This document shows, piece by piece, positions 1-64,000 of a DNA stretch of 64,000 nt. A model generated the notes under the pieces. The model searched no databases. It had not been told where the DNA came from and saw nothing but the letters and a program-made list of their open reading frames with translations. The translations under genes and the position numbers were made by a program. How positions within the stretch are numbered: the first letter of the stretch is position 1; each line of letters opens with the position of its first letter. Origin of the DNA: Bradyrhizobium sp. CCGB12 (GTDB lineage Bacteria > Pseudomonadota > Alphaproteobacteria > Rhizobiales > Xanthobacteraceae); contig NZ_JANADO010000001.1 of the NCBI RefSeq assembly GCF_024199845.1, positions 1,240,001 through 1,304,000 of the forward strand, written 5' to 3'.

Positions 1-67
1 AGTCCGCACAATGCAGAGATAGAATTTTCCGCAACACAAAGTCAAAAAACATCAGGGGACGAAACTC

Positions 68-1054
68 GTGCGAATTCCAGTGAAAGCCGTCGGCGCCGCG
101 ACGGCGCTGTTGTTGAGCACGCCGGCTTTCGCCGGCTGGGAACCGGCAAAGCCCGTCGAGATCGTGGTGGCGGCGGGTGCGGGTGGCGCCTCCGACCAGA
201 TGGCGCGGATGATGCAGGCTGCGATCCAGAAGAACAATCTGATGAAGCAGCCGATGGTCGTCTCGCTCAAGGGCGGCGCATCGGGCGCGGAAGCGCTGAT
301 GTACATGAAATCGAGCGAGGGCGATCCCAACAAGGTGCTGATCGCCTATTCGCTGATCTACATGCTGCCGCTGTCGGCGAAGATCCCGTTCAACTGGCGC
401 GAGCTGACCCCGGTCTCGGTGATCGCGCTCGACCAGTTCGTGCTGTGGGACAACAGCGCGGGTCCCAAGACGGTGAAGGAGTTCGTCGCCGCCGCCAAGG
501 CGGCAAGCGCGCCGTTCAAGATGGGCGGCACCGGCTCCAAGCGTGAGGATCACGTGCTGACCGTCTTCCTGGAGCAGAAGACCGGCGCGAAGTTCTCCTA
601 TCTGCCCTACAAGTCCGGCGGCGAGGCCGCGACCCAGCTCGTCGGCAATCACACCGAATCCAACGTCAACAATCCTTCCGAAAATCTCGAGGTCTGGCGC
701 GCCGGCCAGGTGCGTCCGCTCTGCGTGTTCGACAAGGAGCGCATCGCCTACACCACGAAGGTGACGGAGACGCAGTCCTGGGCCGACATCCCGACCTGCA
801 AGGAGGAGGGCGTCGACGTCCAGTATCTGATGCTGCGCGCGATGTTCCTGCCCGGCAAGGTCACGCCGGAGCAGCAGGCGTTCTATGTCGATCTGTTCCA
901 CAAGGTGACGCAGACCGCCGAGTACAAGGACTACATGGAGAAGCAAGCGCTGAAGCCGATCTTCCTCACCGGCAAGGACATGGTGAAATTCCTCGAGGAG
1001 GACGACGCCGTCAACAAGTCGCTGATGACGGAAGCCGGCTTCGTCGCGAAGTGA
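68..1054 (+). CDS. TctC-family tripartite tricarboxylate transporter substrate-binding protein
   Basis: Periplasmic solute-binding component of a tripartite tricarboxylate transporter; the family binds carboxylates and hands them to the TctA/TctB membrane complex. The 328-residue protein has a typical Sec signal peptide (residues 1-22, ending AFA before GWEP) and the family opening in which a short basic stretch is followed by a beta strand and a glycine-rich turn (VEIVVAAGAGGASD). Length fits the family (about 320-330). The GTG start is supported by an AGGGGAC Shine-Dalgarno sequence at about 53-59. The tctB and tctA genes follow on the same strand after a palindromic repeat. The substrate cannot be read from sequence. 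Confidence 0.88.
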   Translation: MRIPVKAVGAATALLLSTPAFAGWEPAKPVEIVVAAGAGGASDQMARMMQAAIQKNNLMKQPMVVSLKGGASGAEALMYMKSSEGDPNKVLIAYSLIYMLPLSAKIPFNWRELTPVSVIALDQFVLWDNSAGPKTVKEFVAAAKAASAPFKMGGTGSKREDHVLTVFLEQKTGAKFSYLPYKSGGEAATQLVGNHTESNVNNPSENLEVWRAGQVRPLCVFDKERIAYTTKVTETQSWADIPTCKEEGVDVQYLMLRAMFLPGKVTPEQQAFYVDLFHKVTQTAEYKDYMEKQALKPIFLTGKDMVKFLEEDDAVNKSLMTEAGFVAK

Positions 1055-1067
1055 CCGGTTTTCTTCA

Positions 1068-1232
1068 CCTCGCCCCGCTTGCGGGGAGAGGTCGGATTGC
1101 ACCTGCCGATGCGAAGCATCGTCCAGCGCGATCCGGGTGAGGGGGACTCTCCACGAGTCCAACTTTCACCGTCTCCGTGGAGACTCCCCCTCCCCCTCAC
1201 CCTAACCCTCTCCCCGCAAGCGGGGAGAGGGG
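1068..1232. repeat. Palindromic intergenic repeat element (copy 1)
   Basis: About 165 bp flanked by inverted arms at 1068-1092 and 1206-1232, each containing CCCCGC..GCGGGG, which is itself palindromic. An inner inverted pair (GGGTGAGGGG / CCCCTCACCC) lies between them. The architecture matches the copy at 59153-59298. It separates tctC from tctB and may form a strong stem in the transcript that lowers downstream expression relative to the binding protein. This is a common kind of non-coding dispersed repeat in Bradyrhizobium; apparent ORFs running through it are not genes. Confidence 0.8.
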
Positions 1233-1259
1233 ATTGGCCACAGCGTTTGTTGTTAGAGC

Positions 1260-1802
1260 ATGTCCCAAACCGAACTTGAAATCGTCGTCGAGGATCCGAC
1301 CGCGCCTGAAGACGACTCCCCTTCCGTCGTCTCTTCGGCCACGATCGAGGTCATCGTCTGCCTCCTGCTGCTCGCGCTTGCCGTCACGCTTGGCTACGAC
1401 AATTGGCGCACCGGCGCGTCCTGGGATGCGACCGGGCCCGAGCCCGGCTATTTCCCGTTCTACCTCTCCATCATTCTCGGCGGCGGCAGCCTCTACGGCC
1501 TGATCGTGGCGCTCGTCGCGCACCGCACCGCGCGCGAGAGCTTCGTCACGCGGGCGCAAGCCCGCCGCGTGATGGCGGTATTCGTGCCGACGCTGCTGTT
1601 CTGCCTGGTGACCCAGTTCCTCGGCCTCTATGTCGCGAGCTTCCTTTTGATCTCCGGCTTCATGCGCTTCGTCGGCAAGATCGCGCTGTGGAAGTCGCTG
1701 CTCACCGCTGTCGTGTTCACGGCGATCATGTTCGTTACCTTCGATGTCGCCTTCGACGTCATCATGCCGAAAGGGCCGCTCGAAGCGGCCTTCGGGCGCT
1801 AG
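1260..1802 (+). CDS. TctB-family small membrane subunit of tripartite transporter
   Basis: Small integral membrane subunit (180 aa) of the tripartite tricarboxylate transporter. After a polar acidic N-terminus (residues 1-20) there are about four hydrophobic segments, near 25-45, 65-85, 105-135 and 140-165. The segment between the first two carries a GPEPGYFPF motif, typical of TctB proteins. The ATG start lies directly downstream of the palindromic repeat, and tctA begins 12 bp after the stop, so B and A are almost certainly co-transcribed. The motif and the position between TctC and TctA make the assignment firm. Confidence 0.85.
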   Translation: MSQTELEIVVEDPTAPEDDSPSVVSSATIEVIVCLLLLALAVTLGYDNWRTGASWDATGPEPGYFPFYLSIILGGGSLYGLIVALVAHRTARESFVTRAQARRVMAVFVPTLLFCLVTQFLGLYVASFLLISGFMRFVGKIALWKSLLTAVVFTAIMFVTFDVAFDVIMPKGPLEAAFGR

Positions 1803-1814
1803 GACGGGTCCGCG

Positions 1815-3332
1815 ATGGAAGCTCTCGGTCTCCTGCTTCACGGCTTCGCCGTCCTGCTGACGTGGAAGACGCTCGTGCTGATGATGGTCGGGCTGGTGCT
1901 CGGCATCTTCGTCGGCGTGCTCCCCGGCCTCGGCGGCCCCAACGGCGTTGCGATCCTGTTGCCGCTCACCTTCACGATGGATCCCACCTCGGCGATCGTG
2001 ATGCTGTCCTGCATCTATTGGGGCGCACTGTTCGGCGGCGCGATCACCTCGATCCTGTTCAACATTCCCGGCGAGGCCTGGTCGGTCGCGACCACCTTCG
2101 ACGGCTATCCGATGGCGCAGCAGGGCAGGGCGGCGGAAGCGCTGACCGCGGCGTTCACGTCCTCCTTCATCGGCTCGCTGGTCGCGGTGCTCTTGATCAC
2201 CTTCCTCGCGCCGATGATCTCCTCCTTCGCGTTGAAGTTCGGCCCGCCCGAGTTCTTCGCCGTGTATCTATTGACCTTCTGCTCCTTCGTCGGCCTCGGG
2301 CGCGAGGCCAAGCACAAGACCGTCATCTCGATGTCGCTGGGCCTGCTGCTCGCCGGCGTCGGCATGGACACCGTGTCCGGCAATCTGCGCATGACCTTCG
2401 GCTCGGCCGAGCTCCTGCGCGGCATCAACTTCCTGGTCGCCGTCATCGGCCTGTTCGGCATCAGCGAAATCCTGCTGACGATGGAGGAACGGCTGGCGCT
2501 GCGCGGGCACGCGGCGAGCATCTCGCTCCGCGTCGTACTCGGCGTGTGGAGGGACCTGCCGAAATATTGGGTGACGCTGGTGCGCTCCTCTTTCATCGGC
2601 TGCTGGCTCGGCATCACCCCGGGCGGCGCGATCGCGGCGTCCTTCATGGGCTACAATCTGGCAAAGCGCTTCGCCAAGGAGCCCGAGAGCTTCGGCAAGG
2701 GCCGCATCGAGGGCGTGTTCGCGCCGGAGACGGCGGCGCATGCTTCCGGCACCGCGGCGCTGCTGCCGATGCTGGCGCTCGGCATTCCCGGCTCCGGTAC
2801 CGCCGCGATCCTGCTCGGCGGCCTGATGGTCTGGGGCCTCAATCCCGGCCCGCTGCTGTTCGTCGAGCACAAGGATTTCGTTTGGGGCCTGATCGCCTCG
2901 ATGTATCTCGGCAATGTCGTCGGCCTCGTGCTGGTGCTGACGACGGTGCCGATCTTCGCCTCGATCCTGCGCGTGCCGTTTGCCGCGGTGGCACCGATGA
3001 TCGTGGTGTCTTGCGCGATCGGCGCCTATGCGATCCAGAACGCGATGTTCGACATCTGGCTGATGCTGGGCTTCGGATTGGTCGGCTATGTCTTCAAGAA
3101 GATCGGCATTCCCCTGGCGCCGTTCACGCTGGCCCTGGTGCTCGGCAACCGCGCCGAGGATGCCTTTCGCCTGTCGATGATCGGTTCGGGCGGCACCCTC
3201 AAGGTGTTCTGGTCGAACGGGCTGGTCGGCTCGATCACGACGCTGGCGATCGTGCTGCTGTTCTGGCCGGTGATCGACGGCTTGCTGGGCCGTATCGGAT
3301 TGACGCAGGGAGGCAAGCCGGCACCGCGCTAG
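1815..3332 (+). CDS. tctA: TctA-family large permease subunit of tripartite transporter
   Basis: Large polytopic permease (505 aa, about 11-12 membrane segments) that forms the transport path of the tripartite tricarboxylate transporter. Signature stretches visible are GVLPGLGGPNG near residue 35, the GALFGGAITSILFNIPGE segment near 75-92, a second glycine-rich repeat GITPGGAIAASFMGYN near 265, and ALGIPGSGTAA near 320. These duplicated G/P-rich re-entrant motifs define the family. Length is normal. It completes a C-B-A operon and ends convergent with the CoA-transferase gene, whose stop lies 28 bp away. Confidence 0.92.
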   Translation: MEALGLLLHGFAVLLTWKTLVLMMVGLVLGIFVGVLPGLGGPNGVAILLPLTFTMDPTSAIVMLSCIYWGALFGGAITSILFNIPGEAWSVATTFDGYPMAQQGRAAEALTAAFTSSFIGSLVAVLLITFLAPMISSFALKFGPPEFFAVYLLTFCSFVGLGREAKHKTVISMSLGLLLAGVGMDTVSGNLRMTFGSAELLRGINFLVAVIGLFGISEILLTMEERLALRGHAASISLRVVLGVWRDLPKYWVTLVRSSFIGCWLGITPGGAIAASFMGYNLAKRFAKEPESFGKGRIEGVFAPETAAHASGTAALLPMLALGIPGSGTAAILLGGLMVWGLNPGPLLFVEHKDFVWGLIASMYLGNVVGLVLVLTTVPIFASILRVPFAAVAPMIVVSCAIGAYAIQNAMFDIWLMLGFGLVGYVFKKIGIPLAPFTLALVLGNRAEDAFRLSMIGSGGTLKVFWSNGLVGSITTLAIVLLFWPVIDGLLGRIGLTQGGKPAPR

Positions 3333-3360
3333 GGGGCACTCTCGACGTCAGGCGAGGCGC

Positions 3361-4554
3361 TCATACCACCTTCGCGTCGCGAAGCCTGGCGATCTCGTCG
3401 GCGGCGAAGCCGAACTCCTTCAGCACCTCCTCGGTCTGCTCGCCGAATTCCGGCGGCCGCGCCACCATCCTGCTCGGCGTGCGCGACAGGGTCACGGGCT
3501 GGCCGACCAGGCGGATGTGACGGTCATCGTCGTTCGGCACGTCCTGCGCGATGCCGAGATGCTTGACCTGCGCGTCCTCGAACATCTGGTCGATGGCATA
3601 GATTGGCCCGCAGGGCACGCCGGCCTCGTTGAGTTCGCGGACCCAGGTCTCGGTCGACTTCGCCACCGTGCGCTTCTCGATTTCGGCGTTGAGCGCGTCG
3701 CGGTTCTTGGAGCGGGCAGGGGCCGTTGCGTAGTCGGGATGGTCGAAGAGCTCTGGCGCGCCGATCGCCTGTGCGCAGCGCTCCCAGATCCGCCCGCCCG
3801 TGGTGGCGATGTTGATGTAGCCGTCCGAGGTCTTGAACACGCCGGTCGGGATGCTGGTCGGGTGGTTGTTGCCGGCCTGCTTGGCGACCTCCTTCTCCAT
3901 CAGCCAGCGCGCGGCCTGGAAGTCGAGCATGAAGATCTGGGCCTGCAGCAGCGACGTCTGCACCCACTGGCCCTTGCCGGAGACCTCGCGCTCGAGCAGC
4001 GCGGTGAGGATGCCCATGGCGCAGAACAGGCCGGCGGTGAGGTCGGCGACGGGGATGCCGACCCGCATCGGTCCCTGGCCCGGCGCGCCGGTGATCGACA
4101 TCAGCCCGCCCATGCCTTGGGCGATCTGATCGAAACCGGGCCGCTTGTGATAGGGGCCATCCTGGCCGAAGCCGGAGATGCTGCCATAGACGATGCGCGG
4201 GTTGATCTTGGCGAGGCTCTCATAGTCGATGCCAAGCTTCTTCTTCACGTCGGGGCGAAAGTTTTCGACCACGACGTCGGCCTTGGCGGCCAGGCGCTTG
4301 AACACCGCGAGTCCGCGCTCGTCCTTCAGGTTCAATGTCATCGCCCGCTTGTTGCGGTGCAAATTCTGGAAGTCGGACCCCCGCCGGGGCCCACCGGGCT
4401 GCTCGCCACCGGAATCCTCGGTCAGCGCGTCGATCTTGATGACATTGGCGCCCCAATCCGCGAGCTGACGCACGCAGGTAGGCCCGGACCGGACCCGGGT
4501 CAGATCGAGCACGGTGAAGCGAGACAGGGCTTCCGAGGCATGCGGGAAGGGCAT
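3361..4554 (-). CDS. CaiB/BaiF family (class III) CoA-transferase
   Basis: Moves CoA between acyl-CoA and a free carboxylate through an aspartyl-CoA intermediate. With the ATG start at 4554 the protein is 397 aa, normal for the family; a longer ORF adds 32 unconserved residues and is not used. Visible features are the N-terminal LDLTRVRSGP stretch, GANVIKID near 36-42, the NLHRNKR and KADVVVENFRP signatures, and GIPVADLTAG with the expected catalytic aspartate at residue 171. It lies convergent to the TctCBA operon. A plausible but unproven link is activation of the carboxylate that transporter imports. Confidence 0.9.
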   Translation of the reverse strand: MPFPHASEALSRFTVLDLTRVRSGPTCVRQLADWGANVIKIDALTEDSGGEQPGGPRRGSDFQNLHRNKRAMTLNLKDERGLAVFKRLAAKADVVVENFRPDVKKKLGIDYESLAKINPRIVYGSISGFGQDGPYHKRPGFDQIAQGMGGLMSITGAPGQGPMRVGIPVADLTAGLFCAMGILTALLEREVSGKGQWVQTSLLQAQIFMLDFQAARWLMEKEVAKQAGNNHPTSIPTGVFKTSDGYINIATTGGRIWERCAQAIGAPELFDHPDYATAPARSKNRDALNAEIEKRTVAKSTETWVRELNEAGVPCGPIYAIDQMFEDAQVKHLGIAQDVPNDDDRHIRLVGQPVTLSRTPSRMVARPPEFGEQTEEVLKEFGFAADEIARLRDAKVV

Positions 4555-4684
4555 CTTGAAGGGCTCCGGGACAGATTGCGGGCCTACCATAGTGCCGAAA
4601 GGCCATGCGACAAGTCTGGGCCGGCGCGGATGCCGCCTGTCGAAATGCAATGCCTGGCGCGGTTTGCAGCGCTGCGTGAAAGGA

Positions 4685-4987
4685 TCAGCGCGGCAGGCGC
4701 TTCAGTTCCGCGCGCGCCTGCTCGGCCAGCGGGTCATCGCCATGGCGCGCGATGAAGAGTTCGAACGCCTCCCGCGTTCCCTTCCGGCGAGCGGCTTCGT
4801 ACTCCTCCGCCACCGCAGCGGAGGGATCGCGGGCCATTGGCATGGTGGGCGAGCGTCCCGCCTTGCCGCTGTCATCCGCATTGGCCTTTTCCACCATGAC
4901 GGGCAATCCTCCGAAGGGCGTGTGATCGACTCCGGCGAAAGCCGCAAGGGCGCCAAACAGGCCGGCCGCGAGTGAACGTCGTTTCAT
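4685..4987 (-). CDS. Small putative exported protein
   Basis: Hypothetical protein of 100 aa from the ATG at 4987 (an in-frame ATG 12 bp upstream is also possible). The N-terminus MKRRS followed by a hydrophobic Ala/Leu/Gly stretch resembles a signal peptide, with a possible cleavage after AKANA-like residues (EKANA|DD). The mature part is short, charged and alanine-rich, with a C-terminal helix-like region (EAFELFIARHGDDPLAEQARAEL) reminiscent of the start of tetratricopeptide-type repeats. It is divergent from the metalloprotease gene. No function can be assigned. Confidence 0.55.
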   Translation of the reverse strand: MKRRSLAAGLFGALAAFAGVDHTPFGGLPVMVEKANADDSGKAGRSPTMPMARDPSAAVAEEYEAARRKGTREAFELFIARHGDDPLAEQARAELKRLPR

Positions 4988-5035
4988 GAAACCCTGCATA
5001 TTAAGGGCGCCGCGGGAACCGAGGTTCTTGCTCGT

Positions 5036-5055
5036 ATCCCGTATGAGTACGGGAT
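5036..5055. promoter_or_regulatory. Perfect 8-bp inverted repeat in divergent intergenic region
   Basis: ATCCCGTA, a 4-base spacer TGAG, then TACGGGAT, followed by an AT-rich tract. It lies in the 197-bp gap between the divergent small exported protein (start 4987) and the metalloprotease gene (start 5185). Position and symmetry suit an operator for a dimeric regulator; no regulator is identified. A weak hairpin is the alternative. Confidence 0.4.
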
Positions 5056-5184
5056 TTAATAGCTAACGGCGTGTTATAGAAGTGCAGTCCGCTTGCTCCA
5101 TTTAAACCGAACGTTCAACTCTCCAGCTAGAATTAACTGTCCACGCCCCGAATCAAACGGGGCTCGCCGCTTCGGAGATTCGCT

Positions 5185-8100
5185 TTGGCAACCGCGGTCA
5201 CGGTCACCAAGACCAACAACGCCGACATCGACGGCCTGCTGTCCGGCTACAAGTGGACCGGCACGATCACCTACAGCTTTCCCGACGCGCCCGGCGACTA
5301 TTCCAATCCCTATTCCGGCGGCAGCAGCGAGCCGACCACTTCGGGCTTCGCCTCGGCGCCGACCCAGATGCAGGCGGCGGTCAACTACGCCATCGGTTTG
5401 ATCAACGGCTACACCAACGCCAACGTCCAGTACGCAGGCACGAACGGCGCCGACATCATGATCGCGCAGTCGCCGTCGGCCAACCCGACCTCCTACGCCT
5501 ACTATCCCGGCAATTATGCGTCTGGCGGCGACATCTGGTTCGGGACTCAATACGACTACTCGCTGGCCAAGCTCGGCAATTATTACTTTGCGACCGCGCT
5601 GCACGAACTCGGCCACGCCGTCGGCCTCAAGCACAGCCAGGAGACCGGTGGTCCGGCCAACGTCGCAGTGCCGAGCGCGCACGACGATAGCGAATATACC
5701 GTCATGAGCTATCGCAGCTATGTCGGCGCTTCGACCACGGGCGGATACACCAACGAGGCGTACGGCTTTTCACAGACCTATATGGCCAACGATATCCTCG
5801 CGCTGCAGACGATGTACGGCGCGAACTTCACGACCCAGAGCAGCAACACGGTCTACACCTGGAATCCGACCACGGGGCAGGCGTTAATCAACGGCGTCGG
5901 GCAGCTCGCGCCGGGCGGAGGCGTCGGCGGCTCGGCCAATCGCATTTACGAGACGGTCTGGGACGGCGGCGGCGTCGATACCTATGACCTGTCGAACTAT
6001 ACGACGAATTTGAGCATCAACCTCAATCCCGGTGCGTCGTCGCTATTCTCCTCGGTGCAACTGGCCAATCTCGGCAACGGCCATTACGCATCGGGCAACG
6101 TCTACAACGCCTATCTCTATAACGGCGACGCGCGGTCCTACATCGACAACGCCATCGGCGGGTCCGGCAACGACACGCTGATGGGCAACGCCATCGCCAA
6201 CGCGTTGAACGGCGGCGGCGGCAACGACACGATCACCGGCAGTGGAGGCAACGACGTCATCAATGGCGGCTCGGGCACCGACACCGCGGTCTATTCAGGC
6301 AGCCGGGCCAACTATCTGGTCTCGTACAATGCGGCGACCCAGACGTTCACTCTGACCGACCAGCGCAGTGGTGTGCCCAACGGCACCGACACCGTCACCG
6401 GCGTTGAATATTTCCAGTTTGCGGATGGCACCATCGCGAGCTCCAGCCTGGTGTCAACGACCATCGAGACGTTCGGATCGACCAGCTTGGTGGTGTCAGG
6501 TGGCAACTACTATCTGAACAGCCTCTCGACCGGCACCGGGCCAACGCTGAAATATGCAGGCAATGTGGTGAACACGGCCAATTACACCACCTGGTCAGTC
6601 ATCGCGGCCGAGCAGGTGTCGGGTGGTGGGTACGACGTGGTCTGGAAGGATTCGTCGAACGCGCATTATTCGGTCTGGAGCACGGACAGCGCCGGCAACT
6701 TCCTCAGGACTCTCGGCTCGGCTCCCGAGATGCTGGGGAACGATGCAGCGCTGAAGGCGCTGGAGCCGATGCTGCAGCAGGATCTCAACGGCGACGGCAC
6801 GATTGGGGTGCCGGTCGCCAGCCCCGTCACCATCGAGACGTTCGGATCGACCAGCTTGGTGGTGTCAGGTGGCAACTACTATCTGAACAGCCTCTCGACC
6901 GGCACCGGGCCAACGCTGAAATATGCAGGCAATGTGGTGAACACGGCCAATTACACCACCTGGTCAGTCATCGCGGCCGAGCAGGTGTCGGGTGGTGGGT
7001 ACGACGTGGTCTGGAAGGATTCGTCGAACGCGCATTATTCGGTCTGGAGCACGGACAGCGCCGGCAACTTCCTCAGGACTCTCGGCTCGGCTCCCGAGAT
7101 GCTGGGGAACGATGCAGCGCTGAAGGCGCTGGAGCCGATGCTGCAGCAGGATCTCAACGGCGACGGCACGATTGGGGTGCCGGTCGCCAGCCCCGTCACC
7201 ATCGAGACGTTCGGATCGACCAGCTTGGTGGTGTCAGGTGGCAACTACTATCTGAACAGCCTCTCGACCGGCACCGGGCCAACGCTGAAATATGCAGGCA
7301 ATGTGGTGAACACGGCCAATTACACCACCTGGTCAGTCATCGCGGCCGAGCAGGTGTCGGGTGGTGGGTACGACGTGGTCTGGAAGGATTCGTCGAACGC
7401 GCATTATTCGGTCTGGAGCACGGACAGCGCCGGCAACTTCCTCAGGACTCTCGGCTCGGCTCCCGAGATGCTGGGGAACGATGCAGCGCTGAAGGCGCTG
7501 GAGCCGATGCTGCAGCAGGATCTCAACGGCGACGGCACGATTGGGGTGCCGGTCGCCAGCCCCGTCACCATCGAGACGTTCGGATCGACCAGCTTGGTGG
7601 TGTCAGGTGGCAACTACTATCTGAACAGCCTCTCGACCGGCACCGGGCCAACGCTGAAATATGCAGGCAATGTGGTGAACACGGCCAATTACACCACCTG
7701 GTCAGTCATCGCGGCCGAGCAGGTGTCGGGTGGTGGGTACGACGTGGTCTGGAAGGATTCGTCGAACGCGCATTATTCGGTCTGGAGCACGGACAGCGCC
7801 GGCAACTTCCTCAGGACTCTCGGCTCGGCTCCCGAGATGCTGGGGAACGATGCAGCGCTGAAGGCGCTGGAGCCGATGCTGCAGCAGGATCTCAACGGCG
7901 ACGGCACGATTGGGGTGCCGGTCGCCAGCCCCGTCACCATCGAGACGTTCGGATCGACCAGCTTGGTGGTGTCAGGTGGCAACTACTATCTGAACAGCCT
8001 CTCGACCGGCACCGGGCCAACGCTGAAATATGCAGGCAATGTGGTGAACACGGCCAATTACACCACCTGGTCAGTCATCGCGGCCGAGCAGGTGTCGGGT

Positions 8101-8508
8101 GGTGGGTACGACGTGGTCTGGAAGGATTCGTCGAACGCGCATTATTCGGTCTGGAGCACGGACAGCGCCGGCAACTTCCTCAGGACTCTCGGCTCGGCTC
8201 CCGAGATGCTGGGGAATGATGCAGCGCTGAAAGCGCTGGAGCCGACGCTTCATCAGGATCTCAACGGCGACGGCGCTGTCGGCGCCGCGCCCTGGACCAA
8301 CGGTTTCGTGTTCAATTTCGATCAGGGGGGATCGTCATCCTCCAGCTCGGCGGAGGTGCCCGATACGATGCCCGGTTGGGTTGGCGCGCAGGCCACGTCC
8401 TCATCGTCGGCATTCGCTGAGGCGCCGGCAAGCCAGGACGTCACGGCGCAGATCAGCCCAGTTGACCTTCTCCATGCTCTGCAGGAGCACGGCTTCCTGC
8501 TCCGCTGA
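5185..8508 (+). CDS. Serralysin-type (M10) metalloprotease with RTX motifs and five tandem tryptophan-rich repeats
   Basis: 1107-residue predicted secreted zinc protease. Residues 1-250 form the metzincin domain, with HELGHAVGLKH at 140-150 (three zinc His and the catalytic Glu) and the Met-turn VMSY at 173-176. Residues about 325-370 carry RTX nonapeptides (GGSGNDTLMG, GGGGNDTITG, GGNDVINGG) for calcium binding. Residues 426-1035 are five copies of a 123-residue unit that resembles the tryptophan-rich C-terminal domain family (W_rich_C); each ends in a DLNGDGxxG EF-hand/dockerin-like loop. There is no signal peptide, which fits type I secretion, but no HlyB/HlyD/TolC genes are nearby. The TTG start is chosen because GGAGAT lies about 6 bases upstream and the domain begins at once; the next ATG would cut into it. 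Confidence 0.88.
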   Translation: MATAVTVTKTNNADIDGLLSGYKWTGTITYSFPDAPGDYSNPYSGGSSEPTTSGFASAPTQMQAAVNYAIGLINGYTNANVQYAGTNGADIMIAQSPSANPTSYAYYPGNYASGGDIWFGTQYDYSLAKLGNYYFATALHELGHAVGLKHSQETGGPANVAVPSAHDDSEYTVMSYRSYVGASTTGGYTNEAYGFSQTYMANDILALQTMYGANFTTQSSNTVYTWNPTTGQALINGVGQLAPGGGVGGSANRIYETVWDGGGVDTYDLSNYTTNLSINLNPGASSLFSSVQLANLGNGHYASGNVYNAYLYNGDARSYIDNAIGGSGNDTLMGNAIANALNGGGGNDTITGSGGNDVINGGSGTDTAVYSGSRANYLVSYNAATQTFTLTDQRSGVPNGTDTVTGVEYFQFADGTIASSSLVSTTIETFGSTSLVVSGGNYYLNSLSTGTGPTLKYAGNVVNTANYTTWSVIAAEQVSGGGYDVVWKDSSNAHYSVWSTDSAGNFLRTLGSAPEMLGNDAALKALEPMLQQDLNGDGTIGVPVASPVTIETFGSTSLVVSGGNYYLNSLSTGTGPTLKYAGNVVNTANYTTWSVIAAEQVSGGGYDVVWKDSSNAHYSVWSTDSAGNFLRTLGSAPEMLGNDAALKALEPMLQQDLNGDGTIGVPVASPVTIETFGSTSLVVSGGNYYLNSLSTGTGPTLKYAGNVVNTANYTTWSVIAAEQVSGGGYDVVWKDSSNAHYSVWSTDSAGNFLRTLGSAPEMLGNDAALKALEPMLQQDLNGDGTIGVPVASPVTIETFGSTSLVVSGGNYYLNSLSTGTGPTLKYAGNVVNTANYTTWSVIAAEQVSGGGYDVVWKDSSNAHYSVWSTDSAGNFLRTLGSAPEMLGNDAALKALEPMLQQDLNGDGTIGVPVASPVTIETFGSTSLVVSGGNYYLNSLSTGTGPTLKYAGNVVNTANYTTWSVIAAEQVSGGGYDVVWKDSSNAHYSVWSTDSAGNFLRTLGSAPEMLGNDAALKALEPTLHQDLNGDGAVGAAPWTNGFVFNFDQGGSSSSSSAEVPDTMPGWVGAQATSSSSAFAEAPASQDVTAQISPVDLLHALQEHGFLLR
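6460..8304 (+). repeat. Five tandem 369-bp coding repeats inside the metalloprotease gene
   Basis: Units start at 6460, 6829, 7198, 7567 and 7936, each 369 bp (123 codons). As read by eye, copies 1-4 are identical in DNA. Copy 5 is the same up to about 8215 and then diverges, including silent changes (AAC to AAT, AAG to AAA) and an altered end that leads into the unique C-terminus. Identity at silent sites points to very recent expansion or ongoing gene conversion. Confidence 0.95.
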
Positions 8509-8883
8509 CAACGCGCGTCTCGTCGCTGAACCGATAGGCCCTCAGCGAGCCGCAAGCTCCGGCAATGGGGGCGCTTCGCCGCGCGATGAGCAGTACCGCC
8601 TGAGGCTGGCTGAGTGGGGCAGGGCATGACGGGCCCGGATCGGGCACCATCGCCATCGTGACATGATGCCCCTGTTTTGCCCGACGTGTCAAATCGATTC
8701 GCAAAATCCGCAAAGCGACCAGGGCGGCAGCTAAGTCATTGACAAAGCTGTGTCCGTCTACTTTGCATGGGGTTGTTTCGCGCTTTTTTGTGAGAGCCGC
8801 CTCGGACATGACGATTATCGCGCGTGTGAGATGCCAGGACTCCTCGATTGGCGAGGCCGATCGCTCGCCGGGAAGGACGCGGC
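8509..8883. other. Intergenic region with a dispersed-repeat-like segment
   Basis: 375 bp between the metalloprotease stop and the flippase start, with no convincing ORF. The part at about 8662-8795, with its CCCTGTTTTGCCCGACG and TTTGCATGGGGTTGTTTCG stretches, resembles an intergenic segment I recall recurring in Bradyrhizobium genomes. TTGACA at 8739-8744 could be a -35 box for the flippase gene, but no good -10 box lies at the right distance. Recognition is from memory only. Confidence 0.4.
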
Positions 8884-10455
8884 TTGACCGACACGCAGTT
8901 TGAGGCGCCCGGAAAGGCCGACGGTGCGAGCGGCGCCGGCCGCGCCCGCCGGCTGTTGCACGGCTGGTCGGCGAACCTGGTCCAGATGGTGCTGGGGCTG
9001 ACCCAGCAGCTGCTGCTGATCCCGGCCTTCCTGCATGTCTGGACCGGCGACATGCTTGCGGGCTGGCTCACGATCTATGCGGCCGGCAGCCTCATCGTCG
9101 TGGCGGACGCAGGATTGCAGCTTCGCGCGATCAACCGCTTTCTCGCGTTCAAGTCCTGCGCCGATTGCGACGGGCGCACGGCGAATTTCTATTCAGCCCT
9201 GATGCGGATCTATCTCGCGATCATCGCGGGGCTCGGTGTCCTCTTGTGCGCGGCCGTTATCCTGGCGCCGCCATCGGCGGTGCTCGGCTTTCACGCGACG
9301 CCGACATTCGATGCCGCGATGCTGGTGATGATTCTGGGCATGCTTCTGACCTTGCCCGCCAACCTCGTCTCCGGCCTCTATCGCGTGCGCGGCCGGTATG
9401 GCCGGACGGTCTGGCTGCAAAATGCTGCCCTGCTGCTCGGACAGATCGCGCAGCTCGCTGCGCTTGCGACGTTTGGCAGCCTGCTCGCAGTCGCGATTGC
9501 CTTCGTGTCGATGCAGCTGCTGTTTGCCATCTTCCTCGCTGCGTTCGACGCGCCGCGACTCTTTCCGTTCCTGCGTCGTGCCGGCAAGCCACCATTCGTG
9601 TCGCCATCCCTGCGCTGGAGCATCGGGCAGTTTGGCCGCGCGCTGCCCTTCGCGGTCGCCAACATCACCGAGCTCGCGCTGGTCAACGTCCCGGTGCTGC
9701 TGGTCTCCGCGCTGGTCACGAACCGCGTCGCGGTGGCGCAATGGGGCCTGACGCGCGTGATCGCGAGCCTGGTGCGCGGCCTCTGCCTCCAGGTGACGCT
9801 GCCGCTCGCCGCCGAGCTCGGCCACGATCATGCGATCGGCGACAAGGAGCGGCTGCGGCGCCTCTACGCCCACGGCTCGGTGTTCGTGACGGGCCTCGCG
9901 TGCCTGATCGTAGCGGGCCTGCTGCCGTTCTGGCCCGACTTCTTCGCGCTGTGGACCCATGGCAGCATCCCCTATGACGCCCCGCTCACGGTGACCCTGT
10001 TGCTCGGCTCGGCGGCCGTCGCCCCGTCGCTGCTGGCGCTGGTCTTTGCCAACCACAGCAATCGCGGCGACCTCCTGATCCGGACCAAGGGACTTCAGCT
10101 CGTCGTCTTCCTGGCGCTGTCCATCGTCCTGATCCCGCGGCTCGGGCCGCTCGGCGCCGCGCTCGCCGTGGTTGCAAGCGACATCCTCGTGCAGTTCGGA
10201 CTGCTCGCGCTGATGGTGATGCGCCAGACGCTGCATCATCCGTTCAGGCACATCGCCTTCCTGATGCTCATGGCCGGCGCCATCGTGGCCTCGGGCTGGC
10301 TGATCGGGCAGGCGATCACCGTGCTCGTGCCGGGGAGTGGGCTCATTCACTTCGTCGTCGAGTGCGCGATCTGGCTGGCCGCGGTCGGCCTGCTCGCAAG
10401 CCCGCTGCTGAGCACGGCGCTGCGCGAGCGCTTGCGGGCGCTGATTCCGGCCTAG
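8884..10455 (+). CDS. Wzx-like polysaccharide/oligosaccharide flippase
   Basis: Polytopic inner-membrane protein of 523 aa with about 12-14 hydrophobic segments spread along its length, in the pattern of the MOP-superfamily O-antigen/capsule flippases that move undecaprenyl-linked repeat units across the membrane. The TTG at 8884 is preferred over the TTG at 8848 because GGAAGGA sits 7-8 bases upstream of it. It stands at the left edge of the glycan locus, convergent with a GT4-type glycosyltransferase. A second flippase is at 31451-32998, so two exported units or two glycans are possible. Sequence alone cannot tell O-antigen from capsule use. Confidence 0.75.
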   Translation: MTDTQFEAPGKADGASGAGRARRLLHGWSANLVQMVLGLTQQLLLIPAFLHVWTGDMLAGWLTIYAAGSLIVVADAGLQLRAINRFLAFKSCADCDGRTANFYSALMRIYLAIIAGLGVLLCAAVILAPPSAVLGFHATPTFDAAMLVMILGMLLTLPANLVSGLYRVRGRYGRTVWLQNAALLLGQIAQLAALATFGSLLAVAIAFVSMQLLFAIFLAAFDAPRLFPFLRRAGKPPFVSPSLRWSIGQFGRALPFAVANITELALVNVPVLLVSALVTNRVAVAQWGLTRVIASLVRGLCLQVTLPLAAELGHDHAIGDKERLRRLYAHGSVFVTGLACLIVAGLLPFWPDFFALWTHGSIPYDAPLTVTLLLGSAAVAPSLLALVFANHSNRGDLLIRTKGLQLVVFLALSIVLIPRLGPLGAALAVVASDILVQFGLLALMVMRQTLHHPFRHIAFLMLMAGAIVASGWLIGQAITVLVPGSGLIHFVVECAIWLAAVGLLASPLLSTALRERLRALIPA

Positions 10456-10465
10456 CGGTTGCCAT

Positions 10466-11674
10466 TCAACGCGCGGTCAATGCCAGACGGTGTTTCAACC
10501 GTTCCAGGTGGCGGGCGAATTGAAGACGGCCCGCTTCGGTCTCCGCCGCAAACTGCGCGAGCCTGAGATGGCCGGCCGCGCGCAGCCGTTCGCGCGTGCC
10601 GTCGGTGCGCAGAGCGATGATCGCCTCCGCCAGCGAGCGCGGATCGTCATAGTCGAACAGGATCGCGGCATCACCGGCCTGCGCCTTGAACGCCTCGGGA
10701 TAGATCACCGGGGTGCCAACGGCCCAGGCTTCCAAGGGAGGAAGATTGGTCGGGCCGAAATAGCTCGGCATCACCAGCGCCGCGGCACCGCGATAGAGCG
10801 CGCCGAGTTCGGCCGACTCGACAAAGCCGATGATGGAGATCTGATCGGACAATCCGTAGGCGCGAATCGCCGCGTCGATCTTGTCGCGGCCGCCACGGTC
10901 CGAGCCGCACAGCACCAGCCGTTCGGTGATGCCCCGCTCGCGCAGGAGTGCGAGCGCGGCGAGCAGCGTCATGTGGTTCTTGTGCGGCCAGAACTGCGCC
11001 GGATAGAACAGATAGCCGGGCTCGAGCCGGTACTTTGACAGCGCCGCCGCGTCGGTGGCGGCATCGGGCAGGGATTGGCTGACATAGGTGGAGGGCGAGA
11101 ACGGGATGCAGACCGCGCGCTCTCTTTCCATGGCGTAACGCCGGCAGAGATCGTCGGTCAGCTCGGGCGCGTTGACGATCACGACCGCCGCCTTGGTGCT
11201 GGCGAGGCCGAACAGGATTTCGCGGCGCTCGAATTCGCCGAAGGTCCTCACTTCCGGAAACTCCGGCGCGTCGCGATGGCAGCCGTCGAAGATGGTAATG
11301 ATGAAGGGCAGGTCGTAGAGCAGCAAATGCCGCTTCGAGGTCGAGGTGAAATGCACGACGTCAATGCCGTCGCGGATCAGCGTGCGCTCGAACGGTGATT
11401 TCAGCTTCGATGCGATCTGGACGAGATCGAACGGCCCGCAATATTTCAGGAACAGGAAGACATGGTCGAGCGGGCCGAACTTGAGGAGGCGCGCCGCGAC
11501 GCCGAACTCCTTCAGGATGTCCAGCGTCTTCGGATAGGGCGAGTACACCACGATCTCGTTGCCCGATTTGGACGCCCAGTCGCGCAGCCAGAGCAGGTCG
11601 CTCAGCGGCTGCTGAAAACCGCCGCCGACCTCGAGGGCCTGTTCCAGCATGACAGCGAGCCGCAGCGGTCTCAC
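10466..11674 (-). CDS. Glycosyltransferase, GT-B fold (family 4-like)
   Basis: Retaining-type glycosyltransferase (402 aa) that would add a sugar to a lipid-linked glycan on the cytoplasmic face. Visible are an N-terminal Rossmann start (LRLAVMLEQAL followed by VGGGFQQ), and in the C-terminal half the YPAQFWPHKNH segment, LVLCGSDRGG, IIGFV and the nucleotide-sugar signature MPSYFGPTNLPPLEAWAVGTPVI with the conserved E..A..G.P pattern. The GTG start at 11674 overlaps the methyltransferase stop as GTGA; the longer ORF only reads into that gene. It is last in the operon of cupin, aminotransferase, methyltransferase and glycosyltransferase. Confidence 0.85.
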   Translation of the reverse strand: MRPLRLAVMLEQALEVGGGFQQPLSDLLWLRDWASKSGNEIVVYSPYPKTLDILKEFGVAARLLKFGPLDHVFLFLKYCGPFDLVQIASKLKSPFERTLIRDGIDVVHFTSTSKRHLLLYDLPFIITIFDGCHRDAPEFPEVRTFGEFERREILFGLASTKAAVVIVNAPELTDDLCRRYAMERERAVCIPFSPSTYVSQSLPDAATDAAALSKYRLEPGYLFYPAQFWPHKNHMTLLAALALLRERGITERLVLCGSDRGGRDKIDAAIRAYGLSDQISIIGFVESAELGALYRGAAALVMPSYFGPTNLPPLEAWAVGTPVIYPEAFKAQAGDAAILFDYDDPRSLAEAIIALRTDGTRERLRAAGHLRLAQFAAETEAGRLQFARHLERLKHRLALTAR

Positions 11675-12438
11675 GGTGTGACGCTCTTTCTGGCGATCGC
11701 GTAGGCCGCCCAGCTCTTCGTGTGCGGCGCGTCCTCGGTCAGCCACGCGGCGTGAGTGGCGGGTTGAAAGCCGCTTGCGGCAAGCGCAGCGTCGATCTCG
11801 AACGGAAACCAGTAGCGCAAATGGTGCGCTTCGTCGACACGCCGGATCGTGGCGCGATCCATGTCCTCGCAGAACAGCGTGTAGTTCACGGTGACGGTCG
11901 CGGCTGGTTCGTCATGGTCGGATTGCGCGATGCGGGTCAGACGCAGCGGTTTTTGCTCGATCACCTTGACCCGGGTCTCGACGCCCTGGGCCAGCACGGC
12001 GCCGCCATACCAATAATCGAAGAAGAACACCCCGCCCGGCTTCAGCGCGGCGTGCGCGGTGCGGAGCATCGCCGCCAGCGCATCGCGGCTGGTCTGGTAG
12101 CTCGCGACGTGGAACAGTGACACGACCGCGTCGAAGTCCCGCTCGGGGCCCGCTTCGCAGGCATCGCCTTGCCGGAACGGAATGGACAGCCCGGCCTGTT
12201 CAGCGCGCGCTTTGGCGCTCGCGATCATGTCATGGCTGAGATCGATGCCGGCAACGTTCCACCCCTGGCGGGCGAAGGCGAGCGCGTGCAGGCCGGTGCC
12301 GCAGCCGAGATCGAGCAGCCTGCCCGAGGTGACGCGGTGGTCGCGCAAGCGCGCCTCCACGAACGCCGTCTCCGCCGCGTAATCCTTGTCCTGATAGAGG
12401 AGATCGTACCAGGGCGCGTATTCGGCGAACACCGTCAC
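11671..12438 (-). CDS. Class I SAM-dependent methyltransferase
   Basis: 255-residue methyltransferase. Motif I, LLDLGCGTGLHA, is near residue 45; the acidic post-I position is in VAGIDLSHDM, and the DAVVSLFHVASY region is typical of small-molecule methyltransferases. The GTG start at 12438 overlaps the aminotransferase stop (GTGA), so translational coupling is likely; the upstream extension of the ORF is an antisense-like artefact rich in Arg and Pro. Between a sugar aminotransferase and a glycosyltransferase, its likely role is N- or O-methylation of the amino sugar made here. The substrate is an inference. Confidence 0.82.
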   Translation of the reverse strand: MTVFAEYAPWYDLLYQDKDYAAETAFVEARLRDHRVTSGRLLDLGCGTGLHALAFARQGWNVAGIDLSHDMIASAKARAEQAGLSIPFRQGDACEAGPERDFDAVVSLFHVASYQTSRDALAAMLRTAHAALKPGGVFFFDYWYGGAVLAQGVETRVKVIEQKPLRLTRIAQSDHDEPAATVTVNYTLFCEDMDRATIRRVDEAHHLRYWFPFEIDAALAASGFQPATHAAWLTEDAPHTKSWAAYAIARKSVTP

Positions 12439-13556
12439 GCCAAAATCTCCTTCAGCGCCTCCGCCGCGCGGGCGATCTCGTCGTCGGTCAGGGCAAGTCC
12501 GCTCGGCAGGTAAAAGCCGCGCCGGGCGATGTATTCCGCGTTCGGATGGCTCTCGTCGAGCATCAGGCCCAGACGGCGCAGCACCGGCTGCTCGTGCATG
12601 CACCAGAAGAACGGCCGCGTTCCGATGCCCTTTTCGCCGAGGCGGCGCATCGCCTCCTTGGCGTCGAACGGGACGTCGTCGTTCAGCACGATGCCGTAGA
12701 CCCAATAGATGTTGTCGGCATAGCCGGTGCGGGCGACCGGGCGGCGGATGCGATTGAGTCCTCCGAGATGCTGGTCATAGAGCCCGCCGATCCGGCGCTT
12801 CATCTCGACCGTGCGCGGCAGGCGCTCGACCTGGGCAACGCCGAGCGCGGCCTGGAGGTTGGTCATGCGCGCGTTCCAGCCGAACTCCTCGTGGACGAAG
12901 CGCTGCTGCGGCTGGAAGCAGAGATTGCGATAGCCTTGCAGGCGATCGGCGAGCGCGTCGTCGTCGGTGAGGATCATGCCGCCTTCACCGGTCGTGACGT
13001 GCTTGTTGGGGTAGAAGCTGAAGGTCGAGACGTCGCCGAAGCCGCCGCAGGGCGCACCGCGATAGGTCTGGCCGTGCATCTCGGCGGCATCCTCGATCAC
13101 CTTCAGATCGTGCTTGCGGGCGAGCGCCAGGATCGGATCGAGGTCGACCGGCAGACCGTAGATATGAACCAGCATGATCGCGCGCGTGCGCGGCGTGATG
13201 GCGGCTTCCACGCCCTCGACGGTCATGTTCCAGGTCGCAGGATCGCAGTCGACGCCAACAGGCACGAGGCCGGCGCGCACCACGGCGGCGGCGCAGCTGA
13301 TGATCGTGAAGGTCGGGATGATGACCTCGGAGCCTTCCGCGAGCCCGAGTGAATGGACGGCGATGTCGAGCGCGACCGAACCGTTGGTTACGGCGATGCC
13401 GTGCCGTCGCCCCGCGGCTTCGGCCATTGCCTGCTCGAAGCGCTTGATGAACGGTCCCTCCGAGGAGATCCATCCGGTCCGGATGCATTCGGCGAGATAG
13501 TCGGCCTCGTTGCCGTCGAGCAGCGGCGTGTTGACGGGAATGAACGGTGCGGTCAC
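12435..13556 (-). CDS. DegT/DnrJ/EryC1/StrS sugar aminotransferase, perosamine-synthase-like
   Basis: PLP-dependent aminotransferase (373 aa) acting on a nucleotide-linked keto-sugar. Family signatures: GWISSEGPFIKRFE near residue 30, TNGSVALDIAVHSLGL, VIIPTFT, HIYGLPVDLDPI, VIEDAAEMHG, and SFYPNKHVTTGEGGM with the Schiff-base lysine present. That lysine makes it an aminotransferase, not an RfbH-type dehydratase, in which His replaces Lys. The overall pattern resembles GDP-perosamine synthase, but no GDP-mannose 4,6-dehydratase is in the window, so the substrate may be another NDP-4-keto-6-deoxy sugar. The GTG start at 13556 overlaps the cupin stop. Confidence 0.88.
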   Translation of the reverse strand: MTAPFIPVNTPLLDGNEADYLAECIRTGWISSEGPFIKRFEQAMAEAAGRRHGIAVTNGSVALDIAVHSLGLAEGSEVIIPTFTIISCAAAVVRAGLVPVGVDCDPATWNMTVEGVEAAITPRTRAIMLVHIYGLPVDLDPILALARKHDLKVIEDAAEMHGQTYRGAPCGGFGDVSTFSFYPNKHVTTGEGGMILTDDDALADRLQGYRNLCFQPQQRFVHEEFGWNARMTNLQAALGVAQVERLPRTVEMKRRIGGLYDQHLGGLNRIRRPVARTGYADNIYWVYGIVLNDDVPFDAKEAMRRLGEKGIGTRPFFWCMHEQPVLRRLGLMLDESHPNAEYIARRGFYLPSGLALTDDEIARAAEALKEILA

Positions 13557-13999
13557 AGGCCTGGGCCTTTGATCCGGATTTCGGATGGGGAGGCTTCGGC
13601 GAACCGGGTCTTGTCGTCCTCGCCGGAATAGGGACCCTGCTTGATCTCGAACATCTCGAGCGGTTCGAGCACATGGAAGCCGTGCGCACCACTGCACAAC
13701 AGGATGATGTCACCGGCACCGAGCACGCGGCTTTCGAGATATTTTTCCTCGACGGTGTAGAAGTCGACCTGGAGCTTGCCCTTCTGGATCAGGAGGGCCT
13801 CCTGGGTGTAGTGCACCTCCCGCGTCACCTTGTTGTGGCGGTGCGGCTCGATGGTCTTTCCTTGCGGATGGCTCATGAAGGCGAGCTGCTGCGACAACTC
13901 CGGCGTCGAAAAGAAGTGGATGCCCGGCTCGCGGAACGAGGCGCGCACGATGATCGCGTAGAGCTGGTCGCCGAATCGAACATGTTCGACGTGTTCCAT
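13553..13999 (-). CDS. Cupin-domain protein of the glycan locus
   Basis: Single-domain cupin (148 aa) from the ATG at 13999, which has GAGG six bases upstream; a TTG 15 bp further out is an alternative. The metal-site pattern is visible as EPHRHNKVTREVHYTQE followed later by GDIILLCSGAHGFHVL. Small cupins next to DegT aminotransferases are often NDP-keto-sugar isomerases or epimerases (FdtA/WxcM-like), but this one is too divergent by eye to call. It is first in a four-gene coupled operon, so a step in synthesis of the same amino sugar is the best guess. Confidence 0.7.
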   Translation of the reverse strand: MEHVEHVRFGDQLYAIIVRASFREPGIHFFSTPELSQQLAFMSHPQGKTIEPHRHNKVTREVHYTQEALLIQKGKLQVDFYTVEEKYLESRVLGAGDIILLCSGAHGFHVLEPLEMFEIKQGPYSGEDDKTRFAEASPSEIRIKGPGL

Positions 14000-14035
14000 C
14001 GTGGGCCTCGACAAAAATCGCTGTGATTAGAGTAA

Positions 14036-14045
14036 GATAGCTATC
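14036..14045. promoter_or_regulatory. 10-bp perfect palindrome upstream of the cupin operon
   Basis: GATAGCTATC lies 37 bp upstream of the cupin start codon. It is in the 127-bp gap that separates this operon from the upstream glycosyltransferase. A second small inverted repeat (GGCCA TTT TGGCC) follows at about 14060-14072 and may belong to the end of the upstream transcript. Position suits an operator; symmetry is the only evidence. Confidence 0.3.
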
Positions 14046-14126
14046 CTGCTGCGCACTTTGGCCATTTTGGCCGGGACCGTCAAGGGCGGACGGACGAGGA
14101 CGATTGCTGCGCCCGCCGACGGGACT

Positions 14127-15305
14127 TCAATCAATGAACGTGAGGATCTCCTCGACACGCCGGCGGAAGGTGTGGGCGGCAAAGGTCCTGGCCTGTCCCG
14201 CCTTCGCAATGGACAGGCGCGCCGCATCGTCGGCGAGATACCGATCGATCATGGCAAGGCAGTCCTCGACGCTGCGCCATGCAACGACCTCGCGCTCGGG
14301 AGCGAACAAGGTGTGCAGATTGTCCTTGAAGTCGGTGAGCAGGAATGCGCCGACGCCGGTCGCCTCGAACAGACGTGCATTGCCGGCCTCGCGCCCGGCC
14401 ATGTCGATATGCGAATTGAGCGTGACGCGCGAGGCGCGCAAAGCCTGGTACATCTCCACGCCCCACACCTCGCCCTGGTAGCAGCGGTGCAGCGGCGAGG
14501 AGGCGGGAAGGGAATGCAGGCCGCTGCCGAACAGCTTGAGATCGTGGCGCCGTGCCACCGCCTCGAGCTGCGCGACGCGGAGCTGGTGATCCGCCGAGAC
14601 CGCGCCGACGAACGTGACGTCGAAATCCTGCGAGGGCGGCGCGGGCAGGGTGTCGAGGATCGCTGGCTCGAAGGCGAGATGAACCACCTCTGCGCGCGCG
14701 CCTTGGCTGCGGAAGAACTCCACGACGGCCGCCATCTGCGAGATCATGAGGTCGTAGACCGACCAGTCCTCGCCGCGCGATGGTGAGATGCCGATCTGAC
14801 CGATCAGGATCGGGCGACCGATCTGCTTGATCCTGCGCGCCAGACGCGTGTCGACGTGAAACAGATCCTGGTTGAGGACGAGATCCGGTTTGAAGTCCTC
14901 GATCTGCGCCAGCAGAATCTTTTCCGCTTCCGCATCGAGCCGCGGGCTGAGCCCGATCTTGCGCGCCAGCGGCCGCAGTGCCGGCTTGAACGGTGCAACC
15001 GCACGTTGCAGCCAGCCGGGAACGGCGTCGCGGGCGGCGGGCGCGCCGGGCGGCGGCGTATCAGTGACGGCAAGGCCGTGCTCGCGCGCCCAGGCTGTCC
15101 GCATCCAGGGATTGTTGACATGGATGTCGGCGGCGACGTGCCCGAGGCCGGCGAAATTGCGCGAGTAGAAATCGGCGACGCCGAACAGGCTGGCGTTCCG
15201 CGCCGCCATCTGCGCCGCATAAGGCTCGTTCTCAAGGCCCGGCCGGCGGCGGTATAGCCAAGAGAGAAAGCGCGGATAGTCGGCGTTGAGGATCAGGATG
15301 CGCAC
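14127..15305 (-). CDS. CgeB-like glycosyltransferase
   Basis: 392-residue GT-B type protein resembling the YkvP/CgeB glycosyltransferase-like family. The N-terminus has the start MRILILNADYPRF (GTG start at 15305) and the C-terminal half has the family stretch from EMYQALRASRVTLNSH through REAGNARLFEATGVGAFLL to TDFKDNLHTLF, ending in a helical segment. The gene begins 4 bp after the stop of the Wzy-like gene, so the two are probably co-transcribed. Apparent extension upstream of 15305 is out-of-frame reading of that gene. Donor and acceptor sugars are unknown. Confidence 0.8.
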   Translation of the reverse strand: MRILILNADYPRFLSWLYRRRPGLENEPYAAQMAARNASLFGVADFYSRNFAGLGHVAADIHVNNPWMRTAWAREHGLAVTDTPPPGAPAARDAVPGWLQRAVAPFKPALRPLARKIGLSPRLDAEAEKILLAQIEDFKPDLVLNQDLFHVDTRLARRIKQIGRPILIGQIGISPSRGEDWSVYDLMISQMAAVVEFFRSQGARAEVVHLAFEPAILDTLPAPPSQDFDVTFVGAVSADHQLRVAQLEAVARRHDLKLFGSGLHSLPASSPLHRCYQGEVWGVEMYQALRASRVTLNSHIDMAGREAGNARLFEATGVGAFLLTDFKDNLHTLFAPEREVVAWRSVEDCLAMIDRYLADDAARLSIAKAGQARTFAAHTFRRRVEEILTFID

Positions 15306-15309
15306 GGCG

Positions 15310-16614
15310 TCACGGCTTCGGTTCGAACAGGCTGCGGGGTACCATGTACCAGAGCAGAAACAGGATAGCGGTGCCATGGGTGAACATGGCGACGGTGAGC
15401 GGCACGTTGAGCAGGACGTGCGGCAGCACACCTGATGACATCAGGACGAAGCGGGGCGGTAGCCCCGCCGAGGCGCGGTTACCGAGCGCCAGCACGAGAC
15501 CCGATGCCAGCGCGGTCAACGGCGCGAGCCAGGGACCGACCGACGCAATGCCCTCGGTCGCAAACAGCGATGCGTTCAAATTGCCGAAGCCGTAGGTGTT
15601 TTGCATCACCACCGCGAGCGGCTCCTCATAAGGACAATGCATCAGCGGCTTGAGGACGGAGATCTGGCAGAACCAGGTCAGCGGATGGCTCGCGAAGAAA
15701 TGGTTGTAGATGTCGAGTGCGCTCGATGCCGTCGCCATCATCCGGATGTTGACGAGGTCGAAATATTTGCCGGGGATGCTGTTGAGGCTGGCACCGGTGA
15801 CGACGATCACGACGAGGCCGAGCAGCATCGGGACGAAGATCGATGCGATGACCGATGCTCTCGCCTCCACAAACCGGGACAGCACCGCCAGCGCGATCAG
15901 CCAGGCCGGCGTGAAGAACGCGAACTTGGTCAGCGTGATGGGATAGAACAACAGGAGCAGGACCAGCACCAGGCCGGCGCGAAAGCGCTGGCCGAGCAGC
16001 CAGTAGCACGCGAACGCAAACGGCAGCAGCGTGCTCGACGCCCAGCCCGTGAGATACCGTACGGCTCCGGGAAATTGGAGCGAGTCGCGATAGTCGTAGA
16101 TGTTCGCAACCGCGACCATGCGGAAATTATAGGTCGAAGCCACGGCGATGGTGGCAATGGAGATCACCAGGATCAGCGTGAGCAGATGCTCGAAGCCGGC
16201 AGCGGACAGCGCGATGCGCTGGCGGAGAGGCGCCTGGACGAACAGCGCCGGCAACAGGAGGAGCACGAGCGATAGCGCTGCCGAGAGCCCGGCGAGCAAT
16301 CGCGGGTAGCTGTATTCGGAGAAGACGTCGATCCACAGGAAGCCCAGGATCATCGTGTAGAAATAGAAACTCACGAAATAGCCGAAACTGAAGCGGGCGG
16401 CGGCGAACAAAAGCGAGACGATCGAGAAGGCGATTGCGACGGCGACAGCGATCCAGACGCGCTCGCCGTCGAAGTGGATGTAGGCCTGGAAGGTCGCGAC
16501 CTTGATCAGCGACAGGCATGTGAGGGCGCTGTGCAGCAGCACCAGGAGCGTGAGCGCAACCTTCGAATCCAGCCGCGATCGTAGGTCCCTGATGATGCTG
16601 GACGGCTCGTTCAT
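15310..16614 (-). CDS. Polytopic membrane protein, O-antigen polymerase (Wzy)-like candidate
   Basis: 434-residue protein with about 11-12 predicted membrane segments and a larger periplasmic-type loop near residues 285-345 (GKYFDLVNIRMMA through PLMHCPYEEPLAVV). That layout is typical of Wzy polymerases, which are recognised by topology more than by sequence. It stands beside glycosyltransferases and UDP-xylose synthase and within the reach of a flippase. Wzy proteins are too diverse for a firm call by eye; other large membrane proteins of glycan loci remain possible. Confidence 0.6.
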   Translation of the reverse strand: MNEPSSIIRDLRSRLDSKVALTLLVLLHSALTCLSLIKVATFQAYIHFDGERVWIAVAVAIAFSIVSLLFAAARFSFGYFVSFYFYTMILGFLWIDVFSEYSYPRLLAGLSAALSLVLLLLPALFVQAPLRQRIALSAAGFEHLLTLILVISIATIAVASTYNFRMVAVANIYDYRDSLQFPGAVRYLTGWASSTLLPFAFACYWLLGQRFRAGLVLVLLLLFYPITLTKFAFFTPAWLIALAVLSRFVEARASVIASIFVPMLLGLVVIVVTGASLNSIPGKYFDLVNIRMMATASSALDIYNHFFASHPLTWFCQISVLKPLMHCPYEEPLAVVMQNTYGFGNLNASLFATEGIASVGPWLAPLTALASGLVLALGNRASAGLPPRFVLMSSGVLPHVLLNVPLTVAMFTHGTAILFLLWYMVPRSLFEPKP

Positions 16615-16657
16615 GGCGGACAGGCTCGCTTCGGACGTTTTGAGGTTGCGAGCGGGA

Positions 16658-17620
16658 TCAGGCGATTTCGAGCGAACGCTTGAAATAGGCGATCGTCTCC
16701 TTCAGGCCGTCCTCGAGCGCGACCTTCGGCTCCCAGTTCAGCACCGCCTTCGCCTTGGCGAGGTCGGGCTGGCGCTGCCGCGGGTCGTCTTGCGGCAGCG
16801 GCTTGAACACGAGCTTGGAGCGCGAGCCCGTGAGCTCGATGACCTTCTCGGCGAGCTCGCGGATCGTGAACTCGGAATTATTGCCGAGATTGATCGGGCC
16901 GGTGACGTCTTCCGCAGTCACCATCAGCCGTATGATGGCCTCGACGAGATCGTCGACATAGCAGAACGAGCGCGTCTGTCCGCCGTCGCCGAACACGGTG
17001 ATCGGCTCGTCCTTGAGCGCCTGGACGATGAAGGACGACACCACGCGGCCGTCATTGGGCTGCATGCGCGGGCCGTAAGTGTTGAAGATCCGCGCGACCT
17101 TGATCGGCAGGCCGTGCTGGCGCCAATAGTCGAAGAACAGCGTTTCGGCGCAGCGCTTGCCCTCGTCGTAGCAGGAGCGGATGCCGATCGGGTTGACGTT
17201 GCCCCAATAGTCCTCGGTCTGGGGATGGATCAGCGGATCGCCATAGACCTCGCTGGTGGAGGCTTGGAAGATGCGCGCCTTGAGCCGTTTGGCGAGGCCG
17301 AGCATGTTGATGGCGCCGTGCACCGAGGTCTTGGTGGTCTGCACGGGATCGCGCTGGTAGTGGATCGGCGAGGCCGGGCAGGCGAGGTTGAAGATCGCGT
17401 CGACCTCGATGTAGAGCGGAAAGGTGACGTCGTGCCTGACCGCCTCGAACAGCGGATTGGCGATCAAATGGGCGATGTTGCGCCGGCTGCCGGTGAAATA
17501 ATTGTCCGCAGACACCACCTCGGCCCCCGCATCGAGCAGTCGCTCGCAGATATGCGATCCGATGAACCCGGCGCCCCCGGTCACGAGGATGCGGCTGTTC
17601 TTGTAGCTTTCAAACGGCAT
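16658..17620 (-). CDS. UDP-glucuronate decarboxylase (UDP-xylose synthase)
   Basis: Extended SDR enzyme (320 aa) converting UDP-glucuronate to UDP-xylose with bound NAD. Visible are the GGAGFIG nucleotide motif at 15-21, the [13 protein letters not shown] stretch near 77-89 that is characteristic of the decarboxylase family, STSEVYGDP near 121-129, and the catalytic Y151-x3-K155 in YDEGK. The ATG at 17620 gives the normal family length; the longer ORF adds 87 unconserved residues. It is divergent from rfbF across a 200-bp gap with a palindrome. It suggests xylose or a xylose-derived sugar in the glycan. Confidence 0.93.
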
Positions 17621-17700
17621 GATCGGTTCCAGATTGTCCGCGGGCGGGGCGGGCTGAGTGGTATCGATTACGCAAGGAAACGCCAATAGGTTTGCCGCAT

Positions 17701-17714
17701 GGTATTCAAATACC
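17701..17714. promoter_or_regulatory. Palindrome GGTATT-CA-AATACC in divergent promoter region
   Basis: A 14-bp inverted repeat midway between the divergent starts of the UDP-xylose synthase (17620) and rfbF (17821) genes. A TATAG sequence follows immediately at 17716-17720. Position and symmetry fit an operator controlling one or both directions; the binding factor is unknown. Confidence 0.4.
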
Positions 17715-17820
17715 GTATAGGGGTGTGCGTCTGCCACCGCTGACGGTTTTTCAGGCGGGGCCGGTTCGTATAGAAGCCGTCTGGGGTGCGAGGAAGAGTC
17801 TCCCCGTTCGGAGCAGATCA

Positions 17821-18591
17821 ATGAAAGTCGTAATTCTCGCGGGAGGCCTGGGCACCCGAATCGCCGAGGAGACCAGCACACGGCCGAAACCGATGGTCGA
17901 AATCGGCGGCCGGCCCATTCTGTGGCACATCATGAAGATCTACAGCCATTACGGCTTCAACGACTTCGTGATCTGCCTCGGTTACAAGGGCTACATGATC
18001 AAGGAGTATTTCGCGAACTACTTCCTGCACATGTCCGACGTGACGTTCCATCTCGCCGAGAACAGGATGGAAGTGCATCGCGAAACCGCCGAACCATGGC
18101 GGGTCACGCTGGTCGATACCGGCGAGGACACCCAGACCGGCGGCCGGCTGAAGCGCGTGCTGCCTTACGTCGCAAACGAGCCCTTCTTCGCGCTGACCTA
18201 TGGCGACGGCGTCGCCGACATCGACCTCGCCGCCGAGATCGCCTTCCACAAGGCGCATGGGCGGAGAGCCACCGTTTCGGTGGTGCGCCCGGCCAAGCGC
18301 TTCGGCGCGGTCGCGATCGAGGGCGACCGGGTCGTCAATTTCGAGGAGAAGCCGAGTGACGACGGCGGCTGGATCAATGGCGGATTCTTCCTGCTGTCGC
18401 CGTCGGTCGGGGACCTGATTGCCGGCGACAAGACGATCTGGGAGCGCGAGCCGATGGAGCAGCTCGCGCGCGGCGACGATCTGCGCGCCTATGTCCATCC
18501 CGGCTTCTGGCATCCGATGGATTCGCTGCGCGATCGCAATTTCCTCGAGGGCGAGTGGGCGGGCAACCGCGCCAAGTGGAGGGTCTGGTGA
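17821..18591 (+). CDS. rfbF: Glucose-1-phosphate cytidylyltransferase
   Basis: Makes CDP-glucose from CTP and glucose-1-phosphate, the entry to CDP-deoxysugars. The 256-residue protein has the nucleotidyltransferase start [11 protein letters not shown] then [25 protein letters not shown], and the RfbF-specific [17 protein letters not shown] and [13 protein letters not shown] regions. Length equals the family norm. The ATG at 17821 starts at the conserved N-terminus. Its stop overlaps the rfbG start (GTGA), giving a two-gene CDP-4-keto-6-deoxyglucose module. Confidence 0.95.
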
Positions 18592-19652
18592 CGGATCCCG
18601 CATTCTGGCGCGGCAAGAAGGTCTTCCTGACCGGACATACCGGCTTCAAGGGCGCGTGGGCCTCGCTGCTGCTGCGCCGCCTGGGCGCCAGCGTCTACGG
18701 CTATGCGCTGCCGCCAACGCACCAATCTGCGCTGTTCGTGACGGCGTGCATCGCCGACGACGTCAAGCACCGCCTCGCCGACATCCGTGATCTCCCGACC
18801 TTGCGCGCTGCGATGGCGGAGGCCGAGCCCGACATTGTCATCCACATGGCGGCACAGGCCCTGGTGCGCCCCTCCTATGAGGAGCCGGTCGAGACCTTTG
18901 CGACCAATGTCATGGGGACGGTGCATGTGCTGGAGGCCGCGCGGCATTTGCGCTCCGTGCAGGCGATCCTGATCGTTACCACCGACAAATGCTACGAGAA
19001 CAACGGCGCCGGCACCGCTTTCCGCGAGGACGATCGCCTCGGCGGCAACGATCCCTACAGCAACAGCAAGGCCTGCGCCGAGCTCGCGACGTATTCCTAT
19101 CGGCACAGCTTCTTCAATGCGGAGGGCGCTGCGCGCGTCGCGACCGCGCGCGCCGGCAACGTCTTCGGCGGCGGCGATTGGGCGCGCGACCGCCTGGTGC
19201 CCGATGCGATGCAGGCGTTCCTCGCGGGCGAAGCGCTGCGTATCCGGAACCCCAATTCGGTGCGGCCCTGGCAGCACGCGCTCGATCCCGTGCTCGGCTA
19301 TCTGACGCTGGTCGAGCGGCTGGCGGACGATCAGCGCTTCGTCGGCGGCTGGAATTTCGGGCCCGATGCCGCGAGCGAGGTGTCCGTCGGGACGGTGGTC
19401 GATCATCTGATCACGCTATGGGGCGACGGCGCGCAGTGGACGGCGGACCCCGGTCCACATCCGCACGAAGCAGCCTATCTCAGGCTCGACTGCGCGAAGG
19501 CGCGGAGCGAACTCGGCTGGAGACCGCGGCTGGATCTGGCGCAGGGTCTTCGTCGTACCGTCGACTGGTACAAGGCGCTGCGTGACGGGCGCGACCTGCG
19601 CAAATTCTCGCTCGATCAGCTCGATGAGGTCGTCGGTACCGCGCAAGTATGA
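18588..19652 (+). CDS. rfbG: CDP-glucose 4,6-dehydratase
   Basis: NAD-dependent extended SDR (354 aa) that converts CDP-glucose to CDP-4-keto-6-deoxyglucose. Visible are VFLTGHTGFKGAW (the family's GxTGFKG variant of the Rossmann motif), the HMAAQALVRPSYE segment, VTTDKCYEN, the catalytic DPYSNSKA (Y-x3-K) and the RAGNVFGGGDWA stretch typical of RfbG. The GTG start overlaps the rfbF stop. No RfbH 3-dehydratase is nearby, so the product is probably used in another way, possibly by the split transketolase at 22547-24297. Its TGA stop directly abuts the stop of the convergent kinase gene. Confidence 0.94.
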   Translation: MTDPAFWRGKKVFLTGHTGFKGAWASLLLRRLGASVYGYALPPTHQSALFVTACIADDVKHRLADIRDLPTLRAAMAEAEPDIVIHMAAQALVRPSYEEPVETFATNVMGTVHVLEAARHLRSVQAILIVTTDKCYENNGAGTAFREDDRLGGNDPYSNSKACAELATYSYRHSFFNAEGAARVATARAGNVFGGGDWARDRLVPDAMQAFLAGEALRIRNPNSVRPWQHALDPVLGYLTLVERLADDQRFVGGWNFGPDAASEVSVGTVVDHLITLWGDGAQWTADPGPHPHEAAYLRLDCAKARSELGWRPRLDLAQGLRRTVDWYKALRDGRDLRKFSLDQLDEVVGTAQV

Positions 19653-20543
19653 TCAGCGTGGCAGGTCGAGAATTTCGGCGATGCGCGCCTCGGCCGACAG
19701 TGCGTGCTTCAGATGCGCGCCTGACAGGACCGCCAGATAGGATTTGAGCAGGACCACGAGTGCGAGGATGGCGCGCTCAACGTCCTGCGCGAGGCCGGTT
19801 CGGCCGAAGGGATCCCTCTGCAGGATTGGCCGATTTTCCATGAAGGTCAGCCAGTATAGATAGTCGTAGCCGGCAATGCCGTGGAAGGCGTCTTCCCAGT
19901 CGATAACGCGCGGCTCGGCTGCCTGGAGCATGATGTTCTTCGGTCCGAAATCGCCGTGGCAGAGGGCTTGGGGCAAGTCCCGAAGACGATCTGCGAGCAG
20001 CACGATCAGCCGGCGCACCTCGGCGGCGCTGGTCCGCTCCAGCAGACCACGCTCCTGCAGCGTTTCCAGGGCCTGTTCGGCGGATGCCAGATAGTGCTCG
20101 AACGAGGCAAGATGTCCCGGTCGCCAGTCCCTGAGCCGCTCGCTGAGTGCGTCTGCCATCGTGGCGGCATCAGCAGGCGGCACGGGGGCCGCCAGCGGTG
20201 CAAGCGCGGGCATCATCAGACAGAGCCGCTCCGTTCCGTCTACGAGCGGGATTTCGAAACGGTCGAGCACGATCGTCTCGCCGTAGAGCTGCAAGAGGAT
20301 GTCGGCTTCCTTGGCGAGGCTGCTACGTGCGGTCGCGCCCGGAAGATGCGTCTTCATGAACCGCTTTTCGCCGGAGATGTCCGCCGCAAAGCAGATGCCG
20401 AGCGTGCCGTCCGGCACCGGGGTGACGGTAGCGTCGCTGCCTGATGATTGCAGATGCCGCCACAGCGCGGGCAGGAGGCGCGCGCGTTCGGCGGCGATGT
20501 CGGGGCGGTCGTCGGCTTCGAAGAACGCGATCTTACTCAGCAC
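19653..20543 (-). CDS. APH-family phosphotransferase (sugar/choline kinase-like)
   Basis: 296-residue protein of the aminoglycoside phosphotransferase/choline kinase fold. Brenner-type motif LCHGDFGPKNIM carries the catalytic Asp and metal-binding Asn, followed by VIDWEDA as the second metal-binding loop. The N-lobe is less conserved. The GTG start at 20543 lies inside the end of the sulfotransferase gene (11-bp overlap), so the pair is co-expressed. In a glycan locus a role phosphorylating a sugar or a glycan substituent is more likely than drug resistance, but the substrate is unknown. Confidence 0.75.
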   Translation of the reverse strand: MLSKIAFFEADDRPDIAAERARLLPALWRHLQSSGSDATVTPVPDGTLGICFAADISGEKRFMKTHLPGATARSSLAKEADILLQLYGETIVLDRFEIPLVDGTERLCLMMPALAPLAAPVPPADAATMADALSERLRDWRPGHLASFEHYLASAEQALETLQERGLLERTSAAEVRRLIVLLADRLRDLPQALCHGDFGPKNIMLQAAEPRVIDWEDAFHGIAGYDYLYWLTFMENRPILQRDPFGRTGLAQDVERAILALVVLLKSYLAVLSGAHLKHALSAEARIAEILDLPR

Positions 20544-21486
20544 GATAGAGCGGGCTCAGATAGTCGATGCGGTCGTAGCCGAAATGGCGGGCCAGCGCCG
20601 CGGTGCCCTGCGCGATCTGCTTGCGCTCGTCGTCCGAAAGCTCCTGGATGACGGCCTGATTGTAGTCCTTGGTGCTCTTGAGCACGGTGCCCCAGGGCGC
20701 GATGGAGTCCTTGATCTCGACGCCGTTCCAGCTCGGATAAAGCATGGTGTCTGCGAAGGGCACGCCGATAAAGGCGGCCGCTTCCGTCATGAACTTGCGC
20801 TTGTCCTCGACGAGATCCTCGTAGCGGAAGATGCGCACGTTCTCCGGATACATCCTGGCGAACATCTCGACCGTGGAGTGATAGACGTTCCAGGTGATCA
20901 GGTATTTGGTCAGCGGCTGCGGGAAAGGACGGCGCTTGGTGTCGCGATAGGCCGAGAACGGATTGCGCACGATGTGCAGGATGCGAACGTTCGGGAAGTC
21001 GCGCACCATGCGGTCGGCATCGATGCCGATGGCGGGCGAGTAGCCGACATGCACCATGCCCGGGCGCGGCTTGGTGTAATAATTCTCCCAAGCCGTAAAG
21101 GTCGAACGGAAGAAGGCCTCGATCACCTGGCGGCGCGGGATCGGCGCCTCGCCGCACAGCCGAACGAATTCGGCGACGCGCTTCTTCTCGTCGAGCACGC
21201 AGTCGGCATCGCGGAACTTGGAGCCGTTGCGCTTGCGCAGGAACGTCTTGAGCTCTTCGTCGATCATCTGCTCGTAGAGCTCGATCGCCGTCAGCCCCTC
21301 CGGGAATTCGGGATAGCGGTATTGAACACGCTCGACCGAGGCGAGGAAATCGTTGAAGTTGCGGTTGCCGAGCTGCGACTCGAACGGATAGACGAGCAGG
21401 TCGGGATGGCCATCGAAGTGACGATGGGTGACGTTGCCGCCGTGCTCGAAGCCTGCGGAAACCATGGCCAGCCTGAAGTCGCTCAT
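20533..21486 (-). CDS. Sulfotransferase-like protein
   Basis: 317-residue protein with features of PAPS-dependent sulfotransferases. There is an N-terminal phosphate-binding-loop-like segment (GFEHGGN, residues 12-18) followed by hxxFDGHPDLLVYP, and a second motif VRILHIVRNPFSAYRD that matches the 3'-phosphate binding region R-x-P-x-x-x-x-S/R. The loop lacks the usual GSPRSGTT wording, so activity is inferred from overall pattern. It overlaps the kinase gene by 11 bp. Likely role: sulfation of the exported glycan or lipid carrier. Confidence 0.65.
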   Translation of the reverse strand: MSDFRLAMVSAGFEHGGNVTHRHFDGHPDLLVYPFESQLGNRNFNDFLASVERVQYRYPEFPEGLTAIELYEQMIDEELKTFLRKRNGSKFRDADCVLDEKKRVAEFVRLCGEAPIPRRQVIEAFFRSTFTAWENYYTKPRPGMVHVGYSPAIGIDADRMVRDFPNVRILHIVRNPFSAYRDTKRRPFPQPLTKYLITWNVYHSTVEMFARMYPENVRIFRYEDLVEDKRKFMTEAAAFIGVPFADTMLYPSWNGVEIKDSIAPWGTVLKSTKDYNQAVIQELSDDERKQIAQGTAALARHFGYDRIDYLSPLYRAE

Positions 21487-21621
21487 ACGTCTACCCCTGC
21501 GTCGTCGAACGTCGATCCGGCCCTCCGTTTAGCCGCATGGGCCGGATAATCAAGCTCGGACCGGGCTCGATGGGCGAAATCCGGCTCCGGCCGGTGCGCC
21601 GTTGGGAAGCGGGACATTGAC

Positions 21622-21651
21622 GGCCCCGGGGTAGCTGATCTACCCGGGGCC
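21622..21651 (+). promoter_or_regulatory. GC-rich hairpin ending at the start codon of the epimerase gene
   Basis: Arms at 21622-21633 and 21641-21651 pair over 11 bp with a single bulged G and a 7-base loop; the ATG begins at the very next base. There is no usual Shine-Dalgarno sequence outside the stem. The structure could hide the ribosome entry site or stop transcripts from upstream; there is no T-run, so a simple intrinsic terminator is unlikely. Confidence 0.55.
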
Positions 21652-22581
21652 ATGCGTATTTTCGTCACCGGTGCGAGCGGCTTTCTGGGCTCTTACCTCG
21701 TTGCAGACCTCGTGGCGCGGGGACACGAGGTGGCCGTGCTGTTGCGGCCCGCAAGTTCCCATCGGCGTCTTGGCGAGGTCTATGACCGGCTGCACGTGAT
21801 TCCGGGCAGTCTGGCCGATCTGGACGGGCTGCGCGAAGCGCTCGGGGCTTTCGCGCCGGAGGCGGTCGCGCACATGGCCTGGCGTGGCGTGGCCGGCGCC
21901 GACCGCAACAGCCCGGTGCAGGCCATCAACGTGGCCGATACGGTGGGACTCGCCGAACTCGCAGCCGAGGCCGGCGCCAGCATCTTCGTCGGCGCCGGAT
22001 CGCAGGCGGAGTATGGGCCCTATGACCGCGCGATCCGCGAGGACGACGCGCCGCGACCGACGACGTTGTACGGCATGGCGAAGCTGGCGGCCGGATCGAT
22101 GGCGATGCGCCTGTGCGAGGAGCGGGGGCTGCGTGCGGCCTGGTTCAGGATCTTCTCGACCTACGGCCCTAGGGATGCCGATCATTGGTTGATCCCGAGC
22201 ATGATCCGTAACTTGCGCTCCGGACAACACATGGCACTGACCGCCTGCGAGCAGCGCTGGGGATTTTTGCACGCGCGCGATGCCGCGAGCGCCTTCCGGC
22301 TGGCGATCACGCATGACGCTGCGAACGGGATCTTCAACGTCGGCAGTCCGGACGCGCCGCCGCTGCGCGAGACGGTGACGCGGTTGCGTGATCTCATTGA
22401 CCCCGGCGCAGTGCTCGGCTTCGGCGAGTTGGCGTACCGGCCCGATCAAGTTATGGTCCTGGCTGCGGACGTTTCGCGCACGCTCGCGTTGGGCTGGCGG
22501 CCCGAAGTGTCATTGGATGAAGGCCTACGCGAAACGGTAAACTGGCATGACGCGACCACCTCTTCCCGCAAATCGTCCTGA
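21652..22581 (+). CDS. NAD-dependent sugar epimerase/dehydratase/reductase (extended SDR)
   Basis: 309-residue extended SDR. Start MRIFVTGASGFLGSYL carries the GxxGxxG motif; SQAEYG and YGMAK give the Ser/Tyr/Lys catalytic set; RIFSTYGPRD and the late FLHARDAASAF region match NDP-sugar reductases and epimerases of the CDP-abequose-synthase type. It overlaps the transketolase N-subunit gene by 35 bp and heads a three-gene operon. A likely role is reduction or epimerisation of the CDP-4-keto sugar made by RfbG, or of the product of the transketolase; this is inference from context. Confidence 0.78.
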   Translation: MRIFVTGASGFLGSYLVADLVARGHEVAVLLRPASSHRRLGEVYDRLHVIPGSLADLDGLREALGAFAPEAVAHMAWRGVAGADRNSPVQAINVADTVGLAELAAEAGASIFVGAGSQAEYGPYDRAIREDDAPRPTTLYGMAKLAAGSMAMRLCEERGLRAAWFRIFSTYGPRDADHWLIPSMIRNLRSGQHMALTACEQRWGFLHARDAASAFRLAITHDAANGIFNVGSPDAPPLRETVTRLRDLIDPGAVLGFGELAYRPDQVMVLAADVSRTLALGWRPEVSLDEGLRETVNWHDATTSSRKSS

Positions 22582-23377
22582 GCCGAAGGAGTTCGCCCGG
22601 CGAATCCGTGCGCACGCGTTGCGCATGGTGCACGCCGCGAAGGCTTCCCATATCGGCGGCTGCCTCTCGATGGCGGACATCCTGGCGGTGCTGTACACGC
22701 GGATCCTGCGTGTCGATCCCGCTGAGCCGCAAAGCCCGACCCGCGATCGCTTCGTGCTCAGCAAGGGCCACGCCACCGCAATCATGTACGCAACACTCGC
22801 CGAATTCGGCTTCTTTTCCCTCGCCGAGCTCGACACCTACTGCCGTGACGGCTCGATCTTCACCGGTCACGTCAGCCATGCGGTGCCCGGCGTCGAGGTT
22901 TCGACCGGCTCGCTCGGCCATGGATTGCCGATTGCGATCGGTATGGCCCTCGCGGCGCGTTCGGCAGGCGCTGGCAGTCGCGTGTTCTGCCTGCTCAGCG
23001 ATGGCGAATGCGACGAGGGCTCGAACTGGGAGGGCATCCTGTTCGCGCCCCATCACAAGCTCGACAACCTCTGCGTCATCGTCGATTTCAACAAGATCCA
23101 GAGCTTTGGCTCGGTCGCCGAGGTGCTCAACCTCGATCCCTTCGCGGAGAAGTGGCGATCGTTCGGCTGGCAGGTCGAGGAGATCGACGGTCACGACCTC
23201 GACGCGCTCGAGCGCGTTCTGAGCGCCGTGCGGGCACCATCGGGCCGTCCGACCGTCGTGATCGCCCACACCGTGAAGGGCAAGGGCGTGAGCTTCATGG
23301 AGAACAAGCTCGAATGGCACTACCGCTCGCCCTCGGATGAGCTGCTCGCGCAGGCGCTGGCCGAGGTCGGCGCATGA
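22547..23377 (+). CDS. Transketolase-like N-terminal (thiamine diphosphate-binding) subunit
   Basis: 276-residue stand-alone N-terminal half of a transketolase. The thiamine diphosphate signature is seen as SDGECDEGSNWEG..(about 15).. FNKIQSFG, with Ser in place of the usual first Gly of GDGE, plus GSLGHGLPIAIGMAL, SKGHAT and HIGGCLSMADIL. Full transketolases are about 660 aa; here the function is divided between two adjacent genes, overlapping as ATGA. Split forms are known from apulose-4-phosphate metabolism and natural-product clusters. In this locus it may move a two-carbon unit onto a nucleotide sugar rather than serve the pentose phosphate pathway. Confidence 0.88.
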   Translation: MTRPPLPANRPEPKEFARRIRAHALRMVHAAKASHIGGCLSMADILAVLYTRILRVDPAEPQSPTRDRFVLSKGHATAIMYATLAEFGFFSLAELDTYCRDGSIFTGHVSHAVPGVEVSTGSLGHGLPIAIGMALAARSAGAGSRVFCLLSDGECDEGSNWEGILFAPHHKLDNLCVIVDFNKIQSFGSVAEVLNLDPFAEKWRSFGWQVEEIDGHDLDALERVLSAVRAPSGRPTVVIAHTVKGKGVSFMENKLEWHYRSPSDELLAQALAEVGA

Positions 23378-24297
23378 GGACGACGTTCATCGAGAGCCTG
23401 TCGCAGGCTGCGAGCGAGAACCCTGATATCTGGCTGCTCTGCGGCGATCTCGGCTATTCCGTGCTGGAGCCCTTTGCGGCAAAATTTCCCGAGCGCTATC
23501 TCAATGTCGGCGTCGCCGAGCAGAACATGGCCGGAATCGCCGCCGGCATCGCGCTGTCGGGCAAGACGGTCTTCATCTACTCGATCGGCAATTTCCCGAC
23601 CTTGCGCTGCCTCGAGCAGCTGCGCAACGACGTCTGCTATCACGGTGCCGACGTCAAGGTCGTGGCGGTCGGTGCCGGCTATGCCTATGGCAGCCAGGGC
23701 TACACCCACCACGCACTGGAGGACGCTGGCATCATGTCGATGCTGCCGGGCATCGAGGTGTTCGTGCCCTGCGATCCCATGGAGGTGCGGGCTGCGACGC
23801 GCCTGATCGCAACAAGCGGCAAGCCGTCCTATCTGCGGCTCAGCCGGCAGGGTGAGCCGAATCTCGGGGCCGCGGTGACCGACCTCCGCAAGCCGCGGGT
23901 CCTGCGCGAGGGACGGGAGGTCGTCATCCTCGCATCCGGGCCGATCGCCTCGCGCGCGCTGGAGGCCGCCACGGAGCTCGCCGGGCGCGGCAGGGACGTC
24001 GGTGTGGTCAGCATTTCCTGCCTGAAGCCGCTCGACGAGACTGCGACCCGCGACGCCGTGCGCGGTGCCTCGCTGATCGTGACGCTCGAGGAGCACATTT
24101 TGCGCGGAGGTCTGTTCACCCTGGTGGCGGGCGCGTTCGCCGGCGATGCGCAGCGGCCGCCGATCACGGGCATCGGCATTCCCGAGCAGGGAGGCAAGAC
24201 CTCGCATGCGGGATCGCGCGAGGCGCTGCTCGACGCTGCCGGCCTGTCGGTCGAGGCGATCGTCGCACGGATCGAGCAATCGCTGGCGAGGCGGTGA
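23374..24297 (+). CDS. Transketolase-like C-terminal subunit
   Basis: 307-residue partner that supplies the pyrimidine-binding and C-terminal domains. GVAEQNMAGIAAGIALSG contains the expected catalytic Glu that activates thiamine diphosphate; YGSQGYTHHALEDAGIM and FVPCDPMEVRAA are family stretches, and the last 110 residues form the transketolase C domain (VVILASGPIASRALEA). It overlaps the N subunit gene by 4 bp (ATGA), implying a stoichiometric complex. It ends convergent with the GtrB-like gene. Confidence 0.88.
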   Translation: MRTTFIESLSQAASENPDIWLLCGDLGYSVLEPFAAKFPERYLNVGVAEQNMAGIAAGIALSGKTVFIYSIGNFPTLRCLEQLRNDVCYHGADVKVVAVGAGYAYGSQGYTHHALEDAGIMSMLPGIEVFVPCDPMEVRAATRLIATSGKPSYLRLSRQGEPNLGAAVTDLRKPRVLREGREVVILASGPIASRALEAATELAGRGRDVGVVSISCLKPLDETATRDAVRGASLIVTLEEHILRGGLFTLVAGAFAGDAQRPPITGIGIPEQGGKTSHAGSREALLDAAGLSVEAIVARIEQSLARR

Positions 24298-24310
24298 GGC
24301 GGCCTCGGCC

Positions 24311-25273
24311 TTACGTTCCCGAAGATGGCGGCGGGTCGAAATTGACGCGCTCGCGTTCGAACACCACGGGCTTTCCGCGCACCTGTCCGTAGATCGCGAG
24401 CACGTATTCGCCGATCATGCCCATGAAGAACAGCTGCACGCCGCCGAAGAAGAACATGGCGACGATCAGCGTGAGGATGCCGGGCTCGGCGAGCTTCCGA
24501 TAGAGCACGAGGCCGATGATGAAATTGACGACCGCGTATGCAATGCTCACGGCCGAGATCAGAAAGCCCGCGAACAGGCCGAAGCGTACCGGTGCCGTGG
24601 TAAAGGACACGAGTCCGTTGAGGCCCTGATCGATGAGCGCGCTGGCGCGGTTCTTCGAAAACCCCTTTTTGCGCTCGCGCCAGGTGTAGGGCACGCCGAC
24701 CATGCGACCACCGCACTCGAACGTCATCATCCGCATGAACGGATAGGCGTCACGGACGTGACGCATGGCCTCGACGACACGCCGGTCGACCAGTTGGAAG
24801 TCGCCGACGCCCGGAGGGACCTTGAGCTCGGAGAATCTGGTCAGCACGCGGTAATAGGCGTTGCGGAGCCCGCGCATCAGGCGGCTCTCTTCCCGGACAG
24901 CACGGATACCGTAGACGATCTCGTTGCCGGCTTCCCACAGCTTGACGAATTGTGGAAGCAGTTCAGGCGGGTCCTGAAGGTCCGCCGGCATGAACAGGAG
25001 AACGGCGTCGCCGCTGCTCGCCATCACCCCGTTGTATGTGTTGCGCAGCGGTCCGAAGTTGCGTGCGTTGACGATGATCTTCACCGCGGGATCCTGTGCG
25101 GCGATCTCTCGCAGGATCTCCATGGTGCGGTCATCGGAGGCGTTGTCGCAGAAGATGTGCTCGCGCCGGTAACCCTGCAGCTCGCGCTCGAAGATCTGCC
25201 GGATCGCCTCATAGCAATCCCTGACGTTCAGCTCTTCGTTGTAGCAGGGCGTGATGACGCTGATTGTTTTCAC
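24311..25273 (-). CDS. GtrB/DPM1-like polyprenyl-phosphate glycosyltransferase (GT2)
   Basis: 320-residue GT2 enzyme that likely charges polyprenyl phosphate with a sugar. It starts ISVITPCYNEE; the DXD-like region is PADLQDPPELL; later VGDFQLVDRRVV and TWRERKKGFSKN precede two C-terminal membrane segments (about 225-250 and 262-290). The DPM1 domain plus two membrane helices is the layout of GtrB/ArnC. The GTG at 25273 is chosen since the conserved fold begins directly after it. The next gene upstream is a large membrane protein, which suggests a Gtr-type side-chain glycosylation pair. Confidence 0.85.
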   Translation of the reverse strand: MKTISVITPCYNEELNVRDCYEAIRQIFERELQGYRREHIFCDNASDDRTMEILREIAAQDPAVKIIVNARNFGPLRNTYNGVMASSGDAVLLFMPADLQDPPELLPQFVKLWEAGNEIVYGIRAVREESRLMRGLRNAYYRVLTRFSELKVPPGVGDFQLVDRRVVEAMRHVRDAYPFMRMMTFECGGRMVGVPYTWRERKKGFSKNRASALIDQGLNGLVSFTTAPVRFGLFAGFLISAVSIAYAVVNFIIGLVLYRKLAEPGILTLIVAMFFFGGVQLFFMGMIGEYVLAIYGQVRGKPVVFERERVNFDPPPSSGT

Positions 25274-25301
25274 GTTCGCATCTCTGGAGCAGGGCAAGTG
25301 G

Positions 25302-26780
25302 TCACCGCGACGTGTCGGCGGCGTAGACGGCGGACTTGTGGTAATATCTGGCGATGCAGTCGTTAGGCAACCTGTCGGCGTTGGCTGTCACATCGGCGGT
25401 CATCAGCAGAGGAGGCGTCCATTTGTGCCGGGGAATTACGATCACCGGCTCGGGGCTCGTTGTCAGCACGGCGTGCCGTTCGGCGCTCTCGCGCCAGTAC
25501 GGGTACAGGCCCTGCCACTGTGCGCGCAGCTGGAATGCCGTTGAACTCAGGCAGAGCGAGGCGACCGTGAGGAGCGTCAGACTCGCAGGCATCCCGACCG
25601 GGCCGAGCAGGCCGCGAAACATGCCCGCCGCAAAGCGTTCGCGCAATTGCGGGCGGTAGGCGCCGACGAACAGCTTGACGCCCAGCGTCGATCCGAACAG
25701 CAGCAGGATCAATGCTGGGTTCTGCGCCCTTTCGACCAGCCGCATCCCCGTCGCATAGCGATGAGCAAAATATACGAAATAGCAGCACGCCAGGCAGATC
25801 GCGATCGTGCCGAGAGCCAAGGCCTTGCTCTTTTGCGGCGCTTGGGGCGCCGGGTCAGGCTCGACCAATGCAATGAGGCCGACAGCGGCGAGCCAGACGA
25901 CGATGGCTGGCTCTCGAAGGAAGCGACCGAGACCGTCGAGCGAATCGAGAAGCGCCTGAAAAATGGACCAGATCATATGCCCGCTGTTCGGGAGCTGTTC
26001 CATGCGCGCGCTGTTGCCGCTGGCGGATACAACGATGATCCAAGCGACCGCGATGGCTGCCGCGATCAGGGTGTGTTGCACGATCTGGCGCGGCTGGCCG
26101 AAGAGATGGCGCGCGCCCAGTGATACCGAGACGATCAGAAGGAGCCAGGGGCCGGTGAACTCGTTGCCCAGCGCCGCCGCGAATCCGCTCAGCGCCATCG
26201 AGAGGGTGAGCAACCACGAGAAACCCGTCTGCCCGTCCAGCGCGCGGATGCACTCCCCGAGGATCAGAATGGTGATCAGAGCCGACGGGACGTAGCAGGT
26301 CACGGACGACAGCCAATAGAGCAGGTCCCGTACGCTCGGCGCCGCGCCGACGACGGCGCTCGCAAACGCAAGTGTGAGGAAGCTCAATTGGAGAGCGCCG
26401 GTGCGCGGCCAGGCGCGGACCATGGCGAGAGCCGTCGCGGCCAGAAACAGCCCTGCATTCGCCGCCATCGTTGCTGAATAGGCCGATAACAGGCTGACAC
26501 CCGTCGCGGCAGAGATTGCCGGCGGAACCTGGGTCAGCCACAGGGCCAGGACCCGGCCGGATTGTGAATGATAGAAGTGCGATACGGTGTGGACGAAGCC
26601 GTGGCGCGCATACAGCTCCGCGAAGCAGAAATCGTCATGTTCGGGCGCGCTGAGCAGGGTCAGTGCAAACAGACACAGCAGAAAAATTGCGGGAGCCACG
26701 CTGCACAGCGCCCAGACCATCCGAGCCCGGCGGTCGGCGAGGGGACGCGCTGCCAGTGGAATAACACCTTGATTGTACAC
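25302..26780 (-). CDS. Polytopic membrane protein, DUF6056/GT-C-like candidate
   Basis: 492-residue membrane protein with about 11 hydrophobic segments. After the first membrane segment there is an acidic EHDDF motif, then an SGR motif about 30 residues later (HSQSGRVLAL). This resembles DUF6056-type proteins and the periplasmic Asp/Glu loop of GT-C glycosyltransferases. The C-terminus (about 120 residues after the last helices) is probably periplasmic. It lies 28 bp upstream of the GtrB-like gene in the same direction. Together they could transfer a sugar from polyprenyl phosphate to the glycan on the periplasmic side; a GtrA flippase is not seen. Confidence 0.6.
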   Translation of the reverse strand: MYNQGVIPLAARPLADRRARMVWALCSVAPAIFLLCLFALTLLSAPEHDDFCFAELYARHGFVHTVSHFYHSQSGRVLALWLTQVPPAISAATGVSLLSAYSATMAANAGLFLAATALAMVRAWPRTGALQLSFLTLAFASAVVGAAPSVRDLLYWLSSVTCYVPSALITILILGECIRALDGQTGFSWLLTLSMALSGFAAALGNEFTGPWLLLIVSVSLGARHLFGQPRQIVQHTLIAAAIAVAWIIVVSASGNSARMEQLPNSGHMIWSIFQALLDSLDGLGRFLREPAIVVWLAAVGLIALVEPDPAPQAPQKSKALALGTIAICLACCYFVYFAHRYATGMRLVERAQNPALILLLFGSTLGVKLFVGAYRPQLRERFAAGMFRGLLGPVGMPASLTLLTVASLCLSSTAFQLRAQWQGLYPYWRESAERHAVLTTSPEPVIVIPRHKWTPPLLMTADVTANADRLPNDCIARYYHKSAVYAADTSR

Positions 26781-26883
26781 GCAAAGCCCCCTGAGATCCC
26801 CGGCAGATTAGAGACAACCCGCTGCGGTCGCAATGTTCAATTCCGGCCGTTGCACGTGGCTGCGCGGCGGGGGCCGAGCGTTG

Positions 26884-27633
26884 CTAGAATTCGCGCCGCT
26901 TCAGCCAGGCCCGCGCACCCCAATGCGCGAAACACCAGGCTGACCTGATCAGCGATAGGTGTTCGACGTTGCGGTAGATCTGCCAGACCCATTTTGCCGA
27001 CCGCACCGGGCGGCTGGAGACCGAGGATCCCCTGACGCGATAGCGCGCAAGGTCCTCGTTGAGACCGTATGCGGCGTGGCCTCGCTTGAGGATCGAGAGC
27101 CAGAGGCAGAAATCGTCATAGCCTTCGTTCTTCATCGCGATGGGACCTGCGATCTCGCGGTCGACCATCGCGGTCAGCGTCGCGATCGCGGTGTTCTCCA
27201 GGAGCTGGCCATAGCTGAGCGAAACCGGCACCTCGATCAGCCGACCCGTTACCGTGTTGGTCTCGTTGATGCGGCGGAAGGCGGTATAGCTGAGGGCAGC
27301 GCGCTTCTGCCGAGCGAACGCGAGTTGCCGCTCGAGCTTCTCGGGCAGCCACAGATCGTCGCTGTCGAGGAAGGCGAGATAGCGGCCCTGTGCTGCATCG
27401 ATCGACGCCTGGCGCGCGAGCGCCGGGCCGCCATTTTTGGCCTGCCGGATCAGCTTGACGCGCGGATCGCGCTCGCCGATCGCCGCAACGATGCCCGGCG
27501 TGTTGTCGGTCGAGCAGTCGTCGGCGATCAGGAGCTCCCAATCGGCGAATGTCTGGCTCTGTACCGAACGGATCGTCTCCCCGATCAGGCCTTCGACGTT
27601 CCATGACGGTGTGATGATCGAGACGAGCGGCAT
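26884..27633 (-). CDS. Glycosyltransferase family 2
   Basis: 249-residue inverting GT-A enzyme. It opens MPLVSIITPSWN, has LLIADDCSTDNTP, then RYLAFLDSDDLWLPEKLE with the metal-binding DxD-type motif, and ends with a basic tail without membrane segments. The ATG at 27633 is chosen; the much longer ORF upstream of it is the neighbouring gene read in a different frame. It is the last gene of the long minus-strand operon that starts at 43341. It probably adds one residue to the lipid-linked repeat unit. Confidence 0.9.
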   Translation of the reverse strand: MPLVSIITPSWNVEGLIGETIRSVQSQTFADWELLIADDCSTDNTPGIVAAIGERDPRVKLIRQAKNGGPALARQASIDAAQGRYLAFLDSDDLWLPEKLERQLAFARQKRAALSYTAFRRINETNTVTGRLIEVPVSLSYGQLLENTAIATLTAMVDREIAGPIAMKNEGYDDFCLWLSILKRGHAAYGLNEDLARYRVRGSSVSSRPVRSAKWVWQIYRNVEHLSLIRSAWCFAHWGARAWLKRREF

Positions 27634-27644
27634 GACGGGTCCGT

Positions 27645-29045
27645 TCAGTTCGCACGGGCCGGTTCGGCCATTGCGGCGCGCAAGGAGGCCGCAAACGTGT
27701 CGAGCAGCTTGGGATCGCTGATATAGAGCTCGCCCGGATAAGACCGTCGCCAGGCGGACTCGAAATAGGGCGTACCCCTGGCGGGGTCGAATGGTCCGGC
27801 GGAGAGTGCCTCGCGCAGCCGTGCGGGCACGTCGGCCAGACGGTCGACCGCATGCACCAGCGGGCAGGAGCGGTAGAATGCATCGCCCATCACCACGACC
27901 GGCTTGCCGAGCAGCAGTGCCTCGGCACCCGACTTGCTGTTGACGGAGACGACGGCATCGGCGCGATTGAGCACGGTGTAATTGTTGGTCTGCGGCGGCA
28001 GCAGCACGAAATTGTCGAACCGGCGCGCGAGCTCGAACAGGCGGGCGGCCGAGATCGCGCCGATCTGGGCGGGATGTTCCTTCACCACGAGGACATGCGA
28101 ATCCGGGATCGTGCGCAACAGGAAGTCGACGGTCGCGACTTGGTCGAGATAGTCCGGCGAGCGCAGCGTCAGCGCCATGTCGGCCGGAACGTGGAAGGGG
28201 TAGTAGACGAAGGGCGCGTCGGGGAGCGGCCGGTAGAGCCTGCGCAGCCGCGTCGCGTTGACCGCCATGGCAGCGTGCACGCGGGCGTGGCGCAGATTGT
28301 GTCCGAACTCCTGGTGCTTGCCGAGCGCGAACTGGTCCCAGAGCTTCTCGGCGAGACGATGGGCGTTGCGCACATTGACGACCTTCTTGAATGCCGCCGA
28401 ATAGTGGTGCTGATCCTTCTTGGGGATGACGATCGCGCGTTGCGTCAGCGTCTCGTCCAGATAGGCGCGCACATCGGCGGACACCGCATCCGCCGGTTTT
28501 GCCATCACGTCGGGTGCGGCAAAGCTGTCCGGCGTGAAATACATCCGGCCGCGAAAGAACGATGGCTCGATGAACCAGTTGCGGATGTCCCTGCGCCGGG
28601 CGGCGTAGAAACTTGCGATGACGGACAGGAAGCCGCCGAGCTCCTGGACCAGTTCGGTGCGCTTGCCTTGCCCCTCCAACCGGTCGAGCACCGCCTCCAT
28701 GGCATTGGCATAGATCATGAAGCGCCGGCATAGCGCGCCCGTGTCGTGGATGCCGAAGGTAAAGCGCTCATGGCTGAACAGGAAATTGGTGCCGTCGAGC
28801 CCGTAGGAGGCGACGCGCGTATCGAACGCCTTGCGATCGTCGGGCGAGGGGCCGGCTTTGAGGCCCTCGCGATACATGTTCGTGACCGGCACGCCTTCGG
28901 CGACCGACATCTCGGCGCTGCGATCGTCGAAGGCAAGCAGCTCGACGTCATGTCCCGCCGCGCGCAACCGCTGCGCGACCGGAATCCAGAAGCGGGTCTG
29001 GTATTCGGCAAGAGTGGTGATGAGAATCGTGGTTGCAATGGGCAT
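27645..29045 (-). CDS. Capsule-synthesis-type (KpsC/KpsS-like) glycosyltransferase candidate
   Basis: 466-residue protein. The C-terminal half has VLVVKEHPAQIG, an HP-type motif of Kdo and sialic acid transferases, then NNYTVLNRADAVVSVNSKSGAEALLLGKPVVVMGDAFY, which is the Capsule_synth (KpsC/KpsS) signature. The ATG at 29045 is used; the ORF adds 9 residues. The gene lies 11 bp upstream of the GT2 gene and 4 bp downstream of another HP-motif gene. Because these folds use CMP-linked ulosonic acids, and the same operon makes CMP-legionaminic acid, this is a good candidate for the nonulosonic acid transferase. That link is inferred. Confidence 0.75.
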   Translation of the reverse strand: MPIATTILITTLAEYQTRFWIPVAQRLRAAGHDVELLAFDDRSAEMSVAEGVPVTNMYREGLKAGPSPDDRKAFDTRVASYGLDGTNFLFSHERFTFGIHDTGALCRRFMIYANAMEAVLDRLEGQGKRTELVQELGGFLSVIASFYAARRRDIRNWFIEPSFFRGRMYFTPDSFAAPDVMAKPADAVSADVRAYLDETLTQRAIVIPKKDQHHYSAAFKKVVNVRNAHRLAEKLWDQFALGKHQEFGHNLRHARVHAAMAVNATRLRRLYRPLPDAPFVYYPFHVPADMALTLRSPDYLDQVATVDFLLRTIPDSHVLVVKEHPAQIGAISAARLFELARRFDNFVLLPPQTNNYTVLNRADAVVSVNSKSGAEALLLGKPVVVMGDAFYRSCPLVHAVDRLADVPARLREALSAGPFDPARGTPYFESAWRRSYPGELYISDPKLLDTFAASLRAAMAEPARAN

Positions 29046-29049
29046 GCGT

Positions 29050-30438
29050 CTATTGGGCGTGTTCGATCGCAATGCTCGCGAGCGGCAGGCCCGTCGTCGC
29101 GCAATGCGCGCGTCTTGCCGTAAATTGCGACGGGTTCACGCGCTCATGGCTTGCGATGCGTTGAAGCAGGGACTTGACGTGGGTCGGCTCGATCCGCTTG
29201 TCGCGCCGGGCCGGATTGAACTGGCTGCGCAGCCGCTCGGTGACAGCCGAGCCGAGCGCGGCGCTGGCGACGCCCTTGACGATCTGGCCGAGGCTCGGCT
29301 TGGGGCGCGTGCCCTTCACGGTCGCAAGCAGTGAAACGTAAGGCCGGCGCGAAGTCGTTGCGCGGGTCAGAACGTCGGCGACACGCTCGGCCGCCTGCCC
29401 GTCATTGAGATGGAAGAAGGCCTCGACATCGGCAGCATGAACGCCGGCGAAATCGAAGGTCTCGGTCTCGCGCTCGATGTGATCGATTGCGCCGAGTAGC
29501 TCATCGAACGAGGCGACCTGCCGGCTCACGCGCGCGGGCAGCGCGGCATGGCCGGCGGTGATCGGCGTGTTCAGATATTCGAGCTGGAGCGGCAGCTTTC
29601 CGAGCAATACCGATTCGACGGCCGTGCCGCAGTTGAGATGAACGACTGCAGCCGCATTGCGGATGCGGTCGAGCACGCTGCCGGTGCCGTCGATCAGGAC
29701 GTTGGCGTGGCGCGAGAGCGCGTTGCGATAGACCTCCTCGCTCTCGAAGGGATGCGGACGCACCAGAATGTTGCGGTCGGGCCGCGCTGCGGCGAGGCGA
29801 TCGATCTCGGCGAGATAGTTGGCGAAGACCTGCCTCAGGTCGCCGATGAAGCGATCCACATAGGCGCCATCCCAGCCGGACCGCACCATCGCCTCGCGCT
29901 CGCCGCCAGGCTTGCCGGTGAAGCGCGAATTGACCAGCGGGAAGTTGGCGTTGACGAGCAGGTAGCCGCGCGGTTCGCCGTCGAGCAGCGCGCGCCAGCG
30001 CGGGGCCGCAAAATCGAAGCGCGGGCATCCGGTGAGGTGAAGCTGCTCCGGAGGCATCGTTCCGGCTGTTCGGAAGGCGTCATGCAGCCGGCTGCCCCAG
30101 AAGAAATAGCCCGCCAGGATGTCGGCGTAACCGCTGGTCTTGATGTGTGCGGCCATCGCCGGTGGTGAATTGCCGCCCTTTTCCGCGAGCACACCGCCTT
30201 CGGTATCGAGCACGTAGAGCGCGAGCCCGGCTTTGGCAAAGCTGCGCATCAGGTCGAGATTGACCGGGCGTGCATAGTTGGCGACCAGTGCGTCCAGCCC
30301 GAGCCGCGGGACGTCGACGGCCTGCTCGTACATCGGCACCAGCGCGACCGAGACGCCGCGCCGCGCGAGTTGATAGCCGAGCATGACTGCTCCCGGCAGG
30401 TCACGCTTGGGGTGATCGACCACCAGGCCTATGCGCAA
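29050..30438 (-). CDS. Surface carbohydrate biosynthesis protein, HP-motif glycosyltransferase candidate
   Basis: 462-residue protein that starts MRIGLVVDHPKRDLPG and resembles the 'surface carbohydrate biosynthesis protein' group. The C-terminal Rossmann-like half contains NILVRPHPFESEEVY (HP motif) and AAAVVHLNCGTAVESVLLGKLPLQLEYL, parallel to the corresponding parts of the downstream KpsS-like protein. It lies 25 bp downstream of the dioxygenase-like gene. It may act as a second ulosonic-acid transferase or as a partner of the next gene. Family membership is moderate, precise function unknown. Confidence 0.65.
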   Translation of the reverse strand: MRIGLVVDHPKRDLPGAVMLGYQLARRGVSVALVPMYEQAVDVPRLGLDALVANYARPVNLDLMRSFAKAGLALYVLDTEGGVLAEKGGNSPPAMAAHIKTSGYADILAGYFFWGSRLHDAFRTAGTMPPEQLHLTGCPRFDFAAPRWRALLDGEPRGYLLVNANFPLVNSRFTGKPGGEREAMVRSGWDGAYVDRFIGDLRQVFANYLAEIDRLAAARPDRNILVRPHPFESEEVYRNALSRHANVLIDGTGSVLDRIRNAAAVVHLNCGTAVESVLLGKLPLQLEYLNTPITAGHAALPARVSRQVASFDELLGAIDHIERETETFDFAGVHAADVEAFFHLNDGQAAERVADVLTRATTSRRPYVSLLATVKGTRPKPSLGQIVKGVASAALGSAVTERLRSQFNPARRDKRIEPTHVKSLLQRIASHERVNPSQFTARRAHCATTGLPLASIAIEHAQ

Positions 30439-30463
30439 GATGTCAGCTCCCGGCAGGTCCGTG

Positions 30464-31390
30464 TCAGAGCCGCATCACGGTGCGCTCGAGCTCCGTCAGG
30501 GCGCCGACAGCGCGGAAGCGCGTCGGCGGTTCGGGATAGATGCGCGGCTGCTGGATATAGGTCGCCGTGTACAGCAGACGACTGTGATCCGACTGGATCC
30601 GGCTTCCCATGTGCAGGCAGCGTGCGGTGTTGACGATGAAGGCCGACAGGCGGGGCGCGATCATTTCCTTGACCGCGTCGGGACCGGTTTTGCCGAACAC
30701 CTGCGCGTCGCTCATGTGGCTCTTGAGTGTGTTGCGGAACGGCTTCGACGGACCGGCCGGAATGAAAGTGAAAGGACCGTCGGCGGTGTTCTGCACGTCC
30801 GTCAGATAGATGAAGAGCTTGCAGACACGCTTGTCGTCGTGATCGAGATGCCACAGCTGCGAGTAGCTCAACGCCTGGTTCGGAGTCGGTTGCGACAGGG
30901 TCAGTAGCACGTCCGACAATTGCGGCAGGTCGCGCATGAAGTCGCCGACGATGCGCAGCGCAGCCGGCTGCAGGGCGTAGCGCACGAACGGATGGTCGGT
31001 CGCAAAGGCGCCGCCGACGAGATCCTCGTCGAGCAGGCTGACCCAGAACGATTTGTGCCCCTCCTTCTGCTGGCCGACCAGCTCGTTGAGGCGTTTCACC
31101 TTGGCGTCGGCCGACGATGCAACGGCTTCCGCGAGGCTCCGATCAACCAGCCGGGATACGTCGACATAACCGTCCTCGGCGAGCTTACGACTCGCCTCGG
31201 TCCATTCGGGCCTCGTTGGAAGCTGCTTCAGGAGCGCGACACGTTTTGCGCGTGCAGGCAATTGCAGAGCGGTCAGAGCTGCCTTCACCGCCCATCCGAG
31301 ATCGGTGCGGTTGACGTGCCACAGCAGGCGGCGGAATTGGCTAATCTTCGCGTGCTTCGGAGTCTTGGCACCTGCATCGATGGCGGTCAT
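30464..31390 (-). CDS. 2-oxoglutarate/Fe(II) (phytanoyl-CoA-type) dioxygenase-like protein
   Basis: 308-residue protein with the double-stranded beta-helix iron-site pattern: WHLDHD (HxD) in the middle, followed after about 85 residues by CLHMGSRI (distal His) and SRLLYTATY. The core between them (KLFIYLTDVQNTADGPFTFIP) is typical of phytanoyl-CoA hydroxylase-like enzymes. It shares this architecture with the gene at 43411-44304. It lies inside the legionaminic-acid operon. A role hydroxylating a sugar or lipid part of the glycan is plausible but untested. Confidence 0.72.
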   Translation of the reverse strand: MTAIDAGAKTPKHAKISQFRRLLWHVNRTDLGWAVKAALTALQLPARAKRVALLKQLPTRPEWTEASRKLAEDGYVDVSRLVDRSLAEAVASSADAKVKRLNELVGQQKEGHKSFWVSLLDEDLVGGAFATDHPFVRYALQPAALRIVGDFMRDLPQLSDVLLTLSQPTPNQALSYSQLWHLDHDDKRVCKLFIYLTDVQNTADGPFTFIPAGPSKPFRNTLKSHMSDAQVFGKTGPDAVKEMIAPRLSAFIVNTARCLHMGSRIQSDHSRLLYTATYIQQPRIYPEPPTRFRAVGALTELERTVMRL

Positions 31391-31450
31391 GGAGCTTGCT
31401 CGATTGCATGAAACAAGCCTCTTTAGCGCCCGGGCATGACCTTTGCTATC

Positions 31451-32998
31451 CTAAAGTGCGGCCGGAAAGGCAGTTTTTCCGCCGAAAAGAGACCGCGCGA
31501 GACTGTTGATCGCCGTGCGCTGTTGACGGGTCAGAACCAGGAAATATTGGGCGGCCCACGCGGCAACGCAAAAGCCGGTCATGAGGAATGCAAGGGTCGC
31601 GATCCCGGGGTCAGGCGCAAAGTGCAGGACCCCGGCAAGCAGCAGGGCGCCAAGCAGCAAGATAACCCAATGCATCGCGAGGGCCAGCCGGAACCGTTTC
31701 CCGTTGATGTCCAGTTCCCTCACGAAGGTGGCGAGTTGCCACGGCAGGATGGCGGCGAGCGCGCAAGACTGCCCCAGGATGAACGCTCTCTCCGCCAGCA
31801 GGGGCACGGCGGCAAAGGTGATTACGGCCCAGATGACCAGATGGAGCATCATCAGCATGTTCAGGCGCGCCTGGACCTTGGTGCGCGTCAAGAACACCGT
31901 GTTTCCGAACATCACGTATTGCGAGCAGATCGTGACGATGAATGCGACCCCCATCCAGGGTGCAAAGGGAGCGATCTGCGGCCCGATCCAGACATGCATG
32001 ATTGCAGGCGACATGACCGCCGCAGCGACGCAGGGCGTCACGGCAACGACCGGAAGCAGCATGATGCCTGCCTCGCCGAACCGGTTGAATTGAGCCGGAT
32101 CGTTGCGCTGATCAAGCCTGCTCACGACCGGGAGCAGCGCTGCCGTCAGCAGGCTCGTCACCACTTTCGCAAGGCGAGGGATTCTGAGCAGCGTATCGTA
32201 GACGCCGACGGCTTGCGGGCCGATATAGAGACCGATCAGGAACGGCTGGATCGGTGCGACGATGCCGCCGATCAGCTTGCCCTGCATCACGAGGAGGCAT
32301 CGAAGCAGGATTTCACGCGTGACGCCTGGCGCGGGACGGGCTGCCCTGACCCGCGTCCGGCTGAGCGCGGCGACCGAGGCGCCGAGCAGGATGAGCGCGC
32401 GCAGCAAGCTGCTGACAAGGTAGCAGTAGGTGACCACCTCGTAAGGTTGCCCGGATCTTGCGGCGTAGATGACCGCGCCGACATAGAGACCAGTCGTCAG
32501 AAGTTCGCAAATCCGCAACAGCCCGTAGCGCTCGAAACCCTTGACGATGCCTTCCCAGACGAGCGCGGGAAACATCAGCAGGTTGCTCGCCGCGGTCGCG
32601 AGCAGCATGTTGTTGAAGCTGGCGGTATCCGCGGGCGCGATCTTGAACTGGGTGACGATCAGCGGAGCAGCGAACCATATGACGAGGCTCATCGCGATAC
32701 CGAGGAGCACCGACATCAGCGTCAACAGCAGGATCTGGCTGCCGCCCAGACGACGGTCGCGATGTTCCCTGGCGCGTGCGACCACCTGCGTAGTCACTTC
32801 AGACAGGCCGAAGTCCAGCACGCCGATCAGGCCGGAGGGCAGGAACAGCCGTGTGAGAACGATGATTCCGAACTCGGCGACACCCCAGGTCTGGATGATA
32901 ATTGGAATGACCACGACGCCGAGTATCGCGACCAGTCCGAAGACGATCGCGGATACAACGGTGTTCTGGACGAGGCGCTTCAGCATGGCATGAGCCAA
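31451..32998 (-). CDS. Second Wzx-like flippase
   Basis: Polytopic protein of 515 aa (511 if the ATG at 32986 is used) with about 12-14 membrane segments and the MOP-superfamily start LVQNTVVSAIVFGLVAILGVVVIP followed by GVAEFGIIVLTR. It begins 1 bp after the SDR stop, so it belongs to the legionaminic-acid operon and may export the nonulosonate-containing unit. It is clearly distinct in sequence from the flippase at 8884-10455. Confidence 0.82.
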   Translation of the reverse strand: MAHAMLKRLVQNTVVSAIVFGLVAILGVVVIPIIIQTWGVAEFGIIVLTRLFLPSGLIGVLDFGLSEVTTQVVARAREHRDRRLGGSQILLLTLMSVLLGIAMSLVIWFAAPLIVTQFKIAPADTASFNNMLLATAASNLLMFPALVWEGIVKGFERYGLLRICELLTTGLYVGAVIYAARSGQPYEVVTYCYLVSSLLRALILLGASVAALSRTRVRAARPAPGVTREILLRCLLVMQGKLIGGIVAPIQPFLIGLYIGPQAVGVYDTLLRIPRLAKVVTSLLTAALLPVVSRLDQRNDPAQFNRFGEAGIMLLPVVAVTPCVAAAVMSPAIMHVWIGPQIAPFAPWMGVAFIVTICSQYVMFGNTVFLTRTKVQARLNMLMMLHLVIWAVITFAAVPLLAERAFILGQSCALAAILPWQLATFVRELDINGKRFRLALAMHWVILLLGALLLAGVLHFAPDPGIATLAFLMTGFCVAAWAAQYFLVLTRQQRTAINSLARSLFGGKTAFPAAL

Positions 32999-32999
32999 C

Positions 33000-33821
33000 T
33001 CACCAGGCGCTCAGACCGCCGTCGACGGCGATGTTCTGGCCGGTCACGTAGGAGGCCGCATCCGACACCAGGAACAGCATCGTCCCCACCATCTCGTCCG
33101 CACGCGCCATGCGGCCGAGCGGAATGCGGGCACCATAGCGCGCCTTGAAGGTCTCGTTCTGCCCGCTCTCCACCCCGCCCGGGGTGAGGGTATTGACGCG
33201 AACGCCTTTCGCTGCCCAGTAGGTCGCGAGGTGCTTGGTCAGGCCAATCACACCGGCTTTCGACGCCGTGTAGACCGCGGGCGTGTTGATGGCGCGGCCG
33301 AGATATTCGGAGCCCTCGTAGATGCGCTGGTCGGGCGCCATCAATCCGTAGATCGAGGCGGTCTGCACGATGGCGCCGTAGCCGCGCTCGGCCATCCCGG
33401 TGCCGAACACTTGCGCGACGTTGAACATGCCGTCGAGATTGACCGACATGATCTCGCGCCACGTCTCCTGGGAGAATTTCTCGACCGGGGCGAAGAAGGC
33501 ATCGATGTCGCGGGTCTTGCTGGCGGCGTTGTTGAGAAGGATCGAGGCCGGTCCAAGGTCGGCTTCGATCGCATCGGCCGCGTTGCGCACCGCATCGGGG
33601 TTCGTGATGTCGCAACCGTAGCCTCTGGCGCGGACGGGATGGCGTGAGGCGACGTCGGCCGCCGCCGCGTCGGTCGCGGCCTGATCGAGATCGACGATCG
33701 CGACATTGGCGCCGAACTCGGCAAGGCCCTCGACAAAGCGACGACCGAGAATACCGCAGCCGCCGGTGACGACGGCGGTCCGTCCCGTGAGATCGAACAG
33801 CGCCTTGAAGCTCGTCATCAT
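33000..33821 (-). CDS. SDR-family oxidoreductase, PtmA-like
   Basis: Classical short-chain dehydrogenase (273 aa). Nucleotide motif TGGCGILG near residue 19, NNAAS near 94, catalytic Ser in QTASIYG, YTASK (Y-x3-K), and a C-terminal YVTGQNIAVDGG. It overlaps the CMP-transferase gene by 4 bp. In Campylobacter the ptmA gene of the legionaminic pathway lies beside ptmB in the same manner; that enzyme is placed early in the pathway, before GDP activation. Assignment as PtmA rests on this gene order plus fold. Confidence 0.82.
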   Translation of the reverse strand: MMTSFKALFDLTGRTAVVTGGCGILGRRFVEGLAEFGANVAIVDLDQAATDAAAADVASRHPVRARGYGCDITNPDAVRNAADAIEADLGPASILLNNAASKTRDIDAFFAPVEKFSQETWREIMSVNLDGMFNVAQVFGTGMAERGYGAIVQTASIYGLMAPDQRIYEGSEYLGRAINTPAVYTASKAGVIGLTKHLATYWAAKGVRVNTLTPGGVESGQNETFKARYGARIPLGRMARADEMVGTMLFLVSDAASYVTGQNIAVDGGLSAW

Positions 33822-34534
33822 GATGATGTCCCTTGCTGGGCCTGCCGCTTGCGGAGCAACAGCTCCACCAGCGCGAAGTCGATCTCGGAATCGATGTCGA
33901 CCGAACGTTCTTCCGGCATCTCGAACAGGCGGGTGTCCGGATAGAATACGCGCGGATCGTCGCGGAAAGCCGCGACGTTCCAGACATAGATCGATGCGTT
34001 CATGTCGAAGCAGCGCGGGCTGTCCTGGCGGCGCACGATCGGCGGATCGGCGGTCTTCGACAGGCCCACCGTGCCGTCGCGGCGTTCCTCGACCAGATTG
34101 AAATAGGGCGACCGACGGGCGGAGGCACCCGTGATGACGCTGCGCGCCCCGGACGAGCGCAACAAGTCCACTGCTCCGACGATGTCGGAAGCCAGCCGCA
34201 GCGGCGAGGTGACATCGAGATCGACGAAGATGTCGGGGGTCTGCCCGGTCCGCGCCATCGCTTGTTCGAGGCAGTGACGGATCGCCGGGATTTTCGGCGC
34301 GGTGTCGCTCGCCATATCATCGGGGCGCTTGACCGCGAGGTCGGCGCCGGCATGCATCGCCGCGTCCAGGAGCGCGTCGGAATCGCTGCTGAAGGCGATT
34401 GTCGCGAACAGGCCGGTCTCGCGCGCCTGGGCGATGCTCCAGGCCAGCAGCGGCTTGCCGAGAAGAGTGCGGCCATTCTTGCCGGCGACGCCTTTCGAAC
34501 CGCCACGCGCGCACATCGTACATAACAGGCTCAT
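33818..34534 (-). CDS. CMP-nonulosonate cytidylyltransferase (PtmB/LegF/NeuA-like)
   Basis: 238-residue acylneuraminate cytidylyltransferase. Opening CTMCARGGSKGVAGKNGRTLLGKPLLAWSI is the family CTP-binding signature; FSSDSDALLDAA, VDLDVTSPLR and FDMNASIYVWN follow. It activates the NeuB-type product as the CMP sugar. It overlaps the Gfo/Idh gene and the SDR gene by 4 bp each. It is one of two such enzymes in the window; by operon membership this one should serve LegI (37558-38625). Confidence 0.9.
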   Translation of the reverse strand: MSLLCTMCARGGSKGVAGKNGRTLLGKPLLAWSIAQARETGLFATIAFSSDSDALLDAAMHAGADLAVKRPDDMASDTAPKIPAIRHCLEQAMARTGQTPDIFVDLDVTSPLRLASDIVGAVDLLRSSGARSVITGASARRSPYFNLVEERRDGTVGLSKTADPPIVRRQDSPRCFDMNASIYVWNVAAFRDDPRVFYPDTRLFEMPEERSVDIDSEIDFALVELLLRKRQAQQGTSS

Positions 34535-35439
34535 GCGAAAATCCAGCTCTTCGAATGCAGGGCGCGCTCGCTGGCGTCGATCAGGTCCACAACGGCAATG
34601 CCTTCGGCGAGCGAGCAGACCGGGTCGCTGCCGCTCAGCGCGGCCTGATGCATTGCCCGATAACTCGTGTCACGTTCGCTCGCGCAGGGCGTGGCGACGC
34701 CATTGACGATCAGGGCGCCGCCAACGAGATCGGCTTCGATCGTCTCGTCGGCGAGATTGATGCGGATCCGGCGCAGGCCGGCGCGGTCAAGATAGTCGAG
34801 ATGAACCTGCACGACCTGTGCCCGCGCCATCTCCATCAGCAGTGCGAGGTGGTCTTCGACCTCGAGATCGCGCGCGCCAGAGGCCCCGCCGAGCGCAGCC
34901 ACGCGTTGCCACGGCCCGAACAGCCAGAGCAGATAGTCGAGCTCATGGCTCAGGTCACGCAGCACGCCGCCTCCGGCGGCAACCGTCGAGGAAGCGGTAT
35001 CGCGGTGGTCGCGACCGGGCCGCCAATCCCTGATGTCCTGTCCGACATAGGCCGAGACCGTGATAGCGGAGCGTCCCTCGAGCCGCCGGAAGAGCGCGAC
35101 CATCACCGGATGGAAGCGCAGATTGTAGGCGACGAACAGCTTTGCGAAGGGGAGGGCTGGCAGCGGCTCGGGCCTTGCGAGCATCGGCTTCTCGACCAGA
35201 ACGGTCCCTTGAAAACCCGCCTCTGCAAGCTCGCGCAAGGCGTGGACGTGCTGTGCCGTCTCGGTGGCGATGACGACATAGTCGACCTGGCCGCGCGAAA
35301 GCGCCTCGCTGAGGCTGCGGTGATCGCCGCCGCCCCGGCGGCTGACCGTTGAGACCGCAAGGCCGAGTTCAGCGAGGATGCGCGCATGGCGCGTTCCGAT
35401 CGAACCCAGGCCTGCGACCACCGCGGTGCGTGCGCTCAC
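34531..35439 (-). CDS. Gfo/Idh/MocA-family oxidoreductase (PtmF position)
   Basis: 302-residue NAD(P)-dependent oxidoreductase. Rossmann start AVVAGLGSIGTRHARIL, DYVVIATETAQHVHAL, the family EKP motif as VLVEKPML near residue 102, and the GGGVLRDLSHELDYLLWLFG stretch. It lies between PtmE and the CMP-transferase with 4-bp overlaps on both sides, the place taken by ptmF in Campylobacter. In that pathway PtmA and PtmF are reported to act before GDP activation of glucosamine; I recall this and could not verify it here. Fold certain, role inferred. Confidence 0.82.
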   Translation of the reverse strand: MSARTAVVAGLGSIGTRHARILAELGLAVSTVSRRGGGDHRSLSEALSRGQVDYVVIATETAQHVHALRELAEAGFQGTVLVEKPMLARPEPLPALPFAKLFVAYNLRFHPVMVALFRRLEGRSAITVSAYVGQDIRDWRPGRDHRDTASSTVAAGGGVLRDLSHELDYLLWLFGPWQRVAALGGASGARDLEVEDHLALLMEMARAQVVQVHLDYLDRAGLRRIRINLADETIEADLVGGALIVNGVATPCASERDTSYRAMHQAALSGSDPVCSLAEGIAVVDLIDASERALHSKSWIFA

Positions 35440-36482
35440 TGGAAGACCTCGTGAAACTCGGCATGCGCCTGCTCGAAATCTTCGACCCGGCCGATGTCGA
35501 GCCAGTACTCCCGGATCGGATACACCGCGACGCGGCCCTCGTTCGCGACCACGCGCTCCAGAACCGCCGGCATGTCGACCCTGACGTCGCGGTCGACGAG
35601 CCGGAAGACGGTGGGACCAATGACGTAGATTCCGGCGCTCACGAACCAGCTCTCGGTCGGTTTTTCCCGGATGACCTGGAGATATCCTTCGGTTGCGGTG
35701 ACGACGCCGTAGGGGACGTGAACCTTGTGCTCGCGCACCGCCATCGTCGCCTCGGCCGGCGTTGCATTGTGGAAGTCGACCAGCGCGCCGTAATTGATGG
35801 TCGTCAGGATATCGCCATTGGTCACGACGAGCGGCAGGTCGGGCGTCGAGGGAAACAGTCCGAGCGCGCCTGCGGTGCCGAGACGCTCGGTTTCATGGAT
35901 GTAGCGGATCGTTGCGCCGAAGCTGGTGCCGTCGCCGAAATGGTTCTGGATCAACTCGGCCTTATAGTTCACCGAGATGAAGATGTTCCGAAATCCCTGC
36001 TGAACGAAGTTGCGCACGATGGTCTCGATCAGTGGGCGGCCACCGACGTGAAGCATTGGCTTCGGCATTTCGCGCGTCAGCGCGCCCAACCGCTCGCCCA
36101 GACCACCGGCCATGATCAGCACCGGATTTTCGTATTGCGGCGCTTCGAGCAGCTCGTCGAAGGTTTCGACGCCGATGACGTTGCCGTTGGCATCGAGCAG
36201 TGGAAGCTGCTTGATCGATCTCTGCCGCATCAGGCGCAGGCGTTCGTCGCGGGGCAGGGCGACGGAAGCCGAGACCGGGCTGGCGTTCATCATGTCGATC
36301 GCGCGGCCGGTCAGCGGGATGCCGCGCAACAGCCCGCGCCTGATATCGCCGTCGGTGACAATGCCAGCGAGTCTGCCGTTGTCGAGGACCAACGCAATCT
36401 GGATGCTGCCGCTCTCGATGGCGGCAATGGCCTCGCTCACCGTGGCTTCCGTTCCGACGATGGCCTTTTGCCAGGACTTCAT
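35436..36482 (-). CDS. ptmE: PtmE/LegX-like guanylyltransferase with N-terminal CBS domains
   Basis: 348-residue fusion: a CBS pair at residues 1-115 (VTDGDIRRGLLRG, LPLLDANGNVIGV), then a nucleotidyltransferase at 120-348 starting VLIMAGGLGERLGALTREMPKPMLHVGGRP. This layout is that of Campylobacter PtmE, which makes the GDP-linked glucosamine precursor of legionaminic acid. The CBS part may sense a nucleotide, giving allosteric control. The ATG at 36482 has GAGG nine bases upstream; the ORF's extra 13 residues are not needed. An 80-bp gap separates it from the formyltransferase, and it overlaps the next gene by 4 bp. Confidence 0.9.
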   Translation of the reverse strand: MKSWQKAIVGTEATVSEAIAAIESGSIQIALVLDNGRLAGIVTDGDIRRGLLRGIPLTGRAIDMMNASPVSASVALPRDERLRLMRQRSIKQLPLLDANGNVIGVETFDELLEAPQYENPVLIMAGGLGERLGALTREMPKPMLHVGGRPLIETIVRNFVQQGFRNIFISVNYKAELIQNHFGDGTSFGATIRYIHETERLGTAGALGLFPSTPDLPLVVTNGDILTTINYGALVDFHNATPAEATMAVREHKVHVPYGVVTATEGYLQVIREKPTESWFVSAGIYVIGPTVFRLVDRDVRVDMPAVLERVVANEGRVAVYPIREYWLDIGRVEDFEQAHAEFHEVFQ

Positions 36483-36562
36483 GGTGATGGACCTCGCGGC
36501 TGCGCCCGAGACGGCGCTCACCCGATCAGAAAGCTGCTATATCGCGGCTGCGAACGGGGACG

Positions 36563-37561
36563 TCAATCCCTGCGGCCGAGCCCCAGTTTGATCTCCAGAG
36601 CCGCTAATTTCGCCTCGGCCTGCGCCAAGGCGGCTGTGAGGTTTCGGCCCAAGCGGCTGCCCCGCGTTGCGGTCGGAACGAGCGCCGCGCCTAGGGTGCC
36701 GTCGGTTCCGACCGGCGCCCAGCGCGTGATCCGAATGAAGCTGTCGCCGGTCTTGACCAGGATGCCGCCATTGTCCCTGCCGATTACCTCGCCGGGCGCA
36801 CCGACATAGGATCGCGCGCCCGGGATCAGCTCGGCTGCAACGAGGGCGTAGGACCTATCTTTCCAGATCGTGCGCGCGCCGGGGCCGGGCGGCACCAGTG
36901 CGCGGACGAAACGCTCGAGCGCGACGCTGCCGGATGACCAATCGATCTCCTCGTCGCCCGGCCTGCGTCGGCAGCAATAAAGGCCGACCGGATCGATCGT
37001 CGACTGCATGATGCGCTTGTCGGTGCCGTGATAGACGTCGGAGATCGCCTCGACGAGCGTATCGGCGCAAAGCGTCTCGGCTATCTCGAGCAGCGTTGCA
37101 TAGGTGTCGGTTGCGGAGATCGGCACCTTGATCTGCCGCACGATGTCGCCGGTGTCGATGCCGAGATCGACCCAGTGAACCGTGATGCCGAACTCGGCCT
37201 CGCCGTTGATCAGCGCCCAGGTCAGCGGATTGCGGCCGCGATAGAACGGCAGCGCGCCGGCATGACAATTGAGCGTGCCACGCGGCGGCAGCGCCAGAAT
37301 GGTCTCGCGGAGGATCTGGTCATAGGACATCGAGACGTGAAGCTCGGCCGCAAAGGCCGCGATCTCGGCAAGGCTCTCCGGCGCATTGACGGCCGCAGGC
37401 TTCAGCACAGGAATGCCCTTGGCCTCCGCGAGCGCGAGAAGCGTCGAATCGGGCCGGGACGCGCGCACCGCGACGAAGGCGATGGTGTAGCGGGGATCGT
37501 CGATCAGTCGGGCGAAGGCGCGTTGTGCCCAGACGCCGTCGCCGAAATAGCCGATCCTCAT
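36563..37561 (-). CDS. Sugar N-formyltransferase
   Basis: 332-residue protein of the methionyl-tRNA formyltransferase fold. The catalytic triad is visible as N98 and H100 (LNCHAGALPFYRGRNP) and D136 in GIDTGDIV; the Asn-to-Asp distance (38) equals that in the ArnA formyltransferase domain. An Fmt-C-like domain follows at about 205-295, with a helical tail. It needs N10-formyl-tetrahydrofolate. Relatives formylate 4-amino groups of NDP-4-amino-4,6-dideoxy sugars (ArnA, VioF, WbkC). It overlaps legI by 4 bp and stands in a pathway where the acetyltransferase LegH is missing. A perosamine substrate is the alternative, given the Per-like gene at 12435-13556. Confidence 0.9.
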   Translation of the reverse strand: MRIGYFGDGVWAQRAFARLIDDPRYTIAFVAVRASRPDSTLLALAEAKGIPVLKPAAVNAPESLAEIAAFAAELHVSMSYDQILRETILALPPRGTLNCHAGALPFYRGRNPLTWALINGEAEFGITVHWVDLGIDTGDIVRQIKVPISATDTYATLLEIAETLCADTLVEAISDVYHGTDKRIMQSTIDPVGLYCCRRRPGDEEIDWSSGSVALERFVRALVPPGPGARTIWKDRSYALVAAELIPGARSYVGAPGEVIGRDNGGILVKTGDSFIRITRWAPVGTDGTLGAALVPTATRGSRLGRNLTAALAQAEAKLAALEIKLGLGRRD

Positions 37562-38625
37562 AGCGGCTCTTCCTCGTCATAAGGACGGGTGACCGTGGTG
37601 CCGATCAGCGACCAATATTCGATCGGCGGCCGGCCGGACCCTGGTCGCTTGCAGGTGAGATCCTCGGGCGCAAGCACGTCGCCGATCTTCAGCGCGCGCG
37701 CGGCCACGATGCTCTTGCGGGCGATGTCGATGTTCTTGATCTCGGAATTCCTGGGCGTCTTGATGCCGTCGCCACGCGCCTGCTCGATGCGACGGATGGC
37801 GGAGACCATGCGCTTGAAATCGCCGGGCTCGAGGGATGCCGCATGATCCGGCCCCTCGGCGTTACGGTCGAGGGTGAGGTGCTTCTCGATGATCGTGGCG
37901 CTCATCGCCACCGCCGCCAGCGAGATCTCGATACCGTCAGTATGGTCGGAATAGCCGACCGGAAGCTGGAAGGCGGTCCGCATCGTCTGCATCGCCGCAA
38001 GGTTCACGTCCTCGGACGGGCAGGGATATTCGGTGGTGCAGTGGAGCAGGCTGACCCGCTCGGACAATCGGGTGCGGGCTTCGCCGTCCCGCCATGCGGC
38101 GCGGAAGGCCGCAAGACCGGGCGGCGTGTTGCTGCGGCCGTAGCCGTGCGCAAGCACGCCCAGCGCCTCCTCGACCTCGATCAGCGTCGCCATGCCGGTC
38201 GACAGGATCAGCGGCATGTCCGCGCGCGCGATCGCATGCAGCAGCGGCGCATTGGTGAGGTCCCCCGAGCCGATCTTGATCCGGGGGAGGCCCAGCGTGA
38301 GCAGGAAATTCAGCGACTGATGATCGAACGGCGTCGACAAGAATTCAATACCGCGCTCCCTGGCGCGGGCGATCAGCGGCGGATGCGCCGCATGCGGCAG
38401 TTCGAGCCGCTTCAGCATCGCCTGCTGACTCTCGGCGGCGTCCGTCGTGCGCTGCTGGTAATCGGCCTTGCGCGCGCGCTTGCCGGCGAGCGAGTTGGCG
38501 TTGAAGGTCTGGAACTTGACGATGTCGGCGCCGGCATCGGCGGCCGCATCGACGAGGGCGAGGGCCGTTTCCAGGCTGCCGGAATGATTGACGCCGGCCT
38601 CGGCGATGATGAGCGTGCGCGTCAT
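37558..38625 (-). CDS. legI: Legionaminate/N-acylneuraminate synthase (NeuB family)
   Basis: 355-residue synthase that condenses phosphoenolpyruvate with a 2-acylamino-mannose-type sugar. NeuB domain: IIAEAGVNHSGS, DIVKFQTFNA, FLSTPFDHQS, KIGSGDLTN, STGMATLIEVEEAL, LLHCTTEYPCP, GYSDHTDGIEIS and IEKHLTLDRNAEGPDHAAS. A SAF domain follows from about residue 290 (RKSIVAARALKIGDVL). It overlaps both neighbours by 4 bp. The presence of LegB, LegC, LegG and PtmE in the same operon indicates legionaminic acid or a close derivative rather than sialic acid. Confidence 0.93.
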   Translation of the reverse strand: MTRTLIIAEAGVNHSGSLETALALVDAAADAGADIVKFQTFNANSLAGKRARKADYQQRTTDAAESQQAMLKRLELPHAAHPPLIARARERGIEFLSTPFDHQSLNFLLTLGLPRIKIGSGDLTNAPLLHAIARADMPLILSTGMATLIEVEEALGVLAHGYGRSNTPPGLAAFRAAWRDGEARTRLSERVSLLHCTTEYPCPSEDVNLAAMQTMRTAFQLPVGYSDHTDGIEISLAAVAMSATIIEKHLTLDRNAEGPDHAASLEPGDFKRMVSAIRRIEQARGDGIKTPRNSEIKNIDIARKSIVAARALKIGDVLAPEDLTCKRPGSGRPPIEYWSLIGTTVTRPYDEEEPL

Positions 38626-39791
38626 GTCGCGGCCTCGCCGTCGTAAAAACCCTTCTTCAGCAGGGTGTTGAAATCGGCAATCGCCGCAATCTTGTCGGCG
38701 ACGCGGCGACTGGTCTCGCCGTCGCCGTAGGGACTGACCGTCGGCTGCCGTCCGCGCGCGAGCGCGTCGGCGATCGCCTTCGAGATCGATGTGCGATCGG
38801 GCGCGGCGTGGAACACGGAGGCGGCGCGCTCACGTCCCTTCTGCCGGTCGCCGATGTCGACCGTCGGAACGTTGAGCGAGGGCGCTTCATAGATGCCGCT
38901 CGACGAATTGCCGACGACGACATCGGCCTGGTTCATCAGGCTGATGTAGCGAAGTTGGCCGAGGGAGGCGACCGCGATGGCGTTCGCCCGACCGGCGACG
39001 AAGGCCTTGATCCGCTCGTTGAGCGCGCGGCCTTCCGCATCGGCATTCGCAAGCGTGAAGAACAGGCTGAATTCCGGATCGAGCGCGGCGAGCGATGCGA
39101 ACAATTCATCCAGCGCGCCGACCGAACGGTCCATCTCGACCGTAACAGGATGGAACGTGACCAGGACATTGCGCTTGCCGAGCGTCATCCCGACCTCGCG
39201 GCCGATGGTCTCGCGATCCATCAGCTTGAGGCGCTTGATCGAATCGATGCCGGGCGAGCCCACGGTGAAGATGCGTGCCGGGTCCTCGCCGAGCCGGGCC
39301 AACCGCCGCGCCGAGTCGGCGTTGGTGGCAAAATGCAGGTGCGACATCTTGGTGATGGCGTGGCGGATGGCCTCGTCGATCGCACCTTCGGTCACGTCGC
39401 CGCCGAACAGATGCGCCATCGGCAGCCGCATGAACATCGCGGCCTGCGCCGCCGCAAAGGTCTCGTAGCGGTCGCCGAGCACGACGACGAGGTCCGGCTT
39501 CAGCCGGGCGAAGGCGTCAGCAAATCCGATCACGCCAAGGCCGACCGACTTGGAGACGCCGACCCCGGAATCGCTCGAAAGCAGTGTCTCGACGCTTTCG
39601 TCGACCTCAAAACCTTCGTCCCGGATGTTGTCGATGGTATAGCCGAACTCGGGCGACAGATGCATGCCGGTGGCGACGAGCTGAAGCGTCAAGCCGGGCG
39701 TTTCCCGGATCGCCCGCATTGGCCAGATGATGAGGCCGAAATCGGCGCGGCTGCCCGTGACGAAGCAGATCTTTCGGCTTGGTTCACTCAT
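38622..39791 (-). CDS. legG: LegG/NeuC-type UDP(GDP)-sugar hydrolysing 2-epimerase
   Basis: 389-residue GT-B-fold enzyme that removes the nucleotide and inverts C2 to give the manno-configured sugar for LegI. Visible: ICFVTGSRADFGLI, LVATGMHLSPEFG, GDRYETFAAAQAA, AHLFGGDVTEGAIDEAIRHAITKMSHLHF, VTFHPVTVE, and NSSSGIYEAPSLNVPTVDIGDRQKGRERA. All are signatures of the hydrolysing 2-epimerase group. It overlaps legC by 8 bp and legI by 4 bp. Confidence 0.93.
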   Translation of the reverse strand: MSEPSRKICFVTGSRADFGLIIWPMRAIRETPGLTLQLVATGMHLSPEFGYTIDNIRDEGFEVDESVETLLSSDSGVGVSKSVGLGVIGFADAFARLKPDLVVVLGDRYETFAAAQAAMFMRLPMAHLFGGDVTEGAIDEAIRHAITKMSHLHFATNADSARRLARLGEDPARIFTVGSPGIDSIKRLKLMDRETIGREVGMTLGKRNVLVTFHPVTVEMDRSVGALDELFASLAALDPEFSLFFTLANADAEGRALNERIKAFVAGRANAIAVASLGQLRYISLMNQADVVVGNSSSGIYEAPSLNVPTVDIGDRQKGRERAASVFHAAPDRTSISKAIADALARGRQPTVSPYGDGETSRRVADKIAAIADFNTLLKKGFYDGEAAT

Positions 39792-40995
39792 CGCGGGCCC
39801 GGATGCTGGCGCTGGAGGGAAGGTTGATCAGGCGGCGCTCGATCGATTCGGCGGTGCCGAGATCGCCACGCGGGTTTTGCGCGAACATCGGCAAGCGGTG
39901 CATCAACGTCCAGGCCGGGCGCGCGCCGAAGCCGGCGTCGTTCAGCGCGGCGAGCACGTCGTCGCGCCGGCCGGCATGGACCTCGTCGAGCAGGATCGCA
40001 TTGAGCCAGTAATTGCTCGTGGTGTCCTTCGGCTCCCGCGAGAAGCGGACGCCGGGCACACTCACGAAGACGCGCTCATAGGCCGCGGCCAACCGGCGCT
40101 TGCTCGCCAGGAACCCGTCGAGCTGCTCGAGCTGCGCGCAGCCGAGCGCGGCGTTCAAATTGGGCAGGCGATAGTTGAAGCCGACCTCGTCATGGATGAA
40201 GGCCCATTTGTGCGGCAGCTTTGCCGTCGTCGTCAGATGCTTGGCACGGCGTCCCAGTTCCTCGTCATTGGTGAGGATGGCTCCCCCGCCGCCTGTGGTG
40301 ACGATCTTGTTGCCGTTGAAGCTGAGGGCCGCGAGGCGCGCCCGCGATCCCACCGCGTGGCCCTTGTAGGTCGATCCGAGCGACTCCGCGGCGTCTTCCA
40401 CCAGCGCGATGCTCCACTCGTCCGCGAGGGCGGCGATCGCATCCAGATCGACGGGGTGCCCGAACGTGTGCATCGGAGCGATCGCCGCGATGCGGCGGCC
40501 AGTCTCGCGATTGATGGTGCCGGTCGCGGTCTTCTGCGCGACCGCGTCCAGGCGCACCGCGAGCGCACCCGCGTCCATGCCGAGCGTTTCGAACGAGCTG
40601 TCGACGAAGTGCGGCACAGCCCCGCAATAGGCGATCGCGTTCGTCGTCGCGATGAAGGTCAGCGCCGGCGAGATGACCTCGTCGCCGGGCTCGACGCCCG
40701 CGAGGCGGAAGCAGGCATGCAGCGCGGCCGTGCCATTGACGACGGCAACCGCGCGCTTGGCGCCGGTGATTTCCTCGAGCATGCGCTCGAACCGGTCGAC
40801 GAACGGGCCGACCGAAGAGACGAAGGTGCTTTTGATGCACTCTTCGAGATAGGCGACCTCGTTGCCGGCAAATACCGGTTCGTGCAGGCCGAGGATTCCA
40901 TTGGGGGTTCCCACCGCGCGCCGTACGGCGTCGACGATCGTCTCTGGCTCGAAGTCTGATCTGGTCACGGGACTGTCCACCATCGCCTCAGACAT
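39784..40995 (-). CDS. legC: LegC-family aminotransferase
   Basis: PLP aminotransferase of the DegT family (403 aa from the ATG at 40995; an ATG at 40983 is also possible). The LegC start PLHEPVFAGNE-like stretch appears as LGLHEPVFAGNEVAYLEECI, followed by VNGTAALHACFRLAGV, ISPALTFIATTNAI, LVEDAAESLGS and LSFNGNKIVTTGGGGAIL with the Schiff-base Lys in NGNK. It adds the 4-amino group to the keto sugar from LegB. It overlaps LegB (8 bp) and LegG, consistent with the pathway order. Confidence 0.92.
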   Translation of the reverse strand: MSEAMVDSPVTRSDFEPETIVDAVRRAVGTPNGILGLHEPVFAGNEVAYLEECIKSTFVSSVGPFVDRFERMLEEITGAKRAVAVVNGTAALHACFRLAGVEPGDEVISPALTFIATTNAIAYCGAVPHFVDSSFETLGMDAGALAVRLDAVAQKTATGTINRETGRRIAAIAPMHTFGHPVDLDAIAALADEWSIALVEDAAESLGSTYKGHAVGSRARLAALSFNGNKIVTTGGGGAILTNDEELGRRAKHLTTTAKLPHKWAFIHDEVGFNYRLPNLNAALGCAQLEQLDGFLASKRRLAAAYERVFVSVPGVRFSREPKDTTSNYWLNAILLDEVHAGRRDDVLAALNDAGFGARPAWTLMHRLPMFAQNPRGDLGTAESIERRLINLPSSASIRARDE

Positions 40996-42007
40996 TGTAG
41001 ACGTCAGCCTTGTAGCGGTTGAGATTTGTGGGATTGGTGAACCAGTTGACCGTCTTGACCATGCCGCGGCGCATGCCGTCGACACCGCCGAATTCGGGGC
41101 TCCAGCCGAGTTGCTGGCGTGCCTTGGAATTGTCGGCCCAGAGCCGCTCGACCTCGCTGTTGGCGGGGCGCAGGCGCGCCTCGTCGGTCTCGATTTCGAT
41201 CGGCGTTCCCATGACGTCGGCGATCATCTGTGCGGTCGCGCCGACCGAGATCTCAAAACCGCTGCCGAGATTGATGGTCTGACCGACGACCTGTTCCGCA
41301 GGCGCCGTGAGGCCCGCGATCAGGCCGCGTGCAGTGTCGGTGACGAAGGAGAAATCCCGGGTCGGGCTGACGGCGCCGAGGCGGATCTTCCGCTTGCCGG
41401 TCGCGATCTGGCTGATGATCGTCGGGATCACCGCGCGCGCCGATTGCCGCGGACCGAAGGTGTTGAACGGGCGGATCACCACGACCGGCATGTCGAACGA
41501 AGCCTGGAACGACAGCGCCATCTGATCGGAGGCGATCTTCGAGGCTGAGTAGGGCGACTGTCCGACCAGCGGATGGCTTTCCTTGATCGGAACGCTCTGC
41601 GCCGTGCCGTAGACCTCGCTGGTCGACGTCTGCACGAAGCGGCGCACGCCGGCCATGCGCGCGGCCTGGAGCACGTTCACGGTGCCGCGAACGTTGGTCT
41701 CGACATAGGAATCCGGCGCAACATAGGAGAACGGGATCGCGATCAGCGCCGCCAGATGCAGCACGTCGGTGCAGCCGCTCGCGGCCTGGATCATGAAATG
41801 GGGATCGCGGATGTCGCCGGCAACAACCTCGACGGACGTCATCACGCCGGGCGAGACCGTGTCGAGCCAGCCCCAGGAGCTGAAGGAGTTGTAGTAGACG
41901 ACCGCCTTGACGCGGGCGCCGGCCTTCACCAGTTCCTCGACGACATGCGAGCCGATGAAGCCATCGCTGCCGGTGACGAGGACGCGGGCGTCCCTCAGAT
42001 CTTCCAT
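40988..42007 (-). CDS. legB: LegB-type NDP-N-acetylglucosamine 4,6-dehydratase
   Basis: Extended SDR (339 aa from the ATG at 42007, with GGGG six bases upstream; a TTG 12 bp earlier is less likely). VLVTGSDGFIGSHV is the Rossmann motif, KAVVYYNSFSSWGWLD is a stretch specific to LegB-like dehydratases, TSTSEVYGTA and SPYSASKI give the catalytic set. It makes the 4-keto-6-deoxy intermediate from GDP-GlcNAc. A 119-bp gap separates it from the upstream heptose-type fusion gene, so an internal promoter is possible. Confidence 0.92.
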   Translation of the reverse strand: MEDLRDARVLVTGSDGFIGSHVVEELVKAGARVKAVVYYNSFSSWGWLDTVSPGVMTSVEVVAGDIRDPHFMIQAASGCTDVLHLAALIAIPFSYVAPDSYVETNVRGTVNVLQAARMAGVRRFVQTSTSEVYGTAQSVPIKESHPLVGQSPYSASKIASDQMALSFQASFDMPVVVIRPFNTFGPRQSARAVIPTIISQIATGKRKIRLGAVSPTRDFSFVTDTARGLIAGLTAPAEQVVGQTINLGSGFEISVGATAQMIADVMGTPIEIETDEARLRPANSEVERLWADNSKARQQLGWSPEFGGVDGMRRGMVKTVNWFTNPTNLNRYKADVYNV

Positions 42008-42138
42008 GCCGGACCCCAAAAGGCGATTAAGCCAGTATTCGCAACAAGATGGCGCTATAGCACACTAGCCGCCGCGTGCAACAGAGCACCGTTCGGCATC
42101 CGCCAAATGCCCGGGGGAGGCAGCGCTTTTGGGCACCT

Positions 42139-43341
42139 CTAGGCGGTCCTGGCCGGTATCAGGCGTTGCTTCACGAATGCTTCCAGATTCCCGCCCGAAA
42201 ACAGATGGCCGGCCACGCCGGCCGCCTGCGCCGCCTCCATGTCGGTTTCCTTGTCGCCGATCACCATGCTGCGCGTCATGTCGACGGGAAAGCGCCCGAG
42301 AAGGTCGGTGATCATGCCGGGCGCCGGCTTGCGTCGGTCGCTCGTACGGCAATAGCGCGCGACCGTGCCGTCGGGATGATCAGGGCAGTATTCGAACGCG
42401 TCGATATGCGCGCCGATCGGCGCCATCTGGTCCGCCATCCAGCGATGCAGGGTGACGACGTGGTGCTCTTCGTAGTAGCCGCGCGCGACGCCGGACTGGT
42501 TGGTGATGACGAAGGCAAAATAGCCGGCGTCGTTGACGGCTTTCACGGCCTCGCGGGCGCCATCGATCCATTCGAGCTTGTGCGTTTCGAACGTGTATCC
42601 TGAATCGTGGTTGAGGACGCCGTCGCGATCGAAGAACACGGCCGGCCGCCGCAGCTTCTCCCGCAATTCACGATCGGCGCGCGCGAAATCGTCTGGAATG
42701 CCAATGTCGATGAAGTAGCCGCGATAGGCCGTGCCCCGCAGCGCCCCCGACGCGGCAAGGCCGGGGAACACGTCCTGCTCGAGCGAGGCGGGAAGCTTCG
42801 CGATGTCGGCGAGAATGGATTTGTCGACGACGTAGATGCCGGCATTGACCGGTCCCGTGGCGCCCGCGCCAGGGGCGATGAAGTCACGCACCACGTCGCC
42901 TTCGAGCACGACGCGGCCGTACCGATCGCCGACGACGCCGTCGCGCAGCGCCATATGAACGCGGCCGTCATCGGCCCGCGCGATCAAGTCGAGCATGTTG
43001 AAGTCGAACAGCGAGTCACCATTGAGCAGCAGGAAACGGTCGTGCAGCAGGTCGCGCGCATGCACGAGCGCCCCGCCGGTGCCGAGCGGCTCGATCTCGC
43101 GCGATACGAGGATCTTCGCCCGGCCCCTGGTCGCATTGCCATAATGGGTCTCGACGATCTCGGCCTTGTGTCCTGCGAGCAGGAGTATCTCATCGAACAC
43201 GTCATAGCGTACGAGCTCGTCGATCAGCGTGTCGAGAAACGGCCGCCCGCCGACGTCGAGCATCGGCTTCGGAACCAGCCTGGTGCGCTCACCTAGCCGG
43301 GTGCCCAGCCCTCCGACGAGGATGGCGGCCTGTCTCAACAT
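42139..43341 (-). CDS. Fusion of sugar-phosphate nucleotidyltransferase (HddC-like) and HAD-IIIA phosphatase (GmhB-like)
   Basis: 400-residue bifunctional protein. Residues 1-230 form a nucleotidyltransferase (AILVGGLGTRLGERTRLVPKPML, GTGGALVHA, LLNGDSLFDF) like D-glycero-D-manno-heptose-1-phosphate guanylyltransferase. Residues 233-395 are a HAD-IIIA phosphatase, with AVFFDRDGVLN carrying nucleophile D238 and D240, ITNQSGVARG, a CPDHPDG..C zinc-loop-like segment, RRKPAPGM and MVIGDKETDMEAA. In the GDP-heptose pathway these two steps are consecutive (bisphosphate phosphatase, then guanylyltransferase). GmhA and HddA are not in the window. It heads the long operon. Confidence 0.87.
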   Translation of the reverse strand: MLRQAAILVGGLGTRLGERTRLVPKPMLDVGGRPFLDTLIDELVRYDVFDEILLLAGHKAEIVETHYGNATRGRAKILVSREIEPLGTGGALVHARDLLHDRFLLLNGDSLFDFNMLDLIARADDGRVHMALRDGVVGDRYGRVVLEGDVVRDFIAPGAGATGPVNAGIYVVDKSILADIAKLPASLEQDVFPGLAASGALRGTAYRGYFIDIGIPDDFARADRELREKLRRPAVFFDRDGVLNHDSGYTFETHKLEWIDGAREAVKAVNDAGYFAFVITNQSGVARGYYEEHHVVTLHRWMADQMAPIGAHIDAFEYCPDHPDGTVARYCRTSDRRKPAPGMITDLLGRFPVDMTRSMVIGDKETDMEAAQAAGVAGHLFSGGNLEAFVKQRLIPARTA

Positions 43342-43410
43342 GAAAGGGGAATCGTCCGAGCAGCGCGTTGCTCGGCGCCGCCCCCCGTTCCCGTGCGCGC
43401 TGTGTGAATC

Positions 43411-44304
43411 CTAGAACTGATATCCGACATGCTCAGGCCGATCCCGGAACGGATCAATGCAGATGCCCGCGTTCGTGCTTAGCAGATTGCGGTTCCGCGC
43501 AAAGTGCGGGCGCCAATGCATGTCCGATGGGATCAAGACGAAGGTCACGACGTCGCGGTGGTCGCGCTTGGGCGAGGTCGCCTTGTGAATGCATCCACCG
43601 TTCTCGAACAAGAGACGCGTGCCGACGGGGCCTTCAAGCACCCTGGTCGAGCCATTGTCGTCGAGCCGGTTGACGAACTGGCTGATCCGGCGGCGGTCGA
43701 AGAAGCCCTCCTTGCGTAGTCCGTCGCTGAAGGGCTTGTCCTTGACGCTGAGCGCGCCGGTCTCGGCGACGACGTCGTCGAGGTAGACCATCAGCTTGAT
43801 TTCCTGCCTTGGGCAGTTGTCGAGATGCCACAGGAAGCTCGAATCCGGCTTATCCGGCGTGGGCATGGTCCGATAGAACGAGACCGCAAAGAGCTTGAAG
43901 TGGCTGCCGTAGTAGTTCTCGACAGCGGTCTCCAGATCGTCGTCGATGAAGTCGATGATCTCCGGAATGAGCTCGAGGCCGTCGACCATGCGGTTCATGC
44001 CGTAGTTGACTACGAAGCCGTTGTTCTGCTCGGCGAACTTGCGGTCGACCGTTTCCTTGATCGTTCGGAGCCGTTCGGGTGTCATCTTGGCGGGCGGCGG
44101 CAATGCCGCGAAGCCCTCCCGCTTGAAGCGCTCCGCCGTGGCAAGCTGTTCGGGCGTGGCCTTTGCGAACGGCTTCCAGTTCCGCCGCGCGTTGTTGGCG
44201 TAGGCCGCATATCGCAGGTTGACGCCGAACGAGTGATTATTGCCGAACATCGCGACGCGGGTCTGCATGCGCGCCCTCGAAGCGATCTTGCGAAGCGATG
44301 GCAT
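43411..44304 (-). CDS. 2-oxoglutarate/Fe(II) dioxygenase-like protein (second copy type)
   Basis: 297-residue protein. Iron-site pattern FLWHLDNCP (HxD) near residue 160, then CIHKATSPKRDHRDVVTFVLIP (distal His plus Arg for 2-oxoglutarate) near 238-260; between them KLMVYLDDVVAETGALSV. The architecture and wording parallel the protein at 30464-31390, so the two are probably distant paralogues. The N-terminal 100 residues are basic and helical and have no recognised domain. It may hydroxylate a glycan or lipid component; substrate unknown. Confidence 0.68.
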   Translation of the reverse strand: MPSLRKIASRARMQTRVAMFGNNHSFGVNLRYAAYANNARRNWKPFAKATPEQLATAERFKREGFAALPPPAKMTPERLRTIKETVDRKFAEQNNGFVVNYGMNRMVDGLELIPEIIDFIDDDLETAVENYYGSHFKLFAVSFYRTMPTPDKPDSSFLWHLDNCPRQEIKLMVYLDDVVAETGALSVKDKPFSDGLRKEGFFDRRRISQFVNRLDDNGSTRVLEGPVGTRLLFENGGCIHKATSPKRDHRDVVTFVLIPSDMHWRPHFARNRNLLSTNAGICIDPFRDRPEHVGYQF

Positions 44305-44325
44305 GTCCCAATCTCCCCCAAACAG

Positions 44326-45141
44326 CTATTTAGCGACGCTGGCGCGCTTGTTGATGCGAAATACCACCGAGGACGTGAAGCGCCCCTCGCTCTCGAAGTC
44401 CTCTTTCCAGTAGACGTGGCCGGCCTTGTCGCCGAAGATTTCGAGCAGATCGTCGGGACCATTGGCAAGATTGTTCTTGCCGAAGAGGTTGCCCGCGCCC
44501 TTGGAGAGGTGCTCGTAGGCGAAGATGATCAGTGCGCCGTCCTTTGCGATGCGGATCGTCTCGGCCACTGCCTTCGGAATGTCATCGCTGTAGGTGATGA
44601 CGAACGCGCTGTAGACGGCGTCGAACTGGTCGTCGCCGAACTTCAGATCGTGCATGTCCATCAGACGCACCGTCGGAGCGTAGGAGAACAGGTCGATCGC
44701 CGTCAGCTTCGAGGCGGCGAAGCCGTAGGAGGACAGCAGCATGAGCTCGGCCTCATTGCGCGGGCCGACGACCAGCGTGTCCAGCGCGCCGAGCTTGAGG
44801 CCGCGAATCGAGCGGAGCAGGGCGATGACGCGCTCGGTCCGTCCGCGGTTGATGATGTTGATGTTGCCGAGATTGTAGGGCAGCACCTTCTCGGCGACGA
44901 AGCTGCTCTCGACGCCTTCCCCCCTGACCAGTTGCTTCAGGCCGTGCCCGGTAAGCCGCCAGAAGAACCGCCTCGCATGGAACCGCAGTGCGAAAACCGG
45001 CGGCAGCAGCGTGACATAGCGCCAGGGCGACAGCAGGACGGGCGACCGGGGAATCAGAAACCGGCCGACAAAATTCCGCAATTTCCGGCCGCTGGATGCA
45101 TCCGCCGCGGTCGTCCCGGCGCCATTTATCGTCATGCTCAT
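44326..45141 (-). CDS. Class I SAM-dependent methyltransferase
   Basis: 271-residue protein with a Rossmann-type methyltransferase core: LDTLVVGPRNEAELMLLSSYG as a divergent motif I (GxxNEAE in place of GxGxG), LTAIDLFSYAP with the ribose-binding Asp, and FDAVYSAFVITYSDDIPKAVAETIRIAKDG. A basic N-terminal third precedes it. It is the neighbour of a dioxygenase-like gene and of another methyltransferase gene on the same strand. Likely glycan O- or N-methylation. Confidence 0.7.
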   Translation of the reverse strand: MSMTINGAGTTAADASSGRKLRNFVGRFLIPRSPVLLSPWRYVTLLPPVFALRFHARRFFWRLTGHGLKQLVRGEGVESSFVAEKVLPYNLGNINIINRGRTERVIALLRSIRGLKLGALDTLVVGPRNEAELMLLSSYGFAASKLTAIDLFSYAPTVRLMDMHDLKFGDDQFDAVYSAFVITYSDDIPKAVAETIRIAKDGALIIFAYEHLSKGAGNLFGKNNLANGPDDLLEIFGDKAGHVYWKEDFESEGRFTSSVVFRINKRASVAK

Positions 45142-45183
45142 CCTGTCGACCCAAGGCCCATTTTCCCGGTCTCTTACCGAGAC

Positions 45184-45411
45184 TTAACCTCCGTGGCAAG
45201 GCGTAGAAGGATCGGTTTCTATCTGCGGTTGTTTGTCCGTGGTCGGGATCGCGGGGGCTTCGGTCGCGGCTGCGCCCGAGCCGCGGGAACCCGCGGCCGG
45301 AGCCGGATTTTTTTTCATCGGAAACAGCACCCAAGGCAGCAGCAGTATCCCGGAACGGGCAAGGCGAGCCTCGAGCACCAGAGCCGGCAGAAGCGCGCCG
45401 ATCGCCCACAT
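45184..45411 (-). CDS. Possible small hydrophobic protein
   Basis: 75-residue ORF inside the 306-bp gap between two methyltransferase genes. It has a good Shine-Dalgarno (GGGGAGA, about 7 bases before the ATG at 45411), two short hydrophobic stretches in the first 32 residues and a Pro/Ala/Thr-rich polar tail. No family is recognised. Except for this ORF I see nothing else in the gap. It could also be a decayed gene end. Confidence 0.33.
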   Translation of the reverse strand: MWAIGALLPALVLEARLARSGILLLPWVLFPMKKNPAPAAGSRGSGAAATEAPAIPTTDKQPQIETDPSTPCHGG

Positions 45412-45447
45412 CGCGCGATCTCCCCGGCTCGGGACGGCCGAGCAGCT

Positions 45448-46416
45448 TCAATTCCCTTTCGATGGGGTGGCCGGGCGGCCGACGATGAGGGAGCCGAGCG
45501 TGAACAGGTCCTCTTCGGAGAAGCCTTTGAAGCATGGTGCCAATCGTTCCAGGATATGCCGCTCCGCTGGCCGGCGGTCGGGCTGGTCGCTGAGCAGCTC
45601 AAACCCGGCCTCTCGAAACAGCTCCAGATATTCGCTGTGGCGCAAACGATTGACGTATTGGAAGCGCGACTGGAACGGTGCCCAGTCCTCCTCGGAGTAA
45701 GTCAGGAAGTTGAACGAGCTGATCGACGGATCGAAGCCTTTGAAGTGATCACCGTAGTCGATCTGCATGAGGACCAATCCGTCAGGACGAATGATGCGCC
45801 GCAGCTCCTTCAAGATTGCCGCGATGTCGCTCTTGGGAATGTGCTCGAGCGTTTCGACGGAGACCGCGCAGTCGATCGAACCGGCCGGCAGGCCCGTCGT
45901 CCGGGCATCGGCTGGTGCGCGATATTCGATCCTCCACGACTGTTCGAGGTCTTCCAGGGAATTGATGTCGGGGCGGTTGGCACCGCTCGCCCGGGAAATG
46001 ACAGCTGCGTTCGAACGGACCAAGTCCAGCTTGGCCAGTCGTTCGATGTCGACGGTGATGAACCGCTTGGCGCCGTGGGCGCTGAACGCCAGTGGAACGA
46101 TCAGGTCGCGCCCCGCGCCGAACTCGAAGAACGTCGAGTCTTGGATTGGTCGACTGCCGTATTCGGCGTAGATGCCAACCAACCGCTGCGCGAAGCCGTA
46201 AATCGATCTGACCTGCTTTTCCGGGCGCGGCAACCGCCGTGTGACGTAGCGTTGCAGGGCATAGTGCAGGTCGTCTCCAAACGGGATGTTCGACAACACC
46301 GCGAACGCGCGCGCCTTCGCTTGCCAGCGCATCTCAGCTGTCCCCCGGCTGAGCGGGTGCGACGGCGTCGGTCGTTTCGCGCTGCGCCCTCTGGTCGCGG
46401 TGGATCGCGCCGGCAT
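45448..46416 (-). CDS. Class I SAM-dependent methyltransferase
   Basis: 322-residue protein (the first about 30 residues are basic and poorly conserved; a later start is possible). FFEFGAGRDLIVPLAF is motif I, FITVDIERLAKLDLV the Asp-containing motif, and SIDCAVSVETLEHIPKSDIAAILKELRRIIRPDGLVLMQIDY contains motifs II and III of small-molecule methyltransferases. It probably modifies a sugar of the glycan. It is the outermost minus-strand gene before the lower-GC junction. Confidence 0.78.
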   Translation of the reverse strand: MPARSTATRGRSAKRPTPSHPLSRGTAEMRWQAKARAFAVLSNIPFGDDLHYALQRYVTRRLPRPEKQVRSIYGFAQRLVGIYAEYGSRPIQDSTFFEFGAGRDLIVPLAFSAHGAKRFITVDIERLAKLDLVRSNAAVISRASGANRPDINSLEDLEQSWRIEYRAPADARTTGLPAGSIDCAVSVETLEHIPKSDIAAILKELRRIIRPDGLVLMQIDYGDHFKGFDPSISSFNFLTYSEEDWAPFQSRFQYVNRLRHSEYLELFREAGFELLSDQPDRRPAERHILERLAPCFKGFSEEDLFTLGSLIVGRPATPSKGN

Positions 46417-46752
46417 CGTGGCCTGTATAGCAGAGCATAGATCGTGGCAATGTTGGAATACCGATCAGGTTCATGTGGGCCGGCGCGAATGCTCTATTCC
46501 TAGGGGCATCCGTTTGTTGTCGTTTGAGCGCTTAAGGTGAAGGCTCGCGAGTGTAATTCCGGTATGGGCACGGCAGGCCGAAACTAGCTCGCGTTCGTGA
46601 GAGAGGATGATCGTGCCATGGGGTGAAAAATATTGCGTGTAGCGACCCTTCGTCCTCGCCGGTAGTGTGATTCGCTGACTATTCTACTCTTGCGAATTGC
46701 GGCAATATGGTTCAACAGTTGAAGTTACCAGGTGTTTGAACAAACGGGCGAC
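46417..46752. other. Lower-GC intergenic region between divergent methyltransferase genes
   Basis: About 330 bp with base composition close to 50% GC, well below the flanking genes. No ORF of note. A short palindrome ATTGC-G-GCAAT lies at 46696-46706, about 45 bp upstream of the ATG at 46753. It probably holds promoters for both directions; no consensus boxes are convincing. The compositional change suggests a join between DNA segments of different origin. Confidence 0.5.
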
Positions 46753-47421
46753 ATGATCAGTCGAATCAAGACATCTGATGGCAGCAAGGAGAACTTGCCC
46801 CAGTATCGACGCCATCAGGATCTGGTTGACTTCTTGTTGGAGGCCAAGCCATCTCTCGGCAGCAGGGTACTTGACGTTGGGTGCGGCACTGGGCTGTTGG
46901 CCAAGCTCATGAGGTCATCCGGCTTCAGTGAAATTCACGGTGTCGACTGGACGGATCCCGCCGCGGTGGTCCCGGGCGTATTGTCTTCCTACAGGCAGCT
47001 TGATCTGAACGACCAGGTTCTCGAACGCGAGATCGACTCCAAGTTCGATATCATCGTTTGCCTCGACACGCTGGAGCACCTCGAAAGGCCGGCGAAAGTC
47101 CTTCGCTCCATGCGCCAAATGTTGACTGACTCCGGTTCTATTTATGTCACCATACCCAATTGCGCCAATATGTTTCAGAGGTTTTCCTGGCTGATGACGG
47201 GTAACAGCTTCAGGTATCGCACCGAGAAGCCCGGCGAATTCGGCCATATTTCGCTGTTTCCATCGGCTGTCATGACTTCTCTGCTCAACCGCGCCGGACT
47301 GAGATGCGTCCGAAGGGGAAAAGGATACATCGCGCTCGCAGGGTTCATCACCAACAAAGGCCTCAAGTTCGGTGATCTCTGGAGCTATGCAAGTTATTAC
47401 GAGTTCAAACCGGCCCCCTAG
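46732..47421 (+). CDS. Class I SAM-dependent methyltransferase (UbiG-like)
   Basis: 229-residue methyltransferase from the GTG at 46732 (222 aa from the ATG at 46753). RVLDVGCGTGLLAKLM is a clean motif I, IHGVDWTDP the acidic post-I region, and FDIIVCLDTLEHLERPAKVLRSMRQML covers motif II/III. Codon use is less GC-rich than in most neighbours. It ends 14 bp before the convergent triple-fusion synthase gene. Similar proteins occur widely in glycan loci; the substrate is unknown. Confidence 0.83.
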   Translation: MFEQTGDMISRIKTSDGSKENLPQYRRHQDLVDFLLEAKPSLGSRVLDVGCGTGLLAKLMRSSGFSEIHGVDWTDPAAVVPGVLSSYRQLDLNDQVLEREIDSKFDIIVCLDTLEHLERPAKVLRSMRQMLTDSGSIYVTIPNCANMFQRFSWLMTGNSFRYRTEKPGEFGHISLFPSAVMTSLLNRAGLRCVRRGKGYIALAGFITNKGLKFGDLWSYASYYEFKPAP

Positions 47422-47435
47422 GACTGGTTGCAGCT

Positions 47436-49691
47436 TCAACGCTGCTCGAAATGCGCAAGGCGGTGCAGCGCTATCCGAAAACCCTCTCCGTCGTTTTCAT
47501 GTCCCTGCCATATTTCAGGAATGAACGACGCGCGCGGCGCCTTGTTGTTGAGCACACGAAAGACGTTTCCGAAATCGATCTCACCTTCCCCGATCTGAAG
47601 CCCTTCTCCATCGACACCGCGTGCATCCGCCATATGCACGTGGGCGACGAATGGCCCGATCGTCTCCATGAACTCGTCGAAGGACCAGCCGTTCTCGGTG
47701 CATGCAAGCTGGGAGTGAGAGGTATCGAAGCAGATCTTCATGCCCAGCTCCTGACAGCTGCGCAAGATGTCGCTGCTGGACACGAAAAGGTTGTGGTAAC
47801 GCTGCCCCCCGAAGTGCCAGGGATAGGGCGGCATGGTCTGCGGCCAGATCTCGACCTCCGGATCCGTGAGATCCCGCACGCTTGACCGGAGCTGAACCTC
47901 ACGGGCGGCCCTCTCTTCCGCTGTCAAGAAACGCACCGATGAAAAGCCGCCCACATTGCAGATGATGCCCGTGGGGCCGTTCTTTCTGAAGCGTTGCGCC
48001 AGCGCTTTTGTCTTGGCGATGACGCGTTGCATTTCCTGGATTGAACGCCTGCGATAAGCCTCGTCGGGCGTCGTAAGATCGAGGACATGATCACCTTCGA
48101 AAAGTTCCGGTGCATGCACGATCAGCCCGCACTCATAGCGCTCGCCCAGAAAATCGGCGTCGACGATGCCAAGATCACGGTAGCTGAGGTGAAATTCGAC
48201 AAAGTCGGGATTGATCGCCTCGATCAGTTTTTTGGCGTCGCGATGGCGCACGGGGATACCCCATGGACGACGGAACCCCGGTTTCGCGCTGTCTCCGCTG
48301 ATCGGATTGAGCTCCGAAATGTCGGATGGATACAGCGGGGTCTGCGCAGGGATCGTGCGCCGCGCCTTCTGGCCGATCACCTCGTTGATGCGGTTGGGAG
48401 AAAGGCCCTGGCCGGGGCTGCGAATTTCCAGCGCCTCGCGCTGGATCGTCGCTCCGGCCTCGATCGTGTCGACCGCAAAGATCGATTTGCCGAGGCTGAT
48501 GCGATTGGCTTTTTCCCCCTGGCTCAGAATTCGAGGTAGGGCGGTGCCCAGGGAGTCCTCGACCTGGCGCACACCTTCGGCCATGCGTTTGAACTCATGC
48601 GGTAGCAGGCTAACCTTGTGGTCGTTGCCTTCCTGTTCGCGGTCAAGCGTGAAATGTTTCTCGATCAGGCGGGCGCCCATCGCGACGGCTGCGACGGAAA
48701 CGAAGACGTCGCGTTCATGTCCGGAATATCCTACGACGCTCTCGCAGAGTTCCTGCAGTCGCTGCATGTATCTCAAATTGATGTCGCGGAACGGCGCCGG
48801 ATATGTCGAATTGCAATGGAGCATGACGTACTCGGCTCCGGATGTCTGGAACAGTTTCACCGTTTCGCGGATCTCGTCTTCCGTCGACATTCCGGTCGAG
48901 CAGATTGTGGGAATACGCTGGTCAACGATGTACTGCAGCAATTCGTGGTTGGTCAGGTCCGCGGATGCGGTCTTGATGGCCTTCAACCCGTAGGCTCGGC
49001 ACTTGTCGGCGCTGTTGATGTCAAACGCCGTGCACAGGGGCTCCATCCCCAGCGATGACGTATAGTCAAAGCAGCGGTAGAGATCCTCGTCGCTGAGCTG
49101 AAACCGGTCCAGAAGATCCAGCACGTATTCGGTGCCGAGGTCCTCACTCTGGCTCTTGGTGCGCTTTCCGTACAGACCAGTCATGTCGCGCATCTGAAAC
49201 TTGGCGGCATCGGCACCGGCCTCCGCGGATGCCTTGATCAATCCGAAGGCAGCTTCGAGGCTGCCATTATGATTGTTTCCGATCTCCGAGATCAGGAAAG
49301 TCCGATTTTCCTCCGCGATGATGCGGCTACCGATCTTGATGCCTTCGCCGGGGTGCCGTTGCCGGGCGACGCCGACGACATGCCGTTCGGCGTCGACCAG
49401 TGGAACGTAGAGCACCTCTCTGAGCAGCCGATTTGCGGTTTCCCGGTCACCCGAGACGGCGCTGCGGACGCGACGGTTGCAGAGGTCGCCCACTGCCGCC
49501 GCCACGCCGGCGGAAGCGCCGGCGCCGATCCAGCGAATGATATCGCCATTCGACAGGCTGCCGAGCAGCCGCCCGCCGCCATCGACACAGAAGACGATTT
49601 CACGACGGTTTGCCGCAACCTTGCTCGCCGCCTCCTGAATGGAGGCGTCTTCGTGGATCAGATAGCTTTGAAGATCTCTATCGATGATCAT
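47436..49691 (-). CDS. Triple-domain nonulosonate synthase: CBS pair + NeuB/SAF + TIM-barrel (sugar isomerase-like)
   Basis: 751-residue fusion. Residues 1-125 are a CBS-like pair (FCVDGGGRLLGSLSNGDIIRW, LYVPLVDAERHVVGV). Residues 126-385 are a NeuB synthase (FLISEIGNNHNGS, AAKFQMRD, TAFDINS, KTASADLTN, STGMSTEDEI, LHCNSTYPAP, IEKHFTLDREQEGNDHKVS). Residues 398-458 are a SAF domain. Residues about 475-751 are a TIM barrel of the xylose-isomerase/AP-endonuclease type (EFHLSYRDLG, ICFDTSHSQLA, VAHVHMADARGVDGEGLQIGEGEIDF). The ATG at 49691 overlaps the cytidylyltransferase stop (ATGA). Typical NeuB is about 350 aa. Confidence 0.9.
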   Translation of the reverse strand: MIIDRDLQSYLIHEDASIQEAASKVAANRREIVFCVDGGGRLLGSLSNGDIIRWIGAGASAGVAAAVGDLCNRRVRSAVSGDRETANRLLREVLYVPLVDAERHVVGVARQRHPGEGIKIGSRIIAEENRTFLISEIGNNHNGSLEAAFGLIKASAEAGADAAKFQMRDMTGLYGKRTKSQSEDLGTEYVLDLLDRFQLSDEDLYRCFDYTSSLGMEPLCTAFDINSADKCRAYGLKAIKTASADLTNHELLQYIVDQRIPTICSTGMSTEDEIRETVKLFQTSGAEYVMLHCNSTYPAPFRDINLRYMQRLQELCESVVGYSGHERDVFVSVAAVAMGARLIEKHFTLDREQEGNDHKVSLLPHEFKRMAEGVRQVEDSLGTALPRILSQGEKANRISLGKSIFAVDTIEAGATIQREALEIRSPGQGLSPNRINEVIGQKARRTIPAQTPLYPSDISELNPISGDSAKPGFRRPWGIPVRHRDAKKLIEAINPDFVEFHLSYRDLGIVDADFLGERYECGLIVHAPELFEGDHVLDLTTPDEAYRRRSIQEMQRVIAKTKALAQRFRKNGPTGIICNVGGFSSVRFLTAEERAAREVQLRSSVRDLTDPEVEIWPQTMPPYPWHFGGQRYHNLFVSSSDILRSCQELGMKICFDTSHSQLACTENGWSFDEFMETIGPFVAHVHMADARGVDGEGLQIGEGEIDFGNVFRVLNNKAPRASFIPEIWQGHENDGEGFRIALHRLAHFEQR

Positions 49692-50392
49692 GTTGCGATG
49701 TTCCCGCGGAACGCTGCCTCGGCTGCTTCCCAATCGGACATTTCGTCGAGCTCGATACTCGAGCTTTCATCCATCTCGTGGATCGTAATCTTGCCGTGAA
49801 GGCGGGCGTTGCCGCTTCTGATTTGCTGGACAAGCGAGATATAGAAGGCGCCGTTCTCCATGAGAGTGCCGTTCCATTGCTGGCGCAGCGGGCGTTTTGC
49901 CGGATCGTAATTTATCGGCGTTCCATTGTCATTCCAGAAGAACCGCCGGGTCCTTACACAGGTCACCAGCGAGTCGGCCCCCGATTCGAGAAGATGGTTG
50001 ATCGCCGCCGAGATGTCCGTGGTGGTTGTTTGCGGACTCGTCGCCTGCGCGGTGACGAGGTATTTTTCATCGATGCCGCAGGCGGCGATGAGGTCGACGA
50101 GCGCCGCTTCCGTGGTCGCACTGTCTGTGGCCAGATGAGCAGGGCGCGGATGGATCAGGATTCTGGCATCGATTGATCTGGCCACGGCCGCAATCTCATC
50201 GCTATCCGTGGAGACAAAGATCCGCGAAATCAAGTCACAACCGAGAAGGGCCCTCAGCGTCCATTCGCAGAGAGGCTTGCCGCAGAAGGGTCTGATGTTC
50301 TTGCCCGGAATGGACTTCGATCCGCCACGAAGCGGAACGACCGCTGCGATACCCTGCCTGACAAGGGACGTGTTCGTGAGATCAGCGATCAT
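49688..50392 (-). CDS. Acylneuraminate cytidylyltransferase (second)
   Basis: 234-residue CMP-sugar synthetase from the ATG at 50392; the longer ORF adds 17 residues. AAVVPLRGGSKSIPGKNIRPFCGKPLCEW is the CTP-binding signature, followed by FVSTDSDEIAAVA and VTAQATSPQTTT. It is coupled by a 4-bp overlap to the triple-fusion NeuB, so this pair makes and activates a second nonulosonic acid. It is not close in wording to the enzyme at 33818-34534. Confidence 0.88.
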   Translation of the reverse strand: MIADLTNTSLVRQGIAAVVPLRGGSKSIPGKNIRPFCGKPLCEWTLRALLGCDLISRIFVSTDSDEIAAVARSIDARILIHPRPAHLATDSATTEAALVDLIAACGIDEKYLVTAQATSPQTTTTDISAAINHLLESGADSLVTCVRTRRFFWNDNGTPINYDPAKRPLRQQWNGTLMENGAFYISLVQQIRSGNARLHGKITIHEMDESSSIELDEMSDWEAAEAAFRGNIAT

Positions 50393-50711
50393 TTTGTCCC
50401 CGGCCGAAGCACCAAAAGACAGCCGGCTCGAGATGCTGAGCATGTCCGGGCGAGGCGCCGAAAGGCTTCGCAGGTCGCTTCGGTCTCGGTGATCAGCGTT
50501 CGTTCAAGCACGTTTGAGGTCCGGGAAAGGCCGATTCTGGGCCGTTATTGGGGCCACGCCACGTCGGTAATACGGGAGCCGCATGGGCGATGCAAGGTTC
50601 CTCGGAGCTGGGGCTGCGCCAAAATTGCCGCTGTCAAGCACGTTGACTTGACCGCCCCGATTTACATTGGCTGCCGTTTCTATAGAAGGCTCCGCAAGGG
50701 GTCTACACGAC
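50393..50711. other. Divergent promoter region of second neuA and carbamoyltransferase genes
   Basis: 319 bp with no credible gene. TTGACT/TTGACC sequences lie at 50643-50653 and TATAGA at 50681-50686, but the spacing is wrong for a standard sigma-70 promoter. No clear hairpin or palindrome was found. Confidence 0.4.
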
Positions 50712-52349
50712 ATGTATGTGATCGGAATCAGCTCAGGGATAAAGCACGGGCACCACGACGGTGCGGCGGTGTTGCTGCGCGACGGCGAATTGATCGCCGC
50801 CGCCGAAGAGGAGCGTTTCACGCTGGCGAAACATGCGCGCGGCGAGCTGCCGCGTGGTGCGATCGGATTCTGCCTGAAGCAGGCCGGCATCACCATGCGT
50901 GAAGTCGACTGGATCTGCTCGCCGCTGAAGACCTACACGAACTACGCGCAGCGCCTCACTGAATATTTCAAATATCAATTCGGCCACAGCCCGAAGATCG
51001 AGCTCTACGACCATCATCTCTGTCATGCCGCGAGCTCGTTCTACGGCTCCGGTTTTTCGGAAGCAACCGTGGCCTGCTTCGACTTTTCGGGCGATTCCAG
51101 CTCCGGTCTCGTCGCGCATGCGCGCGGCAACGATTTCCGCGTGCTGACGCGGTTCGCCCGCCACAACAGTCTCGGGCTCTATTACGGGATGCTGACCCAG
51201 TATCTCGGCTATCAGATGACCAATGACGAGTACAAGGTCATGGGCCTGTCCTCCTATGGCACCCCGGACTATCTCGACAAGTTCGCCAAGCTCCTGAGGC
51301 CGAATGGGATCAATTACGAACTCGATCCCGCGCTCGACAAGCGCAGGCGCGACGCGGACATTTATACCAGCGATTTCTCGACGCGGCAGGAGCGCATCTT
51401 CACCGAGAAGATGGAGGAGATCCTGGGCCCGCGGCGGCTACGTAGCCAGCCGCTCGACCAGCGCCTGACCAACATTGCCGCGAGCGGCCAGAAGCAGCTC
51501 GAGATCGTCACCACCGAGGTGATCCGTTCCGCGATCGCCGAGACAGGCTGCGGCGATGTCTGCATCGCGGGCGGCGTTGGGCTGAACTGCAAGATGAACA
51601 TGGAGATCGCGGCCGAACCGTCGGTGAAGCGTCTCTATGTGCCGCCGGTCCCGCACGATGCGGGCGTGGCGCTCGGCGCTGCGATGATGAAATGCGCGGA
51701 GGCGGGCCACGCGATCGCGCCGCTGACCCACGCCTACTGGGGGCCGGAATATTCCAACGACACGATCCGGGAGACGCTGGACAAGATCGGCGCGCGGTTC
51801 GAGCTGCTCGACGATCCCGTGTCGCGCTGCGTCGCCGACCTGACGGATCAGAAGACCGTGGGCTGGTTCCAGGGACGGATGGAGTACGGTCCGCGCGCGC
51901 TCGGCAACCGCTCGATCCTGGCCGATCCGCGCCATGCTGGCATGAAGGACCGCATCAACCTCACGATCAAATATCGCGAAGAATTCCGTCCGTTCTGCCC
52001 GTCAGTGTTGTACGAGCGCCAGGCCGAGTACTTCGAGGACACGTTCGACGCGCCGTTCATGGTGGTGACGTTCCCGGTCAACGAGAAGGTCGCCGAGACC
52101 ATGCCCGCGGTGGTCCACGTCGACAACACCGCGCGCATCCAGAGCGTCCATGCAGACAGCAATCCGCTCTACAGCCGTCTGATCGGCGAGTTCGCGAAAG
52201 CCAGCTCACTGCCGGTGCTGATCAACACCAGCCTCAACATCAACGAGCAGCCGACGGTGAATGCCCCGCTGGAGGCGTTGCATACGTATTTCTGCTCCGG
52301 TCTGGACGTGCTGTATCTCGGCAATTATCGGCTCTCGAAGTCGAGCTGA
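50712..52349 (+). CDS. NodU/CmcH-family carbamoyltransferase
   Basis: 545-residue O-carbamoyltransferase using carbamoyl phosphate and ATP. N-terminal domain: IGISSGIKHGHHDGAAVLL near residues 4-22 and AAAEEERF near 29-36; YDHHLCHAASSFYGSGF; the YrdC-like C-terminal domain has GRMEYGPRALGNRSILADPR and INTSLNINEQP. The ATG at 50712 begins the conserved fold. It is divergent from the second neuA gene. In rhizobia NodU decorates Nod factor, but no nod genes are here, so carbamoylation of the locus glycan is the best guess. Confidence 0.92.
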   Translation: MYVIGISSGIKHGHHDGAAVLLRDGELIAAAEEERFTLAKHARGELPRGAIGFCLKQAGITMREVDWICSPLKTYTNYAQRLTEYFKYQFGHSPKIELYDHHLCHAASSFYGSGFSEATVACFDFSGDSSSGLVAHARGNDFRVLTRFARHNSLGLYYGMLTQYLGYQMTNDEYKVMGLSSYGTPDYLDKFAKLLRPNGINYELDPALDKRRRDADIYTSDFSTRQERIFTEKMEEILGPRRLRSQPLDQRLTNIAASGQKQLEIVTTEVIRSAIAETGCGDVCIAGGVGLNCKMNMEIAAEPSVKRLYVPPVPHDAGVALGAAMMKCAEAGHAIAPLTHAYWGPEYSNDTIRETLDKIGARFELLDDPVSRCVADLTDQKTVGWFQGRMEYGPRALGNRSILADPRHAGMKDRINLTIKYREEFRPFCPSVLYERQAEYFEDTFDAPFMVVTFPVNEKVAETMPAVVHVDNTARIQSVHADSNPLYSRLIGEFAKASSLPVLINTSLNINEQPTVNAPLEALHTYFCSGLDVLYLGNYRLSKSS

Positions 52350-52351
52350 GA

Positions 52352-53575
52352 CTACCGCTCGTCCGCGATCACTTTGCCGTCATTCGGCAGCACGCCGGGG
52401 CTGACCAGCTCGACATTGCCGCCGAGCTTCGTCACGGCGCGCAAGGTGCCGGCGATCTCTTCGCGTAGCGCATCGCTCGCGGCCGTCGTTTCCGCTCTCA
52501 GCGTCATTCCGTCGGTCTCGCCTTGGCGCGTGACGACGAGGCGTAGTCTTCCGAGTGATGAATGGCGCTTGCCGATCTCGGCGATCTGCTCGGGCCGGAT
52601 GAACATGCCCTTGACCTTGGTGGTCTGGTCGGCGCGGCCCATCCAGCCCTTGATGCGCATGTTGGTCCGCCCGCACGGGCTCGTGCCGGGCAGCGCCGCG
52701 GTGAGGTCGCCGAGAGCGAGCCGGATCCAGGGATGATGCGGGTCGAGCGAGGTGACGACGATCTCGCCGACGTCACCCGGCGCCACGGGATCGCCGGTGC
52801 CGGGCTTGACGATCTCCATGATCAGGTCCTCGTTCACGACCATGCCATCGCGGGCTTCGGTCTCGAAGGCGATCAGGCCGAGATCGGCGGTGCCGAAGGC
52901 CTGGTAGGCGTCGATGCCGCGCGCCTTGATCTCGGCCTGAAGCGAGGGCGGGAACGCCGCGCCCGAGACCAGCGCGCGCTTGATCGAGGAGACATCGCGC
53001 CCCGAGCTCGCGGCAGCGTCGAGCAGGATCTTCAGGAAATCCGGTGTGCCGCTGTAGCCGACCGGCCGGTAAGCCTCGATCAGCTCGAATTGCTGTTCGG
53101 CATTGCCGGGGCCGGCCGGGATCACGGCGCAACCAAGCGCGCGTGCCGATGCATCGAAGATGAAGCCGCCCGGGGTGAGGTGATAGCTGAAGGTGTTGAG
53201 CACGATGTCGTCGGGGCGGAATCCGGCTGCGAACAGCGCCCGAGCGCCGCGCCAGGGATCGGCCTGGCGTCCCTCCGGCTCGAAAATGGGCCCAGGCGAG
53301 GTGAAGAGGCGGGCGAACGACCCGGGCGCGGCCGCCACAAAGCCGCCGAAGGGCGCGGAGGCCTTGTGCAGGGCCGGCAATTCCGATTTGCGCAGCACCG
53401 GCAGGCCCGCCAGCGCCTCTCTAGACCTCACTGAGGCCGGGTCGAGCCCCCGCAGCCGCTCGGCATAGGCTGGAGCGGCCATGGCGCCGCGCAGCACCTC
53501 CGGAAGGCGGGAAAACAGCTCTGCCTCGCGCGCGCCCTGGTCGCGCGTCTCGAGAGCGTCGTAATGGGCGGTCAT
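52352..53575 (-). CDS. PaaK-like AMP-dependent acyl-CoA ligase/adenylate-forming enzyme
   Basis: 407-residue member of the phenylacetate-CoA ligase-like adenylating family. FTSPGPIFEP near residue 92 replaces the canonical STSGTTG-type P-loop; YSGTPDFLKILLD near 174, FGTADLGLIAFE near 222, ALGDLTAALPG, and GWMGRADQTTKVKGMFIRPEQI at the C-terminal hinge are visible. GGAAAGA lies six bases before the ATG. It is convergent with the carbamoyltransferase (2 bp between stops). It may activate an acyl group or aromatic acid; no specificity can be read. Confidence 0.8.
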   Translation of the reverse strand: MTAHYDALETRDQGAREAELFSRLPEVLRGAMAAPAYAERLRGLDPASVRSREALAGLPVLRKSELPALHKASAPFGGFVAAAPGSFARLFTSPGPIFEPEGRQADPWRGARALFAAGFRPDDIVLNTFSYHLTPGGFIFDASARALGCAVIPAGPGNAEQQFELIEAYRPVGYSGTPDFLKILLDAAASSGRDVSSIKRALVSGAAFPPSLQAEIKARGIDAYQAFGTADLGLIAFETEARDGMVVNEDLIMEIVKPGTGDPVAPGDVGEIVVTSLDPHHPWIRLALGDLTAALPGTSPCGRTNMRIKGWMGRADQTTKVKGMFIRPEQIAEIGKRHSSLGRLRLVVTRQGETDGMTLRAETTAASDALREEIAGTLRAVTKLGGNVELVSPGVLPNDGKVIADER

Positions 53576-53664
53576 GGCTGATCTTTCCGGGTTGGCATGG
53601 TCCGTTGCGCGCCGCCGCCGGCATCGGTATCAGACGGCCATTGGCGAGGCCTAGAGAGGACCCG

Positions 53665-54816
53665 ATGGCGGACGAGGGAAGCATTGCGGCGGATGGGGCG
53701 ACCGATGTCGTCGTGCGCCTGAAGCGTCGCATGATCGACGAGGCGCTGCCGCTGTGGTCGACCATCGGCTGGGATCACGGCGCGGGCGGTTTCATCGACC
53801 GGCTGCACCGTGACGGCGGGGCGGACGCCGCCGCGCCCCGGCGCGTGTTTGTGCAGGCGCGCCAGATCTGGTGCTATGCCAAGGCCGCACAGATGGGCTG
53901 GTACCCCGCGGGGCGCGCCATCGCGCTGAAGGGGCTGGAGCATCTGCTGGCCAAAGCCAAAGCGCCGGACGGTCGCCCCGGCTACGTGCACCGGCTGACG
54001 CCGGAGGGGTCCGTGCTGGACGGCCGCCGCGATGCCTATGACCACGCCTTTATCCTGTTTGCCCTCGCGAGCGTCTACGCGCTCGACCAGGATGCGCAGG
54101 TCCGCGCCGAGATCGACGCGCTGCTCGCCTTTGTCGACGGTCATCTGCGTTCGCCGCATGGTGGCGTCCACGAAGGCCTTCCGGTCTCGCTGCCGCGCCG
54201 GCAGAACCCGCATATGCATTTGTTCGAGGCGATGATCGCGTGCTTCGAGGCGACTCAGGATCTGTCGTTCCAGAACCGCGCTGGCGAATTCTTCGCGCTG
54301 TTTCTCGCCAATCTCTACGACAAGCGGAAGTGCGTGCTCAGCGAGTATTTTGAGGAGGACTGGTCGAAGATCGAGCCGGTCAGCGTCGAGCCCGGTCACC
54401 AGGCGGAATGGGTCTGGCTCCTGAAGGGATTTGAACGCATCACGGGATGCCCGACCGGGCAGCGGCGCGCCGAACTGCTGGCGACCTCGCTGCGCTATCG
54501 CGACGAGGCCACGGGCTGTCTGATCGACGAGGGCGATGACGCCGGCAACATCCGTCGCAGCACGCGTCGGCTGTGGCCGCAGACCGAGATCGCAAAGGCG
54601 TGGATCGCGCAGGCCGAGTCCGGCGAGGCCGGCGCGGCGGATCAAGCGCGCGCAGCGCTGGTGCGGCTGGAACGGCACTATCTCAGCCACCCCGTGAAGG
54701 GCTGCTGGTACGATCAGTTCGACCGCGACGGCAAATCGCTGGTCGACACCATTCCTGCGTCGTCGTTCTATCATGTTCTCTGCGCAGTCACGGAAGCGGA
54801 GCAGGTGCTGGGTTAG
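53665..54816 (+). CDS. AGE-family sugar 2-epimerase/isomerase
   Basis: 383-residue (alpha/alpha)6-barrel enzyme of the N-acylglucosamine 2-epimerase / mannose isomerase group. RQIWCYAKAAQMGW, YDHAFILFALAS, PRRQNPHMHLFEAMIACFEAT and EPGHQAEWVWLLKGFE contain the conserved active-site His residues; the last 60 residues have KGCWYDQFDRDGK. The ATG at 53665 has GAGAGGA five bases upstream. It could supply a manno-configured sugar to the nearby synthase or interconvert mannose and fructose. It is the last gene of the glycan region. Confidence 0.85.
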   Translation: MADEGSIAADGATDVVVRLKRRMIDEALPLWSTIGWDHGAGGFIDRLHRDGGADAAAPRRVFVQARQIWCYAKAAQMGWYPAGRAIALKGLEHLLAKAKAPDGRPGYVHRLTPEGSVLDGRRDAYDHAFILFALASVYALDQDAQVRAEIDALLAFVDGHLRSPHGGVHEGLPVSLPRRQNPHMHLFEAMIACFEATQDLSFQNRAGEFFALFLANLYDKRKCVLSEYFEEDWSKIEPVSVEPGHQAEWVWLLKGFERITGCPTGQRRAELLATSLRYRDEATGCLIDEGDDAGNIRRSTRRLWPQTEIAKAWIAQAESGEAGAADQARAALVRLERHYLSHPVKGCWYDQFDRDGKSLVDTIPASSFYHVLCAVTEAEQVLG

Positions 54817-54828
54817 GCTCGCTGTGGA

Positions 54829-55668
54829 TCACAGCCAACGCTTGCGCCGCTTGAAGCTCTTGAGGTTCTTGAAGCTCTTGCGCTGGTCGCCTGCGCCGCC
54901 GAGGTAGAATTCCTTGACGTCCTCATTGTCGCGTAGCTCGTCGGCGGTGCCGTCGAGCACGACCTTGCCTTGCTCCATGATATAGCCGTGGCTCGCCACC
55001 GACAGTGCGGCGCGCGCGTTCTGCTCGACCAGCAGGATGGTGACGCCGAGGTCGCGATTGATCTTCTGGATGATCGAGAACACCTCTTTCACCAGCAGCG
55101 GCGACAGACCCATGGACGGCTCGTCCATCAAGATCATCTTCGGACGCGCCATCAGCGCGCGGCCGATCGCAAGCATCTGCTGCTCGCCGCCCGAGAGATA
55201 GCCGGCAAGGCCGGTGCGCTCCTTCAGGCGCGGGAAGTAATTGAACACCATGTCCAGATCGGCATCGACCTCGCGATCCCGGCGGGTGAACGCGCCGAGC
55301 CTGAGGTTCTCCAGCGAGGTCATGTCGGCGACGATGCGCCGGCCTTCCATCACCTGGAAGATGCCGCGGCGCACGATCTTGTCGGGATCGATGCCGTTGA
55401 TGCGGTCGCCCTCGAACAGGATCTCGCCGCGCGTAACCTCGCCGTCCTCGGTCTTGAGCAGCCCCGAGATCGCCTTCAGCGTCGTCGACTTGCCGGCGCC
55501 GTTGGCCCCCAACAGCGCCACGATCGCGCCCTTGGGCACGTCGAGGCTGAGGCCGCGCAGCACCAGGATGACGTCGTCATAGACCACCTCGATGTTGTGC
55601 ACACTGAGGAGGGCGGCGGGGGGCACGATGCTGGGCGAGGGACGGGTTGCTTCGATGGTTTCGGTCAT
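54829..55668 (-). CDS. livF: Branched-chain amino acid-type ABC transporter ATP-binding protein
   Basis: 279-residue LivF-type ATPase. Walker A GANGAGKST near residue 54, LSGGEQQMLAIGRALMARP signature with Walker B ILMDEPSMGLSP. The C-terminus is a Lys/Arg-rich tail. The ATG at 55668 is chosen; extension upstream reads through the palindromic repeat at 55695-55807 and creates an artefactual N-terminus. It is the last gene of the operon. Confidence 0.93.
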   Translation of the reverse strand: MTETIEATRPSPSIVPPAALLSVHNIEVVYDDVILVLRGLSLDVPKGAIVALLGANGAGKSTTLKAISGLLKTEDGEVTRGEILFEGDRINGIDPDKIVRRGIFQVMEGRRIVADMTSLENLRLGAFTRRDREVDADLDMVFNYFPRLKERTGLAGYLSGGEQQMLAIGRALMARPKMILMDEPSMGLSPLLVKEVFSIIQKINRDLGVTILLVEQNARAALSVASHGYIMEQGKVVLDGTADELRDNEDVKEFYLGGAGDQRKSFKNLKSFKRRKRWL

Positions 55669-55694
55669 TGGGTATGTCGCCAATCCGTTACTTT

Positions 55695-55807
55695 CGTCAT
55701 GCCCGGGCTTGTCCCGGGCATCCACGTTTATCGTGCCGCGTGGTCAGACGTGGATGGCCGGGACATCTGCGCGAAGACGCGCTTCGCGCTTTCGCCCGGC
55801 CATGACG
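55695..55807. repeat. Bradyrhizobium-type palindromic repeat (CGTCATG...CATGACG)
   Basis: 113 bp opening CGTCATGCCCGGGC and closing GCCCGGCCATGACG, with inner arms containing ATCCACGT / ACGTGGAT and a GCGCGAAG..CTTCGCGC stem. It lies between the binding-protein and livF genes. This layout is a familiar dispersed intergenic repeat of Bradyrhizobium, and its translation gives the DARDKPGHDE string often wrongly annotated as protein. Confidence 0.8.
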
Positions 55808-55819
55808 TCTGAGATTGCC

Positions 55820-57103
55820 TCACCAGCCCAGCAGTTCCGGCTTGCGCGGCAGCTCGACCGTCTTGACCTTCTCGAGCTTGATGGTGCCCTTGGCCATGAG
55901 GTCGTTGAGGTCGCCGTCGGTCGCGCCCGAGACCTTGGTGCGATAGAGATCGACCTTCAGCGTGCCGCGGTGGTCCTTGTCGGTCCAGGTCGAGGGATTG
56001 CAGACGCCCTCCATCCCGGCCGGCACCCAGTCCTTCTTCTGATGGAAGCCTTTCGCGACGTTCTCGCCAGTGGCGCCGCCGTTCTTGGCGGCCCAGTCGA
56101 GCGCCTCCTTCATGTAGAGCGACGAGCAGACGGCCGCGATATAGTGCACCGGGCGATAGACCTTGCCGGTGGGGTCGGACATCTTCGAGATCTCCATCAC
56201 CGTCTTCATGCCGGGTGCATCGCCGCCCCAGCTCACCGCGGTGCGAAGCGGGAAGATCACGCCGTTCGCCGCGTCGCCCGCCGTCTTGGCGGCGTTCTCG
56301 TCCATGCCCCAGACATTGCCGAGGAACTGGATCTCGACCCCGGCGGTCTTGCAGGCCTTCATCACCGAGATGTTGGAGGCCGCGGTGTTGCCGAGATAGG
56401 CGTAGTTGGCGCCGGATGATTTCAGGCTCAGGCATTGCGCGCTGTAGTCGCCAGGGGCGAGCGCGAACACCAGCGGCGGCAGCACCTCGAAGCCGAGCTC
56501 CTGCGCCATGGCTTCGCCGGCGGCCTTCGGCGCGTTCGGATAGGGATGGTTGGCGCCCATGTGCACGAATTTCGGCTTGCCGGACTTGCCCTTGGCCTTC
56601 CAGTCCTCGGCCGCCCACATCAGCATCGCGCGCAGCGAATCCGAATAGCTCGGGCCGTAGAAGAAATTGTAGGGCGCGGGCTTGGCCTTGCCACTGACGC
56701 CTTCGGGATCGGTGAGGGCGGCGGCGTAGGAGCCGGACATGTCCGGAATCTTGTCCTGGGCGAGGAAGCCGGTCAGGGCCTCGGTGTCCGCGGTGCCCCA
56801 GCCCATGATTGCGGCAACCTTGGAGTCCGGCGCCGACCACTTCTTGTAGAGCGCGATGGCGCGCGGCACCTGGTAGCCGTAATCGTTGGTGTCGACGTTG
56901 AGCTGCTTGCCGCCGACGCCGCCATTCTTGTTGACCCAGGCGAACGTGTCCGCGACCGCCTGCCCATAGGGCGTGCCGACGTCGGAGGTGCCGCCGGAAT
57001 AGTCGGCGAGATGCCCGATCGCGATCTGCGCCTGCGCGCCCGCCGAGAATGCGGCGATCACGAGGGCGAGCGATGCGGTGCTCAAAAGGGACTTCATCGT
57101 CAT
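55820..57103 (-). CDS. ABC transporter substrate-binding protein (LivK-like)
   Basis: 427-residue periplasmic binding protein with a Sec signal peptide (residues 1-25, AGAQA cleavage region). The periplasmic-binding type I fold shows as IAIGHLADYSGGTSDVG, then GGVGGKQLNVDTNDYGY, VAAIMGWGTADTEAL and GANYAYLGNTAASN. AGGAGGA eight bases upstream supports the ATG at 57103. It follows livM by 42 bp. Bound ligand unknown; amides, amino acids or aromatic acids are all possible. Confidence 0.9.
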   Translation of the reverse strand: MTMKSLLSTASLALVIAAFSAGAQAQIAIGHLADYSGGTSDVGTPYGQAVADTFAWVNKNGGVGGKQLNVDTNDYGYQVPRAIALYKKWSAPDSKVAAIMGWGTADTEALTGFLAQDKIPDMSGSYAAALTDPEGVSGKAKPAPYNFFYGPSYSDSLRAMLMWAAEDWKAKGKSGKPKFVHMGANHPYPNAPKAAGEAMAQELGFEVLPPLVFALAPGDYSAQCLSLKSSGANYAYLGNTAASNISVMKACKTAGVEIQFLGNVWGMDENAAKTAGDAANGVIFPLRTAVSWGGDAPGMKTVMEISKMSDPTGKVYRPVHYIAAVCSSLYMKEALDWAAKNGGATGENVAKGFHQKKDWVPAGMEGVCNPSTWTDKDHRGTLKVDLYRTKVSGATDGDLNDLMAKGTIKLEKVKTVELPRKPELLGW

Positions 57104-57145
57104 GGGTCGGTTCCTCCTGTTATTGTTTAAGTGAAGTTTCCGCGC

Positions 57146-58219
57146 TCAATGCGAGAACGGGTAGAGTTTCCAATACGCCTTGATCTGCCGCCAGCGATGC
57201 GCGAGGCCGTCGGGCTCGAACATCAGGAACGCGATGATGATCACGCCGATCGCGATCTCGCGCAGGAACGTGATGTTGTTGTTGAGCGAGAGCGCCTTGT
57301 CGATCGCGCCGCCCTTGAGATAGTGGCTGACGAATTCCATCGCCTCGGGCAGCAGCACCACGAAGGCGGTGCCCATCAGCGTGCCCATGATCGAGCCGGT
57401 GCCGCCGATGATGATCATGGCCAGGAACAGGATCGAGCGTTCGATGCCGAAACCTTCCTGCGAGACGACGAGCTGGTAATGCGCATAGAGCGCCCCTGCG
57501 ATGCCGGCGAAGAAGGCGGCGAGGCCGAACGACAGCGTGCGGTACTTGGTGAGGTTGATGCCCATGATCTCCGCGGAGAGATAATGGTCGCGGATCGCCA
57601 CCAGCGCACGGCCGTCGCGCGTACGCATCAGATTGGTGACGAGGATATAGCTCGCCAGCACATAGGCCAGCACGACGTAGAAATACTGCCTGTCGCCGCG
57701 CAGCGTGTAGCCGAAGATCGAGAACGGATTTGCGCTCGCCGGTACTGATCCGCCCGAGAACCATTCGGCGCGGGAGAAGAAGTCGAGCAGGATGTACTGC
57801 GCGGCAAGCGTCGCGATGACGAGGTAGAGTCCCTTCAGCCGCGCCGCCGGAATGCCGAAGATCAGCCCGACCAGCGCGGTGACGACGCCCGCGAGCGGGA
57901 TCGCGAAGAACACCGGGATCGGCGCGTTGTTGGAGATATAGGCCGACGTGAAAGCGCCGAGCAGGAAGAACGCGGCGTGCCCGATCGAGATCTGGCCGGT
58001 GAAGCCGACCAGGATGTTGAGGCCGAGCGCCGCGATCGAGAAGATGCCGATCTGGATTAGGATGCTGAGCCAGTAGCCGCTGAAGAATTGCGGCGCGAGG
58101 CACAGCAGCAGCACGCCCGCGATCGCAAAATTGCGGCTGGTCGTGGTCGGGAAGATCGTGGTGTCGGCCGCGTAGGTTGTGCGGAAATCACCAGCGGGGA
58201 TGAGGGCAGGGCCGGCCAT
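57146..58219 (-). CDS. livM: Branched-chain amino acid-type ABC permease
   Basis: 357-residue permease with about 10 membrane segments. ALGLNILVGFTGQISIGHAAFFLLGAF is the LivM signature, YLVIATLAAQYI, and the cytoplasmic EAA-like stretch RDHYLSAEIMGINLTKYRTLSFGLAAFFAGIAGAL follow. It begins 3 bp after the livH stop. N-terminal 28 residues are polar and likely cytoplasmic. Confidence 0.93.
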   Translation of the reverse strand: MAGPALIPAGDFRTTYAADTTIFPTTTSRNFAIAGVLLLCLAPQFFSGYWLSILIQIGIFSIAALGLNILVGFTGQISIGHAAFFLLGAFTSAYISNNAPIPVFFAIPLAGVVTALVGLIFGIPAARLKGLYLVIATLAAQYILLDFFSRAEWFSGGSVPASANPFSIFGYTLRGDRQYFYVVLAYVLASYILVTNLMRTRDGRALVAIRDHYLSAEIMGINLTKYRTLSFGLAAFFAGIAGALYAHYQLVVSQEGFGIERSILFLAMIIIGGTGSIMGTLMGTAFVVLLPEAMEFVSHYLKGGAIDKALSLNNNITFLREIAIGVIIIAFLMFEPDGLAHRWRQIKAYWKLYPFSH

Positions 58220-58222
58220 GGA

Positions 58223-59116
58223 TCAGATCCGCTCGATGTCGTGGGTGCCGAACAGGCCGTAGGGCTTGATCATCAGCACGATGATGAGGACGTAGAACGG
58301 CGCAATCTCGTAGAGATTGCCCCAGTGCAGGTACTCGCTGTCGACATATTGCGCGACGTTTTCGAGTAGCCCAATGATGATGCCGCCGAGCACGGCGCCA
58401 CCGACGGAATCGAGCCCGCCGAGGATCGCCGCCGGAAACACTTTGATGCCGTAGGCGGCAAGGCCCGAGGACACGCCGTTCACGACCGCGACAACGACAC
58501 CTGCGACCGCGGAGACCGTTGCCGAGATCGCCCACGCCATCGCGAATACGCTCTTGACGGAAATGCCGAGCGACTGCGCGACCTGCTGATTGAACGCGGT
58601 GGCGCGCATCGCAAGACCATATTTGGAGGCGCGAAAGAACCAGGCCATGCCGATCATCATGGCGACCGAGACGACGAGGCTCATGACATAGACGGTCTGG
58701 ATCTGAAGGCCGAGCAGACTGACCGACTGGCTCTCGAACACGCGCGGGAACGGTTGCGGGTTGACGCCGAACATCCACTTCAGCGTCGCCTGCAGCACGG
58801 TGGAGAGGCCGATCGTGACCATGATTACCGAGATGATGGGTTCGCCGATCATCGGCCGCAGGATCAGGACCTGCACCGCGATGCCGAACACGAACATGAA
58901 CACCAGGGTGATCGGCATGCCGATCCAGAACGGCACCTGGTATTTTGCCAGCAGCGCCCAGCACACCCAGGCGCCGACGAGCAGCAACTCACCTTGCGCG
59001 AAGTTGACGACCTGCGTCGCCTTGTAGATCAGCACGAACGACATCGCGACCACGCCATAGAGCGTGCCGACCACGAGGCCGTTGACCAGGAGCTGGAAGA
59101 GGAAGGCGGTGTTCAT
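58223..59116 (-). CDS. livH: Branched-chain amino acid-type ABC permease
   Basis: 297-residue permease with about 8 membrane segments; signature LVVGTLYGVVAMSFVLIYKATQVVNFAQGELLLVGA at the start, RATAFNQQVAQSLGISVKSVFAMAWAISA in the cytoplasmic loop, and AILGGLDSVGGAVLGGIIIG near the end. The ATG at 59116 starts the conserved fold; the ORF's extra 33 residues read the upstream repeat element. Confidence 0.93.
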   Translation of the reverse strand: MNTAFLFQLLVNGLVVGTLYGVVAMSFVLIYKATQVVNFAQGELLLVGAWVCWALLAKYQVPFWIGMPITLVFMFVFGIAVQVLILRPMIGEPIISVIMVTIGLSTVLQATLKWMFGVNPQPFPRVFESQSVSLLGLQIQTVYVMSLVVSVAMMIGMAWFFRASKYGLAMRATAFNQQVAQSLGISVKSVFAMAWAISATVSAVAGVVVAVVNGVSSGLAAYGIKVFPAAILGGLDSVGGAVLGGIIIGLLENVAQYVDSEYLHWGNLYEIAPFYVLIIVLMIKPYGLFGTHDIERI

Positions 59117-59152
59117 GCAGTGGTGCTCGCTGACAAGTCCGGCGCGCTCTTT

Positions 59153-59298
59153 CCCTCTCCCCTTGTGGGAGAGGGTGGCTTCGCGAAGCGAAGACGGGTG
59201 AGGGGTTGTCTCCACAGTGACGGTGCCGAGAGAAGACCCCTCACCCGAGTGAGGGAGTGGTTGGCTAGGGAGATGCCCTCTCCCACAAGGGGAGAGGG
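59153..59298. repeat. Palindromic intergenic repeat element (copy 2) with perfect 23-bp terminal inverted repeats
   Basis: 146 bp bounded by 59153-59175 and 59276-59298, exact reverse complements over 23 bp. An inner GGGTGAGGGG / CCCCTCACCC pair is also present. It shares this two-level structure with the element at 1068-1232. It splits the acyl-CoA synthetase and livH genes inside one operon. It carries no ORF. Confidence 0.85.
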
Positions 59299-59336
59299 CG
59301 CATCGACGAGCATCACGCGCTGGGTTGGAAGCAAAT

Positions 59337-61268
59337 TCACTCCGCCGCCTCCGCCAAGTGCCCGTGCTCGCCCAGATCCACCACGCGCAGCGTGGTTCGG
59401 ACGCGCTGGGTGGTGCCGTCCTGGAAGCGGATCACGGTGTCGACGGGGATGTCGGCATCGCCGCGGTAGATCGCGTCGATGATCCCGGCGTATTTCTCGT
59501 TGATGACGCCGCGGCGCACTTTGCGGGTGCGGGTGAGCTCGCCGTCGTCGGCGTCGAGCTCCTTGTACAGCAGGAGGAAGCGCGAGATGCGCTGCGCCGG
59601 CGGCAGCGTGGCGTTGACGGTCTCGACCTCTTTGTGGAGCAGCGCGTAGACCTCGGGCCGCGAGGCGAGATCGCTGTAGGTGGTGAAGGAGAGCCGGTTC
59701 TTCTCCGCCCATTTCGAGATGATGGAGTAGCGGATGCAGATCATCGCTGCGAGCGCGTCGCGGCCGGCGCCCAGCACCACGGCCTCGGCGATGTAGGGCG
59801 AGAATTTCAGCTTGTTCTCGATGAATTGCGGCGAGAAGCGCTCGCCGCGCGAGGTCTCGGCGAGATCCTTGATGCGGTCGATGACGACGAGTTGCTGGTT
59901 GTCGTTGAAATAGCCGGCGTCGCCCGACAGCATCCAGCCGTCCTTGATGTCGGCAACGCTGGCCTCGGGATTCTTGTAATAGCCGAGGAACATGTTGGGG
60001 TGCCGCACCACGATCTCGCCGACGCCGTGGACGTCGGCATTGTCGATCCGGATCTCGACGCTGTCGGCCAACGGCACGCCGGTCGTATCAGGGTCGACCT
60101 TGCCCTCGGGATGCAGCGTGTAGGCGCCCAGGAGCTCGGTCTGGCCGTAGAGCGTGCGCAGCGGCACGCCCATGGCCTGGAAGAACTTGAAGGTATCAGG
60201 GCCGAGCGCCGCGCCGCCGGTCGCGGCCGAGCGCAGGCGCGTAAAACCGAGCCGGTCGCGCAGGGCGCGGAACAGGATCGCGTCGGCAAGACCCGAGCGC
60301 TTGCCCTGCGCGAGTGCGGCCAGACCGGACTTCATGCCGACATCGAACATGCGCTGCTTCAAGGGCGTGGCGTCCATCACCTTGGCACGGACGTCGGCGG
60401 CGATCGATTCCCAGACGCGCGGCGCGAACAACACGAAGGTCGGCGCGATCTCGCGCAGATCGTTCATCATCGTGTCCGGCTCTTCGACGAAGTTGATCTT
60501 CATCCGGCACAAGAGGCCTTTGCCGAGCACATAGACCTGCTCCATGATCCAAGGCAGCGGCAGCACCGAGACATATTCGTCGTCGGGCCCCTTGGGGTCG
60601 AAGGCGAGATAGGTCGCGCAATGGCCGAGCACGCGACCGGCGGCGAGCATCGCAAGCTTGGGGTGAGAGGTCGTGCCTGACGTCGTGCAGAGGATCGCGA
60701 CGTCCTCTCCCTTGGTGGCATCGACCAGCTTGTCGTAAAGCTCCGGCTCCCGCGCAGCCCGCGCGCGGCCGAGCTCGGCGAACTTCTCCGCCGACATCAG
60801 CCTGGGATCGTCATATTTCCGCATCCCGCGCGGATCGGAATAGATGATGTGCTTCAGCTTCGGCACGCGCTCGGCCAGCGCGAGCAGCTTGTCGACCTGC
60901 TCCTCGTCCTCGGCGAAGACGAGCTGTGCCTCGCCATAGGTGAGGAGATAGGAGGCTTCCTCGTCCAGCACGTCGCGGTAGAGGCCGAGGCTCAATCCAC
61001 CGATCGCATGGGTCGCGACCTCGGCTGCGACCCAGTCCGGCCGGTTGTCGCCGATGATGCCGATGACGTCGTCGCGGCCAAGGCCGAGCTCGACGAGGCT
61101 GAGCGCGAAGTCGCGCACCCGCGTCTGGTAGTCGTTCCAGGTGAACAGGCGCCACAGCCCGAGATCCTTCTCGCGCAGCGCGATCTCGTTGCCATGCTCC
61201 CTGGCGTTGAGCCGGAGCATCTTGGGATAGGTGTCGGCCTGCGCGACGCGTCCTGCGTAATCCATCAT
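59337..61268 (-). CDS. AMP-binding long-chain-type acyl-CoA synthetase
   Basis: 643-residue adenylate-forming enzyme. The P-loop is ILCTTSGTTSHPK near residue 212; ATGGAALGPDTF, LYGQTELLGAYT, MLSGDAGYFNDNQQLVVIDRIKDLAETSRGERFSPQFIE provide the A5-A8 motifs, and the C-terminal lysine region is LTRTRKVRRGVINEKY. The start overlaps the livG stop (ATGA). Acyl-CoA ligases inside Liv-type operons usually activate the imported organic acid, so an aromatic or fatty acid substrate is likely. Confidence 0.9.
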   Translation of the reverse strand: MMDYAGRVAQADTYPKMLRLNAREHGNEIALREKDLGLWRLFTWNDYQTRVRDFALSLVELGLGRDDVIGIIGDNRPDWVAAEVATHAIGGLSLGLYRDVLDEEASYLLTYGEAQLVFAEDEEQVDKLLALAERVPKLKHIIYSDPRGMRKYDDPRLMSAEKFAELGRARAAREPELYDKLVDATKGEDVAILCTTSGTTSHPKLAMLAAGRVLGHCATYLAFDPKGPDDEYVSVLPLPWIMEQVYVLGKGLLCRMKINFVEEPDTMMNDLREIAPTFVLFAPRVWESIAADVRAKVMDATPLKQRMFDVGMKSGLAALAQGKRSGLADAILFRALRDRLGFTRLRSAATGGAALGPDTFKFFQAMGVPLRTLYGQTELLGAYTLHPEGKVDPDTTGVPLADSVEIRIDNADVHGVGEIVVRHPNMFLGYYKNPEASVADIKDGWMLSGDAGYFNDNQQLVVIDRIKDLAETSRGERFSPQFIENKLKFSPYIAEAVVLGAGRDALAAMICIRYSIISKWAEKNRLSFTTYSDLASRPEVYALLHKEVETVNATLPPAQRISRFLLLYKELDADDGELTRTRKVRRGVINEKYAGIIDAIYRGDADIPVDTVIRFQDGTTQRVRTTLRVVDLGEHGHLAEAAE

Positions 61269-62089
61269 GCCGCGCTCTCCTGCGCCGGCGAGGCGTCATC
61301 GGGATCGACCAGCACCTCGTCTTCCTCACCAAGGTAGGCGCGCTTGACATGGGGATCGGCGAGGACGGCGGCGGGATCGCCCTCGGCGATCTTCTTGCCG
61401 AAATCCAGCACCATGACACGATGGGAGATGTCCATCACCACGCCCATGTCGTGCTCGATCATCACCACCGTCATCCCGAATTCCTCGTTGAGGTCGACGA
61501 TGTAGCGGGCCATATCCTCCTTCTCCTCGAAGTTCATGCCGGCCATCGGCTCGTCGAGGAGGATGAGGCGCGGCTCCAGCGCCATGGCGCGGGCGAGCTC
61601 CACGCGCTTGCGCAGGCCGTAGGAGAGGGTGCCGGCGGTGGCTTTTCGCACCGACTGGAGATCGAGGAAGTCGATGATCTCCTCGACCTTGCGGCGGTGC
61701 TCGAGCTCCTCCTTGCGCGCGCCGGTGAGCCAGTACAGCGAGCCCGTGAGGAAATTGTTCTTCAAGAGGTGATGGCGGCCGACCATGATGTTGTCGAGCA
61801 CGCTCATGTGGTGGAACAACGCAAGGTTCTGGAAGGTGCGGCCGATGCCGAGCGAGGCGCGGGCATTCGGCGTCAAACCGGTAATGTCGCGGCCCTGGTA
61901 AAAGAGCTGGCCTTCGGTCGGCTTGTAGCGACCGGAAATACAGTTCACGATCGAGGTCTTGCCGGCACCGTTGGGGCCGATGATCGAGAACAGCTCGCCT
62001 TCCCTGATGGCGAAGCCGACATCGGTCAGCGCACGGACGCCACCGAATCGCAAGGACACGCCGCGCACTTCGAGACTGGTAGCCACCAA
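61265..62089 (-). CDS. livG: Branched-chain amino acid-type ABC transporter ATP-binding protein
   Basis: 274-residue LivG-type ATPase. Walker A GPNGAGKTS near residue 38, TFQNLALFHHMSVLDNIMVGRH, LSYGLRKRVELARAMALEP and Walker B LILLDEPMAGMN. TTG at 62089 or GTG at 62086 is the start; GGGAGGG lies six bases before the TTG. The C-terminal 25 residues are acidic and alanine-rich. First gene of the transporter operon, divergent from the Crp/Fnr regulator. Confidence 0.93.
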   Translation of the reverse strand: MVATSLEVRGVSLRFGGVRALTDVGFAIREGELFSIIGPNGAGKTSIVNCISGRYKPTEGQLFYQGRDITGLTPNARASLGIGRTFQNLALFHHMSVLDNIMVGRHHLLKNNFLTGSLYWLTGARKEELEHRRKVEEIIDFLDLQSVRKATAGTLSYGLRKRVELARAMALEPRLILLDEPMAGMNFEEKEDMARYIVDLNEEFGMTVVMIEHDMGVVMDISHRVMVLDFGKKIAEGDPAAVLADPHVKRAYLGEEDEVLVDPDDASPAQESAA

Positions 62090-62422
62090 ACAAATCCCTC
62101 CCGGTGATGGCGCATTCAGTGGCGCTCTTCATCCGTTGTTTTCGGGCGATCCTAGTACGGTCGTCCCGGTGAGGCCATGCCGCCAATGGTCTCGACCGGA
62201 CCCGCGCCGCCTTCGTTCCCGTGAGGGATCAAAAGTCGCATCGCCCAAGGTGGCTCTCAATACGGGAAAGCGCTATTTTGAAATGTCTTCGGCCTGACAA
62301 TTCGACGACAAAGTTTTTGGGCGGGCGTGGCGGCCATCTTTCGTCGGATGGACCGTGGGGTGATCGTGTTGCAGTGCAGCAGAAGGGCGGAGTGACGAAA
62401 CGGTGCGGCTGGCCTCTCCATC
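62090..62422. other. Divergent intergenic region between livG and Crp/Fnr regulator
   Basis: 333 bp without a credible gene. It must hold the promoters of the Liv operon and of the regulator. I do not see a clear FNR/Crp-type dyad (TTGAT-N4-ATCAA or TGTGA-N6-TCACA). Confidence 0.4.
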
Positions 62423-63097
62423 ATGATTTCAGAGGATCATCTGAAGCGCATCGCCGCCTGGTCGCGCGAGCTCACGGAAGCCGAGATCGAGGTCGCACGC
62501 GGTGGAATCACCGAGCGGTCTTACGGCACCGGCGAGACCGTATTCATGCGTGGTGATACCTTCGACTATTGGGCCGGCATGGTGAGCGGACTCGCCCGGA
62601 TGGGCGGGGTGTCGCGCGATGGCAAGGAGACGAGTCTGGCCGGGCTGACGGCAGGGGCCTGGTTCGGCGAAGGCAGCGTACTCAAGAACGAGCCGCGGCG
62701 CTATGACGTGGTCGCGTTGCGCGATAGTCGGGTCGCGCTGATGGAACGCAGCGCCTTCATGTGGCTGTTCGAGAACAGCGTCGGCTTCAACCGCTTTCTG
62801 GTGCGCCAGCTCAACGAGCGGCTCGGCCAGTTCATCGGCATGCTCGAGGTCAACCGCACGCTGGATGCCACCGCGCGCCTCGCCCGCAGCATCGCCTCGC
62901 TGTTCAACCCGATCCTCTATCCCGAATCGACCGCGCATCTGGAGATCACCCAGGAGGAGATCGGCGCGCTCTCCGGCATGTCCCGCCAGAACGCCAACCG
63001 CGCGCTGAACCGGCTGGAGAAGGAGGGGCTGCTGCGGCTCGAATATGGCGGCGTCACCATCCTCGATATCGAGCGGTTGCGCGGTTACGGGGATTAG
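62423..63097 (+). CDS. Crp/Fnr-family transcriptional regulator
   Basis: 224-residue regulator. Residues about 20-125 form a cyclic-nucleotide-binding-type beta roll (GETVFMRGDTFDYWAGMVSGLARM, GAWFGEGSVLKNEPRRYDVVALRDS); 130-150 the dimer helix; 170-220 a winged helix (ITQEEIGALSGMSRQNANRALNRLEKEGLLRLEYGGVTILD). It lacks the N-terminal Cys cluster of FNR, so it is not an oxygen sensor of that type. Divergent from livG, it may control the transporter operon. Confidence 0.88.
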   Translation: MISEDHLKRIAAWSRELTEAEIEVARGGITERSYGTGETVFMRGDTFDYWAGMVSGLARMGGVSRDGKETSLAGLTAGAWFGEGSVLKNEPRRYDVVALRDSRVALMERSAFMWLFENSVGFNRFLVRQLNERLGQFIGMLEVNRTLDATARLARSIASLFNPILYPESTAHLEITQEEIGALSGMSRQNANRALNRLEKEGLLRLEYGGVTILDIERLRGYGD

Positions 63098-63111
63098 GGC
63101 GTCGACAATCG

Positions 63112-64000
63112 TCACCGCGCATTGGCGGGGGCGTGAACCGGCCAGAGGTCGGCGCGCCAGCGGAGCGCGATCGCCAGCATCGCGATGAAGCCCGCGGCGG
63201 CATAGAGCGAGCCCGTCGCGGAATAGCCGATGATGTCGATCAAGCTGCCGGCCGCAAGCAATCCGAGCGGCAGGCCATAGATCACCATCATGCGGACGCC
63301 CATCACGCGGCCGCGCAGATGTGCGCTCGCCGTTCGCATCAGGATCACCGCCGCCGAGATCATCGACATGCTCTGCGCAATGCCGGCGAGCACGAGGCAG
63401 GCCATCGCCACCGGCATGGTCCTGACCTCGACGAATACCAATAGCATGGCGTACCAGGCCAGCGTCGCGCCGATCAGAAGCCGGGCAATGCGCACCCCGT
63501 TGACGAGGCTGAGCGTGATGGAGCCGATCAATGAGCCGACGGCGAAGCTCGCCGAGAGATAACCGAGGCCGGTCTGGTCGGTCTGGAAGATCTCGCGCGC
63601 GATGTAAGGCAGCAATCCACCAGTGAAGGGAAATGCGGTGAGATTGGCCAGGAAGGCGACGCAGAGCGCCGCGCGCATTCCCGGGCCGTTCCAGGCGTAG
63701 ACGATCCCCTCCTTGAGGTCGCCCAGTAATCGGGAAACGGCGTGGCTGTTCGCCGGAAGATCGCTCGTCGTGACGGTCCTTTTCGGCCGGGTCAGGCAGA
63801 ACATGAGAAGCGCGGCCGCGAGGTAGAGGCAGGCGATCGCCACATAAACGAAGCCGATGCCGAGGAGGGCAAACAGCCCGGCGCCCGTCAATGCGCCGGC
63901 GATGCGGGCGCTGTCCTGGGTCGTGCGCGCAACGCTGATGGCGCCGACCAGTTGTTCGGCCGGCATGATCTCGGCAAGCAATGCGCCCCGGACGCCGAGA
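63112..64000 (-). CDS. MFS transporter, 5' end beyond window (partial)
   Basis: The C-terminal part of a major facilitator transporter; the reading frame stays open to the last base (LGVRGALLAEIMP precedes the internal TTG), so the start lies outside the window. About 295 residues are seen, with around eight membrane segments. The pattern RGALLAEIMPAEQLVGAISV followed by GALTGAGLFALLGIGFVY resembles the EntS/MFS_3 exporter group. It is convergent with the Crp/Fnr gene (14 bp between stops). Substrate unknown. Confidence 0.85.
   Translation of the reverse strand, partial: LGVRGALLAEIMPAEQLVGAISVARTTQDSARIAGALTGAGLFALLGIGFVYVAIACLYLAAALLMFCLTRPKRTVTTSDLPANSHAVSRLLGDLKEGIVYAWNGPGMRAALCVAFLANLTAFPFTGGLLPYIAREIFQTDQTGLGYLSASFAVGSLIGSITLSLVNGVRIARLLIGATLAWYAMLLVFVEVRTMPVAMACLVLAGIAQSMSMISAAVILMRTASAHLRGRVMGVRMMVIYGLPLGLLAAGSLIDIIGYSATGSLYAAAGFIAMLAIALRWRADLWPVHAPANAR

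What the first reader, a model, noticed from the sequence alone, without database searches (positions are those of the whole stretch)
36563..42007. Legionaminic-acid pathway in which a formyltransferase seems to replace LegH
The operon has PtmE, LegB, LegC, LegG, LegI, CMP-transferase and PtmA/PtmF-like genes but no N-acetyltransferase. In the published pathway LegH acetylates the 4-amino group put on by LegC; that nitrogen becomes N7 of the nine-carbon sugar. Exactly in this operon, coupled to legI, is an intact sugar N-formyltransferase with the N98/H100/D136 triad. Prediction: the product is a 7-N-formyl legionaminic acid derivative (such as Leg5Ac7Fo) rather than the 5,7-diacetyl form.
Basis: partly seen in the sequence, partly recalled or inferred. 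Interest (0 to 1): 0.85.

Follow-up and report, generated by a model that had tools for sequence, protein, structure and literature searches.

The report
Formyl-for-acetyl swap in legionaminic-acid operon
In some Bradyrhizobium bacteria the operon that makes the sialic-acid-like sugar legionaminic acid carries a formyl-adding enzyme exactly where close relatives carry the usual acetyl-adding enzyme, so these bacteria probably put a differently capped version of the sugar on their surface.

Summary
A Bradyrhizobium genome carries a legionaminic-acid operon, LegB-LegC-LegG-LegI-[formyltransferase]-PtmE-PtmF-CMP-transferase-PtmA. The formyltransferase (FT, 36563-37561) overlaps legI by ATGA, and no NeuD- or PseH-type acetyltransferase over the family cut-offs is in the genome. 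In 43 Bradyrhizobium genomes with the orthologous operon (this one included), the slot between legI and ptmE holds this FT in 7, a NeuD-type acetyltransferase in 33 and neither in 3, never both. Six of the 7 FT genomes lack a full-length NeuD; all 36 others have one (E 1e-30). In published Plesiomonas shigelloides the same gene order has LegH (NeuD type) in that slot. Relatives of the FT (about 43-48% identity) sit in leg clusters of an Elusimicrobia MAG, Acetobacterium and another proteobacterium. On the LegB+LegC tree the FT/NeuD state changed at least three times. Most likely the FT formylates the 4-amino group made by LegC, giving CMP-Leg5Ac7Fo; the chemistry is inferred. Formyl-for-acetyl swaps are known for other amino sugars, and an N-formyl-Leg (assigned 5-N) is known from an archaeon, so this is a new variant of a known kind.

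The parts
36563..37561 (-). Formyltransferase (FT), 332 aa; proposed to replace LegH and formylate the 4-amino group of the LegC product
37558..38625 (-). LegI, legionaminic-acid-type synthase (NeuB family)
   Evidence: TIGR03569 466 bits over cut-off; PseI model 249, below its cut-off of 340
38622..39791 (-). LegG, hydrolysing 2-epimerase (NeuC family)
   Evidence: TIGR03568 445 bits over cut-off
39784..40995 (-). LegC, 4-aminotransferase that makes the free 4-amine
   Evidence: TIGR04181 521 bits over cut-off; start overlaps LegB stop
40988..42004 (-). LegB, 4,6-dehydratase; the only over-cut-off copy in the genome
   Evidence: TIGR04180 495 bits over cut-off
42139..43341 (-). Nucleotidyltransferase fused to a GmhB-like HAD phosphatase, head of the conserved block, role unknown
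   Evidence: NTP_transferase and HAD models; upstream of legB in the genus
35436..36521 (-). PtmE-like CBS plus NTP-transferase (GDP-sugar supply, by homology)
   Evidence: CBS and NTP_transferase
34531..35439 (-). PtmF-like GFO/IDH/MocA oxidoreductase
   Evidence: Pfam; name by context
33818..34534 (-). CMP-sugar transferase, LegF role by context
   Evidence: CTP_transf_3; best NCBIfam model PseF 103 bits, below cut-off 205.7
33000..33821 (-). PtmA-like short-chain dehydrogenase
   Evidence: adh_short_C2
31451..32998 (-). Putative flippase following the operon (wzx is my label; no Pfam match at 1e-3)
   Evidence: Position after PtmA in the genus; one search gave no family

Best explanation
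The FT is a sugar N-formyltransferase that takes over the LegH step. PtmE and other enzymes make GDP-GlcNAc; LegB and LegC turn it into GDP-4-amino-4,6-dideoxy-GlcNAc; the FT moves a formyl group from N10-formyl-tetrahydrofolate to that free 4-amine. LegG removes GDP and inverts C2, LegI adds pyruvate, and the CMP-transferase activates the sugar, so C4 becomes C7 and the product is CMP-Leg5Ac7Fo instead of CMP-Leg5Ac7Ac. Shown by sequence here: the operon, its gene order, the FT fold and catalytic residues, absence of known LegH types, the FT/NeuD alternation at one slot, exchange of the block around it. Inferred: acceptor, order of steps, product and its fate in a surface polysaccharide.
For: Slot alternation FT 7 / NeuD 33 / neither 3 of 43 orthologous operons, never both. 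NeuD (E 1e-30) anywhere in the genome in 1 of 7 FT genomes, 36 of 36 orthologous-operon genomes without FT and 49 of 191 genus genomes without LegI; Fisher p 1.1e-6 for the first two, not corrected for relatedness. Slot NeuD (L061) is over the cut-off of the NeuD/PglB/VioB family; its best solved relatives are perosamine N-acetyltransferase, a pilin glycosylation protein (4m98), VioB and PglD, which acetylate the 4-amine of NDP-4-amino-4,6-dideoxysugars (recalled). P. shigelloides lists the same gene order with LegH there; a legH insertion mutant makes no flagella and is complemented (passages). FT subfamily: 3 of 398 genomes of the phylum at E below 1e-120 (next best 3e-54), all three inside the LegB cluster; 7 of 265 Bradyrhizobium, all in the slot; leg clusters of L024 and L025. 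FT rows are not one clade on LegB+LegC (AU p 4e-68 for 6 rows, 0.0044 for 5), and the FT label needs 4 changes there against 2 on LegG+LegI. The genome has its own over-cut-off fmt.
Against: No biochemistry. G461 (B. lablabi type) has FT in the slot and a NeuD elsewhere. Distant FT-like genes coexist with NeuD in leg clusters of G246 and G063, as FT, LegH and NeuD do in Halorubrum, so the two are not exclusive everywhere. Six of 22 over-cut-off LegB clusters in the phylum sample have neither in the fetched stretch; three of those six have an over-cut-off NeuD elsewhere, three do not. The three slot-empty Bradyrhizobium genomes have only an unlinked NeuD of 149-154 bits, under the curated cut-off, so an acyltransferase may act from elsewhere. 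L025 has only a weak LegC match, about 7 kb away. PtmE and PtmF, which act before acylation, are in the exchanged block too, and the CMP-transferase+PtmA tree also needs only 2 changes, so the block may be plain linkage with an unclear right end. No clean substrate-specificity positions were found in LegG or LegI.
Confidence: 0.85

Rival explanations
1. The FT formylates another 4-amino sugar of the same polysaccharide, for example GDP-perosamine, and the LegC product is acetylated by an unlinked GNAT.
Against: The FT overlaps legI and sits in the LegH slot, and its relatives in four lineages stay with leg genes. NeuD is missing from 6 of 7 genomes where FT is present. Another formyltransferase of unknown role, not over the fmt cut-off (L002), is available for other sugars.
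Confidence: 0.08
2. The formyl group is added at another step or position: at N5 (via the 2-amine) or on the finished nonulosonate.
For: Halorubrum N-formyl-Leg was assigned as 5-N-formyl, with a putative FT gene beside legG (passages and Discussion).
Against: LegH/NeuD, the enzyme whose slot it takes, is the 4-amine acylator (recalled for the characterised members); only the 4-amine is free when GDP-GlcNAc is the start. Halorubrum also keeps LegH and NeuD, unlike this genome.
Confidence: 0.05
3. It is a displaced methionyl-tRNA formyltransferase, as several sources name it, with no role in the sugar pathway.
For: Closest solved relative by sequence is an Fmt; most source names given say methionyl-tRNA formyltransferase.
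Against: Scores 143.9 against the fmt cut-off of 201.5; a separate fmt scores 270.9; an 8-residue stretch of the P. aeruginosa Fmt is absent (5uai alignment; a tRNA-binding role of that loop is recalled); linkage to leg clusters in four lineages.
Confidence: 0.01

Closest known systems
GDP-route CMP-legionaminic acid pathway (C. jejuni; P. shigelloides operon in PMC4481668, passages)
   Same: LegB, LegC, LegG, LegI, PtmE, PtmF, PtmA, CMP-transferase; same gene order as the P. shigelloides table
   Different: LegH is missing; a formyltransferase is in its slot; no GlmU-like gene among the ten operon proteins scanned
PseJ, N-formyltransferase of a pseudaminic-acid pathway (PDB 6ci2, 6ci4; role recalled)
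   Same: A formyltransferase serving a nonulosonate pathway; Pse5Ac7Fo is a known sugar (Pseudoalteromonas distincta, cited in PMC3210612, passage)
   Different: Legionaminic not pseudaminic branch; PseJ matches our FT only weakly (39 bits over 85 residues) and its chains are shorter, 192-217 residues
WbkC (GDP-perosamine formyltransferase) against PerB (perosamine N-acetyltransferase); VioF (recalled) against VioB
   Same: Formyl and acetyl transferases alternate on the 4-amine of one NDP-sugar; PerB and VioB are among the nearest solved relatives of the slot NeuD, WbkC is a relative of the FT
   Different: Those sugars are used as they are; here the acyl group is carried on into a nine-carbon sugar
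N-formyl-legionaminic acid of Halorubrum sp. PV6 and its virus HRPV-1 (PMC6137143, outline, passages, Discussion)
   Same: N-formylated Leg found by mass spectrometry; a putative FT gene in the leg cluster
   Different: Assigned as 5-N-formyl; LegH and NeuD both present; FT only 'possibly' assigned; archaeon
Formyltransferase/acetyltransferase alternation in flagellin islands (Geobacillus fmt3 for fdtC, PMC5109656; Pectobacterium Fmt3 against WbbJ2, PMC4875605; passages)
   Same: Same inference from position: a formyltransferase gene in one strain where an acetyltransferase gene lies in another
   Different: Other sugars; single strains; no genus-wide or tree analysis in the passages seen

Membership tests
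GDP-route legionaminic-acid pathway | LegB, LegC, LegG and LegI orthologues | tested here: met
   All four over curated cut-offs
GDP-route legionaminic-acid pathway | GDP-sugar supply genes (PtmE, PtmF, PtmA type) | tested here: inconclusive
   Right domains and P. shigelloides gene order; no equivalog model over cut-off; UDP or GDP use not testable
GDP-route legionaminic-acid pathway | CMP-legionaminate synthetase (LegF) | tested here: inconclusive
   CTP_transf_3 domain; PseF model 103 bits under cut-off 205.7
GDP-route legionaminic-acid pathway | LegH N-acetyltransferase of NeuD or PseH type | tested here: not met
   None over cut-off in the genome; FT occupies its slot
Sugar N-formyltransferase | Asn/His/Asp catalytic triad in a Formyl_trans_N fold | tested here: met
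   N98, H100, D136; fold
Sugar N-formyltransferase | Activity on an NDP-amino sugar with N10-formyl-THF | not testable with these tools
   Inferred from the operon
Methionyl-tRNA formyltransferase | Over the curated fmt cut-off | tested here: not met
   143.9 against 201.5; the genome's own fmt 270.9
PseJ | Member of a pseudaminic pathway (PseB, PseC, PseI) | tested here: not met
   PseC model 239 (cut-off 423.5), PseI 249 (340), PseB 56 (408): all below cut-off

The most novel reading that the evidence does not exclude
Bradyrhizobium carries a recombining acyl switch: an exchangeable legG-legI-acyltransferase-ptmE-ptmF cassette, in formyl or acetyl form, that has moved between otherwise conserved legionaminic-acid operons several times and changes N7 of a surface sugar from acetyl to formyl (Leg5Ac7Fo, not found in the papers searched). 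LegG and LegI may travel with their acyltransferase because they handle the acylated intermediate, and the switch would diversify the surface seen by phages and legume hosts.
Probability: 0.5. Interest if true: 0.68.

Novelty: new variant of a known kind. Interest (0 to 1): 0.58.

Why it matters
If true, the acyl group at N7 of legionaminic acid can be predicted from one gene slot, which would help read the many uncharacterised leg operons. It adds the legionaminic branch to the list of sugars where bacteria swap acetyl for formyl. Closely related Bradyrhizobium differ at exactly this step, so one pair of strains allows a clean test of what N-formylation of a sialic-acid-like surface sugar does for phages, lectins or legume symbiosis. 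Most source names given call these enzymes methionyl-tRNA formyltransferase, so the subfamily could be renamed; its stretch NCHAG[AK]LPFYRGRN is in the 13 strong rows (some are the same gene fetched twice) and not in the 4 weak ones.

Tried and rejected
Methionyl-tRNA formyltransferase: rejected. A NeuD or PseH elsewhere in the genome: none over cut-off. Specificity positions separating FT-type from NeuD-type LegG or LegI: no clean column; the few found (1 in LegG, 2 in LegI, 1 in PtmE, 3 in CMP-transferase, 0 in LegB and LegC) are not convincing. NeuD remnant in the slot-empty operons: only a 12-residue match in L113 at E 0.17, so not shown. Plasmid records: four matches at 30-32% identity, probably other formyltransferases, not followed. 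Papers naming Leg5Ac7Fo, Leg5Fo7Ac, 7-N-formyl-Leg or the like: for N-formyl-Leg only PMC6137143 and PMC6805947 (listing only); this library lacks most subscription journals, so absence is weak. Bradyrhizobium with legionaminic: 9 papers listed; two of them were seen by passages, PMC4823718 (only a citation) and PMC4481668. Passages of PMC13317340, PMC7439481, PMC8053191 and PMC7281560 were also seen and did not change the reading.

Limits of the counts: the genome search scored only the best few candidates per genome for some queries (5, 8, 11). In one search, 187 of 398 genomes had some match at E 1e-30; I count as subfamily only the three below 1e-120 and take the rest for other formyltransferases, which I did not check one by one. 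L146 (an 87% complete MAG with masked bases and a broken LegI reading) counts among the 7 FT operons but was left out of the trees, which hold 6 FT, 33 NeuD and 3 slot-empty rows. The NeuD profile was built from 13 loci that it then found again; their NeuD calls rest on TIGR03570 (11 over the cut-off, G119 and G063 below it). The AU tests were run after the tree had been seen.
Full report
Check of the observation. The window lies in a 9.4-Mb genome at G000:C1:1240001-1304000; the closest named relatives of its FT are Bradyrhizobium. On the - strand the genes run NTP/HAD fusion, LegB, LegC, LegG, LegI, FT, PtmE-like, PtmF-like, CMP-transferase, PtmA-like. LegB, LegC, LegG and LegI are over the curated cut-offs of their NCBIfam models. 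legI and the FT overlap by ATGA. The FT has Formyl_trans_N and Formyl_trans_C domains, and N98, H100 and D136 align with Fmt and ArnA. Nothing of the NeuD family (best 57 bits, cut-off 160.8) or PseH family (best 45, cut-off 93.1) is over cut-off in the genome, and LegB is present once over cut-off.

Conserved linkage. A scan of genome contigs gave five relatives: three Bradyrhizobium, an Elusimicrobia MAG (L024) and Acetobacterium wieringae (L025). All five stand next to legI with other leg genes; L022 is cut before legB, and in L025 the only LegC-like match is a weak one about 7 kb away. Of 398 genomes of the same phylum (Pseudomonadota, by knowledge), 32 have LegB at E 1e-100, 22 of them over cut-off. 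The FT subfamily is strongly matched (E below 1e-120) in 3 of 398 (G000, G035, G064), each inside the LegB cluster; the next best match is 3e-54. In G064 the order is LegB-LegC-FT-LegI-LegG-PtmE. Of the 22 over-cut-off LegB clusters, 3 have the FT, 13 have NeuD in the fetched stretch, and 6 have neither; three of these six (G032, G185, G340) have an over-cut-off NeuD elsewhere, three (G253, G362, G381) do not. The 10 clusters below cut-off have neither. Two of the 13 (G246, G063) also have a distant FT-like gene.

The swap inside one genus. LegI was found in 74 of 265 Bradyrhizobium genomes, and I fetched the surroundings of the 73 other than G000, which the window covers. In 43 the operon is orthologous (LegI 74% or more identical; the rest are 54% or less). 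Its slot between legI and ptmE holds the FT in 7, NeuD in 33 and neither in 3, never both. In all 33 the NeuD gene lies on the strand opposite to the operon (L061 in detail). The other 31 LegI loci have no FT of this subfamily; NeuD is in the fetched stretch of 28, and of the other three, NeuD is elsewhere in G443 and G552 and not found in the incomplete G539. Genome-wide, a NeuD at E 1e-30 is present in 116 of 265 genomes: 1 of 7 FT genomes (G461), 36 of 36 orthologous-operon genomes without FT, and 49 of 191 without LegI. The NeuD of the three slot-empty genomes (G626, G574, G641) is unlinked and scores 149-154 bits, full length but under the curated cut-off. One of the 7 FT genomes, G549, is an 87% complete MAG. 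The FT subfamily occurs in 7 of 265 genomes, all in the slot; an eighth match (G580, 168 bits) is a far weaker relative.

Cassette exchange. Protein identity to the window for the NeuD-type main group (30 operons, without L111, L112 and L124) is 93-96% for LegB and 86-92% for LegC, but 74-78% for LegG, 74-77% for LegI, 76-79% for PtmE and 67-70% for PtmF; four FT-type operons (L105-L108) have 92-97, 90-93, 94-96, 94-96, 92-95 and 86-94. DNA identity steps at the legC/legG border; the right end is less clear, as the CMP-transferase varies in both types. On the LegB+LegC tree (42 rows) the FT label needs 4 changes, at least 3 forced by starred branches; on LegG+LegI, PtmE+PtmF and CMP-transferase+PtmA it needs 2. 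FT rows as one clade on LegB+LegC are rejected (p-AU 4e-68 with the B. lablabi-type row, 0.0044 without). In the B. lablabi group (L109-L113, L124), FT, NeuD and empty slots alternate with little difference in LegG and LegI, so these enzymes need not be replaced together with the acyltransferase.

What the slot means. The slot NeuD (L061) is over the cut-off of NeuD/PglB/VioB family sugar acetyltransferase (199.5 bits). Its nearest solved relatives are perosamine N-acetyltransferase (4ea7), a pilin glycosylation protein (4m98), VioB (7txp) and PglD (3bss), which by established knowledge acetylate 4-amines of NDP-4-amino-4,6-dideoxysugars. In P. shigelloides the published gene table runs GlmU-PtmA-LegF-PtmF-PtmE-LegH-LegI-LegG-LegC-LegB, with LegH a NeuD-type protein whose insertion mutant loses flagella and is complemented (PMC4481668, passages). 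The FT therefore stands where LegH stands.

Mechanism. The free amine at that point is the 4-amine put on by LegC. Formylation there, then LegG, LegI and CMP transfer, would yield CMP-Leg5Ac7Fo. This step is inferred. In Halorubrum sp. PV6 an FT gene in the leg cluster goes with an N-formyl-Leg in the glycan, assigned as 5-N-formyl; there LegH and NeuD are also present (PMC6137143, passages and Discussion). The mass step printed there (m/z 1546.65 to 1697.70, doubly charged, 302.1 Da) fits one formyl and one acetyl and does not by itself tell N5 from N7; the original assignment (Kandiba 2012) I have not seen.

Against and open. G461 keeps an unlinked NeuD; distant FT-like genes coexist with NeuD in two clusters; three operons have an empty slot and an unlinked NeuD; six phylum clusters have neither nearby; the window has a perosamine-synthetase-like gene. 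None of these removes the alternation, but only enzymology or glycan analysis can fix the acceptor and the product.

Verdict. It is a new variant of a known kind: formyl-for-acetyl exchange is known for perosamine, Qui4N and pseudaminic acid (partly recalled) and has been inferred from gene position in flagellin islands, while the replacement of LegH, its recurrence in one genus and the cassette exchange were not found in the papers searched.

Noticed in passing
window 47436-49733 and 49688-50443, - strand: A 765-aa fusion of CBS, NeuB, SAF and a xylose-isomerase-like (AP_endonuc_2) domain next to its own CMP-sugar transferase: a second nonulosonate-type system; a 45% relative lies in G035 (L057 2324-4201).
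   Followed up: partly
L061 13948-14610 and the NeuD-type operons L111, L112, L114-L140, L142-L145: In all 33 NeuD-type Bradyrhizobium operons NeuD lies on the strand opposite to the operon it is embedded in.
   Followed up: partly
window 42139-43341, - strand: Nucleotidyltransferase fused to a GmhB-like phosphatase, at the head of the leg operon in the genus; no role in the Leg pathway is obvious.
   Followed up: no
window 5185-8508, + strand: 1107-aa ORF with an HELGHAVGLKH zinc-protease-like motif near its start and about five near-identical internal repeats of roughly 120 residues (read).
   Followed up: no
L051 6202-7128 and L058 6239-7162: Distant formyltransferase-like genes inside leg clusters that also hold NeuD, as in Halorubrum; possibly formylation at another nitrogen.
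   Followed up: no
window 12435-13697, - strand: Perosamine-synthetase-like aminotransferase (3bn1, 307 bits) in the same polysaccharide region.
   Followed up: partly
window 50667-52349, + strand: Carbamoyltransferase beside the second NeuB system, perhaps decorating the same glycan.
   Followed up: no
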